Source: Alphaproteobacteria bacterium (GTDB taxonomy: Bacteria; Pseudomonadota; Alphaproteobacteria; SMXP01). From it: 53,530 nucleotides of DNA. Numbering within the stretch: position 1 is the first letter of the stretch; each line of letters starts with the position of its first letter. The notes under the pieces are model-generated. The model was given only the letters and a program-made list of their open reading frames with translations, was not told the DNA's origin and did no database searches. The stretch lies in NCBI GenBank assembly GCA_028285305.1, contig JANQPV010000043.1, positions 1-53,530 of the forward strand, written 5' to 3'. Shown here one piece after another: positions 1 to 53,530 of this stretch. The position numbers and the translations under genes are program-made.

Positions 1-96
1 TTCCAGGTGAAGTGGAATCCGGTTCACCGTCAGGAAACGCGCAAAACAAGGAATCTGGAGCCGTTTTGTGTTTCCGTCAAAACCAAAACGGCTCTA
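1..96 (+). repeat. Left copy of a 96-bp terminal inverted repeat (REP-like)
   Basis: These 96 bases are the exact reverse complement of 53431-53526. The unit contains two palindromes: GGTGAA (6-11) with TTCACC (23-28), flanked by TTCC/GGAA, and an 11-bp arm GAGCCGTTTTG (58-68) with its complement (84-94). This double-hairpin build is typical of extragenic palindromic repeats in alphaproteobacteria. The copy lacks the last four bases present in the right copy, as expected if the assembly simply ran out inside the element. A reading frame through it is not a gene. Confidence 0.9.
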
Positions 97-142
97 GTGT
101 AGAGAAGTTGGGGACCAAGCTCCAAAGGGGAGGAAACGGCCA

Positions 143-1519
143 ATGGCCGAAAGACAAGACCAGCGCCTATCCAGACGGACTCTGTTCTTTTATGGCCTTT
201 CCGACATGCCGATCCAGGTGGCCGGCGTTCCCCTGAGTGCGTTTATTCCCATCTATTATGGCGCTGATTTGGGGCTCAGTCTTGCCGCGGTCGGAACCGC
301 TCTCCTTATCTCGCGGGTTATCGATGGAATTTCCGATCCGATTATCGGATATCTGAGCGATCGAACCGACACGCCTTGGGGACGGCGCAAGGTTTGGATG
401 CTCGCGTCCGTTCCACTGATGATGTTGGCCATCTACAAGGTCTTCCTGCCGGACGCGCAAGTGGTCTCTTTCACCTATCTGCTGTTTTGGATGACGGTGT
501 TCTGGATCAGTTGGACGATGCTCATCATCCCTTATTATGCGTGGGCAGCAGAAATTTCTGACGATTACAATGAGCGGTCACGAATCACGGGTTGGCGAAC
601 TTGGTTGGGTGTGGCGGCCAATGTATTGAGCAAGTTGGCCCCCATTGTTGCGGCCGCGTGGTTCGCCTTTCCAAGCACCGTACCCAATACAGTGTATTTG
701 ATCGGTGTCATGATGTTGTTCATCGTGCCGATCACGATCGTACTCACAGCTTGGCAAGTGCCGGAGCGTAAAGGTCTGGAGCCGGTGCGCATCCCGATAT
801 TGCAGGGCCTTGGCATTATGCTGAAGAATGGCCCTTTCCGGCGATTGGCCGCGGCCTTGCTCGTCACGTTTGTCGGCGTTGCTTTTTCCAGCACTGCGAT
901 CGGCTTTTACGTGAGCGGCGTCCTCGATCACGAGACGGGCCTGATCCTGATGCTGCTTGTCTATTTCATATCTGGTTTGTGCGGCATTCCCTTCTGGGTT
1001 TGGCTCTCCGCGCGTATCGGAAAACATAAAGCGTGGATGTGTATCTTGCTGACGTTTCCTGTTTTTCATCCACTTTATCTTCTGTTGGGGGAAGGGGACT
1101 TCTACTGGATGCTGCCGATTGCCGTTCTTACCGGTTTTGGCGGTGGGGCGCTCACCGTGTTGCCCAACTCGATGCTTGCCGATGTGATCGATCTTGACAA
1201 AATGCGATCAGGTGAAGACCGTGCGGCTTGGTTCTTCGCCGTCTTCTCGTTCCTGATGAAGATTGCTCTTTCCGTCGGACCTTGGCTGGCGCTCAGCATT
1301 CTGGCCTGGATCGGTTACGATGCTCAGCTCGGCCCAGACAACCCATCAGCTCAAATTTGGGGTGTGAAGGCCTTATATGCCTTGGGCGCTCCCATTCCGT
1401 TCGCGTTGGCCGCTTTGATCATCTACAATTATCCGATTACGGAAGAGCGCCACGAACGGATGCGCGGCGCCTTGAAGCGCCGAAATGCCCGGCGCGCGGT
1501 GGCAGGAGCGGCCGAATAA
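143..1519 (+). CDS. MFS transporter, GPH (MelB-like) cation symporter family
   Basis: A 458-residue polytopic membrane protein with about 12 hydrophobic segments. The N-terminal half carries the glycoside-pentoside-hexuronide:cation symporter signature: acidic residues D61 and D65 in DGISDP, then LSDR (71-74) and WGRRK (79-83). In MelB-type carriers these helix-II aspartates bind the coupling cation. The substrate cannot be read from sequence; alphaproteobacterial members are often only called MFS transporters. The ATG has a strong ribosome site (AGGGGAGG at about 125-132). The next gene starts about 50 bases on and is probably cotranscribed. Confidence 0.9.
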   Translation: MAERQDQRLSRRTLFFYGLSDMPIQVAGVPLSAFIPIYYGADLGLSLAAVGTALLISRVIDGISDPIIGYLSDRTDTPWGRRKVWMLASVPLMMLAIYKVFLPDAQVVSFTYLLFWMTVFWISWTMLIIPYYAWAAEISDDYNERSRITGWRTWLGVAANVLSKLAPIVAAAWFAFPSTVPNTVYLIGVMMLFIVPITIVLTAWQVPERKGLEPVRIPILQGLGIMLKNGPFRRLAAALLVTFVGVAFSSTAIGFYVSGVLDHETGLILMLLVYFISGLCGIPFWVWLSARIGKHKAWMCILLTFPVFHPLYLLLGEGDFYWMLPIAVLTGFGGGALTVLPNSMLADVIDLDKMRSGEDRAAWFFAVFSFLMKIALSVGPWLALSILAWIGYDAQLGPDNPSAQIWGVKALYALGAPIPFALAALIIYNYPITEERHERMRGALKRRNARRAVAGAAE

Positions 1520-1570
1520 GTGGAGTTCAGTTCGGGATGGACACTACGAACGAAAGAGAGAGGAACAAAG

Positions 1571-2170
1571 ATGAGCCATGTTGACCCCTTAAAACAGAAA
1601 GAGCTTGACCAGCACAAAGCGATCTTTGAGTTGGTTGAAGCCGCCATGGGTTTTGTCCCCAACTCGATGCTCACCATGGCGCGCAAACCGGGGCTCATAG
1701 AGTCTTTTGCCGCGCTTGCGGGGACGATCCAAGGGCCCGGCGGCAAGGTCGATGATCAACTCAAAGCCATGATTGCCTTTGTTACGAGTCGGTCTGCTGG
1801 ATGCAATTATTGCATGGCCCATACCAGTCATACGGCGGTAGAGAAACGAGGGGTTGATGCGGCAAAACTAGAGGCGATCTGGGATTACGAACGGAACGAG
1901 CTCTTCACCGATGCCGAGCGCGCCGCACTCACGGTGGCGCAGGGTGCGGCTCAGGTGCCCAATGCAACGACTACGGAAGATTTTGCAGCGCTTAAAAAGC
2001 ACTTTGACGATGAACAGATCGTCGAGATTGTTGCCGTCATTTCTTTGTTTGGCTTCCTTAACCGCTGGAACGATACGATGGCCACCGAGTTGGAGTCAGA
2101 GCCGGTTGGATTCGCCAGCGAGCATCTCTCCGGTCACGGCTGGAGTGTGGGTAAGCACGCGGCAGAATAA
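1571..2170 (+). CDS. Carboxymuconolactone decarboxylase / AhpD-like protein
   Basis: A 199-residue protein of the AhpD/CMD fold. The catalytic-type motif C78-N-Y-C81 followed by H84 and H87 is intact, the pattern of the peroxidase-like (AhpD) members, where the two cysteines cycle between dithiol and disulfide. It is probably a small cytoplasmic oxidoreductase, not a true decarboxylase. The ATG at 1571 sits behind a GA-rich ribosome site; an in-frame GTG at 1520 would add 17 poorly conserved residues and touch the upstream stop. It converges on the VOC gene only 6 bases away. Confidence 0.85.
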   Translation: MSHVDPLKQKELDQHKAIFELVEAAMGFVPNSMLTMARKPGLIESFAALAGTIQGPGGKVDDQLKAMIAFVTSRSAGCNYCMAHTSHTAVEKRGVDAAKLEAIWDYERNELFTDAERAALTVAQGAAQVPNATTTEDFAALKKHFDDEQIVEIVAVISLFGFLNRWNDTMATELESEPVGFASEHLSGHGWSVGKHAAE

Positions 2171-2176
2171 GCTATC

Positions 2177-2545
2177 CTAGGTTGGACAGCCGATTTCTAT
2201 CGTCACATCGTTCGGGTCGCGAAAAAACACTTGCTTGCGGCTGCCGTCAGGTGCGGCGAATTCAAGGAACTCGATCTCGTGCTGTTTGAGCGTTGCGATC
2301 ACGGTGTCATAATCATCTCCCTGGAAAGCGAAATGATCAAGGGAGCTTGACTGGCTGCCGCTCTTTTCATCCCCGGTGCCGACCAGGTGGACGAGGTCCT
2401 GATCTCCGCTGTACAGCCAATAGCCGGGGAACCCGAAATCCGGGCGATACCCCACTTTCAGACCAAGAACATTCAAAAAGAAATCCTTGGTCTCTTCCAG
2501 CTTGGTTGTGGTGATATTGATGTGATCTAATTTCGAGACGACCAT
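2177..2545 (-). CDS. VOC family protein (glyoxalase/dioxygenase-like)
   Basis: A 122-residue single-domain vicinal-oxygen-chelate protein. Two beta-alpha-beta-beta-beta repeats are visible: the first starts LDHINI with candidate metal ligand H8, the second has SLDHFAF and ends in a strand with VTIEIG, whose glutamate is the usual third ligand. The FFRDPNDV stretch before the last strand is typical of the superfamily. The substrate is unknown; members include glyoxalases, ring-cleavage dioxygenases and thiol transferases. It lies 14 bases downstream of the SDR gene on the same strand, suggesting one transcript. Confidence 0.85.
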   Translation of the reverse strand: MVVSKLDHINITTTKLEETKDFFLNVLGLKVGYRPDFGFPGYWLYSGDQDLVHLVGTGDEKSGSQSSSLDHFAFQGDDYDTVIATLKQHEIEFLEFAAPDGSRKQVFFRDPNDVTIEIGCPT

Positions 2546-2559
2546 CTTTGGATATGCCC

Positions 2560-3477
2560 TCAGACCGGGTCCCAGCTAAACACGGATACGGTGGCACCGA
2601 GATCTTGCATACTGGCCTCCATGGCCGGCAAGCATTGCTCGGCCACGGTTTCCGGGGTCCATCCCTCTAGCCGTCCCAAGGCGCGTACGGGCCGCGGTTG
2701 GCTCATCAAGAAAATCTCGTTGCCTCGCACGGCAAATATCTGTCCACTTGTGTTTTTCGCTCCTTCTGCACACAGACCGACACAGAACGTGGCAACCTGA
2801 TCCGCACGCATATGATCGCGCATCCGTTCAACGCGTTTTTGAGAGGCTTCATCCTTTACCGGGATGGTGGCGATCATCCGTGTCCAAGCAAACGGAGCGA
2901 TGACGTTCGAGCGCACGTTTTTGTTAGCGCCTTCCATTGCCAGGATGCGCGAGAGCCCGGCAATCCCCATTTTTGCCGCTGCGTAGTTGGCTTGCCCCAC
3001 ATTCCCAATCAGGCCGGACGTCGACGTGAACAGAACAAAGTTCCCTTCTTCTTGGTCGCGGAAATGTTGAATCGCGGCTTTGGCCATATTGTAGGAGCCG
3101 TTCAGGTGCACATCGATCACCTGGTCCCAATCGGCATCGTCCATTTTGTGAAACATCTTGTCGCGCAGAATTCCGGCGGGGTTGACGACGGAATGCAAGC
3201 CGCCGAACTCATCGAGCGCCTGCTCAACCATACGCTTGGCGCCGGCGCGGTCGGCCACACTTTCGGAGTTTGCAACTGCTTCGCCTCCGGCGGCTTTGAT
3301 CATGTTGACCACTTCTTGCGCTGGTCCGGCTGAGCCTTCGTCGCCTCCTGAAACGCCTCCGCCTAGATCGTTGACAACGACTTTCGCCCCTTCTTTGGCG
3401 GCAATGAGGGCTGTTTCCTTGCCAATCCCGTTCGCGCCGCCGGTTACGAGTACGACTTTTCCATCGAGTACGCCCAT
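2560..3477 (-). CDS. SDR family oxidoreductase (3-hydroxyacyl-CoA dehydrogenase-like)
   Basis: A 305-residue classical short-chain dehydrogenase with NAD(P)-binding TGGANGIG (12-19) and catalytic Y165-x3-K169, with S152/S154 upstream. Its length and the insert after strand 2 (about 38-52) resemble the dehydrogenase domain of multifunctional beta-oxidation enzymes. An oddity is the structural NNAG motif, which reads NPAG at 99-102. The start has a GGAGAAG ribosome site. It is divergent from the GNAT gene and cotranscribed with the VOC gene. The 286 bases between it and that acetyltransferase hold no gene I can support. Confidence 0.88.
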   Translation of the reverse strand: MGVLDGKVVLVTGGANGIGKETALIAAKEGAKVVVNDLGGGVSGGDEGSAGPAQEVVNMIKAAGGEAVANSESVADRAGAKRMVEQALDEFGGLHSVVNPAGILRDKMFHKMDDADWDQVIDVHLNGSYNMAKAAIQHFRDQEEGNFVLFTSTSGLIGNVGQANYAAAKMGIAGLSRILAMEGANKNVRSNVIAPFAWTRMIATIPVKDEASQKRVERMRDHMRADQVATFCVGLCAEGAKNTSGQIFAVRGNEIFLMSQPRPVRALGRLEGWTPETVAEQCLPAMEASMQDLGATVSVFSWDPV

Positions 3478-3763
3478 GTTCTTCTCCAGTTCAATTCTTT
3501 CGTTTGGGGCAACCTATCCGGAGCTGTTGCGCGAGTCGAGAGGGTCCCATCCGACCCGGAGATTGACCTTTTGAAGAAACCTCATTATGAAGCGCCTGGC
3601 TTGAACACCGACGAGTGCAATGAATCTGATCCGAGAACGACGACGACGTAGCTGGGAGCGTTTGGAAACAAACGCCCTTTATTGCTGCGCCTAAGGGAAT
3701 CCGGACCACTTCCTTCTTTCCGCGAACGGCGCCATTTTCCCATTGAACCACGGGCGCCGCGCC

Positions 3764-4324
3764 ATGACCGATGACCTAAACTCTCTCCACATTGAACAAG
3801 AGCAACCTTTTCACGCCGAAGACATTGAGCGCTTGCTCGATGCGTGTTTTGGCCCAGGCCGATTTGCGCGTTCGGCGGAGCGGCTTCGTGAGGGGAACAC
3901 AAAGGTAGATGGCTTGTGTCATGTTGCGTTTCTTGACGGAAATATCTGTGGTGCGGTTCGCTTTTGGCCCATTTGCGTTGGGCGCCGCGCAGGTCTCTTG
4001 CTCGGACCACTGGCGGTCCGCTCCGATTTGAGGGATCGCGGGATAGGGCTTGCACTGATGAAAAGAAGTTTAGACATGGCAAAGCAGCTCGGGCACCCTT
4101 TTGTCGTACTCGTTGGAGATCTGCCATACTACGAGCGAGCCGGATTTAAGCGGATCGCCTCAAGTGAACTGGCTTTTCCCGGGCCGGTTGACCCAGCACG
4201 CGTCCTTGTCAACGAACTTGTTCCCGGCGCGTTTCGCGGAGTCCAGGGCGCAGTTACTGTCCCTCCCGGTACCAACCCCACAGGAGCGAGCCAAGGAGGA
4301 GAAACAAAGCAAGAGGTATACTGA
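3764..4324 (+). CDS. GNAT family N-acetyltransferase
   Basis: A 186-residue acetyltransferase of the predicted COG3153 (YhbS-like) group. The acetyl-CoA loop RDRGIG follows the core strand GPLAVRSDL, and PYYERAGF is the usual motif near the C-terminal end of the domain. A C-terminal tail of about 40 residues is low in complexity. I chose the ATG at 3764; a TTG 21 bases upstream is in frame but unsupported. The 3' end overlaps the convergent gene by 71 bases, an unusually long convergent overlap. The acetyl acceptor is unknown. Confidence 0.82.
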   Translation: MTDDLNSLHIEQEQPFHAEDIERLLDACFGPGRFARSAERLREGNTKVDGLCHVAFLDGNICGAVRFWPICVGRRAGLLLGPLAVRSDLRDRGIGLALMKRSLDMAKQLGHPFVVLVGDLPYYERAGFKRIASSELAFPGPVDPARVLVNELVPGAFRGVQGAVTVPPGTNPTGASQGGETKQEVY

Positions 4325-6347
4325 TCAGAGGAATCTCTCTCAGCGATCGAACAACGAATTGATTATTCTTCTTGAGGCCTATCCAGTCTCGGCCCACCAA
4401 GTCGCGGCGCGCGTTCAATAGGCGGATGCCAGGTAGAGTGGGGGCGATCTCTGACCCGTCGCGCAGCCAAAAGACGCCGCCGCCGGTCTCTTTAGAGATC
4501 GGTTCCAGAATCTCCTGGGTCGCGCGGACGTCGGCATACTCCAACGGGTTGAGGGCGCCTCTCGCGACGACAGCCGAATGCTCTCCATCCGTTAGTCGAT
4601 ACAGGCCCAAAGCCTTACCGTCTGCTTGTCCCTGCCAAATTCCGGGCTCGATATTGATCAGGTCGACGGTTTCTTCGCTTCCATCGGGCTGCTCGACGGT
4701 CACGGGCTCAACTGTGTCTTGCATTGTCCGCCGTGTGATCGTTATGTTCTCCCCCTCGACCGCGCCCTTTAAGACTTCTTCCTCCAAGTCAGGCTCTTTC
4801 ATCAGCCAATGGGCGACTCTTCTGAGAAGCTCGGCTTGCGGTCCACCCCCTTCGTAACCTCGCGCCCAAAGCCAGGCGTGATCCGACATCAATTGGGCAA
4901 CGCGCCCTTCGCCAAAGCGATCCAGAACCAGGAGCGGTTTGTTCTCCGTACCCGACATCAGAACATTTCCACTGACCTTGTCACTATCAATAAGGCGGAA
5001 CCATCTTCCCCAAGACAAACTCTCTTCGTTGAGATCTTGTTCACTCCAGTTTGCGTCGAGTTCAACGGTCACCGGATGGCGGCGGCCAAGGTCTGTTATT
5101 TGAGGCTGAAACGCCGAGGTGAGAACATCGCCGGTGGGCTGGGCGGGCAGCACGGCAGCGAGGGGAGAGCGGTACAAACTGAACGGTGTTGCGAAGGCAG
5201 GTCCTGCCGCTGTCAAAATCGCGCCGCCGTTCTCAACAAACCGTGCAATGTTATCGAGATAGATAAGCGGGAGGACACCGCGTCTGCGGTAGCGATCGAA
5301 GATGATCAAGTCAAACTCATAGAGCTTGACCGAGAACAACTCGCGCGTGGGAAATGCGATGAGCGACAACTCGCCGATCGGTGTCCCGTCTTGCTTTTCT
5401 GGTGGCCGCAGAATGGTAAAGTGCACGAGATCGACACTGGGATCAGATTTGAGCAAATTACGCCAAACGCGTTCGCCGGCATGCGGCTCACCGGACACCA
5501 ATAACACCCGAAGCCTGTCGCGAATTCCATTGGTCAGGACCACGGCGCGGTTATTGGTAAGCGTGAGTTCTCCTTCGAGGGGATCCACTTCCACCTCGAT
5601 CACATTTTCGCCGCCGTGGGTGAGGTCGAGGGACAAGGTCGTGTCTTGCCCAACAAAAATCCGCCTCGCGAACTTTTGCTCCCCGTCGATGGCGATCCGC
5701 AAACTAGCAAATTGTGCTGTAGCGGATGGGAGGCCGTACTCGTCGACTCTCACGGTTAGGTCAAATTGTTCGCCAACAATTCCAAACTTGGGAGCGTTCA
5801 CTATTGTCAGCTTGCGATCAATTCCGGTCGGCGATCCGGTGATTAGACCATGAACTGGGGCGGTGTAGTCTAATTGCGGGATCGTCGGGGCATCGTGAAT
5901 CTGACCATCGGTGAGTAGAATGATGCCGGCCAGCCGCGCCCGGGACACATCGTTTAGGGCCTGATCCACACTGGCAAACACGCGGGTTCCGTACGCATTT
6001 GCCCTCGGGGAGGCGTCGACAATGCGCGTTTCCACGCGGGGGAAGGCGTCCAGCTTGTCTTTCAACGTGTCGAGGGCCAACTGGGTTGTCTGTGTGCGGC
6101 CTTCTAGGTTTTGGCTTTCAGATCGATCGACTACCACGACCGCCACATCGGTCAAAGGGTCGCGTTCTTGTTCGACGAGCGAGGGCTTGGCGAGCAGCAA
6201 GAAAAGAACGGTGAAGGCAATTCCTCGCCAAAGCGTTCCGCCCAGCTTGCGCCAGGCACAGGCGCTCAAGACGATCACTACGGCCAAAGCGCCCAGTGCC
6301 AGAACGGTCCAGGATAGGTAGGGATCGAATTCGAGCGACCAAGACAT
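4254..6347 (-). CDS. Membrane protein with VWA-like domain, MoxR/DUF4159 operon
   Basis: A 697-residue protein with two N-terminal membrane segments (about 12-30 and 40-53), a large soluble region and one C-terminal helix. The soluble part starts with a von Willebrand A-type fold with an intact MIDAS-like D74-x-S76-x-S78 and a TDG (D146) at the second metal site. A glutamine-amidotransferase-like sheet with FVENGGAIL follows. The start overlaps the upstream stop by one base (TGATG), indicating translational coupling. Such proteins accompany MoxR and DUF58 in many alphaproteobacteria, but their role is unproven. Confidence 0.82.
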   Translation of the reverse strand: MSWSLEFDPYLSWTVLALGALAVVIVLSACAWRKLGGTLWRGIAFTVLFLLLAKPSLVEQERDPLTDVAVVVVDRSESQNLEGRTQTTQLALDTLKDKLDAFPRVETRIVDASPRANAYGTRVFASVDQALNDVSRARLAGIILLTDGQIHDAPTIPQLDYTAPVHGLITGSPTGIDRKLTIVNAPKFGIVGEQFDLTVRVDEYGLPSATAQFASLRIAIDGEQKFARRIFVGQDTTLSLDLTHGGENVIEVEVDPLEGELTLTNNRAVVLTNGIRDRLRVLLVSGEPHAGERVWRNLLKSDPSVDLVHFTILRPPEKQDGTPIGELSLIAFPTRELFSVKLYEFDLIIFDRYRRRGVLPLIYLDNIARFVENGGAILTAAGPAFATPFSLYRSPLAAVLPAQPTGDVLTSAFQPQITDLGRRHPVTVELDANWSEQDLNEESLSWGRWFRLIDSDKVSGNVLMSGTENKPLLVLDRFGEGRVAQLMSDHAWLWARGYEGGGPQAELLRRVAHWLMKEPDLEEEVLKGAVEGENITITRRTMQDTVEPVTVEQPDGSEETVDLINIEPGIWQGQADGKALGLYRLTDGEHSAVVARGALNPLEYADVRATQEILEPISKETGGGVFWLRDGSEIAPTLPGIRLLNARRDLVGRDWIGLKKNNQFVVRSLREIPLISIPLALFLLLGSLLWGWYREGQ

Positions 6348-9157
6348 CACTGACCCAGCCTCTCCAAAAGGGCAGGCACATGCACCTGGTCTGCCTTGTA
6401 ATTGCCGGTGAGAGAGTAAATCACCAAGTTGACACCAAAGCGCCGGGCCCACTCGCGCTGGCGGTCCCCGCCGGGAACAACAGCGGCAAGGGGGCGGCCC
6501 ATGTCATCCTCGGCCCAAGCGGCGGCGTAATCGTTGCTGCCGATAATGACTGCGGAAACGCCGTCGTTAATCGCGCCGGTTCCTGACGAACCAGCATTGG
6601 TTGCTTCAACCCAAAGCCTGCCGCCCGACCACCGTCCCGGAAAGTCTTGGAGCAGATAAAAGGCTTTGGTCAAAACGTGATCTTCGGAGACTGGTTCCAG
6701 GGGCGGGACGTCCAAACTCGCCAACAGCCCTTTCAGGTTTTCGTTGCCTGCTCGGCCGCGCGAAAGCATTTGCAGGTTGGTCTGATGATCCTGAGTGTCG
6801 AACAAGATGGTTCCGCCATTTTTCAGATAGTGATCGACCTTGAGCGAGACATCCGCGGGCAGGGAAGATTGCGGACTGACAACGGGCCAATAGATGAGAG
6901 GAAAGAACGCCAGTTCGTGCTGGTTGATGTCAATTCCGATCGGCTCTCCCAATTCGACCGCGGTACGGTCTCTTAGAGTTCGGCTGAGACCAACAAGACC
7001 TGCATAGCTCATGTCATCGACACTTGCCGTTCCCGTTTGGACATATGCAAGGGCCGTCTCAAGGGTTGCGCGCCGGGCGAATTCGTCTGCGGACGAAGTC
7101 TCTTGCGCCCAGGCCTCTTGGGAAAGTACCGCGCCTGCTAACAGAACCACAGTGCCAATAGCGGCTCCGGCACTTCTGAAGCTGGGGATCTGCGAGAACA
7201 AGCCAGCGAATGCGAGGGCGATAAGGGTATCAGCGAACAGCAAACATATGGCGCAAAGAAACAATAATGGACCGAGCAATCGGTCTGACGGAGTTTGGTA
7301 TCCTTGCGTGGTTGCAGCGGAAGGAAGGTCTTCAATCGTTCGCAGCACCAGGTTGTTGTCAACCGTGTTGATTGCCAAGCGGGACTGGCTGTCACCGTAA
7401 AAGCCCGGCGGACAGTTTGGCCCTGGACAATCGGAGCTCAGGTTCTTGGCGGAAACGGAGGTTGTGGTGACCGGCGGTGGCCCCAGTTCTCCGTAGGCAT
7501 CCAAGGTCACGATAGGTTTCATTGCCGCTTGCGTGTCACCCAGAGACTCCATCTGGGTCGACGTGTTGGCGTCCTGTCCAATCGTCACCGCTGAAGTGAC
7601 GAGGCGACTTAACATCTCTACAAATAGACCGGAGAGCGGAAGAGTCGACCAATCGGGGTTAGCTGTGATGTGAAACAACGCAATGAGGCCGTCGCCCCGA
7701 CTGTCACCGGTTACCAATGGCGTTCCGTCTGTGAGCTGGGCCCATGTTTTGTTCGGTAATTCGACGCTTGGTTCGGCCAAAACTTGGCGTGAGACGGTCA
7801 CGTCGTCCGTCGCTGTCAGGCCAGCAAAAGGACCATTCTGCGGAAAATCGCTGAGCTGTTGCGGCTTGGACCAGGATAGGGATCCGTCGAGTGTCCGATT
7901 CCCTTGGCGTAACTGAACCGGGATGAGGTCGTCGCTCTGGGTTGCCAGTCGGGGCCCGGCGAAGCGGATCAGCGTTCCTCCCGACTGGACCCAGTCATCC
8001 AGCTCGGACTTGACCTCGTCCACAAACCGTCCGACGTCGGAGACGATAATGACGGAAAGATCTTTGGTCTCAAGAAGATCCGCCATGGGGGACTTCACGA
8101 TATCGGCGAACGGGCTAAGGGCGCGTTCGATATAGTAGATGTCCGACAGGAGGGGCTGAACTTCGTTCGTGACGCCTCCGACCGCCACACCGACTCGTTT
8201 TCGCCGCCAGCGATCGTCCACGAGCGTGACCGCGCCGGCTGAAGAGGACTTTTCCAGACGAACTTGATGGATCTGCGATCTCAGCTCGTGGGGCAGTTTG
8301 AAGGTTACAACTTTCTTCTCTTTACCCGTCTCAAGCGTGTAGGCTTCGCGTGCCAACACCTGTCCATTCTCGCCGATGATCCTAACTGTCCCTGTTTGTT
8401 CGTTTACGGAGTGGCCACGTAAGACTTCGATCTCGAGGCCTGACTGCCCAGACTGCGCTGGCCGAATGGCAAGCGCGGTTTCTTGATTGGTGGGGGTTAT
8501 GACGTGAATGCCCCCCAAAGCCTCAATCGCTGCAAAGAAAGTCTCATCTCCCTCATACGATAATCCGTCAGTGAGCCAATAAACGCTGGCATCTTCCGAT
8601 CGGCTGTCAAGCCGCGATCTTATTTCGTCCAAGATTGGCGCAACATGACCACGCTCAGGCAGCCACGGCACAGGTTCCACGGATCCGACTTGCTCTCGTG
8701 CTTGTCTTGCCGGGATCGGATTGGTGTCGATCTTGCCGACAGTCCCCGATTTTGTTGTGGTCAGAAAAATCACCTGCTTCTGCTGGCGCGCCGCCTGATC
8801 TGTGAGAGTTTTTAGAGTGCGCATTCTGTCTTGCCAGGCATGGGCGCTCGGCCAGCCATTATCGACAACGATCACAAAGACAGAGGCATCATCTGTGGCT
8901 TGGGCTTGGTTCCACCGGGGATCTGCCAAAGCGATGATGACCAAAGCCGCAATAATGGTCCGCAAGAGCAAGAGCCACCACGGCGTGTGAAACGGGGTTT
9001 GCTCGTCTTGCTTGATCGGATACAGCAACCGAATGCCGGGAAACGCAAGTCTTTTTGGCGCAGGCGGCAGATTCCTGAGCAAGAGCCAAATGACGGGCAG
9101 GCCTGCAAGAAGCAGTAAGACCCACGGACTGGCGAAACTCAAGGCACCTATTGTCAT
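6347..9157 (-). CDS. BatA-domain and DUF4159-domain membrane protein
   Basis: A 936-residue protein. Residues 1-80 form the BatA/aerotolerance N-terminal module with two membrane helices. A VWA-like region follows but its metal motif is degenerate (DNGW instead of DxSxS). A hydrophobic block around 620-690 precedes the C-terminal DUF4159 domain, recognisable by FPLIYWPV and YLKNGGTILFDTQD. The gene overlaps the DUF58 gene by 4 bases and the downstream gene by 1, so all are translationally coupled. In related Bat operons the products form envelope complexes with the MoxR ATPase; a direct role here is inference. Confidence 0.88.
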   Translation of the reverse strand: MTIGALSFASPWVLLLLAGLPVIWLLLRNLPPAPKRLAFPGIRLLYPIKQDEQTPFHTPWWLLLLRTIIAALVIIALADPRWNQAQATDDASVFVIVVDNGWPSAHAWQDRMRTLKTLTDQAARQQKQVIFLTTTKSGTVGKIDTNPIPARQAREQVGSVEPVPWLPERGHVAPILDEIRSRLDSRSEDASVYWLTDGLSYEGDETFFAAIEALGGIHVITPTNQETALAIRPAQSGQSGLEIEVLRGHSVNEQTGTVRIIGENGQVLAREAYTLETGKEKKVVTFKLPHELRSQIHQVRLEKSSSAGAVTLVDDRWRRKRVGVAVGGVTNEVQPLLSDIYYIERALSPFADIVKSPMADLLETKDLSVIIVSDVGRFVDEVKSELDDWVQSGGTLIRFAGPRLATQSDDLIPVQLRQGNRTLDGSLSWSKPQQLSDFPQNGPFAGLTATDDVTVSRQVLAEPSVELPNKTWAQLTDGTPLVTGDSRGDGLIALFHITANPDWSTLPLSGLFVEMLSRLVTSAVTIGQDANTSTQMESLGDTQAAMKPIVTLDAYGELGPPPVTTTSVSAKNLSSDCPGPNCPPGFYGDSQSRLAINTVDNNLVLRTIEDLPSAATTQGYQTPSDRLLGPLLFLCAICLLFADTLIALAFAGLFSQIPSFRSAGAAIGTVVLLAGAVLSQEAWAQETSSADEFARRATLETALAYVQTGTASVDDMSYAGLVGLSRTLRDRTAVELGEPIGIDINQHELAFFPLIYWPVVSPQSSLPADVSLKVDHYLKNGGTILFDTQDHQTNLQMLSRGRAGNENLKGLLASLDVPPLEPVSEDHVLTKAFYLLQDFPGRWSGGRLWVEATNAGSSGTGAINDGVSAVIIGSNDYAAAWAEDDMGRPLAAVVPGGDRQREWARRFGVNLVIYSLTGNYKADQVHVPALLERLGQ

Positions 9158-10074
9158 AGTAGGGACGACCCACGCTTTGCGGTGTGTTCGGATTTCGCCG
9201 ACATTGACTGATATAAGGCGAGAAGAGCCAAATTGGGTGAGCGATCTGTGCGATGAACATGGAATCGCCAGCCAACTTTTTGGCAGAGCGCCGAAAGGGA
9301 GCTTTGCAGTACGCTCAGACGCTCTTGATAGTCTGATTTGATCGACTGAGCCCGCTCGGCCAAGTAGGTGTCATCGGCTTCCGGGTTGCGAAAGAGTGTG
9401 CGGCCGTCAAAGGGAAACTCTTCCTCCGCCGGATCCAAAACTTGGAGCAGCGTGCCGTGCACATGTTGATCGGCGTAGTAGATAATTGTTTCTTCCAGGA
9501 GTGAAAACTCGTCAAAGAAATCGCTGATCAGCACGAGATCGCTTCGCTGCGCAACCTCCCGGATCGGGACGGCGGTTTCGAAGGCCTCGTCTTCCGGCAT
9601 CAGGTCTTCGGCGAGACGTTCTAGATGTCGTTCATGTGTTGCGATTTGAGAGCTCCTGGAAGACAGGAGTTGAACGCGCTCGCTGGCGCGCAGAACGAGC
9701 GAGCAAAGTGCCAGAGAAATGAGCAAACCACGGTCGATTTTAAAGGGCAGTGCTTTGGACGAGCGGTACTTCATGGAAGGAGATCGATCGAACCAAAGCA
9801 ACATCGTCTGGGCGGCTTCCCACTCGTTTTCCCTCACAAATAGGCGGTCCGACTTTCCAGATTGGCGCCAGTCTATGCGAGAGGCGGGATCTTCTTGGCG
9901 ATAGGGTCGGTACTCCCAAAAGGTCTCGCCCACACCGATGCGCCGGCGGCCATGGACGCCTTGGGCAACGGTCCGTGCCACACGGTCGGCTTCGATCAGC
10001 AAGGCTGGAAGCCGGTCAGATAAGGCTCGGCTTCTGGTTATGTGTTCGGCTCGGGAAGCAGATGAAGAAATCAT
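9154..10074 (-). CDS. DUF58 domain-containing protein
   Basis: A 306-residue cytoplasmic protein. The DUF58 signature is clear at about 53-80 (FWEYRPYRQED, then SRIDWRQSGK), followed by a VWA-like fold whose metal site D96-R-S-P-S100 matches DxSxS. DUF58 proteins are the usual partners of MoxR AAA+ ATPases and are thought to act as substrate adaptors in metal insertion or complex assembly. It ends in a 4-base overlap with the DUF4159 gene, and starts 27 bases after the MoxR stop. Confidence 0.93.
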   Translation of the reverse strand: MISSSASRAEHITRSRALSDRLPALLIEADRVARTVAQGVHGRRRIGVGETFWEYRPYRQEDPASRIDWRQSGKSDRLFVRENEWEAAQTMLLWFDRSPSMKYRSSKALPFKIDRGLLISLALCSLVLRASERVQLLSSRSSQIATHERHLERLAEDLMPEDEAFETAVPIREVAQRSDLVLISDFFDEFSLLEETIIYYADQHVHGTLLQVLDPAEEEFPFDGRTLFRNPEADDTYLAERAQSIKSDYQERLSVLQSSLSALCQKVGWRFHVHRTDRSPNLALLALYQSMSAKSEHTAKRGSSLL

Positions 10075-10101
10075 TGGGCCGCGAGAGCGCTTTCCTATTC
10101 G

Positions 10102-11094
10102 TTAGTGTGCGAATTGACTGAGTCGTTCGATGACGTCGTCCACCGTGACGCCTTCGGCCCGCGCTGAATATTTGAGGGCCATCCGGTGGCGCAGCACCGG
10201 TTTCGCCACAGCGAGAACATCATCGATTGTGGGAGCCAGACGACCGTCTAAGAGCGCCGTTGCGCGGGAACAGAGCATGAAGGCTTGGCTTGCGCGGGGG
10301 CCGGGGCCCCAGGCGATCTGCTCCTGCGTCAGCTCAAGGGCCTCGTGTGTGGGCCGTGCCTGCCGCACGATGTTGAGTATGACGTCAACGATCTTTTCGC
10401 CCACAGGCATGCGTCGCAAAAGGGACTGAATATCCTTTAAGTCGGCCGTGGTTAGGATTTCAGCGACTTCAGGATTGGACGTTCCTGTCGTGGCCAGCAT
10501 CATTTTGCGTTCCGCCTCCGCATCCGGGTAGTCCACGTTGATCTGCATCAGAAATCTATCCAGCTGAGCTTCCGGTAGCGGGTAGGTTCCTTCCTGCTCA
10601 AGCGGATTTTGCGTCGCGAGCACGTGAAACGGTTCGGGGAGATCGTTGCGGTTGCCGGCAATCGTTACATGGTGTTCTTGCATGGCCTGCAGCAAAGCGG
10701 ACTGCGTGCGCGGGCTCGCCCGGTTGATTTCGTCGGCAAGCAGAAGTTGGCAAAAGACGGGCCCTTTGATGAAACGGAAAGACCGTGCTCCGCTGGCTGA
10801 CTCTTCGAGGACTTCCGAGCCCACAATATCGGATGGCATTAAGTCGGGAGTGAATTGAATTCGTTTTGCGTCCAACCCGAACACCTTACCGATCGTATCC
10901 ACCAACAGCGTTTTCGCGAGCCCGGGAACTCCGACGAGGAGTCCGTGCCCTCCCGCCAATAGTGTTACGAGTGTTTGATCAATCACCTCTTGTTGTCCGA
11001 AGACAACTTTGCCGATTGCCTGTTGGGCCGATTGGAGCTGTTCGGCAGCCTTTTCCAGCTCATGGATGGGCGCCTCGCGAAGTTCTTCCTGCAT
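10102..11094 (-). CDS. MoxR family AAA+ ATPase
   Basis: A 330-residue AAA+ ATPase. Walker A is GVPGLAKT (55-62), Walker B is LLLADEIN (D121, E122), and the sensor region has ATQNPLEQEGTYPLPEAQ, a hallmark of the MoxR/RavA group. MoxR ATPases act as chaperones that load cofactors or assemble complexes with VWA-domain partners. It is first in the four-gene minus-strand operon 11094-4254. The start ATG lacks an obvious ribosome site. Confidence 0.95.
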   Translation of the reverse strand: MQEELREAPIHELEKAAEQLQSAQQAIGKVVFGQQEVIDQTLVTLLAGGHGLLVGVPGLAKTLLVDTIGKVFGLDAKRIQFTPDLMPSDIVGSEVLEESASGARSFRFIKGPVFCQLLLADEINRASPRTQSALLQAMQEHHVTIAGNRNDLPEPFHVLATQNPLEQEGTYPLPEAQLDRFLMQINVDYPDAEAERKMMLATTGTSNPEVAEILTTADLKDIQSLLRRMPVGEKIVDVILNIVRQARPTHEALELTQEQIAWGPGPRASQAFMLCSRATALLDGRLAPTIDDVLAVAKPVLRHRMALKYSARAEGVTVDDVIERLSQFAH

Positions 11095-11271
11095 GAATTA
11101 TCTATACCGATTGCACGTGGGTTGGGGAATGAGAGAATATTACCTATGTTGACGCTAAGAAGTTCCAATAGGATTAAGGCAAGGGTAAGGGGATGACATC
11201 AAAATCCCTTGAATAGAGCCAAATATTCATTCCTTGCTTGGATAACAGGCATATGTAAGAGAGGCGCCTGA
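11095..11271. promoter_or_regulatory. Divergent promoter region, MoxR operon / DUF1285 operon
   Basis: These 177 bases separate two divergent operons and must hold both promoters. A TTGACG at about 11150 with GATTAA 17 bases on could serve the plus strand. No convincing minus-strand box stands out. There is no coding potential. Confidence 0.4.
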
Positions 11272-11907
11272 ATGGCGGAAGACGAGCTCAACACCCAAGC
11301 TCACAAAAAACTGAACGGAGGCGTGTCTGGCACCACTGTTGTGAAGGGGCTTGACGAGGCGGCTGCCGACCGCGGCGCACGGTCCTCCGGGCTGCCTCCG
11401 GTCCATTTGTGGAACCCGCCCTATCGGGGGCCCATTCCCATGGAAATTAGGCGTGATGGTACGTGGTACTATATGGGAACGCCGATCCGTCGCAAGCCGA
11501 TGGTGCGTCTCTTTTCGAGTGTGTTGCGCCGGGACGGCGATGCGTATTTTCTGGTCACACCGGTCGAGAAGGTGGGGATCAACGTTGAAGACGTCCCGTT
11601 TGTCGTCGTGGAAATGCGCGTGGAACAAGAAGGGCACGTTCAGATCTTGAGTTTCCGTACCCAAGTCGGAGATTGGGTCGTCGCAGATGGCGAGCATCCG
11701 CTCAGGATGGAGTTCGGCGATGAAACCGGCGAGCCCGCGCCCTACATCCACGTGCGTTCCAGGCTTGACGGCCGGATCAATCGGGCCGTGTATTATGATC
11801 TCGTCGAGCTGGGAGAAGATGCTCTTGTGGATGGCGAGCGCCAATTCGGCGTGTGGAGTTCGGGCGTATTCTTTCCGTTCGCTCCTTCCGACCAGGTTCA
11901 CGCCTGA
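11272..11907 (+). CDS. DUF1285 domain-containing protein
   Basis: A 211-residue soluble protein of the DUF1285 family. Family marks are HLWNPP, the GTWYYMGTPI strand, RLFSSVLRRDGD and YFLVTPVEKVGI. The function is not established. In alphaproteobacteria it is regularly found divergent from moxR and upstream of a Nudix CoA pyrophosphatase and cca, as here. The first 45 residues are variable. The Nudix gene starts 21 bases after its stop, so the two are probably cotranscribed. Confidence 0.88.
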   Translation: MAEDELNTQAHKKLNGGVSGTTVVKGLDEAAADRGARSSGLPPVHLWNPPYRGPIPMEIRRDGTWYYMGTPIRRKPMVRLFSSVLRRDGDAYFLVTPVEKVGINVEDVPFVVVEMRVEQEGHVQILSFRTQVGDWVVADGEHPLRMEFGDETGEPAPYIHVRSRLDGRINRAVYYDLVELGEDALVDGERQFGVWSSGVFFPFAPSDQVHA

Positions 11908-11928
11908 CGAGAAAAGGGCCGAAACGGA

Positions 11929-12588
11929 ATGCAAATCAGTTCAAAGACCAAGTCATCAAATGCACCATTGCGTCAGGCTCTAAAGGATTCCTTGGCGCAG
12001 AACCTGGCGGAGATCGACGACCGCTTGGGAGACTTCGCTCTGAACCCCCAGTGGCGACAGGAACGTGAAACGCAGGCCGCAGACGGAGGTCTGAGAGATG
12101 CGGGTGTGCTGGTTCCGCTCATCGAACGGTCCAACGGCGTGAGCGTTCTTCTTACTCAGCGTACCGAGCACCTCTCGAAGCACGCGGGGCAAATTGCATT
12201 TCCGGGTGGCCGCGTCGATGAGACTGATGGTGGTCCTGTTGGCGCAGCGCTCCGGGAGACTCACGAAGAAGTCGGTATTGAACCCCATCAAGTTGACGTT
12301 CATGGGTTTTTGGATACGTACGAGACGGGAACCGGGTTTCGCATTCACCCGATCGTAGGATTTGTTGATCCGGATTTCCAACTTCTCATCAATGAGCACG
12401 AAGTCGCGGAAGCGTTCGAAGTTCCGTTCGATTTTCTTATGGATCCAGATAACCATCAACGTCACTCAGCGGTCTGGCGAGGAAAGAACCGGCAGTACTA
12501 CGCTATTCCCTACGGAAATTACTATATTTGGGGCGCGACCGCTGGTATTTTGGTGGCGATGTATGCGCGGGTGTTTGGAACAGACTGA
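11929..12588 (+). CDS. CoA pyrophosphatase, Nudix family (NudL-like)
   Basis: A 219-residue Nudix hydrolase. The CoA-specific motif LLTQRTEHLSKHAGQ precedes FPGG, and the Nudix box ends in RETHEEVGI with all metal-binding glutamates. This combination marks enzymes that split CoA, preferably oxidised CoA, into phosphopantetheine and 3',5'-ADP. The ATG at 11929 has only a weak AAAAGGG site upstream. It is the second gene of the plus-strand operon. Confidence 0.92.
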   Translation: MQISSKTKSSNAPLRQALKDSLAQNLAEIDDRLGDFALNPQWRQERETQAADGGLRDAGVLVPLIERSNGVSVLLTQRTEHLSKHAGQIAFPGGRVDETDGGPVGAALRETHEEVGIEPHQVDVHGFLDTYETGTGFRIHPIVGFVDPDFQLLINEHEVAEAFEVPFDFLMDPDNHQRHSAVWRGKNRQYYAIPYGNYYIWGATAGILVAMYARVFGTD

Positions 12589-12609
12589 TGCAAGGAGGCA
12601 TTTAATCTC

Positions 12610-13011
12610 TTGACCGAGGACATGGCGTGGATTGCAGGCGGCTGCCATTGCGGTGCGGTTGCATTTGAGGTCCAAGTGCCCGCGAAGGTGACCGCCCAAA
12701 GATGTAATTGCTCCATTTGTTCGGCGACGGGTTTTGTGCATTTGATTGTTCCTCGTTCCAGGTTTCGCTTAAAGACTTCCGAAGACAATCTGACCACATA
12801 CACGTTCAATTCACACGTTGCTCGGCATTTGTTTTGCAAAGTCTGTGGTGTAAAGAGCTTTTATGTTCCAAGGTCGAATCCTGATGGATACAGCATTAAC
12901 ATAAACTGCTTGGATCAATCTAAATTCAAGAACATCGAGATTGAAGACTTCGACGGACAGAATTGGGAAGAGAATGCCGAGCGCCTCGCTCATCTAAGTA
13001 AGGAAAAGTGA
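12610..13011 (+). CDS. GFA family (CENP-V/GFA zinc domain) protein
   Basis: A 133-residue protein of the GFA fold. Zinc ligands are in place: GGCHCGAV near the N-terminus, CNCSIC in the middle and CKVCG later. The family is named after a glutathione-dependent formaldehyde-activating enzyme, but most members have no proven substrate. I chose the TTG start at 12610 because AAGGAGG at 12592-12598 is 11 bases away; the ATG at 12622 would be 23 away. It sits between the Nudix and VOC genes with short gaps. Confidence 0.85.
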   Translation: MTEDMAWIAGGCHCGAVAFEVQVPAKVTAQRCNCSICSATGFVHLIVPRSRFRLKTSEDNLTTYTFNSHVARHLFCKVCGVKSFYVPRSNPDGYSININCLDQSKFKNIEIEDFDGQNWEENAERLAHLSKEK

Positions 13012-13022
13012 GACATTGTGAT

Positions 13023-13397
13023 ATGATCGACCATGTTTCCATCGGTGTTCAAAATCTGAAGGAGGCATCTCGATTCTATGAGATGCTTTTGAGCGAAATC
13101 GGCTTCAACCGGCTGATCGACAAAGAGGGCACGGTCGGTTTTGGAAAGAAGTACGCCGAATTTTGGCTCAATGAGCGGCCGAACATGTCCGGCGAGCCAG
13201 AAGATCGCGGCTTACATATTTGTTTTCGTACGCGAAGCAAAGAGCTTGTTGACGGGTTTCATCGCAAAGCCCTTGAACTGGGGGCCACGGACTCCGGTGC
13301 GCCGGGACTGCGTGAGATCTATTCTGAAAACTACTATGCGGCCTTTGTTCGGGACCCGGACGGTAACGTTGTCGAAGTCGTTACCTTCTTAACTTAG
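13023..13397 (+). CDS. VOC family protein (glyoxalase-like)
   Basis: A 124-residue vicinal-oxygen-chelate protein starting MIDHVSIGV, with H4 as first likely metal ligand. The second half has GLHICFR and ends VRDPDGNVVEVVTF, where the glutamate completes the usual site. I took the ATG at 13023; a GTG at 13008 would overlap the previous gene and add five residues. It is different in sequence from the other VOC protein at 2177-2545. The substrate is unknown. Confidence 0.86.
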   Translation: MIDHVSIGVQNLKEASRFYEMLLSEIGFNRLIDKEGTVGFGKKYAEFWLNERPNMSGEPEDRGLHICFRTRSKELVDGFHRKALELGATDSGAPGLREIYSENYYAAFVRDPDGNVVEVVTFLT

Positions 13398-13435
13398 TGC
13401 CAAACGGCGAGCAGAATAAGGAAGGATGAAGTTTT

Positions 13436-13726
13436 GTGCGTATACTGTTCTTGCACCTGCTTCTGATCTTAGTACCCTTTGTTATCTATTGGACCTATAT
13501 CTCGTTCATTGTCCGCAAAAAATCTGAAACGGGCGGGAAATGGGATGATGCACCGTTCACGCTGCTTTTTGCGGCGGGTCTTGTTCTGGCAATTACCAGT
13601 CTGATTTCATTCGGCTTAAATGACGGTGTGGATCCAACGGCGGTTTACGAGCCGTCGAGAATCGAAGACGGCGAATTCAAGCCCGGTGAGTTTCGCGAAG
13701 ATGAGCCGTCGTCTGAGGACAAATAG
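13436..13726 (+). CDS. DUF6111 family small membrane protein
   Basis: A 96-residue protein with two membrane helices (about 3-26 and 43-62) and an acidic C-terminal tail. Its build and place next to cca match the alphaproteobacterial DUF6111 family, whose role is unknown. The GTG start has a good AAGGAAGG site at 13419-13426. The last 82 bases overlap the 3' end of the antisense P-loop ATPase gene. Confidence 0.8.
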   Translation: MRILFLHLLLILVPFVIYWTYISFIVRKKSETGGKWDDAPFTLLFAAGLVLAITSLISFGLNDGVDPTAVYEPSRIEDGEFKPGEFREDEPSSEDK

Positions 13727-14244
13727 TTCAAGACGATTTGTGCGCGGCGTTCGACCGACTCAAAGGGAAGGTCGATGATGACGTAACCCAAGCTGCTGTA
13801 ATGGTGGGCCATGCGTGCGCCGAACTTTGCCGCATCCTCAAACGGCATCTTTCGCTCTTCGTCTGCGCGATAGATAGCGGCCCATGGGGGCGCATAAAAC
13901 ACAGTCGGTTCATACCGGTAGAGTTGACAGGCTGTGCCAATGGCGGGTTTGGTTGTGCCAAAAAGTTCGGCATAAGCCAGACAATCGGGTATGCCGCGAT
14001 CAAAGACGACGGTCTTGTTGGACAGATGGGTGCGGTCAAAGTCTTCCAGCGCACACGACAGCATCAATTCCAAGAAAAGAGCGGGATCTTTGTCGAAGAC
14101 GCCACTGCCGCCAATAGCCCGCTGCTGGCGAATAATGCGGCGGGCGAACTCCGGAACGCATGTGATGCCGCGCCTTTGCAACTCCTGGATAAGAGTCGTT
14201 TTTCCGCTGCCCGGAGGACCTGTGAGAACTATTCGATTTGGCAT
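13645..14244 (-). CDS. P-loop AAA family ATPase / kinase-like (AAA_28 type)
   Basis: A 199-residue nucleoside-kinase-like protein with Walker A GPPGSGKT (9-16), EFARR and FDRGIPD, typical of the small AAA_28/NadR-kinase-like group found alone in many proteobacterial genomes. The phosphoacceptor is unknown. It runs antisense to its neighbours. Its final 27 residues, rich in Ser, Asn and Pro, are encoded opposite the DUF6111 tail, so they may be a recent read-through extension and not part of the fold. Confidence 0.82.
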   Translation of the reverse strand: MPNRIVLTGPPGSGKTTLIQELQRRGITCVPEFARRIIRQQRAIGGSGVFDKDPALFLELMLSCALEDFDRTHLSNKTVVFDRGIPDCLAYAELFGTTKPAIGTACQLYRYEPTVFYAPPWAAIYRADEERKMPFEDAAKFGARMAHHYSSLGYVIIDLPFESVERRAQIVLNYLSSDDGSSSRNSPGLNSPSSILDGS

Positions 14245-14321
14245 TTTTGTATTCTCCTTCTGTCATAGTGACTTCTAATTGGATCGGGGTTACATGTGCG
14301 TCAGAAAGGCGTTCTTTGAAG

Positions 14322-15584
14322 ATGACTGACCGGGATACAAGCACCGACAAAAAGATCAGCGCCGCTTGGCTCACGAGCCCCGCGGTGCAAAAGCTTGTTC
14401 ATGTGCTTCATACGGAAGACCGGGCGCAAGTCCGGTTTGTTGGGGGGTGTGTACGGAATGCCGTCTTAAAAGAACCTGTGGCTGATGTGGATCTGGCCAC
14501 CCCCCTTCAGCCGGATATCGTTGCAAAACGTCTCGAAGAGGCGGGGATCCGCGTCATTCCGACGGGCATTGAACACGGAACGGTAACCGCGCTGGTCGAT
14601 GGGGAGACATTCGAAATAACCACACTGCGGTCCGACGTGTCAACGGATGGACGGCGTGCGACTGTCGCGTTCACTCAAGATTGGGCTGAAGATGCTCAGC
14701 GGCGAGATTTCACAATGAATGCCATGTATGCCGATCCCGACGGAGCTCTTTTTGACCCTGTTGGGGGGTATGCGGATGCACTAGCACGCAGATTACGCTT
14801 TATTGGGGATCCGGTTCAGCGGATCCAAGAGGACTATTTGCGCATCCTTCGTTTCTTTCGGTTTTATGCCACCTACAGCGAAGGTGAGCCGGACGCGGAT
14901 GGATTGGCCGCCTGTGCGTCCGAGGTGAGCGGCCTTCGTCAATTGTCGGGCGAGCGCGTTCAGGGCGAGCTTCTCAAGTTGCTTGCGACAGACAGGGCCG
15001 TTCCTACGCTAAGATACATGGCCGCAGCCGGCGTGCTTGCAGAGGTGTTGCCGGAAGCGCGGGAGTTCGATTTGTTGGCGAAACTCATTGAGCTCGAATC
15101 CACGCAATTGTTTACGAGCGATGACGTGTTGCGGTTATGCGCTCTATTGGGCCCCGACACCGATGTCATCAAAGAAGTTGCCGGACGCTTGCGTCTCTCC
15201 AACGCTGTCAAAGAACGCATGCTTCGTATCGGTGCTGATAAGTCGAAGATTGCTTGTTACCTCTCAATGAGAGAAGTGCGCCGATTGCTGTACCGATTGG
15301 GTAAAGATCTGTTCAAGGATCGTGTCATGTTGGAATGGTCGTCGGATTCCAAAGCCTCGAACGGGGTGCAATGGCGCGCGTTGTTGGCCATGGCCGATAC
15401 TTGGGAAAAGCCGCGGTTTCCTCTGACCGGAGAGCAAGTCAAAGCGGCCGGTGTGCCAGAAGGACCTGAGATTGGCCGCGTTATGGCCGAAGTGGAAGAA
15501 TGGTGGATCGACAGCGATTTCATCGAAGATGAGTTCTCGATCATTGAGCGGTTGAAAGCGATCGTTCAAGCGACTGTTCTATAA
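14322..15584 (+). CDS. cca: CCA tRNA nucleotidyltransferase
   Basis: A 420-residue class II nucleotidyltransferase. The head domain has GG (41-42), R45 and the metal-binding D55-x-D57. Further motifs are RRDFTMNAMY and the template-like EDYLRILRFFRF. These enzymes add or repair the CCA end of tRNAs; poly(A) polymerases share the head but lack this alphaproteobacterial context. The ATG at 14322 follows an AGAAAGG site. An in-frame start 84 bases upstream would overlap the antisense gene and is less likely. Confidence 0.93.
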   Translation: MTDRDTSTDKKISAAWLTSPAVQKLVHVLHTEDRAQVRFVGGCVRNAVLKEPVADVDLATPLQPDIVAKRLEEAGIRVIPTGIEHGTVTALVDGETFEITTLRSDVSTDGRRATVAFTQDWAEDAQRRDFTMNAMYADPDGALFDPVGGYADALARRLRFIGDPVQRIQEDYLRILRFFRFYATYSEGEPDADGLAACASEVSGLRQLSGERVQGELLKLLATDRAVPTLRYMAAAGVLAEVLPEAREFDLLAKLIELESTQLFTSDDVLRLCALLGPDTDVIKEVAGRLRLSNAVKERMLRIGADKSKIACYLSMREVRRLLYRLGKDLFKDRVMLEWSSDSKASNGVQWRALLAMADTWEKPRFPLTGEQVKAAGVPEGPEIGRVMAEVEEWWIDSDFIEDEFSIIERLKAIVQATVL

Positions 15585-15586
15585 GG

Positions 15587-15829
15587 CTATTCTTTCTTCA
15601 TGTTTGGCTTCCAGTCGGGCCAGATGGGCTGAATCGCGACGTCTTTCTCTCCGCAGTTTTGGCATCGGAACCGGTTTTTGAGGGTGATGAAAATGTCGTC
15701 GTCAGCGACACCGAGCTCATCAAATGAAAACGTGGCTTGGTGTCGGCAGTCAAAATTGTGGCACCACACGGTCATATGTGTGACGCCGTGGCGGCGCAGA
15801 TGTTCGACAGTCGGCGGATCTTTATCCAT
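15587..15829 (-). CDS. Small zinc-ribbon-like protein
   Basis: An 80-residue protein with two cysteine pairs, CHNFDC near residue 23 and CQNCG near residue 56, which would form a zinc ribbon. Similar short proteins occur in Rhizobiales-type genomes as hypothetical proteins. No function can be assigned. It lies 29 bases after the dienelactone hydrolase gene on the same strand and converges on cca with a 2-base gap. Confidence 0.75.
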   Translation of the reverse strand: MDKDPPTVEHLRRHGVTHMTVWCHNFDCRHQATFSFDELGVADDDIFITLKNRFRCQNCGEKDVAIQPIWPDWKPNMKKE

Positions 15830-15858
15830 CTCACTCTGTCATTGCTCGAACATCGCCG

Positions 15859-16533
15859 TCAGCTGTTCTTGGTAAAGAGCTCAAGGGTCCGTTTGAGGGC
15901 CAGCTCCGCCGACGGCTTGTGATAGTCGGACCGTCGGTTGGAGTTGAAGCCGTGACCGGCGTCGTACACATAAACAGGCACATCCGGATGGGCCGCTTTC
16001 ACCTTCTCCACGTCCGACATGGGAATGGTTTCATCTTTCTCACCGAAATGGAGAATGGTGGGGCACTGAGGCGTTTCTTCCACAAAATCGACGACCAACC
16101 TGCCATAGTAGCCTGAGGCAGCTGCTAAATCCGTGCAACGGCACGCGGCCACCCAGCTGACCGATCCTCCATAGCAATAGCCTGTGATGAAGGCGGGCCC
16201 CGTCAGTGTAAGCTGGTTAATGCAGGTTTGAACATCCGCGACGACGTGGTCCCAAGATGTCGCGCCCGCTAGCTTTCGACCTGTTTCGATGCCGTCGGCC
16301 GTGTATCCTCCTTGAAAGTTCTTATGCAGGCGGTCGAAGAGTTGGGGGGCGAGAACCTGGAATCCGCGGTCCGCGTATTCGTCACAGAGCTCTCGAATAT
16401 GGTCCGTTACGCCAAAGATTTCCTGGACGAGAACGAGGCCTCCTTTTCTCGTTCCAGTGGGCTGCACATGGTAACAGCCAAACTTCTCGCCGTCGGCGCT
16501 TTCAAGTTGAATGGTGGACCCCTTCAATCGCAT
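15859..16533 (-). CDS. Dienelactone hydrolase family protein
   Basis: A 224-residue alpha/beta hydrolase. The Cys-Asp-His triad of the family is intact: C120 in GYCYGG, D167 in EKDETIP and H194 in AGHGF, with E38 in the QEIFG oxyanion strand. Family members open dienelactones in chlorocatechol breakdown, but many genomic copies act on other esters. The ATG at 16533 follows a GAGGAAAG site. It starts 19 bases after the membrane-protein stop. Confidence 0.9.
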   Translation of the reverse strand: MRLKGSTIQLESADGEKFGCYHVQPTGTRKGGLVLVQEIFGVTDHIRELCDEYADRGFQVLAPQLFDRLHKNFQGGYTADGIETGRKLAGATSWDHVVADVQTCINQLTLTGPAFITGYCYGGSVSWVAACRCTDLAAASGYYGRLVVDFVEETPQCPTILHFGEKDETIPMSDVEKVKAAHPDVPVYVYDAGHGFNSNRRSDYHKPSAELALKRTLELFTKNS

Positions 16534-16552
16534 ACATCTTTCCTCGCTTGGA

Positions 16553-17410
16553 TTATTTGCCGGCTGCGCCGCGACGCCTCGCCCCTTTGAGAAGCGGTGA
16601 AACAAACAGGCTCGTAAATAAGGCGCTTACAAAGATCTTAAACACTGCCAGCACCGTTGAGAAGTACATATCGCGGTCGCTGTGCAAGATATCGGTCAGA
16701 CTGCACCGGTAGGTCTCCATCAAATCAAACAAGATGGCGCGCATGGCGTGATCGTAGAGATAGACCGTGTACAGAAACTGGAAGTCGCGCTCTTGTTCCA
16801 TCTCCAATAGATTGCCGCTCTGAATTTGGGCATTGCAAAACGTTTGTTGGGGGTCCAGCGAAAGCCGGTCTTCACTGGCCTGGAGTGTCACCCCCAAGAA
16901 TTCCTCCGACAGCGGCGCCACCACGGTGTCAAATGCGAAGGGCTCAAATGTCGCCACAAAATGGGGTAGGGCCAAGAACATAAGAGCGGCGGCAAGGAAG
17001 CTGAACGCGGATGAATTCCCGCTGCCGCGCAAGTAATCGATGATGTAGGTCAGCGAGACAAGGGGAACATAAAGAATGATCAAGCCGAGGGTGGACAAAA
17101 CGACAATGCCAGCCGGTACTTGTATCCACAAACTGGCTTGATCGAGGTCGATCCCCAAAAGGGCGAAAATGAAAGCCCCAACCAGGGTTAGAAGTGACAG
17201 GCCAGCGATGGCCAGCGGTACGAGCGCGCGAATGCAACGGCCGAGGGTTGTAAAGACCTTTTGGTTGAGTTTGGCAATCGACTGGCGATCGAACGGAAAC
17301 CGGCACAGCGCCAGAAACAATCTCGGCAAGTATGTCAAAGAGATGAGGACAAGCAGCATCGCCACGGAAAAGCCGATCTCGCCTGCCTGATAGATGACAT
17401 CAAGTACCAT
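16553..17410 (-). CDS. Hypothetical multi-pass membrane protein
   Basis: A 285-residue protein I do not recognise. It has about four helices in the first half (roughly 12-35, 60-85, 95-120, 135-155), a polar central region with two cysteines, and a C-terminal helix followed by an arginine/lysine tail (KGARRRGAAGK). Its start lies behind a hairpin that partly contains the ribosome site (see 17412-17437). It appears cotranscribed with the dienelactone hydrolase gene. Confidence 0.7.
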   Translation of the reverse strand: MVLDVIYQAGEIGFSVAMLLVLISLTYLPRLFLALCRFPFDRQSIAKLNQKVFTTLGRCIRALVPLAIAGLSLLTLVGAFIFALLGIDLDQASLWIQVPAGIVVLSTLGLIILYVPLVSLTYIIDYLRGSGNSSAFSFLAAALMFLALPHFVATFEPFAFDTVVAPLSEEFLGVTLQASEDRLSLDPQQTFCNAQIQSGNLLEMEQERDFQFLYTVYLYDHAMRAILFDLMETYRCSLTDILHSDRDMYFSTVLAVFKIFVSALFTSLFVSPLLKGARRRGAAGK

Positions 17411-17411
17411 C

Positions 17412-17437
17412 GGAGCCCCCTCCAGATTGAGGGCTCC
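17412..17437 (-). promoter_or_regulatory. Hairpin overlapping a ribosome site
   Basis: On the minus strand GGAGCCC and GGGCTCC can pair, with GGAGG of the ribosome site in the loop and next to the 3' arm, immediately upstream of the ATG at 17410. This could limit translation of the membrane protein. It could also be chance in a GC-rich leader. Confidence 0.4.
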
Positions 17438-17567
17438 AGTATACGCGTGCGAAAGAATTACTCACCTGAAAAATCGAACGGCTGCCGCGAGACTTTGTGA
17501 AATCCCATTCACGAAAGGACTGAATGCATTGCTGTGTGTTTCGAAGGCGGAATTCAGCGCCGCAGAA

Positions 17568-18665
17568 CTAGGTGGCGAAGCGAAAATGCATGACATCGCC
17601 GTCTTGAACGACATACTCTTTGCCTTCAAGCCGCAGCTTGCCTGCATCTTTTGCGCCGGCTTCGCCATTGCACGCGAAATAGTCATCGATCGAAATGGTT
17701 TCTGCTCGGATAAATCCGTGTTCAAAGTCTGTGTGAATCACGCCCGCGGCTTGAGGGGCCTTTGTGCCTTGCGTGACGGTCCAGGCCCGGGCCTCTTTCG
17801 GGCCGGCCGTGAAATACGTAATGAGGCCCAAAAGATCATAGCCGGCCCGGATGAGGCGGTTGAGGCCGGGTTCGTCCAGACCAATATCTCGTAGATATTC
17901 CAGACGTTCGTCGTCTTCGAGCTGAGAAAGCTCTGCCTCTATTTTGGCGGAGATAACCACGCTCACGGCACCCTCGCTTTCCGCCCTTTTTTGCACGACT
18001 TGCGAAAATGTATTGCCGGAAGCAGCGCTCCCTTCGTCGACATTGCAGACATAGAGCACCGGCTTAGATGTGAGCAAGTTCAGTGAGCGGAACGCACTTT
18101 GGTCCTCGACGGAGACGTCCGCCAAGCGCGCGGGCTTGCCCTCGCGCAGGAGACCAAGGCATTGTTCGATCAGCTCGATGAGCTTTTTTGCTTCTTTGTC
18201 GTTCCCCTTGGCTTTCTTTTCCAGGGCGGGTAAACGGTTTTCCAAGCTCTCCAAATCTGCCAGCATGAGCTCGGTTTCTACCGTATCGGCATCGGCAGCA
18301 GGATCAATCCGTCCGTCGACATGGGTGATGTCGTCATCCTCAAAGCACCTCAATACGTAGGCGATGGCATCAACCTCTCGAATATGAGCGAGGAACTGAT
18401 TGCCCAGCCCTTCGCCTTTGGAAGCACCGCTCACGAGGCCGGCAATGTCAACGAAATTAATACGTGTAGGGATGACCTCGGCGGACTTCGCTATTTCGGC
18501 AATTCGGGGCAGACGTTCGTCCGGTACGGCGACATCGCCAACATTGGGCTCGATTGTACAGAACGGATAGTTTTCAGCTTGAGCCGCTGCTGTTTGCGTG
18601 AGCGCATTAAAGAGGGTGGATTTGCCCACATTGGGCAAGCCGACGATGCCGCATTTAAACCCCAT
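17568..18665 (-). CDS. ychF: Redox-regulated ATPase YchF (Obg-like)
   Basis: A 365-residue Obg-family ATPase. G1 is GLPNVGKST (8-16), switch/G3 region DIAGLVSGASKGEGLG, and the altered G4 NVDE replaces the NKxD of GTPases, which explains its ATP preference. A coiled-coil region around 130-170 and a C-terminal TGS domain complete the fold. It binds the ribosome and is linked to the oxidative stress response. It lies after pth and rplY on the same strand. Confidence 0.96.
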   Translation of the reverse strand: MGFKCGIVGLPNVGKSTLFNALTQTAAAQAENYPFCTIEPNVGDVAVPDERLPRIAEIAKSAEVIPTRINFVDIAGLVSGASKGEGLGNQFLAHIREVDAIAYVLRCFEDDDITHVDGRIDPAADADTVETELMLADLESLENRLPALEKKAKGNDKEAKKLIELIEQCLGLLREGKPARLADVSVEDQSAFRSLNLLTSKPVLYVCNVDEGSAASGNTFSQVVQKRAESEGAVSVVISAKIEAELSQLEDDERLEYLRDIGLDEPGLNRLIRAGYDLLGLITYFTAGPKEARAWTVTQGTKAPQAAGVIHTDFEHGFIRAETISIDDYFACNGEAGAKDAGKLRLEGKEYVVQDGDVMHFRFAT

Positions 18666-18709
18666 AACGAGTTACTTCCCTATCTTTAAGTGTTTGTCCG
18701 AAGGCGTTC

Positions 18710-19291
18710 TTAGCCGGACAGATGTACTTTGTTCATAAAGCCGTTGAGATCGTGGTCGAGAAGATAGGGTGTGCACTTGGCGATGGCGGTCACGAGAGGG
18801 TCCACCCATTCGGTCTCTGCCTTTGAGAAATCGTTCAGAACGTATTTTGAAACCAGGTTTTTGTCGCCGGGATGCCCGACACCGATCCGAACCCTATGAA
18901 AGTCCGGGCCCAGATGAGCGCTAATAGATCTAATGCCGTTATTGCCGGCATGACCGCCGCCCGACTTTGCGCGCACCTTTCCGGGAACGAGATCCACCTC
19001 ATCGTGAAAGACCACAACATTGGCTATGGGCAGTTTGTAGAACCGCTGCGCTTCGCCAACGGATCGTCCGCTTTCGTTGTAGAAGGTTTGCGGCTTCATG
19101 GCGATGACGCGGACCCGTTCGCCATTCTGCTCTATGAAACCTTCGCTGGTCGCCCCTTGAAACTTCGATTTGAAGGGCGGGAGACCGAATTCCTTCACGA
19201 GAGCATCAATGACTTGGAAGCCGATATTGTGCCGAGTATTCTCGTAGCGCGGTCCAGGATTGCCCAGGCCGACAAACAAAAACGTGGACAT
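18710..19291 (-). CDS. pth: Peptidyl-tRNA hydrolase
   Basis: A 193-residue enzyme that releases peptides from peptidyl-tRNAs dropped by the ribosome. Family marks are GLGNPGPRYENTRHNIG, with the catalytic His in RHN, then MKPQTFYNESG and FHDEVDL, with the catalytic Asp. It starts 41 bases after the L25 stop, the usual rplY-pth-ychF order of alphaproteobacteria. Confidence 0.96.
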   Translation of the reverse strand: MSTFLFVGLGNPGPRYENTRHNIGFQVIDALVKEFGLPPFKSKFQGATSEGFIEQNGERVRVIAMKPQTFYNESGRSVGEAQRFYKLPIANVVVFHDEVDLVPGKVRAKSGGGHAGNNGIRSISAHLGPDFHRVRIGVGHPGDKNLVSKYVLNDFSKAETEWVDPLVTAIAKCTPYLLDHDLNGFMNKVHLSG

Positions 19292-19332
19292 AGTTCATGG
19301 GCCAGGCTTCGCCGTTCGAGATCGAGGCAGGA

Positions 19333-19992
19333 CTATTCCTCGCTTTCAGGCGACTCTTCTGGTGCCTCTGTTGCTTCCGTTTCCGCTTCTTCCTCTTCTG
19401 CTGCCTCGTCTTCGGCGGATTTCAATCCAGAAGGTGCGGCAATCGTTGCAACCGTAAAATCACGATCGCGGATCGTCAGTTCGACACCTTCCGGCAAACT
19501 GACCATAGAAATTTTGATGGCGTCGCCGATATCCAATCCTGCGACATCGAACTCAATCTCGTTCGGAATCGCGCTTGCCGGGCACAGAAGTTCGATCTCA
19601 CGTCTGACGATATTTAGAACACCGCCGCGCTTGAGGCCGGGGGAGTCTTCTTCATTCACGAAATGCGCCGGCACTTCGACGGCAATTTTTGTTTTTTCGG
19701 TGACCCGTAAGAAGTCCACATGAAGGATCGTATCTTTTACCGGTTCCGTCTGCACCTCACGCGGGAGGACTTGTGTTTTCTTTCCGCCAATGTTCAATTC
19801 GATGACGTTAGAGAGCAGGGCTCCCCGGTTGTGGGCCTTCGTGACTTCAAGCGCATCCACATTTACATGTTCAGGTGGCTGATCTGCGCCAAAAACTACA
19901 CCGGGGACTTTGCCAGCGCGGCGCGATGCTCTGGCACCTCCTGTGCCCAAATTGGAGCGGGGTTCCGCTTCCAAGATCATGTTTTCGCTCAT
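19333..19992 (-). CDS. rplY: 50S ribosomal protein L25/general stress protein Ctc
   Basis: A 219-residue long-form L25. The N-terminal 5S-rRNA-binding domain has RASRRAGKVPGVVFG, and the Ctc-type C-terminal domain follows. The tail from about residue 190 is almost all Glu, Ala and Ser, common in this family. I placed the start at the ATG at 19992 (MSENMILEAE); an upstream in-frame start adds 15 unconserved residues. The ribose-phosphate pyrophosphokinase gene often upstream of rplY is not present here. Confidence 0.94.
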   Translation of the reverse strand: MSENMILEAEPRSNLGTGGARASRRAGKVPGVVFGADQPPEHVNVDALEVTKAHNRGALLSNVIELNIGGKKTQVLPREVQTEPVKDTILHVDFLRVTEKTKIAVEVPAHFVNEEDSPGLKRGGVLNIVRREIELLCPASAIPNEIEFDVAGLDIGDAIKISMVSLPEGVELTIRDRDFTVATIAAPSGLKSAEDEAAEEEEAETEATEAPEESPESEE

Positions 19993-20161
19993 GGCTTGAC
20001 TACACCTGACGTTTGCTGAATGAGGGCGGCGGAGCACAAGAAAATTTGCTGGTGCAGCGCGCGTGTTTCAAAGAAGCGGCCTTTTACATCTATGTGTTGG
20101 AAAACGCAACGGAAGAAGGCCAAAGTTAACGGCAGGGGCTCCGGGGAGCCATTCGAGGCTT

Positions 20162-20380
20162 GTGAAACAGCTCTTACAAACCAATGATTTGGTTCTCATT
20201 TCCTACTTGGAAGCATTGCTGCGCGATGCGGGCATCGAAAGTATCGTTTTGGATGCTCACGCCAGTACCGTGGAGGGTCAGATATCTGCGATTCCTCGCC
20301 GAGTGATGGTGGCCGAGGAGGATTTTGACAGGGCAAATGAGATACTTCGAGGCTTTCGGCAGACCTTCGAAGGCGCGTAA
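20162..20380 (+). CDS. DUF2007 domain protein (putative signal transducing protein)
   Basis: A 72-residue protein matching the compact DUF2007 fold: KQLLQTNDLVLISYLEALL, then a variable loop and RVMVAEEDFDRANEIL. The fold resembles PII-like alpha/beta proteins, but no ligand is known. The GTG start at 20162 follows GAGG closely; longer frames upstream are not conserved in character. It is divergent from rplY. Confidence 0.8.
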   Translation: MKQLLQTNDLVLISYLEALLRDAGIESIVLDAHASTVEGQISAIPRRVMVAEEDFDRANEILRGFRQTFEGA

Positions 20381-20423
20381 GACCGTGCCCAAAAACACGA
20401 GAATGCGCTTTGCATTTGCGCCT

Positions 20424-20456
20424 CAATCACGGCGATGACGCCAACGGGCGTGATTG
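20424..20456 (+). other. Hairpin between DUF2007 and M48 protease genes
   Basis: CAATCACG (20424-20431) and CGTGATTG (20449-20456) form an 8-bp perfect stem, with a possible inner GCG/CGC. There is no T-run, so a classic terminator is unlikely. It could be an operator or leader element for the protease gene. Confidence 0.4.
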
Positions 20457-20593
20457 TACACAAAGTCTGGCATCCTGGAGCCGAGCTGTTAAAGTAAATG
20501 CCAATAGGTAAACAAAGCGTTGGGTCACAATGGGCCTGGATCCCGCGCATCCATGCGAGATCTTGGGAAAAACAAAGCAGGAGGGGTTCTGCA

Positions 20594-21409
20594 ATGGAAA
20601 AGACGCGCAATTGGTTTTCTTCTCATATGGGATTGTTCAAACGAGGGTTTGCGGCTCTTGTGCTCGCGAGTTTTGGTGTTGTTGCTTCGGGCTGCACGAC
20701 CAATCCGGCAACCGGGCGGAGCCAAATGATTTTGCTGCCCGAAGCCCAAGTGGCTTCGATGGGCGCACAGGCCTATCAACAGATCAAGACGCAGCAAAAG
20801 ATATCCCGGGATCCGAAGTATACGCGGCCCGTGGTGGAAATCTCTCAGCGCATTGTGAACCTTCCTGATGTCAAAAGGTATTATGGCAACCGCCAATGGG
20901 AAGTGACTGTTTTTGAAGACGATACACCTAACGCGTTCGCGTTGCCCGGAGGCAAGATCGGTGTCCATACCGGTTTGTTCAAAGTGGCAAAAAACAGAAG
21001 CCAGTTGGCTGCTGTGATTGGTCATGAAGTGGCTCATGTCATTGGTCGCCACAGTGCGGAACGGGTTTCTCAGGGCATGCTTGCACAAGTGGGTGTGGGT
21101 GTTGCTGGTGCTGCCTACGGAGGCAATGTGGCAAATCTGCTCGCTCAGGCGGCAACGCTGGGTGTGATCCTGCCATTTTCGCGGAGCCAAGAGTCTGAAG
21201 CTGATGTTCTTGGATTGAAATATATGGCGCAAGCGGGATACGACCCCCGGCAGTCGGTCAATCTTTGGCAAAACTTCAAGGCATATGGCGGAAGCCGGCC
21301 GCCGGAGTTTCTGTCTACTCATCCGTCCCCGGACAATCGCATCGCGCGGCTACAGCAAAACATGCCGGCAGCGATGGAAGAGTATAATCGCAGTCCCTAC
21401 CGAAGATAG
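20594..21409 (+). CDS. M48 family metalloprotease, lipoprotein (LoiP/BepA-like)
   Basis: A 271-residue predicted outer-envelope lipoprotein. The signal ends in a lipobox with C34 (VASGC). The zinc site is H144-E145-x2-H148, with the third ligand probably E202 in ESEAD. Members of this group degrade misfolded envelope proteins. The ATG at 20594 has a strong AGGAGGGG site at 20579-20586, which decides against a longer frame. A strong terminator follows at once. Confidence 0.92.
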   Translation: MEKTRNWFSSHMGLFKRGFAALVLASFGVVASGCTTNPATGRSQMILLPEAQVASMGAQAYQQIKTQQKISRDPKYTRPVVEISQRIVNLPDVKRYYGNRQWEVTVFEDDTPNAFALPGGKIGVHTGLFKVAKNRSQLAAVIGHEVAHVIGRHSAERVSQGMLAQVGVGVAGAAYGGNVANLLAQAATLGVILPFSRSQESEADVLGLKYMAQAGYDPRQSVNLWQNFKAYGGSRPPEFLSTHPSPDNRIARLQQNMPAAMEEYNRSPYRR

Positions 21410-21430
21410 GAAGTGGCTAAGCGTGCAAGA

Positions 21431-21456
21431 AAGGCGGCCTCCGAGCCGCCTTTTTT
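21431..21456 (+). terminator. Rho-independent terminator after M48 protease
   Basis: An 8-bp perfect stem AAGGCGGC / GCCGCCTT with a 6-base loop runs into six T residues (21451-21456). It ends the protease transcript and touches the stop codon of the convergent MAPEG gene, so it may weakly serve that gene as well. Confidence 0.9.
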
Positions 21457-21856
21457 ACGGGACCGTTAGGAGCGCAGCGATCGCCAGCGCAGCGCCGGCA
21501 ATATAGGTACCGAGAGCTCCCAGAAAGCGCAGCGGGTTGGCCTTGTCCATGGCGCCGGTGAGCAAACCTGCGACGAGCACATAGCGGCTCGCTGTTGCCA
21601 CGATCATCGTCCACACCACCCACAGCGGCGGTGTGGTCGTTCCCAGGTAGAGCATCAGAATGGCGAGCATTGGCGCGTACTCAGCCGTGTTGCCGTGGGC
21701 GCGAATGAGTTTGTTCACCAAAAGAGCAGGATCGTCGCTGCTTCCAATCAGGACCCGCGAGTTTGCACGCGCCAGGGACACGGCGAAGCCGAGAACGAAA
21801 AGCAACAGGCCCAATAGACCGATGCAGATGACGGCCGTGGCCATATTCGACGTCAT
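21455..21856 (-). CDS. MAPEG family membrane protein
   Basis: A 133-residue protein with four membrane helices and the MAPEG signature RAHGNTAEYAP (52-62) after helix 1. The superfamily includes microsomal glutathione transferases and leukotriene C4 synthase; bacterial members are mostly uncharacterised, with thiol conjugation as the likely chemistry. The ATG at 21856 has a GGAGGGG site. Its stop lies in the terminator T-run. Confidence 0.88.
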   Translation of the reverse strand: MTSNMATAVICIGLLGLLLFVLGFAVSLARANSRVLIGSSDDPALLVNKLIRAHGNTAEYAPMLAILMLYLGTTTPPLWVVWTMIVATASRYVLVAGLLTGAMDKANPLRFLGALGTYIAGAALAIAALLTVP

Positions 21857-21931
21857 GGAAAGGCCCCTCCCAAACTGCGGTTATCAGAGATCGGCGCATT
21901 CCGGGCCTGAAGCCATCAGGGCCCGGTCTTG

Positions 21932-22414
21932 TTAGTCTTCTGTTTCGTGACCCATTGCCGACTGCAAGTAGTTTTGTTCGCCGACTTTGTCGATCAATTC
22001 CAATTGTGTTTCAAGCCAGTCGATGTGTTCTTCTTCGGACTCCAATATCTCTTCAAACAGATCCCGGGTGACGAAATCCTGATTGTCGTGGCAGTATTTT
22101 GAGGCCTCCACATACAATGGATGCGCGTTCAACTCGGCTTTCAGGTCGCACTCCAGGCATTCCTTGACGTTCTCTCCGATCATCAGTCGATCGAGATCTT
22201 GGAGATTGGGCAGTCCCTCCAGAAACAAAATCCGATCGATGATGGTTTGCGCGTGCTTCATTTCGTCGATGGATTCCTCATACTCCTTTTTTCCAAGGGC
22301 TTTGAAACCCCAATTGTCAAACATCCGGGAGTGGAGAAAGTATTGATTGATGGTTGTCAGCTCTTGTTTAAGGGCTTTGTTCAAGTATTCGAGGACTTTG
22401 GGATCACCTTTCAT
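21932..22414 (-). CDS. bfr: Bacterioferritin
   Basis: A 160-residue four-helix ferritin that oxidises and stores iron. Ferroxidase ligands E18, E51 and H54 and the heme ligand M52 (EMKHA) are all present, so this is a heme-binding bacterioferritin and not a Dps. The start overlaps the stop of the DMT transporter gene by 4 bases (ATGA), so the two are translationally coupled. The partner ferredoxin gene is nearby, beyond the transporter. Confidence 0.95.
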
Positions 22415-23337
22415 GGGTGCGGAATCTCCTTAGGTTTGATGGTTAGGTATTGGTTGCGCAAAAGCCATAGTCCGCCAGCGGATATAACGACGCCGCCAAG
22501 CAGAGTGGCCTGGCCGGGGACGTCGCCGAAAATCAGGTAGCCATACAGGATGCCCCACAATAATGATGTATAGTCAGTGGGAGCGATCACCGCTGCCGGT
22601 GCGAAACGGAAAGCCGATGAGAGGGCCAGTCGCCCAAACGCAGCCAAGAGGCCGAGGGCGATGAGCCATACAAAGTCCATGCCCTCGGGAACGGTCCACG
22701 TGTGAAACCCGATGAGCAGAGAGATGCCGCCGCTGATGGCCATAAGATAAAACGTCGTGACAAGCGGGTTTTCCTCCGGTCCCAAACTGCGGAACACCAG
22801 GTTTGAACATGCATAAGCGATGGTTGCGGTGAAACCGAGCAATGATGCCCAGCCCAACGTCACGCCGCTTGGCTGAAATGTTATCAGCACGCCGACAAAG
22901 CCGATCGAGATCGCGATCCAGGTCGATCGGGAAACCGGTTCGCGAAGCAGAGGCCAAGACAGAACCGCGACAAAAAAGGGTGCCGTAAATGCGATCACAT
23001 AAAGATCCACAATGGGCATCATCGAAAGGGCAAAGAAGAAGGAGAGCGCGGCAACCGTAGTAAGAAGGCCCGCTAAGATTTGCAGACGCGGCTTTCTTGT
23101 GCGGATTGCGCCGAGTTCTCCGCGAAAGCCTAAAATGGCGAGCATAACAGCGCAGGCGATGGCGCCGCGGACTGTTGTCAATTGGTATACGGATATGGAT
23201 TCGCTCAAAAGTTTTATGAGCACATCGACCAAAGATAGCATCACGAATGCGAGCGTCGCCAGGCCAAGGCCCAAGAGGACATTATCTCTTGGAACAGCTG
23301 AAATGTTTGTTCCGGAAAATGAACTTTGAGTTGCCAT
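22411..23337 (-). CDS. DMT superfamily transporter (EamA type)
   Basis: A 308-residue protein with ten predicted membrane helices arranged as two EamA repeats. Marks are [11 protein letters not shown] at the end of repeat 1 and [19 protein letters not shown] late in repeat 2. Such proteins export metabolites or amino acids; the substrate is unknown. It forms an operon with bfr through a 4-base overlap. A perfect palindrome lies about 10 bases before its start (23348-23365). Confidence 0.88.
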
Positions 23338-23347
23338 TCAAGAATCG

Positions 23348-23365
23348 CCAAACGAAATCGTTTGG
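23348..23365. promoter_or_regulatory. Perfect 18-bp palindrome upstream of DMT-bfr operon
   Basis: CCAAACGA and TCGTTTGG flank a 2-base centre, 10-28 bases upstream of the transporter start. This is a position where a repressor would cover the ribosome site or early transcript. No known consensus is matched. Confidence 0.5.
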
Positions 23366-23396
23366 TCGATATAAAGGCAATAATCCCTTATTCAAA

Positions 23397-23409
23397 CTCA
23401 ATTGTTGAG
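23397..23409. promoter_or_regulatory. Second palindrome upstream of DMT-bfr operon
   Basis: CTCAA and TTGAG flank TTG, with outer ATTC (23390-23393) and GAAT (23411-23414) roughly symmetric. It is about 60 bases before the transporter start, in a region that should contain the promoter. Confidence 0.3.
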
Positions 23410-23445
23410 CGAATGAGAGTGCATATTAGTTGAAGGAATGCCTAA

Positions 23446-23649
23446 TTAAACTGTGTCGCTCGACTTGGAGCCTGGCGCAGATTGTTGACCGGACACTTGT
23501 GAGACACAGGCGGACAATTGGGGCAGGCACTTCCCACATTGAGGACGATACCCAAGTGAGCGTAGAGTCGTTTTCAGACAGCCGCTGCTGCCTTCAGCCG
23601 CCGATTTTACATCGCTTTCTCGAATAGACCTGCAAATGCAAACGTACAT
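23446..23649 (-). CDS. bfd: Bacterioferritin-associated ferredoxin-like [2Fe-2S] protein
   Basis: A 67-residue protein of the Bfd/BFD-like [2Fe-2S] family. Cluster ligands are C4-x-C6 and C38-x2-C41. In studied bacteria Bfd reduces the heme of bacterioferritin to release stored iron. The ATG at 23649 is chosen by homology of the MYVCICR start; a longer frame upstream runs through the Fur-like box. The C-terminal 15 residues are Ser/Gln-rich. Confidence 0.9.
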   Translation of the reverse strand: MYVCICRSIRESDVKSAAEGSSGCLKTTLRSLGYRPQCGKCLPQLSACVSQVSGQQSAPGSKSSDTV

Positions 23650-23678
23650 CTGTACTTCCTCACCTATGCACCAATGTA

Positions 23679-23705
23679 TGTTATTGAGAATGACTGTCAA
23701 TAACA
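23679..23705 (-). promoter_or_regulatory. Fur-family iron box upstream of bfd
   Basis: TGTTATTGA (23679-23687) and TCAATAACA (23697-23705) are perfect 9-base arms around GAATGACTG. The core TGAGAATGACTGTCA fits the 7-1-7 Fur pattern TGAnAATnATTnTCA in most positions. It sits 30 bases upstream of the bfd start, fit for iron-dependent repression. It might instead bind another Fur-family protein such as Irr or Mur. Confidence 0.75.
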
Positions 23706-23861
23706 AACTTTCGAATATGCTGCGACAGATTGCCCAGCAAACTCGCTCTGTTGCGGCAAAACAGCCGTCGCAAATTTCGCGCCAGAGTGGCACAGGCGTT
23801 CTAGACTTCCAGTAAAGCGCATTCTAGCGTGAAATGGGTATCCTATGGTTTGGGGTGACAT

Positions 23862-24284
23862 ATGTGGCGAATTCTCACTGCTTTGGCGGCTTCACTCGCC
23901 ATCGTTTCTTATGCAAAGGCAGCCTTTGGCTTTGACTTGTCGGGTCAGCCGGCGTTTTGGTGCGGCGCGTATGAAACCGTTAGGAACATCGCACTCTTTT
24001 TCTTCCCGGCGGATGCGTTCTTCGACTTGGAAGACGCGCGATGGACTTGGCTGGGTCTGAACGAATCCAGTCAGTTTAAGGACGGAGTAGCTTTCCTCGC
24101 GATGATGGGCGGATCCTATCTTAAGCCCATCGGTGATGGGAAAGAAGGACGAGAACGCTTGTTTAGTCTGTTCAAGGACACAACGTTCTTAAGGGCTACG
24201 GCCACCTTCGTTGGCATCAGCGCTGTCTCGGCTATCGCCCTTATTGTTTGGGGAACCCAAGCACCCGTCCCGGCTACACCTTAG
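23862..24284 (+). CDS. Hypothetical membrane-anchored protein
   Basis: A 140-residue protein I do not recognise. An N-terminal hydrophobic segment (about 3-22) may be a signal peptide or anchor, and a second helix is near the C-terminus (about 112-131). The region between is mixed and aromatic-rich. The start ATG is at 23862. Its last 11 bases overlap the convergent YdcF gene. Confidence 0.6.
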   Translation: MWRILTALAASLAIVSYAKAAFGFDLSGQPAFWCGAYETVRNIALFFFPADAFFDLEDARWTWLGLNESSQFKDGVAFLAMMGGSYLKPIGDGKEGRERLFSLFKDTTFLRATATFVGISAVSAIALIVWGTQAPVPATP

Positions 24285-25044
24285 CGAAGACGTATTTGAG
24301 CCATCCGTAGAGTTCGTAGAGCGCATGGCGTGATTGTTCCAGGAACTTTACCGAGGGCACGATGGCGAGCGGATAGGTGCGCAAGTCGACAGGCTCATAG
24401 AAGATCGTTGGTGCAGGGATAACTTCAAATCCCGCCGCTTCAAAGGCCATAACCGAACGATGCATGTGAAGCGCGTGGGTGACGAGATAGATTCGTTGCT
24501 TGCCCGCGGGCAGCAGGATCGAGGCCGACTTCTCCGCGTTTTGCCATGTGGTTTTGGAGGTTGTTTCCGCCCAAGGCACGTCGGCGCCGAATTCGTCCGT
24601 GAGGGCCCGTTGCATAAGGATGGCATGGGGATCCCAAGATGGACGGGACGGGCCGCCACTTGTCAGAATGGGTAAGGCTGTTTCTTTCTGCAGACGGGCC
24701 GCGTAGCGAATGCGTTCAAGCGTGTGGCGGTTTACGTCTGAGCCGCCATATTCGGGAGCGTATTGCCGGTGCCCACCGGCCAGGACGACAATCGCATCGG
24801 CACTTTCTTCGTATGTGAGCGGAGTATAGTCATAGGCGACGAAGTCCGCGAGAGGAACGGAAACCAGCCGCGTGCTCAGAAGATAGAGCAGGGCAACGGT
24901 CGACCCAATCAGCCAACGGGCGATGCGGGGATGACGGTTCCATAAAAGCCAGCCCAGGCCGCCCATAACGACGAAAATCCCGGGAGGCAAGATCATCATT
25001 TTGAAGGCGGCGTAGAGCACTCGTTTACTCCTTTTGGGGCGCAA
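24274..25044 (-). CDS. YdcF/ElyC family protein (DUF218)
   Basis: A 256-residue inner-membrane protein with two N-terminal helices (about 15-37 and 42-60) and a DUF218 domain from about 80. Marks are DAIVVLAGG, ILTSGGPS, and TTWQNAEKSA with YLVTHALHMHRS. E. coli ElyC and SanA, of the same family, act in peptidoglycan and envelope maintenance. Its precise role here is unknown. The 231 bases upstream are promoter space shared with the MarR-GNAT gene. Confidence 0.88.
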   Translation of the reverse strand: MRPKRSKRVLYAAFKMMILPPGIFVVMGGLGWLLWNRHPRIARWLIGSTVALLYLLSTRLVSVPLADFVAYDYTPLTYEESADAIVVLAGGHRQYAPEYGGSDVNRHTLERIRYAARLQKETALPILTSGGPSRPSWDPHAILMQRALTDEFGADVPWAETTSKTTWQNAEKSASILLPAGKQRIYLVTHALHMHRSVMAFEAAGFEVIPAPTIFYEPVDLRTYPLAIVPSVKFLEQSRHALYELYGWLKYVFAKV

Positions 25045-25220
25045 CAGTTAGGGCCCCTGCGGTGAATACTATCATTAAGCCACTAGTAAACTGTTAGGCA
25101 AAACGATGCAGCACCGCGGACAAATTGCATCTCTTCCGCCGTCTTTTGAGGTTGACGCTATTGCTGACGGCGAATGAGTCGTTGTTTCGGTGGGCGGCAA
25201 AGGAACCATAACTTTGCCTC

Positions 25221-25250
25221 TTGCGAGTATTGCATATCATGTTATATATG
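25221..25250 (+). promoter_or_regulatory. Promoter and possible self-operator of MarR-GNAT gene
   Basis: TTGCGA at 25221-25226 and TATATG at 25245-25250 are 18 bases apart and read as -35/-10 boxes. CATAT (25233-25237) and ATATG (25246-25250) form a short inverted repeat between and over the boxes, a usual place for MarR self-repression. The AT-rich run stands out from its surroundings. Confidence 0.45.
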
Positions 25251-25275
25251 TTGTTATGTAATTGAGGAGGCTGGT

Positions 25276-26304
25276 ATGACGCGAGATATTCTGGCGGATG
25301 TCGGGTACCTGGCGCTCAGCAGCAGATTGAAGCGTATTGCTGAGCGATTGCAGGCCCAGGCAGCCAAGGCCCATGCCGACTTGGGGTATCCTATCCAGCC
25401 CAGTCAGTTTCCCCTGCTGGCTGCGCTCGACCGCTACGGTCCGCTCAGCGTAAGCGAGGCGGTGGAGGCGTTGGGCATTAGTCAGCCGGGTGTGACTCGT
25501 ACTCACGGTGCGCTCATGGACATGGGACTGACCGAAGCCGCAACATCGGATGGAGATGGCCGGCTTAAACAGATCCGATTGTCGGCAAAGGGGCGGGCGC
25601 TGATTGACGAAATGAAGCGCAGTTTTTGGGTCGATGTCGAAGAAGCGGCCCGGACCATGTGTTCCGGTCCTGATACGGATCTTTTATCTCACATTGCGAG
25701 GTTGGAAAAAGCGGTGGAGGCGCGTGCGCTCGATGTTCGGGTGGAGGACATCCGCAGATCGAGAGCGCAGGATGTGAATCTACTTCTTGTTGAATATACG
25801 GATGAGTTAGCTGGTGAGTTTGAAGAGATCACCCGGGAGTGGGTAGAGAGTATGTTCAGGCTGGAAGAGGAAGATCTGCGAATCCTTAAGAATCCTCGTG
25901 AAATGATCCTAGAGCGAGGAGGGACGATCCTGTTCGTTTCCACGCCTGATCTTGGTGTCGTTGGGACGTGCGCCCTGATGCCCGTCGAGGGCGCGACTTT
26001 CGAACTCACCAAGATGGGCGTCAAGTCTTCGGCTCGGGGACGACAAGCCGGCGCGTTTCTTTTGGATAGGATTTTGGAACGGGCGCGTGCACTGCCCATC
26101 AAAGAGCTCTTCTTACTGACCAATCGCAAATGTGAAGCAGCGATCCATCTTTATGAGAAGGCCGGTTTTGTCCATGACAAGGAGATTATGGTGCGATTTG
26201 GCGGGCGCTATGGACGCTGCGATGTGGCTATGTCGTACGATCTGGAAGGGCCGATGGTCGCAGCAGCGGCTCCAGAAGAGCTTCAATCCACCGCCGCCAC
26301 TTGA
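25276..26304 (+). CDS. MarR-type regulator fused to GNAT acetyltransferase
   Basis: A 342-residue two-domain protein. Residues 1-150 are a MarR-like winged helix (SVSEAVEALGISQPGVTRTHGAL is its recognition region). About 190-330 is a GNAT domain with GVKSSARGRQAGAFLLD for acetyl-CoA and LYEKAGFVHDKE near its end. Such fusions are widespread in proteobacteria but few have known targets. The ATG at 25276 follows GAGGAGG at 25264-25270, decisive against the longer frame. It overlaps the convergent SDR gene by 22 bases. Confidence 0.9.
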   Translation: MTRDILADVGYLALSSRLKRIAERLQAQAAKAHADLGYPIQPSQFPLLAALDRYGPLSVSEAVEALGISQPGVTRTHGALMDMGLTEAATSDGDGRLKQIRLSAKGRALIDEMKRSFWVDVEEAARTMCSGPDTDLLSHIARLEKAVEARALDVRVEDIRRSRAQDVNLLLVEYTDELAGEFEEITREWVESMFRLEEEDLRILKNPREMILERGGTILFVSTPDLGVVGTCALMPVEGATFELTKMGVKSSARGRQAGAFLLDRILERARALPIKELFLLTNRKCEAAIHLYEKAGFVHDKEIMVRFGGRYGRCDVAMSYDLEGPMVAAAAPEELQSTAAT

Positions 26305-27047
26305 CCGCCGTCGGCGGCGATATGGGTTGCGTTCAGCCACATGCCGGCAGGGCTGGCCGTGAAAGCAATGATGCGGGCAATCTCTTCGCCGGTTCCTAGG
26401 CGACCAAGGGGAATGGCTTTCTCAACGCCTGCGTAGAACTTTGGATTCTCCTTTTTCACATTGTCCCACGATCCGCCCGGAAACCAAACAGCACCGGGTG
26501 AGATGACGTTCGCTCTTATGCCGTCTTTGCCATAGGCTTGGGCAAGCTCGTTCGCATAGGCCCTCATGGCAGCTTTGGCGGGACCATAGGATCCGGGAGG
26601 GCGGCCGAAATAGTATTTGCTCGCCATGGATCCGATAAAAGTGATGCTGGCGGAATCGCTTTCTTTCAGAGCGGGCAGGGCTTCTTCTACGGCGCGGACG
26701 CCCGCCATCATGTCGACGTCAAAACTGCGGCGCCAATCGTCTTCGCTGCCGCCAACGCCGAAGCCACTGGCATTGTGGATGAGGAGGTCAAGGCCGCCAA
26801 GGCGTTCAATTCCGGCCTTGACGAAGGCGCGGGTGGCGTCTCCCTCGGCCAGATCAACGGCATCGCCGTAGACGGAGCCGTCTCCAAGTTCTTGAAGCTT
26901 TGTGACTGCCTCATTCACGCCTTCGGCGCCTCTGGCGCAGAGGGCAATCGAGCAGCCCTCAGCCTTCAATATTTCTGCTGTATACCAACCAATGCCGCGG
27001 CTGCCTCCCAAAATGATGGCGCGCTTGCCGTTCAGTCCAAGATTCAT
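26283..27047 (-). CDS. SDR family oxidoreductase
   Basis: A 254-residue classical short-chain dehydrogenase: GGSRGIG (14-20) for cofactor, HNAS (91-94), and S140-Y154-K158 as catalytic residues. It is last in a five-gene minus-strand operon (GST, MFS, thiolase, thioesterase, SDR), which suggests oxidation or reduction of an acyl-chain or alcohol intermediate. It is not closely similar to the SDR at 2560-3477. Confidence 0.9.
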   Translation of the reverse strand: MNLGLNGKRAIILGGSRGIGWYTAEILKAEGCSIALCARGAEGVNEAVTKLQELGDGSVYGDAVDLAEGDATRAFVKAGIERLGGLDLLIHNASGFGVGGSEDDWRRSFDVDMMAGVRAVEEALPALKESDSASITFIGSMASKYYFGRPPGSYGPAKAAMRAYANELAQAYGKDGIRANVISPGAVWFPGGSWDNVKKENPKFYAGVEKAIPLGRLGTGEEIARIIAFTASPAGMWLNATHIAADGGQVAAVD

Positions 27048-27075
27048 TTTGTATGTTCCTCTTTGCTGGGCGATA

Positions 27076-27522
27076 TCATTTCGAAGCGGCCTTCATCGCT
27101 TTTCGGCTCTTTTTGATGGTTCCAGAAAAGTTGAGACACGGCCGGCCGTCGGAGGTGACAATGCCCCGTACGAAGATCAGCGAGCCACCGGCGCGCAGCA
27201 CGTCGCCGCGCGCCTCTACATATTCCCCTTCGCGGGGGCCGTCCAAGAACTCTGAGGTAAACGCGACGGTGAGGCCATATGTGTCTTCGGTCAAATGTTC
27301 TTGAGCAATGCCAAAGAGGGCAAAGTCTGCAAAGGTCATAAGCGCACCGCCATGCATGACACCAGCCCCGTTCATATGTTTGTGCTCGGCACGGAAGGCG
27401 CAAACCGGGCCTTTTTCATCCTTGGTGTATGCGAACGGTCCGGCCAATTCGTGTTCGAACGGCTCGTCTTCAAATGTGTACCAGCCTTCGAATTCGCCGG
27501 ATTTGATTATGGAGGGGGGCAT
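27076..27522 (-). CDS. PaaI-type hotdog-fold thioesterase
   Basis: A 148-residue hotdog protein. The active-site stretch MNGAGVMHGGALMTFAD (N, HGG and D) is that of acyl-CoA thioesterases of the PaaI group, which hydrolyse aryl- or acyl-CoA. I placed the start at the ATG at 27522 (MPPSII), 22 bases after the thiolase stop; the longer frame overlaps the thiolase gene. It is part of the acyl-CoA operon. Confidence 0.88.
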   Translation of the reverse strand: MPPSIIKSGEFEGWYTFEDEPFEHELAGPFAYTKDEKGPVCAFRAEHKHMNGAGVMHGGALMTFADFALFGIAQEHLTEDTYGLTVAFTSEFLDGPREGEYVEARGDVLRAGGSLIFVRGIVTSDGRPCLNFSGTIKKSRKAMKAASK

Positions 27523-27544
27523 AAACCTTTGGTTCCTATTCTTT

Positions 27545-28726
27545 CTAAACCAATTCAACGGCCATGGCGGTTGCCTCGCCGCCGCCGATACAAATAGCGG
27601 CGATGCCTTTCTTTTGGCCATGAACGGAGAGCGCGTTGATCAGGGTGCCGATGATGCGCGCGCCGGAGGCTCCGATTGGGTGGCCAAGGGCGCAGGCGCC
27701 GCCATGAACATTGAGCTGCTCGCGCGGGACGCCAAGCTCGCGCTCGGCTGCCATGGGCACCACTGCGAAGGCTTCATTGATCTCCCAGAGATCGACGTCG
27801 CTCATTTTCCAAGAGACTTTTTCGAGCAACATGTTGATGGCGGAGACGGGGGCCGTGGTGAACCAACCGGGGGCGTGGGCGTAACTGGTGTGACCTAGAA
27901 TGCGGGCGAGCTTGGGGGTGCCTTTTCCATCGGCATCACTCTCGCGCATGAGGACGAGGGCCGAGGCTCCGTCGGAAATGGACGAGGCGTTGGCGGCCGT
28001 AACGCTGCCGTCCTTGCGGAAAGCCGGCTTTAGAGTTGGTATTTTGTCCGGCCTTGCATTGCGTGGTTGCTCGTCGGAGTCGATCGACTGGTCCCCTCCT
28101 CTTGTTTTCACCGCGACCGGCGTGATTTCATCTGTAAGGGAATTCTTTTTTTGAGCGGACAGGGCACGCTCCAGGGAACTGATGGCGTAGGCATCTTGGT
28201 CTTCGCGGGTGAATTGGTATTTCTCGGCGCAGTCTTCCGCGAATGTTCCCATCAAACGGCCTTTGTCATAAGCGTCTTCAAGACCATCTAAAAACATATG
28301 GTCGTAGACTTGGCCATGACCGGCTTTCGTCCCGCTGCGCATGGCGGGAAGTAAATGCGGTGCATTGGTCATGCTCTCCATCCCGCCCGCAACCACCACT
28401 GTGCCGTTTTCGGCTTTAAGTTGATCGTACGCGGACATAGCAGTCTTCATGCCGGAGCCGCACATCTTGTTCACCGTCGTACATGGGACGCTGTCCGGAA
28501 GGCCTGCGTGAAAGGCCGCCTGCCGGGCCGGAGCCTGGCCTTGACCGGCAGGCAGAACACATCCCATCAGCACTTCATCGACTTCGGCGCGATTGATGGA
28601 TGATCGCTCAAGCGCGCTACGAATGGCCGTTCCACCCAAATGGGAGGCGGAGCATGAGGCCAGTTCGCCTTGCAATCCGCCCATCGGTGTGCGGGCATGA
28701 CCGACGACAACAATATGTTCGCTCAA
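27545..28726 (-). CDS. Acetyl-CoA C-acyltransferase (thiolase)
   Basis: A 393-residue thiolase, the standard length. The acyl-binding C89 lies in NKMCGSGMK, GGMESMTNAPH follows, the catalytic His is in GHPIGASG and the second Cys (about 379) in CIGGGEA. It condenses or cleaves beta-ketoacyl-CoA. The start is a TTG at 28726, backed by an AAGGAGGA site; no ATG is better placed. The gene follows the MFS gene by 10 bases. Confidence 0.94.
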   Translation of the reverse strand: MSEHIVVVGHARTPMGGLQGELASCSASHLGGTAIRSALERSSINRAEVDEVLMGCVLPAGQGQAPARQAAFHAGLPDSVPCTTVNKMCGSGMKTAMSAYDQLKAENGTVVVAGGMESMTNAPHLLPAMRSGTKAGHGQVYDHMFLDGLEDAYDKGRLMGTFAEDCAEKYQFTREDQDAYAISSLERALSAQKKNSLTDEITPVAVKTRGGDQSIDSDEQPRNARPDKIPTLKPAFRKDGSVTAANASSISDGASALVLMRESDADGKGTPKLARILGHTSYAHAPGWFTTAPVSAINMLLEKVSWKMSDVDLWEINEAFAVVPMAAERELGVPREQLNVHGGACALGHPIGASGARIIGTLINALSVHGQKKGIAAICIGGGEATAMAVELV

Positions 28727-28736
28727 TGGTTCCTCC

Positions 28737-30053
28737 TTATATTTCGTAAGTTTTGCTGACGGGATCGGGCCGGGTGAGTTTCCACAGGTCCGTGAACACA
28801 AACATACAGATCCAAACGATGACCATACCCGCTGCGGGTACCAGCACCGCATCGAGCGCCCCCAGATGTTTCGTTGTGTACCCCATGAGCAAGGCACCGA
28901 GTGGGCCGCCTCCAAGAAATCCTAGCGTGTAAATGGACATGATCCGAGCGCGGTGAGAGTCGGTGGCGGCCTCTTGAACGATGGACCGGCTCATACTCAT
29001 GCTGATGCCTGACGTCAGCCCCCAGAACAAGGCGAGACCATAGACGGCCTGAATCGGCGGGTGGAAGTGAAGGATGACCATCACGATCGTGCCGCCGGTA
29101 AAGGACAACATCATGGCGCGTCCTTGACGTCTGATATGCAGCACTTGGGACAGAACAAGCGCAGAAACGCTAATGCCCACCATGAACCACATCGAAATGA
29201 ACATGTAGTCTCTGACGTCTCCGCCGTACACATCTCTGACCAACAGCTGCAGGTGGACGGTGAATACGCCCATGAACAGGATTCCGCCGCAGAACATCAT
29301 CAAGATGACGGGGAACATCCGCGGTGACCGCCAAACTTCCCTCAGTCCTTCGTGGATTTGCTCGAACATTCGGCCAACAAAAGACCCCGTCCGATTGTAC
29401 GGATCTGGATCCCGGGCCATGACCTCAGGGGGGGCGGGACTGACATAGGTGCCGCAATAGGCTGAGACCATATAAAAGGACACGGCGATCAGCATAATGA
29501 CCGTAAGCGGAACGTTGAAGCTGAGGCAAATGATTCCGACCCACATTCCGATGAATTGTGAACCGAATTGTGCCGCTGTCGACATCGTGACGGCACGCTG
29601 AATATCGCCGTGAGGCGTTCGAGTGGCGACACGGCTCAACAGAGAATCACGCGCGGGCATGATGAATGCGCCGGCGCATCCCACCGCTGAGACGCAGGCG
29701 ACGAGCCAAACAAACGTCAATGTGTCCGTGAACAGAAAGATCGACAAGAGTATCATGGGCAAACTGGCAAGAAACTGTAGCCTGATCAGATGCATACGCA
29801 ATTCAGAGCGGTCCGCGCTCATGCCGCCAAACAGGACCAAACCGAACATTGGCAGCATTGCAAACATCTGTCCCACACCGACCATGTCGGCGGGCATGCG
29901 CAATAGAAATGTCACAAGGTAGGGGAACATGACCGCTTGAATGCCCTGAGACGCGAAGTAGAAGCCGTGGCCTCCGACGTACCAAGAGAATTCCCGCCAC
30001 GTTCGCGGGGGCGTGGCGTTTTCTTGCGAATCGTTAGGTGTGACAGCGACCAT
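28737..30053 (-). CDS. MFS transporter
   Basis: A 438-residue protein with 12 predicted membrane helices and a long polar centre loop (about 205-240). MSADRS after helix 2 is a degenerate form of the MFS loop motif. The ATG at 30053 fits the family better than an in-frame start 108 bases upstream, which would nearly reach the GST gene. Its place within the acyl-CoA operon suggests uptake or efflux of a hydrophobic acid, which is inference. Confidence 0.87.
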   Translation of the reverse strand: MVAVTPNDSQENATPPRTWREFSWYVGGHGFYFASQGIQAVMFPYLVTFLLRMPADMVGVGQMFAMLPMFGLVLFGGMSADRSELRMHLIRLQFLASLPMILLSIFLFTDTLTFVWLVACVSAVGCAGAFIMPARDSLLSRVATRTPHGDIQRAVTMSTAAQFGSQFIGMWVGIICLSFNVPLTVIMLIAVSFYMVSAYCGTYVSPAPPEVMARDPDPYNRTGSFVGRMFEQIHEGLREVWRSPRMFPVILMMFCGGILFMGVFTVHLQLLVRDVYGGDVRDYMFISMWFMVGISVSALVLSQVLHIRRQGRAMMLSFTGGTIVMVILHFHPPIQAVYGLALFWGLTSGISMSMSRSIVQEAATDSHRARIMSIYTLGFLGGGPLGALLMGYTTKHLGALDAVLVPAAGMVIVWICMFVFTDLWKLTRPDPVSKTYEI

Positions 30054-30106
30054 GGACGTGAGTGGTGTAATGCGTGCAGTGAAGGAGAGACGGCGACCCG
30101 CCGCTA

Positions 30107-30712
30107 TCACTTGTCCTGAGCGGTTGCGAGGGCCGGCCGTGACGTGCATGTGGTCAGCCACCGCCTGATATTGGGGTACGCACTGATGTCCATTTCAATC
30201 ATGTCCAACCACATGAGCACCGATGCCACGTTGAGATCTGCCACCGTGAACCGTCCGAGTAAAAATTCTCGTTTCTCAAGGAAGGCATCTAATACCTTGA
30301 AAGGCCGATCCAATTCTTCGCGTGCCGCTGTGGTCAGGGCTTCGTTGGGCTCTTCCATTGCGACTGCTGGGTGGCGCAACAAAATGGTGAGCAGCGGTTT
30401 CTCGCATTCGGTCAAAACCCACATGCTCCACTGCGTCGCCAGGGCATCTTCATCAAGCCCATGGGGCGCCAGGTTCCCGCCTTCCTTCTTTGCCAAATAG
30501 AGATTTATCGCAAGGGATTCCCACAATATGAGGCCATCATCATTGATCGCAGGAATGCGGCCGTTGGGATTCACCGCTAGGTAGTCCGGGGTCTTGCTTT
30601 CCTCAGCGAAGTTGATCTTTACGTGCTCGTAGTCGAGCCCAAGCTCTTCCGCCATCCATAAGGAACGGATGGCCCGCGATCCAGAAATTCCATAGAGTTT
30701 GAGCTTACTCAC
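30107..30712 (-). CDS. Glutathione S-transferase family protein
   Basis: A 201-residue cytosolic GST. The thioredoxin-like N-domain starts KLKLYGISGSRAIRS, with NPNGRIPAI (cis-proline) and LWESLAI (glutathione gamma-glutamyl contact). The alpha-helical C-domain has FTVADLNVASV. The GTG start at 30712 has GAGGAGG about 10 bases upstream. It opens the five-gene operon. The 219 bases up to the lipoprotein gene show no gene. Confidence 0.9.
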   Translation of the reverse strand: MSKLKLYGISGSRAIRSLWMAEELGLDYEHVKINFAEESKTPDYLAVNPNGRIPAINDDGLILWESLAINLYLAKKEGGNLAPHGLDEDALATQWSMWVLTECEKPLLTILLRHPAVAMEEPNEALTTAAREELDRPFKVLDAFLEKREFLLGRFTVADLNVASVLMWLDMIEMDISAYPNIRRWLTTCTSRPALATAQDK

Positions 30713-30931
30713 TAGACCAATCCTCCTCTGAGCAAGGCAGGATGAGATACCTAGGTTTGCCCTGCAGTTCGAACGTTTCCTATTTGGGTATACGGCTGCC
30801 AAGAGGGGCTGCGCAATGGCGAAATCCCTTCCCTCGGTGCTGCCGCTTGCCGCACGATCAGTTCGAACTACGGTTCGTAAGACAGACTCAGGTAAGGTTG
30901 ATTAAGAACGCTCCGGCGACCTTCGCCTGTT

Positions 30932-31267
30932 CTAGTAGGTCGAACCGACAGATCCGGTATCGTAAATGCGGTCTTCAAAGCCAAATACATCTTTGTCTCT
31001 GAATTGGTCGCCTCCGCACGCAGCGTATCCCGATTTCCAACCGGCCCGGTACCCTTTACTGCGATCGAACAGGTCGTCATCACGCGTGATGGTTTTGTCA
31101 AATCCTTGTACGCGCGTGCCGGCTGTATGGCACCCGTCGCTGTATCCTGCCCCATAATTGGGATCAGCCGCCAGTGCTTCCCGTTCTTCTCCGGACATGC
31201 ACCCGGCGATGAACAGGACGGGTAAGGCGCCCGCCAACAGTTTTGCGCAGGATTTTCTCAAGGTCAC
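30932..31267 (-). CDS. Small lipoprotein
   Basis: A 111-residue predicted lipoprotein with lipobox LFIAGC (C23). The mature part has two glycine-tyrosine repeats, GYSDGCHTA and GYRAGWKSGYAACGG, each carrying a cysteine, which could form a disulfide. I do not recognise a characterised family. It is transcribed away from the DUF2336 gene. Confidence 0.78.
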   Translation of the reverse strand: MTLRKSCAKLLAGALPVLFIAGCMSGEEREALAADPNYGAGYSDGCHTAGTRVQGFDKTITRDDDLFDRSKGYRAGWKSGYAACGGDQFRDKDVFGFEDRIYDTGSVGSTY

Positions 31268-31409
31268 GAATCACACTCCCGAATCACATTTCGTAAATGA
31301 AACCATTTCTGTGCGCGAACGGCTACTCCTAAAGAGGGATGCTAGCATGAATTAACAAGGACTGAACCCGGATGGCCACAATTTGACTAAAATAGCTGTG
31401 ATATTCATG

Positions 31410-31425
31410 TGACTTCCTTAAGTCA
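31410..31425. promoter_or_regulatory. Palindrome upstream of DUF2336 gene
   Basis: TGACTT and AAGTCA flank CCTT, about 75-90 bases before the DUF2336 start, in the 230-base gap divergent from the lipoprotein gene. It is a plausible operator for either gene; no known consensus is matched. Confidence 0.35.
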
Positions 31426-31497
31426 GGATTGGTTTTATGGGCGCTGAGAGGGAAGGGAGAGAAAACTCTCCCAGTTAGTGCAGCGGCCTGGAAGCGA

Positions 31498-32892
31498 ATG
31501 AACCAATACGCGCTCAAAGTGGTGATCGATCCGTCACCATTCCAAGAGCTCAATTCGACAGCGGACGGACTTGAGGGGGCTGTGTCTCTCGAGAGTTCTT
31601 TGTCAAGGGTATCACCGGATAGCGAAGATTTGGGCTCCCAGGAGAACCAGCCAAATCTTGTTAGCGATCTGAGTTGTGCCCCTTCCCCGCCGGGAGAGGC
31701 CGACTATAGCGCGCATGTACTCGCACTTGCTGAACGTGTTGAACGCAACCGAGCAAATCAGTCCACTGCAGATCTGACCATTCGCCTCTCGGAGTTGCTG
31801 CTCTTGCCGAGCACGGATCTGTTTCCGCAGAGCCGGGCTTTGATTGACGATACCTTGAGCGAGCTTCTACCGGCACTCGACGTTCCAACGAAGCGTCAGA
31901 TAGCGCACCGGGTTGCAGGCTTGGGAGAAGCGCCCGGCCGCGTACTTCATAAGTTGTTGATGGACGATATCTCCGTTGCCCGTCCAATTCTGCAAAAGAG
32001 GAAAGACATACCCGACCATGTGATGTTGGATGTGGCCCGGCAGACTGGCAAGGAGCACCGCCAGGCGATCGCCTCTATGCGTCACTTGAGCGGTGTTGTC
32101 GCCCATGCGCTTGTGGAAACCGACGATCCGGATATCATCCAGACGGTCCTCAAAAACAAGCGCGTTTCGTTGGAGCCGGAAACCGTCGATATCGTCCTGA
32201 CACGTAGCAAGTATACATCAGACTATCGCTCGTTGTTGGTCGAACGGCAGGACTTCACACCTTCTCAGGCGTTTAGCCTGTTTTGGTGGGCGGATTCAGA
32301 AACCCGATTGCGGATCCTGTCCCGTTTCGCCCTGTCCCGGGAGACAATTCAGCGGGCGCTTCATGACTTGGTTTCATCGATTAAGGTGGGGCCGCAGCCG
32401 GGCGGTGCAGGGGATCAAATCGATTCGGCACTGGCTCTGGTTTACGGTGAAGGCGAAGTCCCGGACAGAAAAGCCGAACCGCTTCTGCCCTTTCTGCAAG
32501 AGGGAAACATTGACGGCTTTCTTATCGGTCTTGCCCAGGCCTCGGACATTTCCGAAAAGACATTGGCCCGTATCCGATCAGATGCGGGCGGGGAGCCGCT
32601 CGCCATTTTGTGTAAGGCCGGGGGAATGCGCGGGCCCGAGTTTCGGGCGCTCCTGTCGCTTCTCAATCAGGATGAACTCGGCGAAAACACCGGTGATGCT
32701 GAAGAGGAAGAGAATGAGCAATTTGAAAGAATGCACAACATTTTCGATCGGCTGAGCAACGATGCAGCCGATCTCGTCCTCAGGTACTGGGAAAAGCAAA
32801 CGTCTAATATCCCGGCCTCCGGCGCAGCTCAACAGCTGTTCCGCAAACGCATTCAAATCAATCGCAGATACGCGTCGCGTCCGCGGGCTTAG
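31498..32892 (+). CDS. DUF2336 domain-containing protein
   Basis: A 464-residue helical protein of the alphaproteobacterial DUF2336 family, whose repeats resemble HEAT-like helices. Recognisable parts are RLSELLLLPSTDLFPQSRAL, VARPILQKRKDIPD and a C-terminal FERMHNIFDRLSNDAADLVL. The function is unknown. The start is uncertain: ATG at 31498 has little ribosome site, and a TTG at 31429 is in frame. Residues 20-70 are low in complexity. Confidence 0.8.
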   Translation: MNQYALKVVIDPSPFQELNSTADGLEGAVSLESSLSRVSPDSEDLGSQENQPNLVSDLSCAPSPPGEADYSAHVLALAERVERNRANQSTADLTIRLSELLLLPSTDLFPQSRALIDDTLSELLPALDVPTKRQIAHRVAGLGEAPGRVLHKLLMDDISVARPILQKRKDIPDHVMLDVARQTGKEHRQAIASMRHLSGVVAHALVETDDPDIIQTVLKNKRVSLEPETVDIVLTRSKYTSDYRSLLVERQDFTPSQAFSLFWWADSETRLRILSRFALSRETIQRALHDLVSSIKVGPQPGGAGDQIDSALALVYGEGEVPDRKAEPLLPFLQEGNIDGFLIGLAQASDISEKTLARIRSDAGGEPLAILCKAGGMRGPEFRALLSLLNQDELGENTGDAEEEENEQFERMHNIFDRLSNDAADLVLRYWEKQTSNIPASGAAQQLFRKRIQINRRYASRPRA

Positions 32893-33044
32893 CGCTCGTA
32901 ACCCCAGAAACCGGCCCTGAATCGCTGCAACATGCGCGGCGTCATGACCTTGTCACAACTCTCCGTATAGGCCGTTTCGATTGTGTCTTTTTCTGTCACA
33001 CGCCTGTTCTGACTTAACGCACTGGTTAATTTGTGGTTATGTTC

Positions 33045-33127
33045 CGCCGCCAAAATGGTTGGAGGAACGTAACGAAGTCCAAACGATAACAACCATCACA
33101 ATCTGTTCCGTCAGCGTCTTGGCGGCG
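33045..33127 (+). promoter_or_regulatory. Structured 5' leader of secreted mini-protein 1
   Basis: CGCCGCCAA (33045-33053) and TTGGCGGCG (33119-33127) form a perfect 9-bp closing stem. Inside, ATGGTTG (33055-33061) pairs with CAACCAT (33090-33096). GGAAC at 33064-33068 can pair either with GTTCC at 33041-33045 or GTTCC at 33105-33109, an alternative fold. The 3' arm ends 27 bases before the ATG. It fits no known riboswitch I can name. Confidence 0.5.
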
Positions 33128-33153
33128 ACTTCAATAAACGCAGGAGTGAAACA

Positions 33154-33486
33154 ATGAAGAAGCTATTTGCTGTTCTGGGAGCGACCGTTCTTTTTGCGTC
33201 GGCCGCCCATGCAACGAAAACCACGATTGAGTATGTCCCCACTGAAGGCGACACAGTTACCGTTCAGTATGACGACAGCACAATGACCTCTAAGAACGTA
33301 ACGTCCGGCAATGAGGGCACGTACACGTATGACGAGGAGACCGCTACGGTATGCGGTACCGGCGCCGAGGGCGCTGAGGTTTGTGCCACGTTTGAAAATC
33401 CAGGCACCGAAGTCGGCCACGAAACACCTTTCACCACAAACGATGGCCGTTCGGGTACCGCGAAGATCACAGCCGTCGAAGAATAA
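33154..33486 (+). CDS. Secreted mini-protein 1 (paralogue of 33606-33980)
   Basis: A 110-residue protein with a clear signal peptide (cleavage after AHA, residue 20). The mature part is acidic and beta-strand rich, with C67 and C77 ten residues apart in EGTYT...VCGTG...EVCATFENP. The same motif occurs in the next gene. I do not know the family. The ATG has a good AGGAG site. A stem-loop follows the stop at 33520-33548. Confidence 0.8.
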   Translation: MKKLFAVLGATVLFASAAHATKTTIEYVPTEGDTVTVQYDDSTMTSKNVTSGNEGTYTYDEETATVCGTGAEGAEVCATFENPGTEVGHETPFTTNDGRSGTAKITAVEE

Positions 33487-33519
33487 TCGATCTTACAACC
33501 AAATAAGACGTAAGAGTAC

Positions 33520-33548
33520 AGGGCGTCACTTGCGTATCTTGGCGCCCT
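33520..33548 (+). terminator. Stem-loop between the paired secreted genes
   Basis: AGGGCGTCA and TGGCGCCCT pair over nine positions (one G-T wobble) with an 11-base loop; the tail is only weakly T-rich. It could be a partial terminator or an mRNA-stability element that sets different levels of the two gene products. Confidence 0.5.
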
Positions 33549-33605
33549 TCAAATTTCCCTTCCCCATAAATCCATCTGATATTTTGATAAATTAGGAGAC
33601 TGATA

Positions 33606-33980
33606 ATGATTCGTTCTTCCCTTGCTCTCGTGAGCGCTCTTTTTGTTTCTACCTCTGCTTTCGCAGCTTCGACGGTTGTTGAGTTCACCGACGCTGAAGG
33701 TCAAGCTTTGACTATTGAATTCACGCAAGGCGCCGAGCCCAGCGCTGGCACAACGAAAGTTATCGGCGGCGAGAATGACGGTGCCGAAGGCACGTATACG
33801 TCCAATGCCGATACTGGCCAGCTTTGCGGTTCTGATGCGGACGGCGTTGAAACTTGCGTGCAATTCGAAAACCCGACTGGTGAAGCGCCCAAAGTTGGCG
33901 ACACCGGGACATATTCTGTGACCGCTGGCGAGAATGCCGGATCTACGGGAACAGCAAAGGTAATCGAAGTTACTGAATAA
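33606..33980 (+). CDS. Secreted mini-protein 2 (paralogue of 33154-33486)
   Basis: A 124-residue exported protein with signal peptide (cleavage after AFA, residue 20). It shares with its neighbour the motif EGTYT, then C74-G, then C84 in CVQFENP, with the same 10-residue cysteine spacing, and the C-terminal G(T/S)GTAK. The two are probably a tandem duplication of a beta-rich periplasmic or extracellular protein stabilised by one disulfide. The function is unknown. The strong terminator at 34041-34070 closes the unit. Confidence 0.82.
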   Translation: MIRSSLALVSALFVSTSAFAASTVVEFTDAEGQALTIEFTQGAEPSAGTTKVIGGENDGAEGTYTSNADTGQLCGSDADGVETCVQFENPTGEAPKVGDTGTYSVTAGENAGSTGTAKVIEVTE

Positions 33981-33994
33981 TAATAAACTTTGTG

Positions 33995-34025
33995 CGCTGA
34001 CTAAATTAATCCATCTTAGTCAGCG
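33995..34025 (+). other. Perfect 10-bp stem-loop after secreted mini-protein 2
   Basis: CGCTGACTAA (33995-34004) and TTAGTCAGCG (34016-34025) pair perfectly around an 11-base loop, directly upstream of the terminator. The pair of hairpins may protect the 3' end or mark a small 3'-UTR RNA. Confidence 0.6.
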
Positions 34026-34040
34026 ACGGGGTGGACTTCT

Positions 34041-34070
34041 AAGGGCTGCCTATGGGCGGCCCTTTTCTTT
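34041..34070 (+). terminator. Strong rho-independent terminator
   Basis: AAGGGCTGCC and GGCGGCCCTT form a 10-bp stem (one G-T pair) with loop TATG, then TTTTCTTT. It insulates the secreted-protein genes from the riboswitch locus that follows. Confidence 0.92.
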
Positions 34071-34105
34071 TGCTTGAGGGAAAACCCGTGAGGGTCTAAT
34101 TGGCA

Positions 34106-34300
34106 ATGTTCCGGCTTCTCACGCTTAATCGCAATGTTAGAGATCGCGTAGAAATTCTGTCACAGCTGGGCAAAGTGTTTCAAAGCAGAACAGAATCGCG
34201 GCTTTTTGCAGCGTATTCGGCCGCAATCTTAAAAAAGAATGAGGGTCGGTGGCCACATTTGAACGTGGCTCTTTACGGCCATTTAAAGGGGTTCGTGTAA
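34106..34300 (+). CDS. Possible small protein upstream of riboswitch
   Basis: A 64-codon frame with ATG at 34106 behind GAGGG at about 34090. The product would be basic, without membrane segments or known motifs. It lies between a terminator and the riboswitch, and could simply be a chance frame in the leader region. I keep it only as a weak candidate. Confidence 0.2.
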   Translation: MFRLLTLNRNVRDRVEILSQLGKVFQSRTESRLFAAYSAAILKKNEGRWPHLNVALYGHLKGFV

Positions 34301-34339
34301 TGTGACCAAAGCATCGGTCGTGGCATGCGTACTTTGCCG

Positions 34340-34447
34340 CGGTCGATGCGACCTCGATAAAGGCAAACCGTCGGTAACGGCGGGACGCAAAGCAACCGGC
34401 CCTCACGATACGGATCAAATCGCATCGATAGGGCAGCGGAGCTACCG
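34340..34447 (+). promoter_or_regulatory. Cyclic-di-GMP-I (GEMM-I) riboswitch
   Basis: The aptamer core is textbook. P1 is CGGT/ACCG at the ends. Then comes GGCAAACC (34362-34369), and a 6-bp stem CCGTCG/CGGCGG capped by the GNRA tetraloop GTAA (34374-34377). GACGCAAAGC (34384-34393) follows, then a second long arm closed by GCCCT (34399-34403) and AGGGC (34430-34434), ending in CTACCG. These match the conserved ligand-binding and tetraloop-docking positions of the V. cholerae Vc2 aptamer. An AAAGG ribosome site follows the last P1 base, so translational control is likely. Confidence 0.93.
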
Positions 34448-34495
34448 AAAGGCAAATGTATGCGAACCTTCAGTGTTGTCGCGCTCTCTCCTTTC
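34447..34495 (+). promoter_or_regulatory. Possible expression platform of the riboswitch
   Basis: GAAAGG (34447-34452), containing the ribosome site of the leader ORF, is complementary to CCTTTC (34490-34495). Its first base is also the last P1 base of the aptamer. Formation of this helix would compete with P1 and hide the site, a common two-state layout. This is inferred by eye. Confidence 0.45.
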
Positions 34496-34546
34496 CAGTT
34501 GCGTCCTGACTTGTGCACCCGGCGGTCCAAAAGCTTGGGTGGATAA
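34460..34546 (+). CDS. 28-codon leader ORF coupled to ParA-like gene
   Basis: ATG at 34460 is 7 bases after AAAGG (34448-34452), directly behind the riboswitch. It encodes 28 residues (MRTFSVVALS...KSLGG) and stops at TAA 34544-34546, which overlaps the ATG at 34546 of the ParA-like gene as TAATG. The geometry suggests that ribosomes read this ORF and re-start on the ATPase. The peptide itself has no known motif. Confidence 0.5.
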   Translation: MRTFSVVALSPFQLRPDLCTRRSKSLGG

Positions 34547-35289
34547 TGTTGCAAGCAATGAGAGTTATCGTCTTTGCGTCTCAAAAAGGCGGGTCCGGAA
34601 AAACCACTTTGTCCGGTCACATAGCGGTCGCTGCAGAACAGGATGGGTTTGGGCCAGTGGCTCTTGTCGATACCGATCCGCAAGGCTCTCTAGCGAAATG
34701 GTGGAATGTCCGAGAAACGCCAGAGCCCGCTTTCATCCAGTCCGTTTTTTCAAACCTCTTTCATGATCTCGATCATGCACGCAACGAAGGGTTTCGTTTG
34801 GTGGTTGTGGATACGCCGCCGGCGGTGACCCGCGCGATCTCGGAAGTCGTGAGCTTTGCCGACCTTGTTGTGGTGCCAACCCGGCCAAGCCCGCACGACT
34901 TAAGGGCTGTGGGACCAACCGTTGATATTGTCGAGTCCAAAAAGAAACAAATGATGTTCGTCGTGAATGGCGCGACCGCCCGGGCTCGCATCACGTCCGA
35001 AGCGGCGGTCGCTTTGTCCCAGCACGGCACCGTCGCACCGACGATGGTGCATCATAGAGTGGACTTTGCGGCCAGTATGATTGATGGGCGGACGGTTCTG
35101 GAATCAAATCCAAATGGGCGATCCAGTAAAGAAATCAGGGATCTTTGGTCTTACATGAAGGAGCGTTTGCAACGCGTGGAGACGATTGGGGCCGGGTATG
35201 TGGAAGATGTCCAAACCTCGAATGTTGTTTCCCAAGTCAACGCTCTTGGACAACGCACACCCGCTTTTGGCCGCCGTGTTTTGCAGTAG
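34546..35289 (+). CDS. ParA/MinD-like P-loop ATPase
   Basis: A 247-residue ParA-type ATPase. The deviant Walker A KGGSGKTT with signature lysine, the switch DTDPQGSLAKWW and the Walker B-like VVVDTPPA are complete. Such ATPases position DNA or protein cargo on the nucleoid. I start it at the ATG overlapping the leader ORF stop; the internal ATG at 34558 (MRVIVFASQ) is the classical family start and equally possible. No parB, parS or replication gene is near, so this is an orphan ParA, paired with the RHH gene 50 bases on. Confidence 0.88.
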   Translation: MLQAMRVIVFASQKGGSGKTTLSGHIAVAAEQDGFGPVALVDTDPQGSLAKWWNVRETPEPAFIQSVFSNLFHDLDHARNEGFRLVVVDTPPAVTRAISEVVSFADLVVVPTRPSPHDLRAVGPTVDIVESKKKQMMFVVNGATARARITSEAAVALSQHGTVAPTMVHHRVDFAASMIDGRTVLESNPNGRSSKEIRDLWSYMKERLQRVETIGAGYVEDVQTSNVVSQVNALGQRTPAFGRRVLQ

Positions 35290-35339
35290 CGACATTGGAA
35301 AGACACGCGCTTGCTTACGATGAACGAACAGGAAACGAA

Positions 35340-36137
35340 ATGATGGGGAAGGGCAACTACGCTTCACTAACCGCCGGGCTCCTGGCTCGTAAAGGGGAAG
35401 CGAAACCGGCAGCCAATTCGGTCTTCGGTCACGATGGGCTTATCAATGCGAACACTCTTGAGGATAGCAAGAGTGAAGGTAACAGCCGCCCTGACATTGC
35501 ACCGATTGATGAAACACACGGGCCGGCCTCCGCAAGATGTGAGGAGGGCGCCGCGCCCGCGCGAACGCGCAACGAACAGAAAGAAAAAATCGAGCATATG
35601 CGTATGCAGATTGTAAAGGAGCTGAACAAAAGGGATGAATCTGTTCAGCCGGATGCACAATCAGAGTCGTCTGCACATCCGACCTCTGCGCCTGCGCCGC
35701 GAAGCTCATCTGATCCTTCTGGCGAGCCGACAGTTCAAAAGGTGCAGACCGTGAGCCGGGTCGTCTCGCCTAATTTCGGACTGCGACGGAGAACACGACA
35801 ATCCGTGTCTGAACAAACCAAGCCGGGTGAGGCCGGAGGAGTTATGCACGGTGCGGATGCGCAGGTATGCGGAGCTGAAGGTGAATGCTTACCCGAAGAT
35901 GCAGCTTTGACCGCCAAGCGCCGAGCCGCGATCACATTGCGCCTGGATGATCAACGGCATTTCGTATTGAAGATGATTGGCGTCAAGCTCGGGATGAGCG
36001 GACAAGCCATGCTGACGAAGGCTCTTGATGCGTATTTCAAAGATGTTTTGGAGAATGAGTTGTCAAACTGCGCTTGTCTTAAGACGTTTGTGCGCAGTGA
36101 GCTTGAGTCCACAAAGGGAGAGGATTTGAAGAATTGA
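35340..36137 (+). CDS. RHH-domain partner protein of the ParA-like ATPase
   Basis: A 265-residue protein. It has a short conserved-looking N-terminus (GKGNYASLTAGLLARKGEAKP), then a long Ser/Pro/Glu-rich and probably disordered middle with a short coiled segment (about 80-100). A C-terminal ribbon-helix-helix-like domain (AAITLRLDD, then two helices to ALDAYF) lies at about 195-240. Arrangement and order recall ParA with small RHH centromere-binding partners, though this one is far longer. AGGAAA at 35330-35335 serves the ATG at 35340 or 35343. The adaptor role is inference. Confidence 0.72.
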   Translation: MMGKGNYASLTAGLLARKGEAKPAANSVFGHDGLINANTLEDSKSEGNSRPDIAPIDETHGPASARCEEGAAPARTRNEQKEKIEHMRMQIVKELNKRDESVQPDAQSESSAHPTSAPAPRSSSDPSGEPTVQKVQTVSRVVSPNFGLRRRTRQSVSEQTKPGEAGGVMHGADAQVCGAEGECLPEDAALTAKRRAAITLRLDDQRHFVLKMIGVKLGMSGQAMLTKALDAYFKDVLENELSNCACLKTFVRSELESTKGEDLKN

Positions 36138-36143
36138 GTTAGG

Positions 36144-36312
36144 CGCTCCCTTTGGGTTTCCCCGCTTGCCCAGGGAGCGAAAAACTGGCGCCGCCGAAAA
36201 ACCAATTACCTCTGACCCCTCCTGCCCACTCGCAAGCCAGAGGTAAGACGTGCTGAGACGACTTGGTTTTGATGGGTCTTTGTTGTTGCAGCTAGGCGGC
36301 GCCACTTTTTTT
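36144..36312. terminator. Nested inverted-repeat element, two-way terminator
   Basis: A perfect 10-bp repeat TGGCGCCGCC (36186-36195) / GGCGGCGCCA (36295-36304) encloses two stacked stems: AAAACCAA (36198-36205) with TTGGTTTT (36263-36270), and TTACCTCTG (36206-36214) with CAGAGGTAA (36238-36246). A T-run follows on the plus strand (36306-36312), and a TTTTT tract on the minus strand (complement of 36180-36184). A further 8-bp stem CGCTCCCT/AGGGAGCG lies at 36144-36179. It separates two convergent genes. It is larger than a normal terminator and may be a repeat element or small RNA. Confidence 0.8.
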
Positions 36313-37034
36313 CAGTACTCTTCTGTAAATTGTACGTCGGGATAGACGGTATAAGTGTACGGAATATAGAGAATTACATCCAGTATTCCCGAGCGCATTA
36401 CACCAACGTGGCGATCGATGTCTTCAACCTTGACCTTGTGACCGTCGCCCAGGCTTTCCGTAACTAAATTTATTTCCGATAGAATTTTCTCCAGCAGCTC
36501 AGTACGATATTGTTGTGGGTCGACAAGGCTAACTTCCAGTTGACCGACACTTTGGATTTTGGTTCGGCCGATCTTTTCGATATTCTCTGAGAACTTTTCG
36601 AGTCGTGACGCAAGTACTTCTGAGTTGGCACCCTGTTTTGGGATGGGCGTTCTTAATGAGAATGTAGCGCAAACGGTGTCCGTTCTCCCACAGTCAGTGA
36701 AATCCAGCCGATAGCGCCTGTTATCTTCCGTTAGAGGAAGAACCACGCCATCTTTGTTAACTGCCAAACTCACGTTTTGATCTGCCCGTGCCGCCTCGAA
36801 TAACTTCCCAAGGGTTTCATTGATCTCTCGTCCGCGTGTTTCTGTTTCGATTGAATCGTTGGCGATTCTGACTTCCAGCAGCATGAAATCACCAGTCTTG
36901 GTGACAAACACGCCTGGAATCCCCTCTTCGACTTTTCGGGCTGTAACGACGATCTCGTCGATCTGAGCCAAAGCAGGGAGGGGGGCCATAATGCAAAGAG
37001 CAAGTACGGTAAGGGCGGACCAAGAACGTAGCAT
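36312..37034 (-). CDS. Periplasmic protein with TonB-box-like N-terminus
   Basis: A 240-residue exported protein. The signal peptide ends in ALA (about residue 22) and is followed at once by IDEIVVTARKVEE, the sequence seen after the signal of TonB-dependent receptors. No plug or barrel follows; the rest is a soluble domain with VSLAVNKDGVVLPL and a two-cysteine stretch (CGRTDTVC). Similar short proteins occur in sphingomonad- and Hyphomonas-like genomes without known role. The ATG at 37034 has an AAGGAA site. Confidence 0.72.
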   Translation of the reverse strand: MLRSWSALTVLALCIMAPLPALAQIDEIVVTARKVEEGIPGVFVTKTGDFMLLEVRIANDSIETETRGREINETLGKLFEAARADQNVSLAVNKDGVVLPLTEDNRRYRLDFTDCGRTDTVCATFSLRTPIPKQGANSEVLASRLEKFSENIEKIGRTKIQSVGQLEVSLVDPQQYRTELLEKILSEINLVTESLGDGHKVKVEDIDRHVGVMRSGILDVILYIPYTYTVYPDVQFTEEY

Positions 37035-37801
37035 TTTCAGTTCCTTTTCTTTCGGCTCATTTCTCTTCCCTTTTTGCGCATTGCCGCGTGTGTTCACGCA
37101 ATGCTAGCGCACGCCCACAGGCTCTCGCAACCCGTGTTGCCTGTGTGAGGACTTTCGATTGTCGTTCAATGTGTGGCCAAAGTTGCAGCTGAAACGGGCT
37201 GTTCGGAATTTTTTCTGGAGTTCTTTTTGGCCTTCGCCCGCTGCCGGAGCGACAGAGTTCGATTCATCCTTCACCAGGTCTTGCATCCGGACCAATTTCC
37301 CGGCCGCGCCAGGCGGCTCCGCCATGCGCGGTTATTCCGTGGACAAATTCGAAAACAGGACTGTGAGAAAACCTGTTTGTCGGCTTCTCGAGTAAGCGCG
37401 AGATCATTCCAAAGCACAGTAAAACAAGGCAAAACACAGTAACGGCTGGTGCATCATGCATTCAGAACTCTCCGAAGATCGAAACACAAACCGGCAAGAT
37501 GTGGTTTGTTCGTTCAGGTCCTGTGACCGGGGTCGCACATGTGATGGGGCGCGCCGGTGCTCTCTCCGAACTCTACTCCCAACCGAATGGTCACCCAGAG
37601 GCATACGTTAGAACCAGGGCGCTACAGATTTACGAAGCTGCTCGGCACGCGTGAACACATCGTGATCACCATGAGCTCTATTAACAGGTCACCGAACGTG
37701 GGCTTGAAAGCTAAGTGGTTTTGGAAAAAGGCAGAAATCGCAGCCGAAAGATTACGATGTGTTTGCGACAATTTTTTCGACCGATAAGTCTGGTCAATGA
37801 G
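37035..37801. other. Long intergenic region without a supported gene
   Basis: About 770 bases upstream of the antiporter operon. Short frames on both strands lack ribosome sites and protein-like composition. A 7-bp stem AAACAGG (37353-37359) / CCTGTTT (37372-37378) and a repeated CACAGTAA (near 37417 and 37434) are the only structures I see. A TTGCGA/TAGCAT pair on the minus strand near 37130 could be the promoter of the periplasmic-protein gene. It might hide a small RNA. Confidence 0.5.
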
Positions 37802-37857
37802 GGCCCCGTCAGTCTAGATAAGGGGCCGCGTGCAGCTGTGCACGCACTAGCTGACGG
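37802..37857 (+). promoter_or_regulatory. Structured leader of the Mrp/Mnh operon
   Basis: CCGTCAG (37806-37812) pairs with CTGACGG (37851-37857). Inside, GCGTGCA (37828-37834) and TGCACGC (37839-37845) form a perfect hairpin with loop GCTG. GGCCCC (37802-37807) can instead pair with GGGGCC (37822-37827), sharing two bases with the outer stem, so two folds exclude each other. The outer stem ends 7 bases before the GGGG ribosome site of mnhE. No known riboswitch is matched. Confidence 0.5.
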
Positions 37858-37875
37858 AATGGTTGGGGTAAAGCT

Positions 37876-38358
37876 TTGAGGACGTTAAGCTTTTTAGCTG
37901 CGCTTGCAGCCCTTTGGCTGCTGTTGTCGGGCTATTTCGACAAACCGCTGCTCCTTATCTTCGGCGCGCTCTCCGTCTTGTTGGTCGCTTACGTCTCTCA
38001 TCGCATGGACTTGGTTGATGATGAGTCTGTTCCGATTCAATTGGGGTGGAGCATCGTCACGTACTGGGGCTGGCTTTTGGGGGAGATCGGCAAATCGAAC
38101 ATCGAGGTGGCGAAAGCGGTGATATTGGGCGGACCAAACCGAATAAAGCCAAAAGTCTTCACTCACAATACGCAGCTCAAGTCCACGCTCAACAAAGTGA
38201 TCTTGGCAAACTCGATTACCCTAACTCCCGGTACCGTGAGCGTTGAACTGATAGGCGATTCAATCACGATACATGCGCTTTCCGATAGGGCGGGCGATCC
38301 ATCAACAATTGCTGAGATGGAACGCCGCCTTCTCAAAATGGAGGGGTCGGCCACATGA
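37876..38358 (+). CDS. mnhE: Na+/H+ antiporter subunit E
   Basis: A 160-residue MnhE/MrpE protein with two close N-terminal helices and a soluble C-domain; GGPNRIKPKVF and NSITLTPGTVSVEL are family marks. MrpE helps assemble the multi-subunit antiporter that exchanges cytoplasmic Na+ (or another cation) for protons. The start is TTG at 37876 with GGGG 7 bases before; no ATG is available near. It is first of a nine-gene operon with 1-11 base overlaps at most junctions. Confidence 0.92.
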   Translation: MRTLSFLAALAALWLLLSGYFDKPLLLIFGALSVLLVAYVSHRMDLVDDESVPIQLGWSIVTYWGWLLGEIGKSNIEVAKAVILGGPNRIKPKVFTHNTQLKSTLNKVILANSITLTPGTVSVELIGDSITIHALSDRAGDPSTIAEMERRLLKMEGSAT

Positions 38359-38717
38359 CCTTTGAGACTGCTTGGATCGTCGGGACAGTGGCGCTCTTTG
38401 TCGCAATGCTTATTACCATGGTGCGGCTATTCTTGGGGCCATCGTTGTATGATCGTGTTTTAGCCGTCAATTCTTTCGGCACCAAAACTGTCGCTATCCT
38501 AGCCATCCTCAACTTCATCATGGGCCGGCCTGACTTTATCGACATTGCCTTGCTCTACGCGCTTTTGAATTTTGTCGCCACGATTGCCGTTTTGAAGTTC
38601 TTCCGCTATCGGAAGTTCCATTTGGCACTCTCGCACATCGAACATGACTCCGATCCGGAGGGCTTGGTCGATCCGTTTGCTCGATCCGGAGAAAAGCCGA
38701 GAGGAGACGGACCTTGA
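38355..38717 (+). CDS. mnhF: Na+/H+ antiporter subunit F
   Basis: A 120-residue MrpF/MnhF protein: three helices, with RLFLGPSLYDRVLAVNSFGTK between the first and second, and RPDFIDIALLYALLNF, the strongest family marks. The C-terminal tail of about 35 residues is polar and longer than usual. It overlaps mnhE by 4 bases and mnhG by 1. Confidence 0.93.
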   Translation: MTFETAWIVGTVALFVAMLITMVRLFLGPSLYDRVLAVNSFGTKTVAILAILNFIMGRPDFIDIALLYALLNFVATIAVLKFFRYRKFHLALSHIEHDSDPEGLVDPFARSGEKPRGDGP

Positions 38718-39082
38718 TGGCCGAATTCAACGATATGATCGCACCCGCGTTGCCGATCGTGAGTAACATATTAATGCTGGTGGGCGGATTCTTTGTGATC
38801 GTCGGATCCATCGGCATTGCACGATTTCCAGACTTCTATGCACGGCTTCATGCCGCGGGCGTTACCGACACCATGGGCGCCGAATTGATGCTCATCGGAT
38901 TGATGATCCAGGCCGGATTGGGGCTGGTGACGGTCAAGCTCATATTTATCATCTTCTTTGTGTTTTTCACCAGTCCAACCGCAACTCATGCGATCGCGAA
39001 TGCCGCTTACCGGGCCGGATTAACACCGTTTTCTAGTAGTACAAAGGAAGGCCGCATAAGGGGGCAGGTGGAAGATGATTGA
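38717..39082 (+). CDS. mnhG: Na+/H+ antiporter subunit G
   Basis: A 121-residue MrpG/MnhG protein with three helices and the family motif GIARFPDFYARLHAAGVTDTMG. It starts in a TGATG overlap with mnhF; a TTG three bases earlier is possible. Its end overlaps the DUF4040 gene by 8 bases. Confidence 0.93.
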   Translation: MAEFNDMIAPALPIVSNILMLVGGFFVIVGSIGIARFPDFYARLHAAGVTDTMGAELMLIGLMIQAGLGLVTVKLIFIIFFVFFTSPTATHAIANAAYRAGLTPFSSSTKEGRIRGQVEDD

Positions 39083-39662
39083 AGAAGCAGCCCTTCAATT
39101 CGATGTCACAACTGCGATCGACATCATCCTTATGATCTTTCTGCTGATCTCCGCCCTGGCCATCGTCGTCATGAGACACTTGTTCTCAATCGCGATGGTT
39201 TCCGGCGTGTACAGTCTTTTGTCGGCCGCCTTCTTTGTTAATCTAGATGCGGTGGATGTTGCCTTTACGGAGGCAGCAGTCGGAGCCGGCATGTCGACGA
39301 TCTTGATCCTGGGTGCATTGCTGCTCACGTCGAGAAGAGAGAAAATTACGCCAAACCGCTCGGCGTTTATCCCCCTCATTGTTGTTGTTGTAACGGGAGC
39401 TGCCCTTTTTTATGCAACGTTCGACATGCCAAATTTCGCCGATCCCAATTCGCCGGCAAATACGGATGTTGGCTTACAGTATATTCAGCGCAACTATGAC
39501 GATATTGGAGTGCCCAATATTGTTACATCCGTATTGGCGAGCTATCGCGGTTTCGACACCTTGGGAGAAACACTGGTTGTGTTTGCGGCTGGGTTGAGTG
39601 TGCTCGTTCTGTTGGGGGTTAGCTCTGCAGGCAGACTGACCGGCAGGGAGGACGAAACGTGA
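39075..39662 (+). CDS. DUF4040 subunit (MrpA C-terminal-like / MbhD-E-like)
   Basis: A 195-residue protein with five to six helices. The N-terminal DUF4040 part has the AVDVAFTEAAVGAGMSTILILGALLL stretch that in canonical systems is part of the large MrpA subunit. The C-terminal part (GFDTLGETLVVFAAGLSVL) resembles the MbhE-type segment of MrpA. So a domain normally fused to MrpA is a separate protein here. It shares a 4-base GTGA overlap with mnhB. Confidence 0.88.
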   Translation: MIEEAALQFDVTTAIDIILMIFLLISALAIVVMRHLFSIAMVSGVYSLLSAAFFVNLDAVDVAFTEAAVGAGMSTILILGALLLTSRREKITPNRSAFIPLIVVVVTGAALFYATFDMPNFADPNSPANTDVGLQYIQRNYDDIGVPNIVTSVLASYRGFDTLGETLVVFAAGLSVLVLLGVSSAGRLTGREDET

Positions 39663-40102
39663 ACCATCATCTGGTCCTCAGAGTCGTCACAAAGATCCTG
39701 GTTCCCGTCATTCTATTGTTTGGACTCTATGTGCAATTTCACGGGGATTACGGTCCCGGCGGAGGATTTCAGGCAGGCGTGATCTTTGCGGCTGGAATCA
39801 TTCTGTACGGTCTTGTTTTTGGCCTGGACGCGGCAAAGCAAGTCGCACCGCCGCTCATTGTGCAGCGGTTGATGGCTTTCGGAGTTCTCCTTTATGCCGG
39901 TGTGGGCGTTGTCACTCTCGCATTGGGTGAGAATTACTTGGACTACGACATTCTGCATCCTGATTTAGAGCATCATACTGGACAGCACTACGGAATTCTG
40001 GCCGTCGAATTGGGTGTCGGGATCACCGTCGCTACGGTGATGATGTTGCTGTTTTATGGGTTTGCAGGGCGAAATTTCGATATCAAGGATGAAGACTGGT
40101 AG
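39659..40102 (+). CDS. mnhB: Na+/H+ antiporter subunit B
   Basis: A 147-residue MnhB protein with four helices. Marks are LFGLYVQFHGDYGPGGGFQAGV and the later YGILAVELGVGITVATVM. The GTG start overlaps the upstream stop; the end overlaps mnhC by one base. Confidence 0.93.
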   Translation: MNHHLVLRVVTKILVPVILLFGLYVQFHGDYGPGGGFQAGVIFAAGIILYGLVFGLDAAKQVAPPLIVQRLMAFGVLLYAGVGVVTLALGENYLDYDILHPDLEHHTGQHYGILAVELGVGITVATVMMLLFYGFAGRNFDIKDEDW

Positions 40103-40494
40103 TGTCAGCAGAATTTATCATCGGTCACTACAATTATTGGATTATCGTCATCCTGATGATGGCCGGTCTCTATGTTGTGCTTGCACGCGGCAACTTAGTG
40201 AAAAAGCTGGTTGGCCTAAACGTCTTTCAGACATCTGTTTTTTTGCTCTATATCACCATCGGCAAGGTTCATGGCGGAACGGCCCCCATTGAAATCAAAG
40301 GTGCCTATGATGTCGTTTATTCAAACCCGCTTCCTCACGTCCTGATCCTGACGGCAATTGTGGTGGGTGTCTCGACACTGGCGGTTGGGCTCGCCTTGGT
40401 CGTCCGTGTACGGGAAACCTACGGTACAATTGAAGAAGACGAGCTGGTGGAGGCCGATCTGGTCGCCGAGTTTGGCGAGGCCGGAAAAACCTGA
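40102..40494 (+). CDS. mnhC: Na+/H+ antiporter subunit C (NuoK-like)
   Basis: A 130-residue NuoK/MrpC protein with three helices; GLYVVLARGNLVKKLVGLNVFQTSV and DPLPH-like NPLPHVLILTAIVVGVS are typical. In complex I and Mrp this subunit lies between antiporter-like subunits and carries a proton path. Coupled to its neighbours by one-base overlaps. Confidence 0.92.
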   Translation: MSAEFIIGHYNYWIIVILMMAGLYVVLARGNLVKKLVGLNVFQTSVFLLYITIGKVHGGTAPIEIKGAYDVVYSNPLPHVLILTAIVVGVSTLAVGLALVVRVRETYGTIEEDELVEADLVAEFGEAGKT

Positions 40495-41987
40495 TGCTGG
40501 ACTTCGTTACGGAACATCTCCCCGCCCTTCAAGTGGTGGTGCCGCTCATCGCGGCTCCGGTCATACTCTTGTATCAGAAGGAAGCGTTCGCCTGGGGTTG
40601 GGCGCTGTTGACAACTTGGACTACTTTTGCGTTGTCTGGCTTGCTGGTTCACGAGGTCTTTAGCCAAGAGTTCATTTCCTACGACCTTGGCGGTTGGGCG
40701 CCGCCCTTAGGCATCGAATACCGCGTCGATGCGGCAAACGCTCTCGTCATTGCGATCGTTGCAGGTATTGCAGCCTTGGTGACCACTTACGCCCGAAAGA
40801 GCATCCAGGCCGAAGTGCAGGGCCGGAATCAGCCGTTCTTCTATGTGTTGCTCCTCTTATGTGTCAGCGGTCTGATCGGTGTCGCCATCACCGGGGATGC
40901 GTTCAACCTGTTCGTCTTCCTGGAAATCTCTTCGCTTTCGACCTATACGATGGTGGCGCTCGGTGGCAGACGAGACCGGCGCGCCTACACTGCGGCCATC
41001 CGCTATTTGATTACCGGAACCATCGGGGCCACGTTCTACGTTATCGGCGTCGGCCTTTTGTACATGGTCACTGGCACGCTCAATATGGCTGATCTTGCAG
41101 TGAGCATTGCCGGCATGGACAACAATACGACCGTTCAAGCCGCGTTTGCTTTCATTGTCATCGGTTTGGGCCTTAAAGTCGCTATCTTCCCGCTGCATCT
41201 TTGGTTGCCGAACGCCTATACATACGCGCCCTCGGTGGTGACCATCTTTCTCGCCGCGACGTCGACCAAAGTGGCCGTATACGCCCTAATGCGCTTTTTG
41301 TTCACCGTCTTCGGCATCCGCTTTGATTTCGAACTCGATAGTCTTGCCTTTCTCTTCCTGCCCCTTGCCATTATGGGCATGTTTATCCCATCGATTGTGG
41401 CGGCGTTCCAGGTGGACGTGAAGCGATTGCTGGCTTACTCCAGCGTGGCCCAGATTGGCTATATGTTGCTGGGCATCAGCCTGGCAACATCTGCAAGTCT
41501 GACTGCGACGTCCATCCATCTTTTCAATCATGCGCTGATGAAGGCCGCCCTTTTTATGGCGCTTGGAGCCGTGATGTTGCGGCTTAAGTCAACAATCATC
41601 GACGATCTCGCTGGTATTGGCAAAACAATGCCGTGGACAACGGCTGGGTTTGCTTTGGGGGGATTGAGTTTGATTGGTGTGCCGCTCACCGTTGGATTTG
41701 TGAGCAAGTGGTTGCTCATTCAAGCCTCGTTCGCAAGCCAGCAACCTTGGCTCGCGGGGTTGATTGTCGTCAGTTCTCTGATTGCTGTGGTCTATGTTTG
41801 GCGGGTTGTCGAAGTGGCGTACTTTTCTCCCGTACCCGAGGGCCGGGTGCGCCAGGAAGCCCCCCTTTCGATGCTCATTCCCATGTGGGTCCTGGTCGCC
41901 GCTAACATCTACTTCGGAATAGACACTGATATCACAATCCGCCTCGCTAGTCTGGCTGCCGAAGCTCTGCTGGGGGGTGCGCCGTGA
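40494..41987 (+). CDS. mnhD: Proton-conducting antiporter subunit D (first copy)
   Basis: A 497-residue NuoN/MrpD-type protein with about 14 helices. Key parts are LFVFLEISSLSTYTMVALGG (helix 5 glutamate), KVAIFPLHLWLPNAYTYAPS (helix 7 lysine) and KRLLAYSSVAQIGYML. It is the closest of the three large subunits to canonical MrpD. Overlaps: 1 base with mnhC, 4 with the next. Confidence 0.92.
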   Translation: MLDFVTEHLPALQVVVPLIAAPVILLYQKEAFAWGWALLTTWTTFALSGLLVHEVFSQEFISYDLGGWAPPLGIEYRVDAANALVIAIVAGIAALVTTYARKSIQAEVQGRNQPFFYVLLLLCVSGLIGVAITGDAFNLFVFLEISSLSTYTMVALGGRRDRRAYTAAIRYLITGTIGATFYVIGVGLLYMVTGTLNMADLAVSIAGMDNNTTVQAAFAFIVIGLGLKVAIFPLHLWLPNAYTYAPSVVTIFLAATSTKVAVYALMRFLFTVFGIRFDFELDSLAFLFLPLAIMGMFIPSIVAAFQVDVKRLLAYSSVAQIGYMLLGISLATSASLTATSIHLFNHALMKAALFMALGAVMLRLKSTIIDDLAGIGKTMPWTTAGFALGGLSLIGVPLTVGFVSKWLLIQASFASQQPWLAGLIVVSSLIAVVYVWRVVEVAYFSPVPEGRVRQEAPLSMLIPMWVLVAANIYFGIDTDITIRLASLAAEALLGGAP

Positions 41988-43462
41988 TCGACGCTCAAAC
42001 AGCTTTTTTGGCAGCATTTATAATTCCAGCAATCGGGGCGGTCCTTATCGCGCTGACCGGTAAGTCCCCTAATCTTCGTGAGACGGTAACGCTGATCACG
42101 GCCATTATTCTCTTTGCTGATATTCTGATCGTGTTCCATGGCTATCTCGCCGGCGACGTCAGTGAGATCATTGTTCTCGAGATCATTCCGTCCATCCCCA
42201 TCGCGTTTGAGATAGAGCCCCTTGGTATGATCTTCGCCACCCTCGCCAGCGGCTTATGGATCCTCAATTCGATTTACTCCATCGGCTATATGCGCGGGAA
42301 CAATGAGGAAAACCAGACCAGGTTCTATGTTTGTTTTGCGATTGCCATCGGCAGTACGGTGGCAATTGCGTTCGCGGCCAATATGTTCACACTGTTTGTT
42401 TTCTACGAAGTGCTGACGCTTTCGACCTATCCGCTGGTTGCCCACAAAGAGACGGAAGAGGCGCGTCGGGGCGCGCGTGTCTACTTTGGCATATTGATCT
42501 CCACTTCGATTGGATTCCTATTGGTCGCGGTAGTCTGGACGTGGATCGTTTCCGGCACCCTCGATTTTGAATTGCGCGGGATCCTCAGTGGCAAAATCGA
42601 TGAGCCGCTGCTGCCACTCCTTTTGGCGCTTTACATGTTCGGCATCGGCAAGGCGGCATTGATGCCGTTTCACCGATGGTTGCCCAATGCCATGGTGGCT
42701 CCAACCCCTGTCAGTGCGCTCTTACATGCGGTCGCCGTCGTTAAGGCCGGCGTATTCACAGTCCTCAAAGTCACTGTTTACATCTTTGGCGTTGATTTCT
42801 TGAGTACAACGGGTGCATCCCAGTGGCTCATGTGGTTGGCTGCCTTTACCATTCTCGCATCCTCCCTGATTGCGATGACAAAGGACAATCTGAAAGCGAG
42901 GCTCGCTTATTCCACCATAAGCCAGCTTTCCTACATCACGCTCGGAGCCGCGCTCGCCACGTCCATGGGGATTATTGGTGGGGCGCTGCATATTGTGATG
43001 CACGCGTTTGGGAAGATTACCCTCTTCATGTGCGCTGGCGCCATTTACGTGGCTCATCACAAGACGGAAATCAGCGACATGAAGGGATTGGGCCGCGTGA
43101 TGCCGTGGACGTTCGGTGCTTTCTTAGTGGGTGCGCTGAGTATCATCGGATTGCCCCCGTTAGGAGGAGCATGGAGCAAGTTCGCCCTTATGATCGCGGC
43201 GGCCGATACGGGTCAACTGGTTATGATGGGTGTGTTGATGGTGTCATCGGTCTTGAACGTGGCCTATCTCCTGCCGATTGTTTTCAGAGGATTCTTCCAG
43301 CCCCTGCCGGAAGGGGGAGGTGCCACAAGCCTCAATGACGGTAAGCTTCATGAAGCACCGCTCTTTTGCATTATTCCCCCGGTTTTGACGGCATTTGGGT
43401 GTTTGCTTTTGTTCATTTATGCGGACCCGATCCGTATCTTTATCGCCCTCATGTTGGAATAG
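41984..43462 (+). CDS. Second proton-conducting subunit (NuoL/MrpA N-terminal-like)
   Basis: A 492-residue antiporter-like protein with about 14 helices. It has LFVFYEVLTLSTYPLVAHKET, then HRWLPNAMVAPTPVSALLHAVAVVKAG, a motif nearer to NuoL/MrpA than to MrpD, and ARLAYSTISQLSYI. It could stand for the N-terminal half of a split MrpA. GTG start inside the previous gene. Assignment among the L/M/N types is by eye. Confidence 0.85.
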   Translation: MIDAQTAFLAAFIIPAIGAVLIALTGKSPNLRETVTLITAIILFADILIVFHGYLAGDVSEIIVLEIIPSIPIAFEIEPLGMIFATLASGLWILNSIYSIGYMRGNNEENQTRFYVCFAIAIGSTVAIAFAANMFTLFVFYEVLTLSTYPLVAHKETEEARRGARVYFGILISTSIGFLLVAVVWTWIVSGTLDFELRGILSGKIDEPLLPLLLALYMFGIGKAALMPFHRWLPNAMVAPTPVSALLHAVAVVKAGVFTVLKVTVYIFGVDFLSTTGASQWLMWLAAFTILASSLIAMTKDNLKARLAYSTISQLSYITLGAALATSMGIIGGALHIVMHAFGKITLFMCAGAIYVAHHKTEISDMKGLGRVMPWTFGAFLVGALSIIGLPPLGGAWSKFALMIAAADTGQLVMMGVLMVSSVLNVAYLLPIVFRGFFQPLPEGGGATSLNDGKLHEAPLFCIIPPVLTAFGCLLLFIYADPIRIFIALMLE

Positions 43463-43482
43463 CTAGCAAACGGAATTGGATA

Positions 43483-43746
43483 ATGTCAGAGCACGGACCA
43501 AAAGATGACGTTAAGGGGATTTTCGATAATCCGAGAAACGTCAATTTGTTGAAGTATTCTCTTTATGCTTCGTGCCTTCTTGTTGCTATTGCTGACTTTT
43601 TTGTCGACGGCCATCCGTATTTCGACATCGAAAAGTTTCCCGTGTTTTACGGTCTTTACGGCGGGATCATGTGTGCGGCGTTGGTGATTGCTGCCAAATG
43701 GATGCGGATCATTGTGATGCGGGATGAGGATTACTATGACCGTTGA
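43483..43746 (+). CDS. Small membrane protein inside the antiporter operon
   Basis: An 87-residue protein with two membrane helices (about 25-40 and 50-70) and a polar N-terminus. I do not recognise it. It lies 20 bases after the second D-type gene and overlaps the third by 11 bases, so it is almost certainly expressed with them. It could be an accessory or assembly subunit. Confidence 0.75.
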   Translation: MSEHGPKDDVKGIFDNPRNVNLLKYSLYASCLLVAIADFFVDGHPYFDIEKFPVFYGLYGGIMCAALVIAAKWMRIIVMRDEDYYDR

Positions 43747-45445
43747 TTTGCCATTCGGCACGGTTCCCCCCGTACTCCTGTTTTTGCTGGGTGGCCTTCT
43801 CATCGCCGTGACGCCGAATGCGTTCTTGCGACGGCTAATTCTGGTTGTGGTTCCCGTTTATGGCTTGGTGCAGCTTTTTGCGCTCCCCATGGGGTCGAGT
43901 CTTGAATTTGATTTCTTTGGTGAAACCCTGACCCTGTTAAGGGTCGACAAGACCTCTATTATCTTTGCAACGATCTTTCATCTGGCAGCCGTGCTGGCGG
44001 CAGTTTATGGCTGGGCCAACCTCGATCGGATGCAACAGTCGGTGGCGCTTCTCTACCCGGGATCGGCGATTGGTGCAGTCTTCGCCGGAGATCTGATCAC
44101 GCTCTTTGTGTTTTGGGAGATGGCGGCCGTCACGTCGGTGTTTTTGATTTTGGCCGGCAGTACGGTGCGAGCCTCCAAAGCGGCTATTCGCTACCTCGTG
44201 ATCCAAGTGGGATCGGGCGTTTTGCTGCTGTTTGGTGCGATTTTGTATTTCCAAGAAACTGGATCCATTGCCTTTGAGAAGATGGAATTGGGCAGTATCG
44301 CGACCATCGCAATTTTTCTCGCATTTGGGATCAAGAGCGCCTTTCCGTTGCTGCACAACTGGCTTCAAGATTCATATCCGGAGTCTACGATCACCGGCAC
44401 ACTGATCCTGTCGATCTTCACAACGAAGATGGCGGTCTATGCCCTGTTTCGGGGCTTTCCCGGTGAGCAGTTGCTCATTTGGATCGGCGCCGTCATGACG
44501 TGTTTCCCGGTGTTCTTTGCGGTGATCGAAAATGATCTGCGCCGGGTCCTCTGCTACAGCTTAAACAATCAGGTGGGATTCATGGTGGTCGGCATTGGCA
44601 TCGGAACGCCGCTGGCTCTCAACGGCACCGCTTCCTACGTCTTTTGTAACATCATTTTCGAAGGCTTGTTGTTCATGAGCATGGGAGCCGTCCTATTGCG
44701 CACGGGCACGGTCAAAGGCTCGGAACTGGGAGGCCTCTATAAGACCATGCCACTGACCACGTTCTACTGCATCATTGGTGCGGCGAGCATTTCGGCCTTT
44801 CCCTTGTTTGCTGGCTTTGTCTCCAAGGGAATGATCATTGATGGCTTGGCCAAAGAACACATGCTCATTCCATGGCTGATGCTGGTATTCGCAGCCGCGG
44901 GTGTATTTCACCACTCGGGAATCAAGATTCCCTACTTTGCCTTTTTTGCTCACGACAGTGGAAGGCGGGTGAAAGATGCCCCGCTAAGTATGCAAATCGC
45001 AATGGCGCTCTCGGCGATCTTGTGTGTCGCCATCGGCACTTTTCCAGATCCGCTTTATGCGCTCTTGCCGTATCCCGTGGACTACGTCCCTTACACTGCG
45101 CCCCATGTCTTACATCAACTTCAGCTGCTGCTCTTTTCAGCACTTGCTTTTACTTTACTAACGATTTCAGGCATTTATCCCCCTGAGTTGAGATCGACAA
45201 ACTTGGATTTCGATTGGTTCTATCGCAAACCGGGCGCCGCTTTGGTGAGAGGTGTGGTCACCGGGATTGCCGCAATAAATGGGGCCATGACAAATTTTGT
45301 AGGTAGACGGATAGAAGGCGCATTACGGAGCTTGTATGCGCTCCATGGACCGGAGGGTCGCTTGGCGCGGACTTGGCCTTCAGGTTTTATGGCCATGTGG
45401 ATCGCGATTCTGTTGACGCTGGCCCTGCTTGTGAACTATCTATAA
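43736..45445 (+). CDS. Third proton-conducting subunit (MrpD/NuoM-like)
   Basis: A 569-residue antiporter-like protein, longer than the other two by a C-terminal extension with a lateral helix and a final membrane helix. Marks are LFVFWEMAAVTSVFLILAGS, IKSAFPLLHNWLQDSYPEST and RRVLCYSLNNQVGFMV. The centre lysine and glutamate of the proton path are kept. It ends the operon; no clear terminator follows. Confidence 0.86.
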   Translation: MTVDLPFGTVPPVLLFLLGGLLIAVTPNAFLRRLILVVVPVYGLVQLFALPMGSSLEFDFFGETLTLLRVDKTSIIFATIFHLAAVLAAVYGWANLDRMQQSVALLYPGSAIGAVFAGDLITLFVFWEMAAVTSVFLILAGSTVRASKAAIRYLVIQVGSGVLLLFGAILYFQETGSIAFEKMELGSIATIAIFLAFGIKSAFPLLHNWLQDSYPESTITGTLILSIFTTKMAVYALFRGFPGEQLLIWIGAVMTCFPVFFAVIENDLRRVLCYSLNNQVGFMVVGIGIGTPLALNGTASYVFCNIIFEGLLFMSMGAVLLRTGTVKGSELGGLYKTMPLTTFYCIIGAASISAFPLFAGFVSKGMIIDGLAKEHMLIPWLMLVFAAAGVFHHSGIKIPYFAFFAHDSGRRVKDAPLSMQIAMALSAILCVAIGTFPDPLYALLPYPVDYVPYTAPHVLHQLQLLLFSALAFTLLTISGIYPPELRSTNLDFDWFYRKPGAALVRGVVTGIAAINGAMTNFVGRRIEGALRSLYALHGPEGRLARTWPSGFMAMWIAILLTLALLVNYL

Positions 45446-45540
45446 AAATCGGGTCTTGGTTCTGTAGATCTTTTTCCACCTAACTACCTTCAGTGTGTGA
45501 CGTAATACTGCATACGCTATTGGTGTGCTTTTTGGCTGCA

Positions 45541-45578
45541 AGTATTCGTGGAAATACTGTAATATACTTGCATGTATA
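45541..45578 (+). promoter_or_regulatory. Two AT-rich palindromes upstream of mucR homologue
   Basis: AGTATT (45541-45546) with AATACT (45553-45558), and TATAC (45563-45567) with GTATA (45574-45578), lie 70-110 bases before the start. Ros/MucR proteins bind degenerate AT-rich sites and often control their own gene, so self-regulation is likely. Confidence 0.45.
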
Positions 45579-45648
45579 AGGTGATTGATTTACTTTCTCC
45601 ATTCGCCTGGTGCGGGAAGTGGACGACAATAAAGCAAGGGAGCGGGTA

Positions 45649-46089
45649 ATGGAAAACAAGGCGGAACTCATTGATATGACCACGGAAATAATATCCGCCT
45701 ATGTGTGCAACAATTCCGTTGAAAGAGCCGAACTTCCTGGTTTGATTACGGACATTTATGCGACATTGTCGAGTCTAGGTGAGCACGAACTCAACGGCTT
45801 CAAAATGGGTGACGCTAAGCCTGCGATTGATGTGGATGAGTCGGTCACAGATGACTTTATCATTTGCTTGGAGGACGGTCGGCCTTTCAAGTCTCTTAAA
45901 CGGCATCTTAAGGCCCGGTTCAATATGACTCCCGACGAGTATCGGCGCAAATGGGGGCTGCCGAAGGATTATCCCATGGTTGCACCCAACTATGCGCAGA
46001 TGCGCTCAAACTTGGCCAAACAAATGGGCCTTGGACAAAAGCGCAAAGAAGTCACTCCAACAAAAAAGAAAAAGCGGCCAAAGTCCTAG
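45649..46089 (+). CDS. MucR/Ros family transcriptional regulator, zinc-site variant
   Basis: A 146-residue MucR homologue. The domain VTDDFIICLEDGRPFKSLKRHL, TPDEYRRKWGLP and YPMVAPNYAQMRSNLAKQMGLG is clear. Of the four zinc ligands of Ros, only C73 and H86 remain; the second Cys is D76 and the last His is F91. Zinc-free Ros homologues are known in Mesorhizobium, so the protein may still bind DNA. The ATG at 45649 follows AAGGGAG. The basic C-terminus is Lys-rich. Confidence 0.88.
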   Translation: MENKAELIDMTTEIISAYVCNNSVERAELPGLITDIYATLSSLGEHELNGFKMGDAKPAIDVDESVTDDFIICLEDGRPFKSLKRHLKARFNMTPDEYRRKWGLPKDYPMVAPNYAQMRSNLAKQMGLGQKRKEVTPTKKKKRPKS

Positions 46090-46186
46090 GCGCTTGCCTC
46101 AGCTTGACGAGGTAACACCTCATTTGCGTTCTTGCCTATGCCTGCTAGTCTTTGGGCGTTGATTCGAAGAGCTGCAGAGTGTTGCC

Positions 46187-46687
46187 ATGACCGTTACGCG
46201 TGCTGATCTTAGGTTTCGCCGACAGTTGGTGGTTCCGGCCCAACGGGAAATATACGATTATTGGGTTGCAAGGCGAGGCCGCCGTTTGATGCCTCGGCGA
46301 TCCAACATTCATCCGCGCGGCTTTGTTCGTCATCTGAGCAGCGTCAGCCTTATTGAAGTCGAACGGCGTACTCTCAGGTTTCGCATTCGCGTTGCGGGGA
46401 CACATTTGCGGGAGATTTACGGCAAGGAGCTGACGGGAAAGTATGTCGATGAGCTGCCGGCTCTGGATGAAGCGCCGTATCGGGAGATGCTTGAACGGCC
46501 CCGGCCGATGCATGGTGTGGTCCCGGTGACAACCTACAACGGGACTGAGCTCATTCAGTTTTGGCTCAAACTCCCACTGTCTGAGAATGGCCGGGGAGTC
46601 CGCAAAATCCTATGTTTCGATGCCTATCTAAGGGCCGCAAAAGCATTGGCTTTGACCAAAGAGTATCGGACGGCGCTCGCGTCTTAG
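46187..46687 (+). CDS. PAS_5 (DUF1488-type PAS) domain protein
   Basis: A 166-residue protein made almost only of a PAS_5 fold: IYDYWVARRGRRLMPRRSNIHP, the core LIEVERRTLRFRIRVAGTHL and GKELTGKYVDEL are family marks of alphaproteobacteria. No output domain is attached, and the ligand is unknown. It lies 97 bases after the MucR homologue and converges on the CadC-like gene. Confidence 0.82.
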   Translation: MTVTRADLRFRRQLVVPAQREIYDYWVARRGRRLMPRRSNIHPRGFVRHLSSVSLIEVERRTLRFRIRVAGTHLREIYGKELTGKYVDELPALDEAPYREMLERPRPMHGVVPVTTYNGTELIQFWLKLPLSENGRGVRKILCFDAYLRAAKALALTKEYRTALAS

Positions 46688-46696
46688 GCATGGTTT

Positions 46697-48214
46697 TCAG
46701 TGCCTGACCTTTTGAATTCCTTCCATAATGTGGGCTTTGTCTGCCGATGCGGTGTTCCACTTGTCCAACTCGTCTGATGCATCGAAATCTGGTTTGAGCG
46801 CAACGACTTGCGCGAGCGATGCGGCGCCCTCAGGGTGGCCAAGCTGGCCCTGAACGGCTGCCTTGAGCAAATGGGTCCAGTAGAAATGGGGCATGCCGAT
46901 CCGCTCGACATCTGAAAGGGCTGCTTCGTAGTTCTTTTGATCGTAGTGATACCGCGCAAAGGTGAAGAAGTACCAGCCGGGATGTAAGGGGTTCAGGGCT
47001 TGGGCCCGTTTTGCCAGCTCGACGCCTTTTTCAAACTCCCCCATAAATGCCAGGTAGTGTCCAACGTCCGCCAAGGTCTCAGGGTCATTGGGATTGAGAC
47101 TGATGGCCCGTTCTGCTTCGGCGTAGAATTGATCGGTTTCTTTTCGAAAGAAGTGAGCAATGGCGAGCCAACATCGGGCGTATGCGTTAAGGGGGTCCAG
47201 GGACACCGCTTTGTCTGCGGCGATCAGTGCTCTTCCCACAGGATCCGGCTGAGGATTGAAATCGAAGCGGTGCTCGGCAAGATAGACGTTGGCGAGCAAA
47301 GCGTGGGCATCCGCGTTTGTGGGGTCCAGGTTTGTTGCTTTTTCAAGGAGATCTCTCGCCTCGGCATGAAATTCATCTGTGAGAAGGGACGTGAAGCGCC
47401 GAGCCCGAAGGACGCAATCATAAGCGCCAAGTTCCGATGCGCTCTTCTTCATGGCTTGCCGCAGAGCCGCTTCTTGGACGCTCGCGCCCAATGTCGCAGC
47501 GATTGTGCGGGTGACTTCGTCTTGGACGGAAAAGATATCCTCCATATTTCGATCGTAGCTGTCGGCCCACTGATGAAAACCGGTTGCCGCATCTATCAAC
47601 TGCGCCGTAATCCGAACGCGTTCTCCCGCTCGTCTCACGCTGCCTTCAACGATGTAGGTTGCGCCAAGTTCATTGGCGAGATCAGAAAGCGCGATCTGGC
47701 GCCCTTTGAAGTGAAACGTGGATGTGCGCGCAATGACCTGCAAATCGCGAAAGCGAGATAGATTGGTGATGATGTCTTCCGTTAATCCGTCGGCGAAATA
47801 TTCCTCGCTCTCGGCGCTCATATTGTCGAACGGGAGAACGGCGACCACCGGCTTTTGTGCGGGAGGTAGAATTGGCGCCGTGGCGCTCGGCGTGTCTTCG
47901 TCGCCGGAATTGCTCAGTTCGCTCACAAAGCGAAAGCCGTGCCCTTGAATTGTTTTAATGAAGGCCTGTTTCTTTCCGTCGTCCCCCAGCGCCTTGCGCA
48001 AGGACTTGATCCGGCTGGAGATGGCCGAGTCTGACACGAAGCGGCCGTCCCAAATCTGCTCTACGATCTGCTCGCGGGAAACGACCTTCGAGCGGTTCTC
48101 AACCAGAAGAACGAGTAACGCAAATACTTGCGGTTCCAGAGCAATAACGCCGTCTGCGTTTCTCAGTTCGACCTTATCCGTGTCGAGCTCGAATCCGGAG
48201 AATGAATAGTTCAT
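46697..48214 (-). CDS. CadC-like winged-helix regulator with TolB-like and TPR region
   Basis: A 505-residue protein. Residues 1-100 are an OmpR/CadC-type winged helix (FALLVLLVENRSKVVSREQI, RIKSLRKALGDD). About 120-240 is the TolB-like domain (VVAVLPFDNMS, FADGLTEDIITNLSR, YIVEGSVRR) known from class III adenylate-cyclase-linked proteins. The rest is TPR repeats. No membrane helix is seen between, unlike true CadC. The ATG at 48214 has AAGGGG 5 bases upstream. Confidence 0.9.
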   Translation of the reverse strand: MNYSFSGFELDTDKVELRNADGVIALEPQVFALLVLLVENRSKVVSREQIVEQIWDGRFVSDSAISSRIKSLRKALGDDGKKQAFIKTIQGHGFRFVSELSNSGDEDTPSATAPILPPAQKPVVAVLPFDNMSAESEEYFADGLTEDIITNLSRFRDLQVIARTSTFHFKGRQIALSDLANELGATYIVEGSVRRAGERVRITAQLIDAATGFHQWADSYDRNMEDIFSVQDEVTRTIAATLGASVQEAALRQAMKKSASELGAYDCVLRARRFTSLLTDEFHAEARDLLEKATNLDPTNADAHALLANVYLAEHRFDFNPQPDPVGRALIAADKAVSLDPLNAYARCWLAIAHFFRKETDQFYAEAERAISLNPNDPETLADVGHYLAFMGEFEKGVELAKRAQALNPLHPGWYFFTFARYHYDQKNYEAALSDVERIGMPHFYWTHLLKAAVQGQLGHPEGAASLAQVVALKPDFDASDELDKWNTASADKAHIMEGIQKVRH

Positions 48215-48357
48215 GGGTCCCCTTATAATTTGCCTCTCCAAAATCTCCTAGCATTCTCCAAAAACTCTTCATTTCGTCTTCAAGCGTGCGGTCGGGAAAA
48301 GGCCTACATCAGGACCACGGCGGATGCATCAGCCGCCCCGCAACAAGGAGAAAGAAA

Positions 48358-48579
48358 ATGCCACTTGTCACAATCGATGTTATCAAAGACGTGTTCACCA
48401 CCGAGCAAAAGCAAGACCTTATCGAGAACGTTACCGAAGCCATGATCAAGGTCGAAGGCGAAGCCATGCGCCAGGTCACTTGGGTCCGCATCAATGAAGT
48501 GGAGCAGGGCGACTGGGCCATTGGCGGCAAAATGCTGAACGCAAAAGCCGTCCATGATATGGCTACCGCAGCCAGTTAG
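48358..48579 (+). CDS. 4-oxalocrotonate tautomerase family protein
   Basis: A 73-residue tautomerase with the catalytic Pro directly after the start Met (MPLVTIDV). The length and beta-alpha-beta build fit the small subunit type. The substrate is unknown; family members isomerise keto-enol acids. The ATG has an AAGGAGA site. The gene is divergent from the CadC-like regulator, which may control it. A stem-loop follows. Confidence 0.88.
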
Positions 48580-48588
48580 CAGCTGCAC

Positions 48589-48633
48589 GCGGGCGGTGCC
48601 TCTGAATTTTTTTTGGGCATCGCCCGCTTGTTT
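48589..48633 (+). terminator. Probable terminator after tautomerase gene
   Basis: GCGGGCGGTGCC and GGCATCGCCCGC form a 12-bp stem with one G-T pair around a 15-base loop that includes eight T residues; TTGTTT follows. It separates the tautomerase from the GFA gene. Confidence 0.7.
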
Positions 48634-48646
48634 CAGTGAAGGAAAA

Positions 48647-49132
48647 ATGTTCGTGGTCGATTCTGTTGACGCCGAAGGCGGTTGTGTGTGCGGAGCGGTT
48701 CGGTACCGGCTCCTCAACACACCGATGATTGTCCATTGCTGTCATTGTACCTGGTGCCAGCGGGAAACCGGGTCGGCATTTGCGATCAATGCTCTTATGG
48801 AAGCTAGCCAAGTCTTATCGTTGCAGGGTGACGTGGAGAGAACTCAGATTCCGTCTGCGAGCGGACAAGGTCAGATCATGTCGCGATGCACCGCGTGCGG
48901 GACCACGCTTTGGAGCAACTACTCGGCGGCCGGCGACAAAGTCCACTTTATCAGAACCGGCACACTGGACGATCCGGCCCAGTTCCCGCCCGGCATTCAT
49001 ATCTTCACGTCATCCAAACAGTCCTGGGTTAACTTGCCAACAGATGTTCCGGCAGCGGAGGAGTATTATCGGCGGTCGGTCATCTGGAAGAAAGAGGATG
49101 TGGTGCGGTATAAGGCGGCTCTCGCGTTGTAA
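48647..49132 (+). CDS. GFA family zinc protein (second copy)
   Basis: A 161-residue GFA-fold protein with GGCVCGAVRYRL, the CCHCTWCQRETGS zinc and substrate region, and CTACGTTLW. It is longer than the GFA protein at 12610 and not its recent duplicate. The function beyond zinc binding is open. The ATG at 48647 has an AAGGAA site. It converges on ggt with a 6-base gap. Confidence 0.86.
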   Translation: MFVVDSVDAEGGCVCGAVRYRLLNTPMIVHCCHCTWCQRETGSAFAINALMEASQVLSLQGDVERTQIPSASGQGQIMSRCTACGTTLWSNYSAAGDKVHFIRTGTLDDPAQFPPGIHIFTSSKQSWVNLPTDVPAAEEYYRRSVIWKKEDVVRYKAALAL

Positions 49133-49138
49133 GAGCTA

Positions 49139-50839
49139 TCAATAACCAATCGCGGCCCCGTCTTTGCGCATTTCCGTTGCGCCGGTGTAGACGCCGGTCT
49201 GCGGGTCGCGCCAAATGGCTTGATAGCCCCCAAACATGACCCCCTCTTCGATCACCTTAACATTGTGGCCCATTTTTTCGAGACGTTCGAGGGACGCGTG
49301 AGGGATGCCTGGTTCCACAAAAAGCGTGCCGAGAGGGTCTTGGTTGACACTCGTGGGCTGCTTGCCGCCCTCATGGAAGAGGCGCGCTGCATCGCCGGCT
49401 TCTTGTAAATTCATTCCGTAGTCCAAGAGGTTTATCAGGACTTGCATATGGCCCTGGGGCTGGAACGAACCACCCATAACGCCGAAACTCATGAGTGGCG
49501 TTCCATCCTTCATCAAGAACGCGGGAATGATGGTTTGGAACGGCCGTTTGCCGGGGGCGTAACAATTGGGATGATCCGGGTCGAGCGAAAAAAGATTGCC
49601 GCGATTCTGAAACATGAAACCGAGCCCATCCGGTACGAGACCTGAGCCCATTCCCAGAAAATTGGACTGGATGAGAGAGACCATCATGCCGTCTTTGTCC
49701 GCCACCGTCAGGTAAGTCGTGTCGCCGCGTCGTTCGGCGGCGGGAAGTCCTGGTGAGGGGGAGGGGTTGGCTCTGCCGTGATCGATAAGAGCGAAGCGTT
49801 CTTGTCCGTAGGCGTCGGAAAGCAGCCAGTCGGTTGGCATATCGTAGAAGTCCGGATCTGTGTAGTATGTCGCGAGGTCCTCAAAGGCGAGCCGTTTGGT
49901 TTCGGTGATGAAATGGAGGACTTTAGCGCTGCCCCTCGACCATTGGGTAAGGTCTACTTTCTTTAGAATGTTGGCCATCTGTAACGCGGCAAAGCCTTGC
50001 CCATTCGGCGGGAGTTCGAAGAGGTCGTAGCCGTTGTAAGTCACGGACCTTGGTTCGACCCATTCGCTTTTATGGGAGGCGAAGTCCTCATAGCGGAGAT
50101 CACCGCCAATGCGCTGCATATAGGCATCCATGGTGCGGGCGATCTCGCCCTCATAAAAGGCTGAGCGCCCCCCGTCTGCAATCTGGCGATAAGTACGGGC
50201 GAGATCAGGGTTTCTGAAAATCGATCCTTTTTTGGGTGATCCGGCTTTGAAGTAGGTGGTGCGGGCATTCTCGAACTCCTCGATACGGCTCGCGTAAGCC
50301 TCGAAGCCTTTCAAACAGAGATCGAACGTGTGGGCGATGATGGGCGTCACCGGAAAGCCGCTCTCGGCATAGTCGATCGCCGGAACCAAAAGCGTCTGTA
50401 TGGGGAGGTTGCCGAACTTTTCGTGCAAATTGAACCACCCGTCGACCGCGCCCGGAACGGAGACGGAGAGGTGACCAAAAATGGGAATCGCCTTGCCGCC
50501 GCAATTCTCTGCCATCTGTTCAAACGTTCGGCCGCTCGGGCTGCGACCGGAGGCGTTTAGGCCATGGAGTTTTTTGCTTGCTGGATCCCACACAATCGCA
50601 AAGAGGTCGCCGCCGATGCCGCAGCCAGTGGGCTCCATTAGCCCAAGTGCTGCGTTGGCGGCGATAGCGCCGTCCACGGCGCTTCCGCCAGCCTTTAAGA
50701 TATCAATGGCAATCCGGCTGGCGAGCGGATGTGCGGTGGCCGCCATGCCGTTTTGGCCATAGACCGGGCTTCGGGACCAGGGCGCACCGTCGGCTCGGCC
50801 GCCGGCGGATATGTCTGAGTAGTCGGGTTTTGTGCTCAT
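49139..50839 (-). CDS. ggt: Gamma-glutamyltransferase family protein
   Basis: A 566-residue Ntn-hydrolase precursor. The large domain starts with GQNGMAATAHPLAS and GCGIGGDLF. The self-cleavage site is RGDTTYLT, with T374 as likely N-terminal nucleophile, where the classical enzyme has TTHYS. GSGLVPDGLGFMFQNRG and FGVMGGSFQPQGH are small-subunit marks. There is no signal peptide, unlike E. coli periplasmic GGT, so a cytoplasmic enzyme acting on another gamma-glutamyl or acyl substrate is possible. Confidence 0.9.
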   Translation of the reverse strand: MSTKPDYSDISAGGRADGAPWSRSPVYGQNGMAATAHPLASRIAIDILKAGGSAVDGAIAANAALGLMEPTGCGIGGDLFAIVWDPASKKLHGLNASGRSPSGRTFEQMAENCGGKAIPIFGHLSVSVPGAVDGWFNLHEKFGNLPIQTLLVPAIDYAESGFPVTPIIAHTFDLCLKGFEAYASRIEEFENARTTYFKAGSPKKGSIFRNPDLARTYRQIADGGRSAFYEGEIARTMDAYMQRIGGDLRYEDFASHKSEWVEPRSVTYNGYDLFELPPNGQGFAALQMANILKKVDLTQWSRGSAKVLHFITETKRLAFEDLATYYTDPDFYDMPTDWLLSDAYGQERFALIDHGRANPSPSPGLPAAERRGDTTYLTVADKDGMMVSLIQSNFLGMGSGLVPDGLGFMFQNRGNLFSLDPDHPNCYAPGKRPFQTIIPAFLMKDGTPLMSFGVMGGSFQPQGHMQVLINLLDYGMNLQEAGDAARLFHEGGKQPTSVNQDPLGTLFVEPGIPHASLERLEKMGHNVKVIEEGVMFGGYQAIWRDPQTGVYTGATEMRKDGAAIGY

Positions 50840-51147
50840 CAGCGAAAGGTATCGATCTCCAACGCCGATGCAAGTCAGCTGTTATGGTCGACCAAGCGAT
50901 TGCTTGTTGGGCTGTTTTCCACGTTGTGAATAACCACTCCGTTAGTCGCATCGTAATATCGGAGATCGGCCCAAAAGAGAAATAGCCTTCCGAAAGTTCA
51001 GTCTTGTGACGGTAGCTGCCATAACACTGAAAAATGCTAAGTGTCACATTTGCTGGTGTGCCATAAAAACCTAAACATCAATGGTGTCGATGTTTAGAAC
51101 AGTGGATAACAGCCTTATCCAACTCCAAATGACCGAGTTTTGAGTCG
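50840..51147. other. AT-rich intergenic region with two palindromes
   Basis: No gene is supported in these 308 bases. CTAAACATC (51071-51079) and GATGTTTAG (51089-51097) form a perfect 9-base inverted repeat, and GGATAA (51104-51109) with TTATCC (51115-51120) another. Both lie within 80 bases of the next start and look like operators or a promoter-proximal hairpin. Confidence 0.6.
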
Positions 51148-51717
51148 ATGACCCGCAATCAGTTGGAAAAAAGTGTCTTCGCTAAAATCGCTACACTTCA
51201 TCCTGCGGTCATAACGTCCATTTTTCTCGTCATAATTCTTGTCTTCATCCAATTGGTTGAAAAATTGAATCTAGGCATAGCGGGTATAGTTCAAGTTTAT
51301 GCCGTAATAGGATGTTTTCTTTATCTGCTTTTTTTGTTCTGGATATTTGGCATCGTAAAAGTTGTTAACTCCAAAGCGGCAAGAAGAACCACAGAGACCT
51401 TTCACCTCCTAGGTTTCGTAGCTTTTCCAATATTCTTTGTAATGATTGGAACTATGCTTCCACCTGAGACCGAAGAAACATCGTGGGCATTAAAATCATT
51501 CGCAGGGCTAGTGTTGGCTAGCACTTCAATTTGCTATTGTGGGTCGATGTGGGTGACCGCCTCAGCCTTAGTCAATCCCGAAAAAAATTCTGGGTTCGCC
51601 TACTGGCTAAAATCCGTGATAGCATTCTTACTCATATATGCTTTTCCAATTGGAGTATGGTTTCTGCACAAACGAATAAAAGAAGTGGCTCTATCAGAAG
51701 AAGCCAGTTTTGGGTGA
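51148..51717 (+). CDS. Hypothetical four-helix membrane protein
   Basis: A 189-residue protein with four predicted membrane helices (about 20-38, 44-70, 85-103, 150-170). I do not recognise a family. Its DNA is visibly richer in A and T, with more AAA and TTT codons than its neighbours, which suggests transfer from another source. The ATG follows TTTTGAGTCG without a good ribosome site. It stands alone between ggt and the folE-BLUF pair. Confidence 0.65.
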   Translation: MTRNQLEKSVFAKIATLHPAVITSIFLVIILVFIQLVEKLNLGIAGIVQVYAVIGCFLYLLFLFWIFGIVKVVNSKAARRTTETFHLLGFVAFPIFFVMIGTMLPPETEETSWALKSFAGLVLASTSICYCGSMWVTASALVNPEKNSGFAYWLKSVIAFLLIYAFPIGVWFLHKRIKEVALSEEASFG

Positions 51718-51806
51718 GTTGCCTGACCTTAAGATCCAAATATGCGGATGTCTTGAAATGACGATCCGCGGACGCTCTAAACTCGAGCGGTCGAAATCGT
51801 TCCCGA

Positions 51807-51962
51807 CTACATGCTGCCCGATGGGCTTTCAAGCGCCACCAACATTTTGAGTTGTTCCGCTTCTGCTTTGATAGCTTGCGCGTCGACCGCCATGCCGATT
51901 TTGGACAAATACTCCGCTTGCGAGTCGAGCATTCCGATTAGGGTCTTGATGTTTTCAGCCAT
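51807..51962 (-). CDS. Small protein, 51 residues
   Basis: The minus-strand frame MAENIKTLIGMLDSQ...SPSGSM has an AAGGAGA ribosome site 7 bases before its ATG. Composition is that of an amphipathic, all-helical protein, with alternating Leu/Ile/Met and Lys/Glu. The codon choice matches the surrounding genome. It follows the BLUF gene by 119 bases on the same strand and could be part of the same transcript. The function is unknown. Confidence 0.6.
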   Translation of the reverse strand: MAENIKTLIGMLDSQAEYLSKIGMAVDAQAIKAEAEQLKMLVALESPSGSM

Positions 51963-52081
51963 TGTTCGTCTCCTTACCCCTCTTTAAACGTGGTTTGGGG
52001 GCCGGGAGATCACTTGGATTTCACCAGGAGAATTCGAAGGGGTGGAACGCGCACGACCAAGCGACCGAGGGTTTCGTTCGA

Positions 52082-52510
52082 TCACTCTCCGCGATTGGCG
52101 ATCGACGCCGAAGCGACCAGCTCGCTGAGCAGCGACATAGTGGCTGCCCCTGAGCTGCCAAAGGGGTCGAGCTTGGGCCGGCGAAAGTATTTCAGAAGCA
52201 TTGCGGGATTGAGTTTATCCGCATCCACATGGCCCATGGTCCAGCTTCCAAACTGCCGTTCCGAGATCTCTTCGTAAACCAAAAGCCGAACTTGCGAATG
52301 GCGTTCGTCTTGAACGATCTTGTTGTAAAGACCACAAACTTCGTCCCGGCCGCCTTCGAGAACCTGGATGAATAAATTGTCCGCAACGCAGAGCAACCCG
52401 GTTACACCCAGTTCGGCATTATTCCTTCTGGACTGCAGCAATATGTCTTCCAGAGCAGTCTCATCGATGGGTGAGCTGCGTTGACTGGCGTAGAGACAGC
52501 GAACAAGCAT
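52082..52510 (-). CDS. BLUF-domain blue-light sensor
   Basis: A 142-residue single-domain BLUF protein. The flavin-binding set is complete: Y7 (CLYAS), N31 (RNNAELGVTG), Q49 (FIQVLEG), and W90-x-M92 (SWTMG). BLUF domains sense blue light through an FAD hydrogen-bond switch. No output domain is attached, so it must act through a partner. The start is only 5 bases after the folE stop, and no separate ribosome site is seen, so translation is probably coupled. Confidence 0.93.
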   Translation of the reverse strand: MLVRCLYASQRSSPIDETALEDILLQSRRNNAELGVTGLLCVADNLFIQVLEGGRDEVCGLYNKIVQDERHSQVRLLVYEEISERQFGSWTMGHVDADKLNPAMLLKYFRRPKLDPFGSSGAATMSLLSELVASASIANRGE

Positions 52511-52515
52511 TTCAA

Positions 52516-53229
52516 TCAAGTCCGTAAATTGAGAAGCGAGAGGAATTCGCTCCGCAAAATATGATCGCGAAGAAAGGACCCCCGCATCACACTGTTCACC
52601 ATCATCGCTCCATCGTCTTTCACGCCGCGCCAATGCATGCAGAAGTGATCCGCTTCCATGACGACGGCCAGGCCATCTGGACGAACTTTATCCATGAGAA
52701 TATCGGCCAGCTGAGTAATTGCCTCTTCTTGAATTTGAGGGCGGGTCATGATCCATTCCGCCAATCTGGAGTATTTTGATAGTCCGATGAGGCTAGAATG
52801 CTCGTTGGGCATAACGCCAATCCAAAGGCGACCCATGATCGGGCAGAAATGATGGCTGCATGCACTGCGCACTTTTGTCGGCCCAACGATCATTAGTTCG
52901 TTGAGCGATTCCGCGTTTGGAAATTCGGTCAACGGAGGCTGTTCGTAGTATCGCCCCTTGAATACTTCGTTGACATACATTTTGGCGACACGCCGCGCGG
53001 TATCGCTCGTGTTATGGTCGTTCTCGACGTCAATCACCAGACTTCTGAGGACATCTTTGAACTTTTCTTCGACCTCGTCCAACAATTGGTCGATTTCGCC
53101 CGGCTCCAAAAAGTCGGATATGTTGTCGTTTGCGTGAAAGCGCTTTTTCGCTCGCACCAAACGGCTGCGAATCTCCTCGGAAACCGGGTTCAGTGTCCCC
53201 GTGGGCTTTTTTTCAACGACATCATCCAT
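52516..53229 (-). CDS. folE: GTP cyclohydrolase I
   Basis: A 237-residue FolE-type enzyme making dihydroneopterin triphosphate for folate and pterins. Zinc ligands are in ACSHHFCP (C and H) and FCMHWRG (C). IGLSKYSRLAEW and RPQIQEEAITQLA are family marks. The usual CEHH reads CSHH, a subgroup feature seen in some cyanobacterial and marine sequences as I recall. Residues 1-45 are an N-terminal extension. TATACT about 20 bases before the ATG could be a -10 box. BLUF follows in the same transcript. Confidence 0.93.
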   Translation of the reverse strand: MDDVVEKKPTGTLNPVSEEIRSRLVRAKKRFHANDNISDFLEPGEIDQLLDEVEEKFKDVLRSLVIDVENDHNTSDTARRVAKMYVNEVFKGRYYEQPPLTEFPNAESLNELMIVGPTKVRSACSHHFCPIMGRLWIGVMPNEHSSLIGLSKYSRLAEWIMTRPQIQEEAITQLADILMDKVRPDGLAVVMEADHFCMHWRGVKDDGAMMVNSVMRGSFLRDHILRSEFLSLLNLRT

Positions 53230-53430
53230 TGCAACAACACAGTATAGGTATGCGGCTAAGCGGGTCCAGTCTCGAACACCAACTTACATGACGTTTCTGG
53301 TCTCGTTCCGGATCACTGGTGCGCACCAAGAGAAGGTTTTCCGACGATTTCGAACGTGCTGAGAGGTCAGAAACGGGCGGCCATTGCATTCCTGCGCGGC
53401 AGAGAATGAGTGCCTGGATGCGACGGTCCT

Positions 53431-53530
53431 TAGAGCCGTTTTGGTTTTGACGGAAACACAAAACGGCTCCAGATTCCTTGTTTTGCGCGTTTCCTGACGG
53501 TGAACCGGATTCCACTTCACCTGGAAACGC
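53431..53530 (-). repeat. Right copy of the terminal inverted repeat (REP-like)
   Basis: Bases 53431-53526 are the exact reverse complement of 1-96; the last four bases complete the outer palindrome arm GGAAACGC, which pairs with GCGTTTCC at about 53487-53494. The element is a double hairpin. It lies about 200 bases upstream of folE. No further copy was noticed inside the window. Confidence 0.9.

Follow-up and report, generated by a model that had tools for sequence, protein, structure and literature searches.

c-di-GMP-I (GEMM-I) riboswitches, captured in Rfam by the models RF01051 and RF03167, govern motility and adhesion genes. Known plasmid systems include ParF-ParG of TP228, which serves partition, and delta-omega of pSM19035. 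In the ppe2 B12 riboswitch of Mycobacterium tuberculosis, the aptamer controls a short relay ORF, uPPE2. Its stop and the start of the main gene overlap, and it was shown experimentally that expression passes to the main gene by termination-reinitiation (PMC11260477).

Here, we describe a locus from an alphaproteobacterial DNA stretch of 53,530 nucleotides, referred to below over its full length as the window, that bears a likeness to each of these systems. Its aptamer has the sequence, structure, and pocket letters of c-di-GMP-I RNAs and lies above the cut-offs of both models. In contrast to described GEMM-I riboswitches, its probable target is a ParA/ParG-like gene pair, and its output appears to be at a Shine-Dalgarno site directly adjoining the aptamer, in many relatives probably by way of a relay ORF and with no terminator. 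The pair itself resembles ParF-ParG and delta-omega in that the ATPase is nearest to 5u1g and 4dzz and the best fold match of the partner is ParG (1p94). Unlike these plasmid systems, it is probably chromosomal, with conserved synteny, and it is set apart by a long disordered partner with an N-terminal SLTAGLLARKGEA motif and a C-terminal C-x-C. With the ppe2 switch, the locus would share the chain of riboswitch, relay ORF, and termination-reinitiation, whereas aptamer and ligand are different, the genes are unrelated, and the relay is deduced here from sequence. Overall, we consider it likely that a c-di-GMP-I riboswitch acts via a relay ORF on how much of a chromosomal ParA/ParG-like pair is translated. 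The riboswitch class is already known; both its conserved target and the layout with a relay ORF appear to be new, and no description of a c-di-GMP riboswitch joined to ParA was found in the literature searched, which was limited in extent.

RESULTS

The window contains a conserved c-di-GMP-I aptamer

In a cmscan of the whole window, the sole Rfam match above the gathering score was RF03167, c-di-GMP-I-GGC (67.9 bits; cut-off, 59; E-value, 5e-14; full length, model positions 1 to 80 of 80) (Table 1). The c-di-GMP-I model RF01051 also scored above its cut-off (66.0 bits against 35; model positions 1 to 87 of 87). A preliminary description of this DNA had recognized the core GEMM-I elements by eye and had named RF01051 as the covariance model with which to check them. 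The scores with both models bear out this assignment, as does the presence of the motif GGCAAACC, a stem with a GUAA tetraloop, GACGCAAAGC, a second arm, and ACCG. The first, third, and last of these motifs, found in the window and most relatives, hold the canonical pocket G20/A47/C92, which we take from crystal structures to be the ligand-contacting letters in Vc2 numbering.

In an alignment of 16 homologues, the structure was kept in 90% of cells, compared to 22 to 46% when the partners were slid, and 9 pairs had changed on both sides, compared to a mean of 3.4 in shuffles. The P1b and second-arm helices, which bear on membership in RF01051, are conserved with compensatory changes. Sequence and structure of the aptamer are under constraint, and the RNA in the window is confirmed as a real c-di-GMP-I aptamer. 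The 5.4-Mb genome has no second copy, and the one in the window scores as high as any found elsewhere. A variant aptamer was observed in another genome (L012, 1501-1615), where the combination of GCCAAACC and GACGGAAAGC suggests that the G21-C46 pair next to the ligand pocket is swapped.

Table 1. Features of the riboswitch locus, with positions in the window
Feature	Position	Strand	Remarks
DUF2336 gene	31429..32892	+	Upstream neighbor of the ParA pair elsewhere as well (synteny)
Intrinsic-terminator-like hairpin and T run	34041..34074 (stem 34041-34064)	+	Consensus match only
c-di-GMP-I aptamer	34353..34450	+	Best Rfam model RF03167; canonical G20, A47, C92
AAAGG Shine-Dalgarno-like site, aptamer 3' end	34448..34452	+	GGAG in most homologues
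Alternative short ORF, 17 aa	34456..34509	+	ATG with poorer spacing to AAAGG
Putative relay ORF, 28 aa (MRTFSVVALSPFQLRPDLCTRRSKSLGG)	34460..34546	+	Stop TAA overlaps ParA ATG by one base
Possible hairpin over ParA ribosome-binding site	34508..34550	+	CACCC 34516-34520 with GGGUG 34537-34541; weak, z -1.5
ParA-type ATPase, ParF-like, 247 aa	34546..35289	+	
Partner protein, 265 aa	35340..36137	+	N-terminal SLTAGLLARKGEA motif, disordered middle, C-terminal ribbon-helix-helix, C-x-C near end

The ParA-type ATPase has a conserved partner

The best start of the ATPase gene is the ATG at 34546, which aligns with the MLPxMRV of the orthologues, the longest ORF starting at a GTG at 34513. The protein has the deviant Walker A motif KGGSGKTT, and its nearest solved relatives in the PDB, matched over residues 5 to 201, are ParA 5u1g (4e-23) and the plasmid protein ParF 4dzz (6e-23). 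With the NCBIfam model ParA_partition it scores 167 bits, just under the cut-off of 180. This ATPase had been described as an orphan, a label that no longer holds, since a conserved gene for a ParG/omega-like partner lies next door. The partner and its orthologues share a near-invariant SLTAGLLARKGEA-like start, a long variable middle, and a ribbon-helix-helix followed by C-x-C at the end. Although the AlphaFold model of the whole partner is poor (mean pLDDT, 54), a beta-alpha-alpha element at residues 196 to 239 reaches a pLDDT of about 80 to 90. The top Foldseek match was ParG 1p94, with a nonsignificant E-value; of the Pfam models, RHH_1 exceeded its cut-off in the orthologue from Kordiimonas, and omega and ParG stayed below theirs, ParG in another orthologue. 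Two hallmarks of a ParF/ParG-type pair are present, namely, an ATPase with deviant Walker A motif that is nearest to ParF and an adjacent ribbon-helix-helix partner; thus, the pair resembles ParF-ParG. Its orthologues are chromosomal where complete genomes exist (AP024629.1 and NZ_CP104207.1), and the pair described here is probably chromosomal as well. The C-x-C after the ribbon-helix-helix is invariant in six aligned sequences and possibly serves metal binding or redox sensing.

Among the neighboring genes, synteny with the ParA pair extends to 12 other loci for the DUF2336 gene and to 15 for a small lipoprotein-like gene (30932-31267); no mention of DUF2336 was found in the literature searched. 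Two adjacent small secreted proteins (33154-33486 and 33606-33980), 32% identical to each other, are encoded between the DUF2336 gene and the riboswitch, and this pair was not found at other riboswitch loci. In Kordiimonas and sphingomonads, where the ParA pair lacks the riboswitch, the next gene encodes a TPR protein with a SPOR domain (L061, 8407-9756; L069, 7448-8845), a neighbor which may hint at division-site or envelope cargo.

ParA is the most frequent putative target of these riboswitches

A model built from the homologues detected the aptamer in 34 of 385 alphaproteobacterial genomes, in agreement with the earlier impression that this riboswitch is uncommon in the class. The ParA orthologue was present in 53 of the 385. 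One aptamer copy lies directly upstream of this orthologue, on the same strand, in 15 of the 34 riboswitch-bearing genomes (G000, G001, G003, G004, G007, G119, G140, G142, G166, G222, G232, G240, G310, G315, and G339), and no other single target of these riboswitches was as frequent among the genomes sampled. The preliminary description had proposed ParA as the target from its position; this proposal is now backed by conservation across genomes from several alphaproteobacterial families. The other targets include flagellin, a response-regulator protein, C93 (LapG-type) proteases, an RTX protein, and a PilZ-like protein that narrowly misses its Pfam cut-off, and they fit the known c-di-GMP regulon.

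In a separate scan of named genomes, which returned 80 ParA loci, a further 10 loci carried the aptamer, with 11 copies, all upstream of ParA on its strand. All 10 loci belong to uncultured genomes, and the ParA orthologues of most cultured lineages (Marinicaulis, Sphingopyxis, and Sphingomonas) are without aptamer. On a ParA tree of 47 rows, from which a motif filter had left out most sphingomonad rows, presence or absence of the aptamer changed at least seven times, at least four of these on well-supported branches. The aptamer was repeatedly gained or lost on this tree. One lineage (L063, 5313-5990, and L154) has two tandem aptamers; those of L063 lie in front of a 114-aa ORF, predicted by eye to encode a membrane protein, and in front of ParA, respectively.

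The riboswitch probably acts on translation of a relay ORF

Upstream of the aptamer, the terminator-like hairpin (Table 1) would separate the preceding genes from the riboswitch unit. No terminator was found between aptamer and ParA, and a transcriptional platform was rejected for this reason. Of 51 distinct aptamers, 47 are directly adjoined by a Shine-Dalgarno-like site that is followed by a start codon 3 to 16 bases on, the site in the window being AAAGG only, without the full GGAG of its relatives.

With respect to the distance to ParA, the loci fall into two groups. In one (L007, L049, L050, L053, L058, L060, L063, L122, L129, L134, L135, and L141), only 10 to 23 bases separate the aptamer from the start of ParA itself, and they hold no ORF. 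In the other, comprising 13 long leaders, 82 to 168 bases lie between aptamer and ParA. Six of the 13 (the window, L011, L057, L059, L062, and L123) contain an ORF that starts 4 to 14 bases past the aptamer and has its stop at +1 or +7, counted from the start of ParA. About 0.3 such overlaps in total are expected in shuffled leaders, so that the observed number is approximately 20-fold higher, in a test framed after the pattern was seen; four of the six cases come from one clade, and thus they are not all independent. The relay is not found throughout, since in four long leaders, all from one family, no ORF begins right behind the aptamer, and the ORFs of another three end 31 to 88 bases short of ParA. 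Judged by eye, conservation of the relay peptide is unlikely, as the position of the ORF is kept and its sequence is not.

In the window, the stop of the putative relay ORF and the start of ParA form the junction UAAUG. The preliminary description was right in placing an ATPase ORF downstream of the aptamer; the first output, however, is probably the short relay ORF overlapping its start. We propose that binding of c-di-GMP would close the P1 stem and thereby change access of ribosomes to the abutting relay-ORF site. Ribosomes translating the relay ORF would then stop at UAAUG and reinitiate on ParA, and the gene for the ParG-like partner would be next in the same transcript.

Folding of the window sequence predicts that AAAGG pairs with the 5' strand upon P1 closure, its unpaired value decreasing from 0.39 to 0.20. 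Comparison of free and P1-closed foldings across 39 loci revealed no consistent direction, access to the Shine-Dalgarno site being lowered in 17 of the 39, and cognate 5' flanks paired with this site no better than swapped flanks. Polarity leans slightly toward OFF, in which case bound ligand would lower expression.

The strongest competing explanation is that the riboswitch controls ParA translation directly, with ligand-dependent refolding of the leader exposing or hiding the ribosome-binding site of ParA itself, and that the window has its overlapping ORF by chance. The relatives in which ParA starts a short distance past the aptamer, with no intervening ORF, are in accordance with direct control, and the ParA site of the window can form a hairpin. 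However, this hairpin is not significantly stable, and the aptamer of the window lies 95 bases from the ParA start yet abuts AAAGG. Moreover, the excess over shuffles of ORFs overlapping the ParA start in long leaders argues against a chance frame. We regard direct control as unlikely and favor control through the relay ORF.

The ligand is probably c-di-GMP

The name of the best Rfam model might suggest an altered ligand or a cyclic dinucleotide other than c-di-GMP, considering that RF03167 is a separate family in Rfam and scores slightly above RF01051. According to what we take to be the naming rule, G replaces A47 in the GGC variant; the consensus of RF03167 reads GACGCGAAGC. At this deciding position, the window and nearly all homologues have an A, and the window retains G20 and C92. 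GGC-variant identity was set aside on these grounds, despite the RF03167 score, and the aptamer, its pocket being canonical, is treated as an ordinary c-di-GMP-I aptamer; another ligand appears very improbable. The genome contains 12 GGDEF matches, and 11 of these are over the Pfam cut-off, so that c-di-GMP is plausibly made.

It is hardly credible that the aptamer is a relic, decayed or unexpressed, or that it acts on the leader ORF only while ParA is transcribed from its own promoter: the gene evidently works without an aptamer in most cultured lineages, but the aptamer is constrained, the copy in the window has not lost score relative to any other, and a search of the + strand between aptamer and ParA, albeit a weak test, found no sigma-70-like promoter.

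DISCUSSION

Our analysis links a known riboswitch class to a ParF/ParG-like gene pair, probably through translation of a short ORF. If this is true, cells adjust the placement of internal cargo in response to a second messenger, and the relay-ORF layout is a second, unrelated example of the chain known from M. tuberculosis ppe2. It is tempting to go further and to speculate that c-di-GMP sets the dose of this machine only via the translated relay ORF, that positioning of the cargo is thereby retuned between motile and surface-attached life, and that this design was reached several times in Alphaproteobacteria. We put forward this broader reading tentatively, as a possibility that we presently rate somewhat below even. 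Since ParA is the target found most often, the aptamer provides a handle on the function of a widespread and uncharacterized ParA pair.

Follow-up and report, generated by a model that had tools for sequence, protein, structure and literature searches.

A predicted group 3 Mrp-type cation/proton antiporter with three antiporter-like subunits and a small two-helix protein in an alphaproteobacterium

A ten-gene operon at positions 37876-45445 of the window (the whole 53,530-nucleotide stretch of DNA that we analyzed) is predicted to encode a ten-subunit cation/proton antiporter of the group 3 Mrp type, a reading to which we assign a probability of about two-thirds. The textbook Mrp has two proton-channel subunits; this operon carries genes for three large antiporter-like subunits, here called D1, D2 and D3, as well as a small gene located between D2 and D3. 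All ten genes lie on one strand in the order E-F-G-DUF4040-B-C-D1-D2-small-D3:

37876-38358, plus strand: MrpE, 160 residues, TTG start (PF01899, 99.8 bits)
38355-38717, plus strand: MrpF, 120 residues (PF04066; aligned to 6z16_F and 6cfw_B)
38714-39082, plus strand: MrpG, 122 residues (PF03334; TIGR01300 above cut-off)
39075-39662, plus strand: DUF4040 protein, the MrpA C-terminal domain (MbhD+MbhE), 195 residues (PF13244, PF20501; NF009159 above cut-off; 6cfw_D, 7d3u_A)
39659-40102, plus strand: MrpB, 147 residues (PF04039; NF009162 above cut-off)
40102-40494, plus strand: MrpC, NuoK-like, 130 residues (PF00420; 6u8y_G, 74.8 bits)
40494-41987, plus strand: D1, antiporter-like subunit of MrpD/MbhH/MbsH type, 497 residues (PF00361; 6u8y_H 234, 6cfw_H 217.7, 7qru_D 197.1 bits; tree)
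41984-43462, plus strand: D2, probably an MrpA-N-domain/NuoL-like antiporter subunit, 492 residues (PF00361; 6z16_A 140.1, 6hum_F 140.0 bits; tree support 89-90)
43483-43746, plus strand: small two-helix membrane protein of an unnamed family, 87 residues (no family match; helices at 17-40 and 55-78 in a low-confidence model)
43724-45445, plus strand: D3, antiporter subunit with TM15, lateral helix and TM16, 573 residues (PF00361; NF009310; 6u8y_X the best PDB sequence match)

This gene order had been read from the sequence in an earlier note, and all ten genes were found as described there. Adjacent genes overlap by 1-23 bases, except that D2 and the small gene are separated by a gap of 20 bases. 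The Pfam assignments of E, F, G, the DUF4040 protein, B, C, D1, D2 and D3 were all above cut-off, while the NCBIfam cut-offs were reached by G, the DUF4040 protein, B, C and D3 (678.6 bits against NF009310, PRK12668, with a curated cut-off of 564); E, F, D1 and D2 did not reach them. As the earlier note had it, no fused MrpA occurs within the ten genes, and the C-terminal domain of MrpA has a gene to itself; the product of this gene matches both PF13244 and PF20501.

The same genome does encode an MrpA, of 771 residues, on another contig. That a separate mrpA might complete the complex had been raised against the split arrangement; this one lies inside its own complete, ordinary mrpABCDEFG, so that the seven genes and fused MrpA of group 1 are found in the genome's other operon and not in the ten-gene operon. 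Group 3 Mrp systems have already been described (PMC5703873, PMC8415708, PMC7784846), and the passages that define them name the lack of mrpA (PMC8415708) or an irregular gene order (PMC5703873). With no full-length mrpA, and with multiple mrpD-like genes beside other Mrp subunits, the window operon fits, by its gene content, this known but little-studied kind. The group 3 cyanobacterial mrpCD1D2EFGAB likewise has more than one mrpD-like subunit and an irregular order, but that order differs from the one in the window and includes an A gene in the account given of it (PMC5703873). The Mrp of 'Ca. Nitrospira alkalitolerans' is described with two extra NuoM/NuoL-like genes after mrpD, like the window, and the stand-alone Mrp of Pyrococcus furiosus with the order EFG-B-B'-C-D and the MbhD-MbhE fusion that the window also has (PMC7784846 and PMC8415708, respectively). 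The passages on group 3 Mrp in PMC5703873, PMC8415708 and PMC7784846 make no mention of a small gene separating the final two large ones.

The ten-gene layout is not peculiar to this genome but is common in bacteria. The small gene stands directly before D3 in 80 of 80 named loci, and 67 of these contain the full set E, F, G, DUF4040, C, D1, D2, small and D3, with an identical order in 67 of 67. We read the remaining 13 loci as cut, because no more than 84 bases separate the beginning of the sequence stretch from the first gene of the operon. This conservation of gene order and of the small gene across the 80 loci excludes chance. Within the class, the D3 family was found in 46 of 190 genomes (44 of the 46 also with the small gene), and the ten-gene order recurs standing by itself in loci of several phyla. 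The same order of the other nine genes, E-F-G-DUF4040-B-C-D1-D2-D3, is found on haloarchaeal plasmids of Natronorubrum, Halomontanus, Natrononativus and Haloterrigena, but there the small gene is absent (4/4) and D2 and D3 abut or overlap. The earlier suggestion of an archaeal-like layout holds for the shared order and for the solved structures described below, but must be set against the frequency of the layout in bacteria.

The three large subunits differ from each other in family. In a tree of 111 rows (from 138 collected, with two ill-assigned L192 rows and, on account of size, nine loci left out), D1, D2 and D3 form three separate clades, and those of three haloarchaeal loci fall within the same three clades as the bacterial ones. 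A single clade of D1, D2 and D3 with bacterial MrpD alone was rejected (p-AU 0.000206), against the possibility, raised in the earlier note, that all three belong to ordinary MrpD; the rejection is marginal (p-AU 0.0449) if MbhH, MbsH and MbsH' are admitted to that clade. Judged by its sequence, D1 is MrpD-like, although in a second tree (83 rows, with long-branch rows and further loci left out) its next starred set also contains NuoN. In the trees, D2 stands together with MrpA and NuoL (support 89 and 90, not starred), and it probably corresponds to the MrpA N-domain/NuoL-like part. This assignment is not decisive: of the helix VIII His, Thr, Met and Val that PMC4938563, in its passage on this helix, gives as common to NuoL and MrpA, the window D2 has His248 and Val253, but Thr is replaced by Ala and Met by Val (His248 in 115/116 rows, Ala251 and Val252 each in 116/116). 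If D2 is the MrpA N-domain part, only one module is extra. Accordingly, of the earlier description of a split MrpA with two extra D subunits, the unfused MrpA stands and the count of extras falls to one; the operon looks like an MrpA taken apart into separate genes, plus one added module.

The residues of the proton path are retained in nearly all rows of D1 (TM5 Glu and TM7 Lys 109/109, TM8 Lys and TM12 Lys 106/109; haloarchaeal D1 has Thr at TM8, 3/3) and D2 (TM5 Glu, TM7 Lys and TM12 Lys 116/116, TM8 Lys 115/116). In D3, TM5 Glu (123/125) and TM8 Lys (124/125) are kept, but TM7 Lys is found in 105 and TM12 Lys in 112 of 125 rows. D3 may not work as a complete channel in every case, since TM7 Lys is absent from 20 of 125 rows and the window D3 carries Glu at TM12.

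D3 is a family separate from D1 and D2, with a NuoL-type lateral helix. In the model of the window D3 (pLDDT 90.6), TM15 (459-481) is followed by a lateral helix of 39 residues (503-541) and TM16 (553-572). The best fold matches are NuoL (8e9g_L; Z 43.5, rmsd 3.9, 530 aligned) and MrpD (7qru_D; Z 43.5, rmsd 2.2, 438 aligned), the latter confined to the core. Measured from an anchor at the end of TM15 to the Gly before TM16, this tail is 16-20 residues in MrpA (6 of 10 measured), 49 in NuoL (7 of 10 rows), 54 in the window D3 and 73 in the D3 of complex I (10/10). This motif-based measure is crude; it covered 15 of 127 rows at first and later 68 of 119 Mrp D3, of which 41 have 54 residues and the others 25-83. 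A measure to the C-terminus covered 88 of 119; three loci (L159, L162 and L169) stood apart at 98-119 residues, and no fourth module gene was seen there. By this measure the genome's own NuoL was mis-anchored at 126, two NuoL gave 19, and the value for E. coli NuoL was 44, compared to 49 by another pattern. The tail length suggests that the three modules sit together in one complex, in a row, which is the arrangement we favor.

D2 and D3 could instead combine, as alternative large subunits, with the genome's ordinary Mrp, and then no single ten-subunit complex would form; the second complete Mrp in this genome would permit that. However, among 58 genomes a match to the ordinary MrpA of this genome (E ≤1e-80) was found in only two of 16 D3 carriers (this genome and G038), and the genomes G003, G005 and G013 each have six PF00361 proteins, three of them clustered as D1-D3 and three as a putative nuoL-M-N. 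(This genome has three NuoL/M/N-like genes on contig C75.) The genes also stay together with their order kept, and we regard mixing as very improbable.

The small subunit that the earlier note had remarked on as unknown is real, given its presence in all 80 named loci, and was matched in 99 of the 385 genomes sampled from the class, yet it is nameless in Pfam and NCBIfam (no match at E 0.01) and in PHROGs (no match at E 1). Its profile gave a best E of 0.27 against PDB sequences, and its model, which is weak (pLDDT 74, pTM 0.44), had no Foldseek match. A fusion ('Rosetta') link to the large subunits was rejected, as the profile was unmatched in 371 D1/D2/D3 proteins. By look, the longer haloarchaeal D2 has a charged loop in place of the small protein.

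The D2-small-D3 cassette is not confined to antiporters, but takes the place of NuoL in the complex I of rhizobia. The source for this 'green' complex I is reportedly Degli Esposti and Martinez Romero (2016). Two MrpD-like subunits are described as substituting for NuoL in it (PMC9040806, in its passage on this complex); in our tree of 111 rows its D2 and D3 nest inside the Mrp D2 and D3 clades. The small gene accompanies D2 and D3 into complex I in 11 of 12 loci, the twelfth being cut. In these loci NuoM, NuoN and redox subunits come after the cassette, which is not so in the window operon, and the D3 tail is about 19 residues longer than that of the window D3 and NuoL-like at its end (11/11 complex I loci versus 0/117 Mrp D3). 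Mrp and complex I are known to have proton modules in common, and the way in which module number determines the pumping ratio is an unsettled matter in this field. The presence of part of this pump in some bacterial respiratory enzymes shows an exchange of parts between machines; if we read it rightly, the operon family shares a cassette with complex I. We put forward tentatively, at somewhat below even odds, that D2-small-D3 may be a movable 'tip' cassette that brings along a clamp protein of its own and is transferred whole between cation antiporter and respiratory complex I, that D3 would have gained the NuoL-type end helix on joining complex I, that the length of the lateral-helix region (about 17, 49-54 and 73 residues) may tell the number of modules (two, three and four), and that the antiporter would be an Mrp with three modules, a high number of protons per cation and a rebuilt path for the cation.

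The occurrence of the cassette in a redox complex might also mean that the operon encodes the Mrp part of a larger complex, similar to MBH/MBS and driven by redox chemistry or in some other way, with its energy-input module encoded elsewhere. Among solved structures, the closest relatives of F, C, D1 and D3 by sequence are MBH/MBS subunits (MbsH' of MBS for D3), which is consistent with such a complex; MBH and MBS include a redox module, and they and the P. furiosus Mrp have one or two antiporter modules. However, hydrogenase, sulfane reductase and Nuo were unmatched in the nine flanking ORFs tested (two without any match), no redox module of MBH/MBS type was found among these nine, no Nuo redox/quinone subunits were found in the operon or the same ORFs, and the ten-gene order recurs by itself in several phyla, as noted above. 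We consider a larger complex unlikely and retain the stand-alone antiporter. Ordinary group 1/2 Mrp (6z16, 7qru, 7d3u) has the same subunit families, with D2 matching the MrpA chain best and D1 matching MrpD well, but differs in its fused MrpA, its two antiporter modules and MrpF Asp35.

We favor a cation path that is changed, to judge from MrpF, relative to ordinary Mrp. The window MrpF keeps Asp33 (D29f) but has Asn39 at the position of Asp35, a residue on the proposed Na+ path. The D29f position is Asp in 98 of 99 rows and the D35f position Asn in 96 of 99, while Asp stands at both in all eight ordinary MrpF found in ten loci. This difference could affect affinity or ion preference. Glu66 of the DUF4040 protein aligns with MbhD Glu69 (Glu in 103/103 rows), and MrpC has Gln43 in 93 of 93. 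Thr44 and Phe47 occupy the His37 and His40 positions of MrpC, from which we draw nothing because these His residues vary in ordinary alphaproteobacterial MrpC. Our default guess for the transported cation is Na+ or K+. Replacement of MrpF Asp35 across nearly the whole family might instead point to another substrate, such as Ca2+ or an anion-coupled one such as bicarbonate; the Thermomicrobium roseum Mrp is reported, in the account of PMC5703873, to be a Ca2+/H+ antiporter, and a bicarbonate symporter gene is mentioned near the 'Ca. N. alkalitolerans' Mrp in that of PMC7784846. Against this, the MrpF Asp29 position, the MbhD-type Glu and the D1 TM5 Glu are all kept, and a bicarbonate carrier was absent from the nine flanking ORFs tested, which makes a different substrate rather improbable.

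For the three-module antiporter, we envisage a row with D3 at the tip, followed by D2 in the role of the MrpA N-domain, D1 as MrpD, C with the DUF4040 protein, and a cation module B-F-G-E. The lateral helix of D3 would brace the row, as in NuoL and MrpA, and the two-helix protein may sit beside the D2/D3 pair as a fitting or stabilizing subunit. Protons would enter via up to three modules and drive the cation outward by way of B/F/G/E and the DUF4040/C cavity, and with a third module more protons would move per cation than in ordinary Mrp. If this is right, natural three-module antiporters exist alongside the ordinary kind with two modules, in this case within a single genome. Pumps of this kind are known already, and the interest lies in the small subunit and the module swap.

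Downstream of the operon, families of recurrent neighbors, each counted separately in 8-9 loci among 53 with long flanks, look like a possible CO-dehydrogenase-type cluster.

By its sequence, the window's operon is an ordinary group 3 Mrp in layout (the type without a full-length mrpA and with several mrpD-like genes by one definition, with an irregular order by another). It includes a small subunit that is conserved but has no name, and its cassette of D2, small gene and D3 also occurs in complex I. The gene order described in the earlier note, E-F-G-DUF4040-B-C-D-D-small-D, was borne out; D1, D2 and D3 are the three antiporter-like large subunits (PF00361), and the DUF4040 gene is the C-terminal domain of MrpA as a separate gene.

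37876-45445, + strand: ten-gene Mrp operon, in the order E, F, G, DUF4040, B, C, D1, D2, 87-residue protein, D3
G000:C39:96666-102466, same genome as the window: complete ordinary mrpABCDEFG (L001)

Adjoining genes share 1-23 bases, with the sole exception of a 20-base gap upstream of the small gene. Every operon protein but the small one has a Pfam match over cut-off, while only G, the DUF4040 gene, B, C and D3 reach the NCBIfam cut-offs. The objection foreseen in the earlier note, an mrpA elsewhere that completes the complex, does not apply, since the other mrpA belongs to its own complete mrpABCDEFG on contig C39; the organism thus has two kinds of Mrp. Three NuoL/M/N-like genes are also present, on C75. 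The separate C-terminal domain of MrpA noted earlier is confirmed, but of the two D-like subunits called additional only one is read as an extra module: most economically, MrpA's functional pieces would all be there as separate genes, plus one added antiporter module.

In a tree of 111 rows, D1, D2 and D3 form three clades with support of 98, 100 and 100. D1 groups with MrpD, MbhH and MbsH (support 96); when 83 rows were used for another tree, D1's next starred set included NuoN as well. D2 is probably of the MrpA N-domain/NuoL type, as it groups with the MrpA N-domain, NuoL and HyfD (support 89 with 111 rows, 90 with 83), and D3 lies apart from both, with MbsH' (support 96, on a very short branch). 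The alternative that all three are ordinary MrpD was rejected when they were forced into one clade with bacterial MrpD alone (p-AU 0.0002), but only marginally when this clade was widened by MbhH, MbsH and MbsH' (p-AU 0.045). The top PDB sequence matches are 6u8y_H for D1 (234 bits), 6z16_A MrpA and 6hum_F for D2 (140 bits each, followed by MBS 6u8y_H at 133) and 6u8y_X MbsH' for D3 (113.7 bits). MrpF and MrpC match MBH/MBS at 52.0 and 74.8, compared to 38.3 and 39.4 for bacterial Mrp, and the DUF4040 protein matches the C-terminal part of MrpA and MbhD/MbhE. The archaeal-like layout proposed earlier is indeed found in four haloarchaeal plasmids, which have the window's order, E-F-G-DUF4040-B-C-D1-D2-D3, but lack the small gene; thus, the small protein is not needed in every version of the design.

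The D3 family (NF009310) occurs in 46 of 190 alphaproteobacterial genomes, 41 of which exceed the curated cut-off; under an equally strict limit, 0 of 14 control genomes have it. The small protein's profile has matches in 99 of the 385 class genomes searched, four of these matches being weaker than 1e-4, and a slightly altered profile has them in 11 of 249 genomes of a phylum sample. On recount, 44 of the 46 genomes with D3 have a small-gene match; the other two, G109 and G124, are absent among the small-gene matches listed, and their corresponding gaps hold ORFs, 149 and 91 residues long, that contain hydrophobic stretches. Among 40 stretches from class genomes, 37 have a small-gene match and two (G184 and G063) are complex I loci. 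A scan of named genomes with the D3 alignment gave, as the best 80 loci among the matches listed, many of them metagenome bins, loci from Alpha-, Gamma- and Betaproteobacteria, Gemmatimonadota, Planctomycetota, Nitrospirota, Verrucomicrobiota and a deltaproteobacterial bin. The small gene is present in every one of the 80, and 67 contain the full set of E, F, G, DUF4040, C, D1, D2, small and D3, in identical order (67/67); in the remaining 13 the operon is cut near the start of the sequence stretch. A separate B is found in 53 of the 67, and in the other 14, several from Gammaproteobacteria, the DUF4040 ORF has 303-445 residues, long enough for B too.

The small gene also accompanies D2 and D3 into complex I. 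The gene order NuoJ-NuoK, then D2, small gene, D3, NuoM and NuoN is found in Sinorhizobium, Ensifer, Rhizobium and relatives; the replacement of NuoL by two MrpD-like subunits in this complex I is already reported in PMC9040806, which cites Degli Esposti and Martinez Romero 2016. The small gene is present in 11 of 12 such loci (two from one species, two from one genome), and the twelfth is cut. In complex I, the D3 end resembles that of NuoL in each of the 11 loci that include it (E 2e-10 to 2e-7; positive control, E. coli NuoL, 8e-10), although these loci are related and so do not count as eleven separate cases. At that level, no NuoL-like end was seen in any of 117 Mrp D3 proteins (best E 0.099).

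The D3 model (pLDDT 90.6) has TM15 at 459-481, a 39-residue helix at 503-541 and TM16 at 553-572. Its best fold match is NuoL 8e9g_L (Z 43.5, rmsd 3.9, 530 aligned), tied by MrpD 7qru_D over the core only (Z 43.5, rmsd 2.2, 438 aligned). For several NuoL chains of E. coli the alignment extends over residues 9-573, at a larger rmsd. We measured tail length as the residues between an anchor after TM15 and the glycine preceding TM16: 16-20 in MrpA (6 of 10 measured) and 49 in NuoL (7 of 10 rows). The window's D3 has 54, as do 41 of the 68 Mrp D3 proteins for which, out of 119, a value was obtained; complex I D3 has 73 (10 of 10). Counted to the C-terminus, the Mrp D3 median is 72 (88 of 119 measured), with 68-77 for NuoL (9 of 10, one being mis-anchored) and 97-98 for complex I D3. 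For other complex I forms, PMC9040806 gives an insert of ∼26 residues for an extra module. The tail of the window's D3, near NuoL's in length and between those of MrpA and complex I D3, fits three modules in one row. The exceptions are the longer Mrp D3 of L159, L162 and L169 (98-119); no fourth module gene was visible in these operons. By look, another pair of D-like and C-like genes lies close to the main operon of L159, on the opposite strand (10770-12651, -), and there is a further antiporter-like ORF (16258-17712).

If this arrangement is correct, three inward proton paths would drive cation export, and the third module would raise the proton-per-cation ratio. D1 (109 rows) and D2 (116 rows) keep the TM5 Glu and the TM7, TM8 and TM12 Lys almost throughout. 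D3 lacks the TM7 Lys in 20 of 125 rows, and the window's D3 has Glu at TM12. The third channel may be silent in some lineages, because Asn replaces the TM7 Lys in 18 of 125 rows (D3 of L051-L169). PMC7419157 reports that a change of MrpF Asp29 abolishes ordinary Mrp activity and places Asp35 on a proposed Na+ path. In this family 98 of 99 rows keep Asp at the first position, but 96 of 99 have Asn at the second, unlike ordinary MrpF, where the second is Asp in 8 of 8 (eight found in ten loci); this favours a rebuilt cation path. MrpC Gln43 is present in 93 of 93 rows.

Around the operon, a ParA/MipZ-type ATPase gene lies a few kb upstream (34513-35289), and the contig may belong to a secondary replicon. 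An ORF of 261 aa without a Pfam match at E 0.001 is upstream at 36312-37097 (-), and a ROS/MucR-type regulator gene is downstream of D3 (45610-46089). G262, a genome outside the class (loci L173, L181, L203, L204 and L222), carries the small gene three times beside group 3 genes, on C27, C51 and C95, and, apart from these, a cluster with four PF00361 proteins on C23. Downstream of D3 in L110, L160 and other loci, gene families that we take to be CO-dehydrogenase-like recur in 8-9 of the 53 loci with long flanks.
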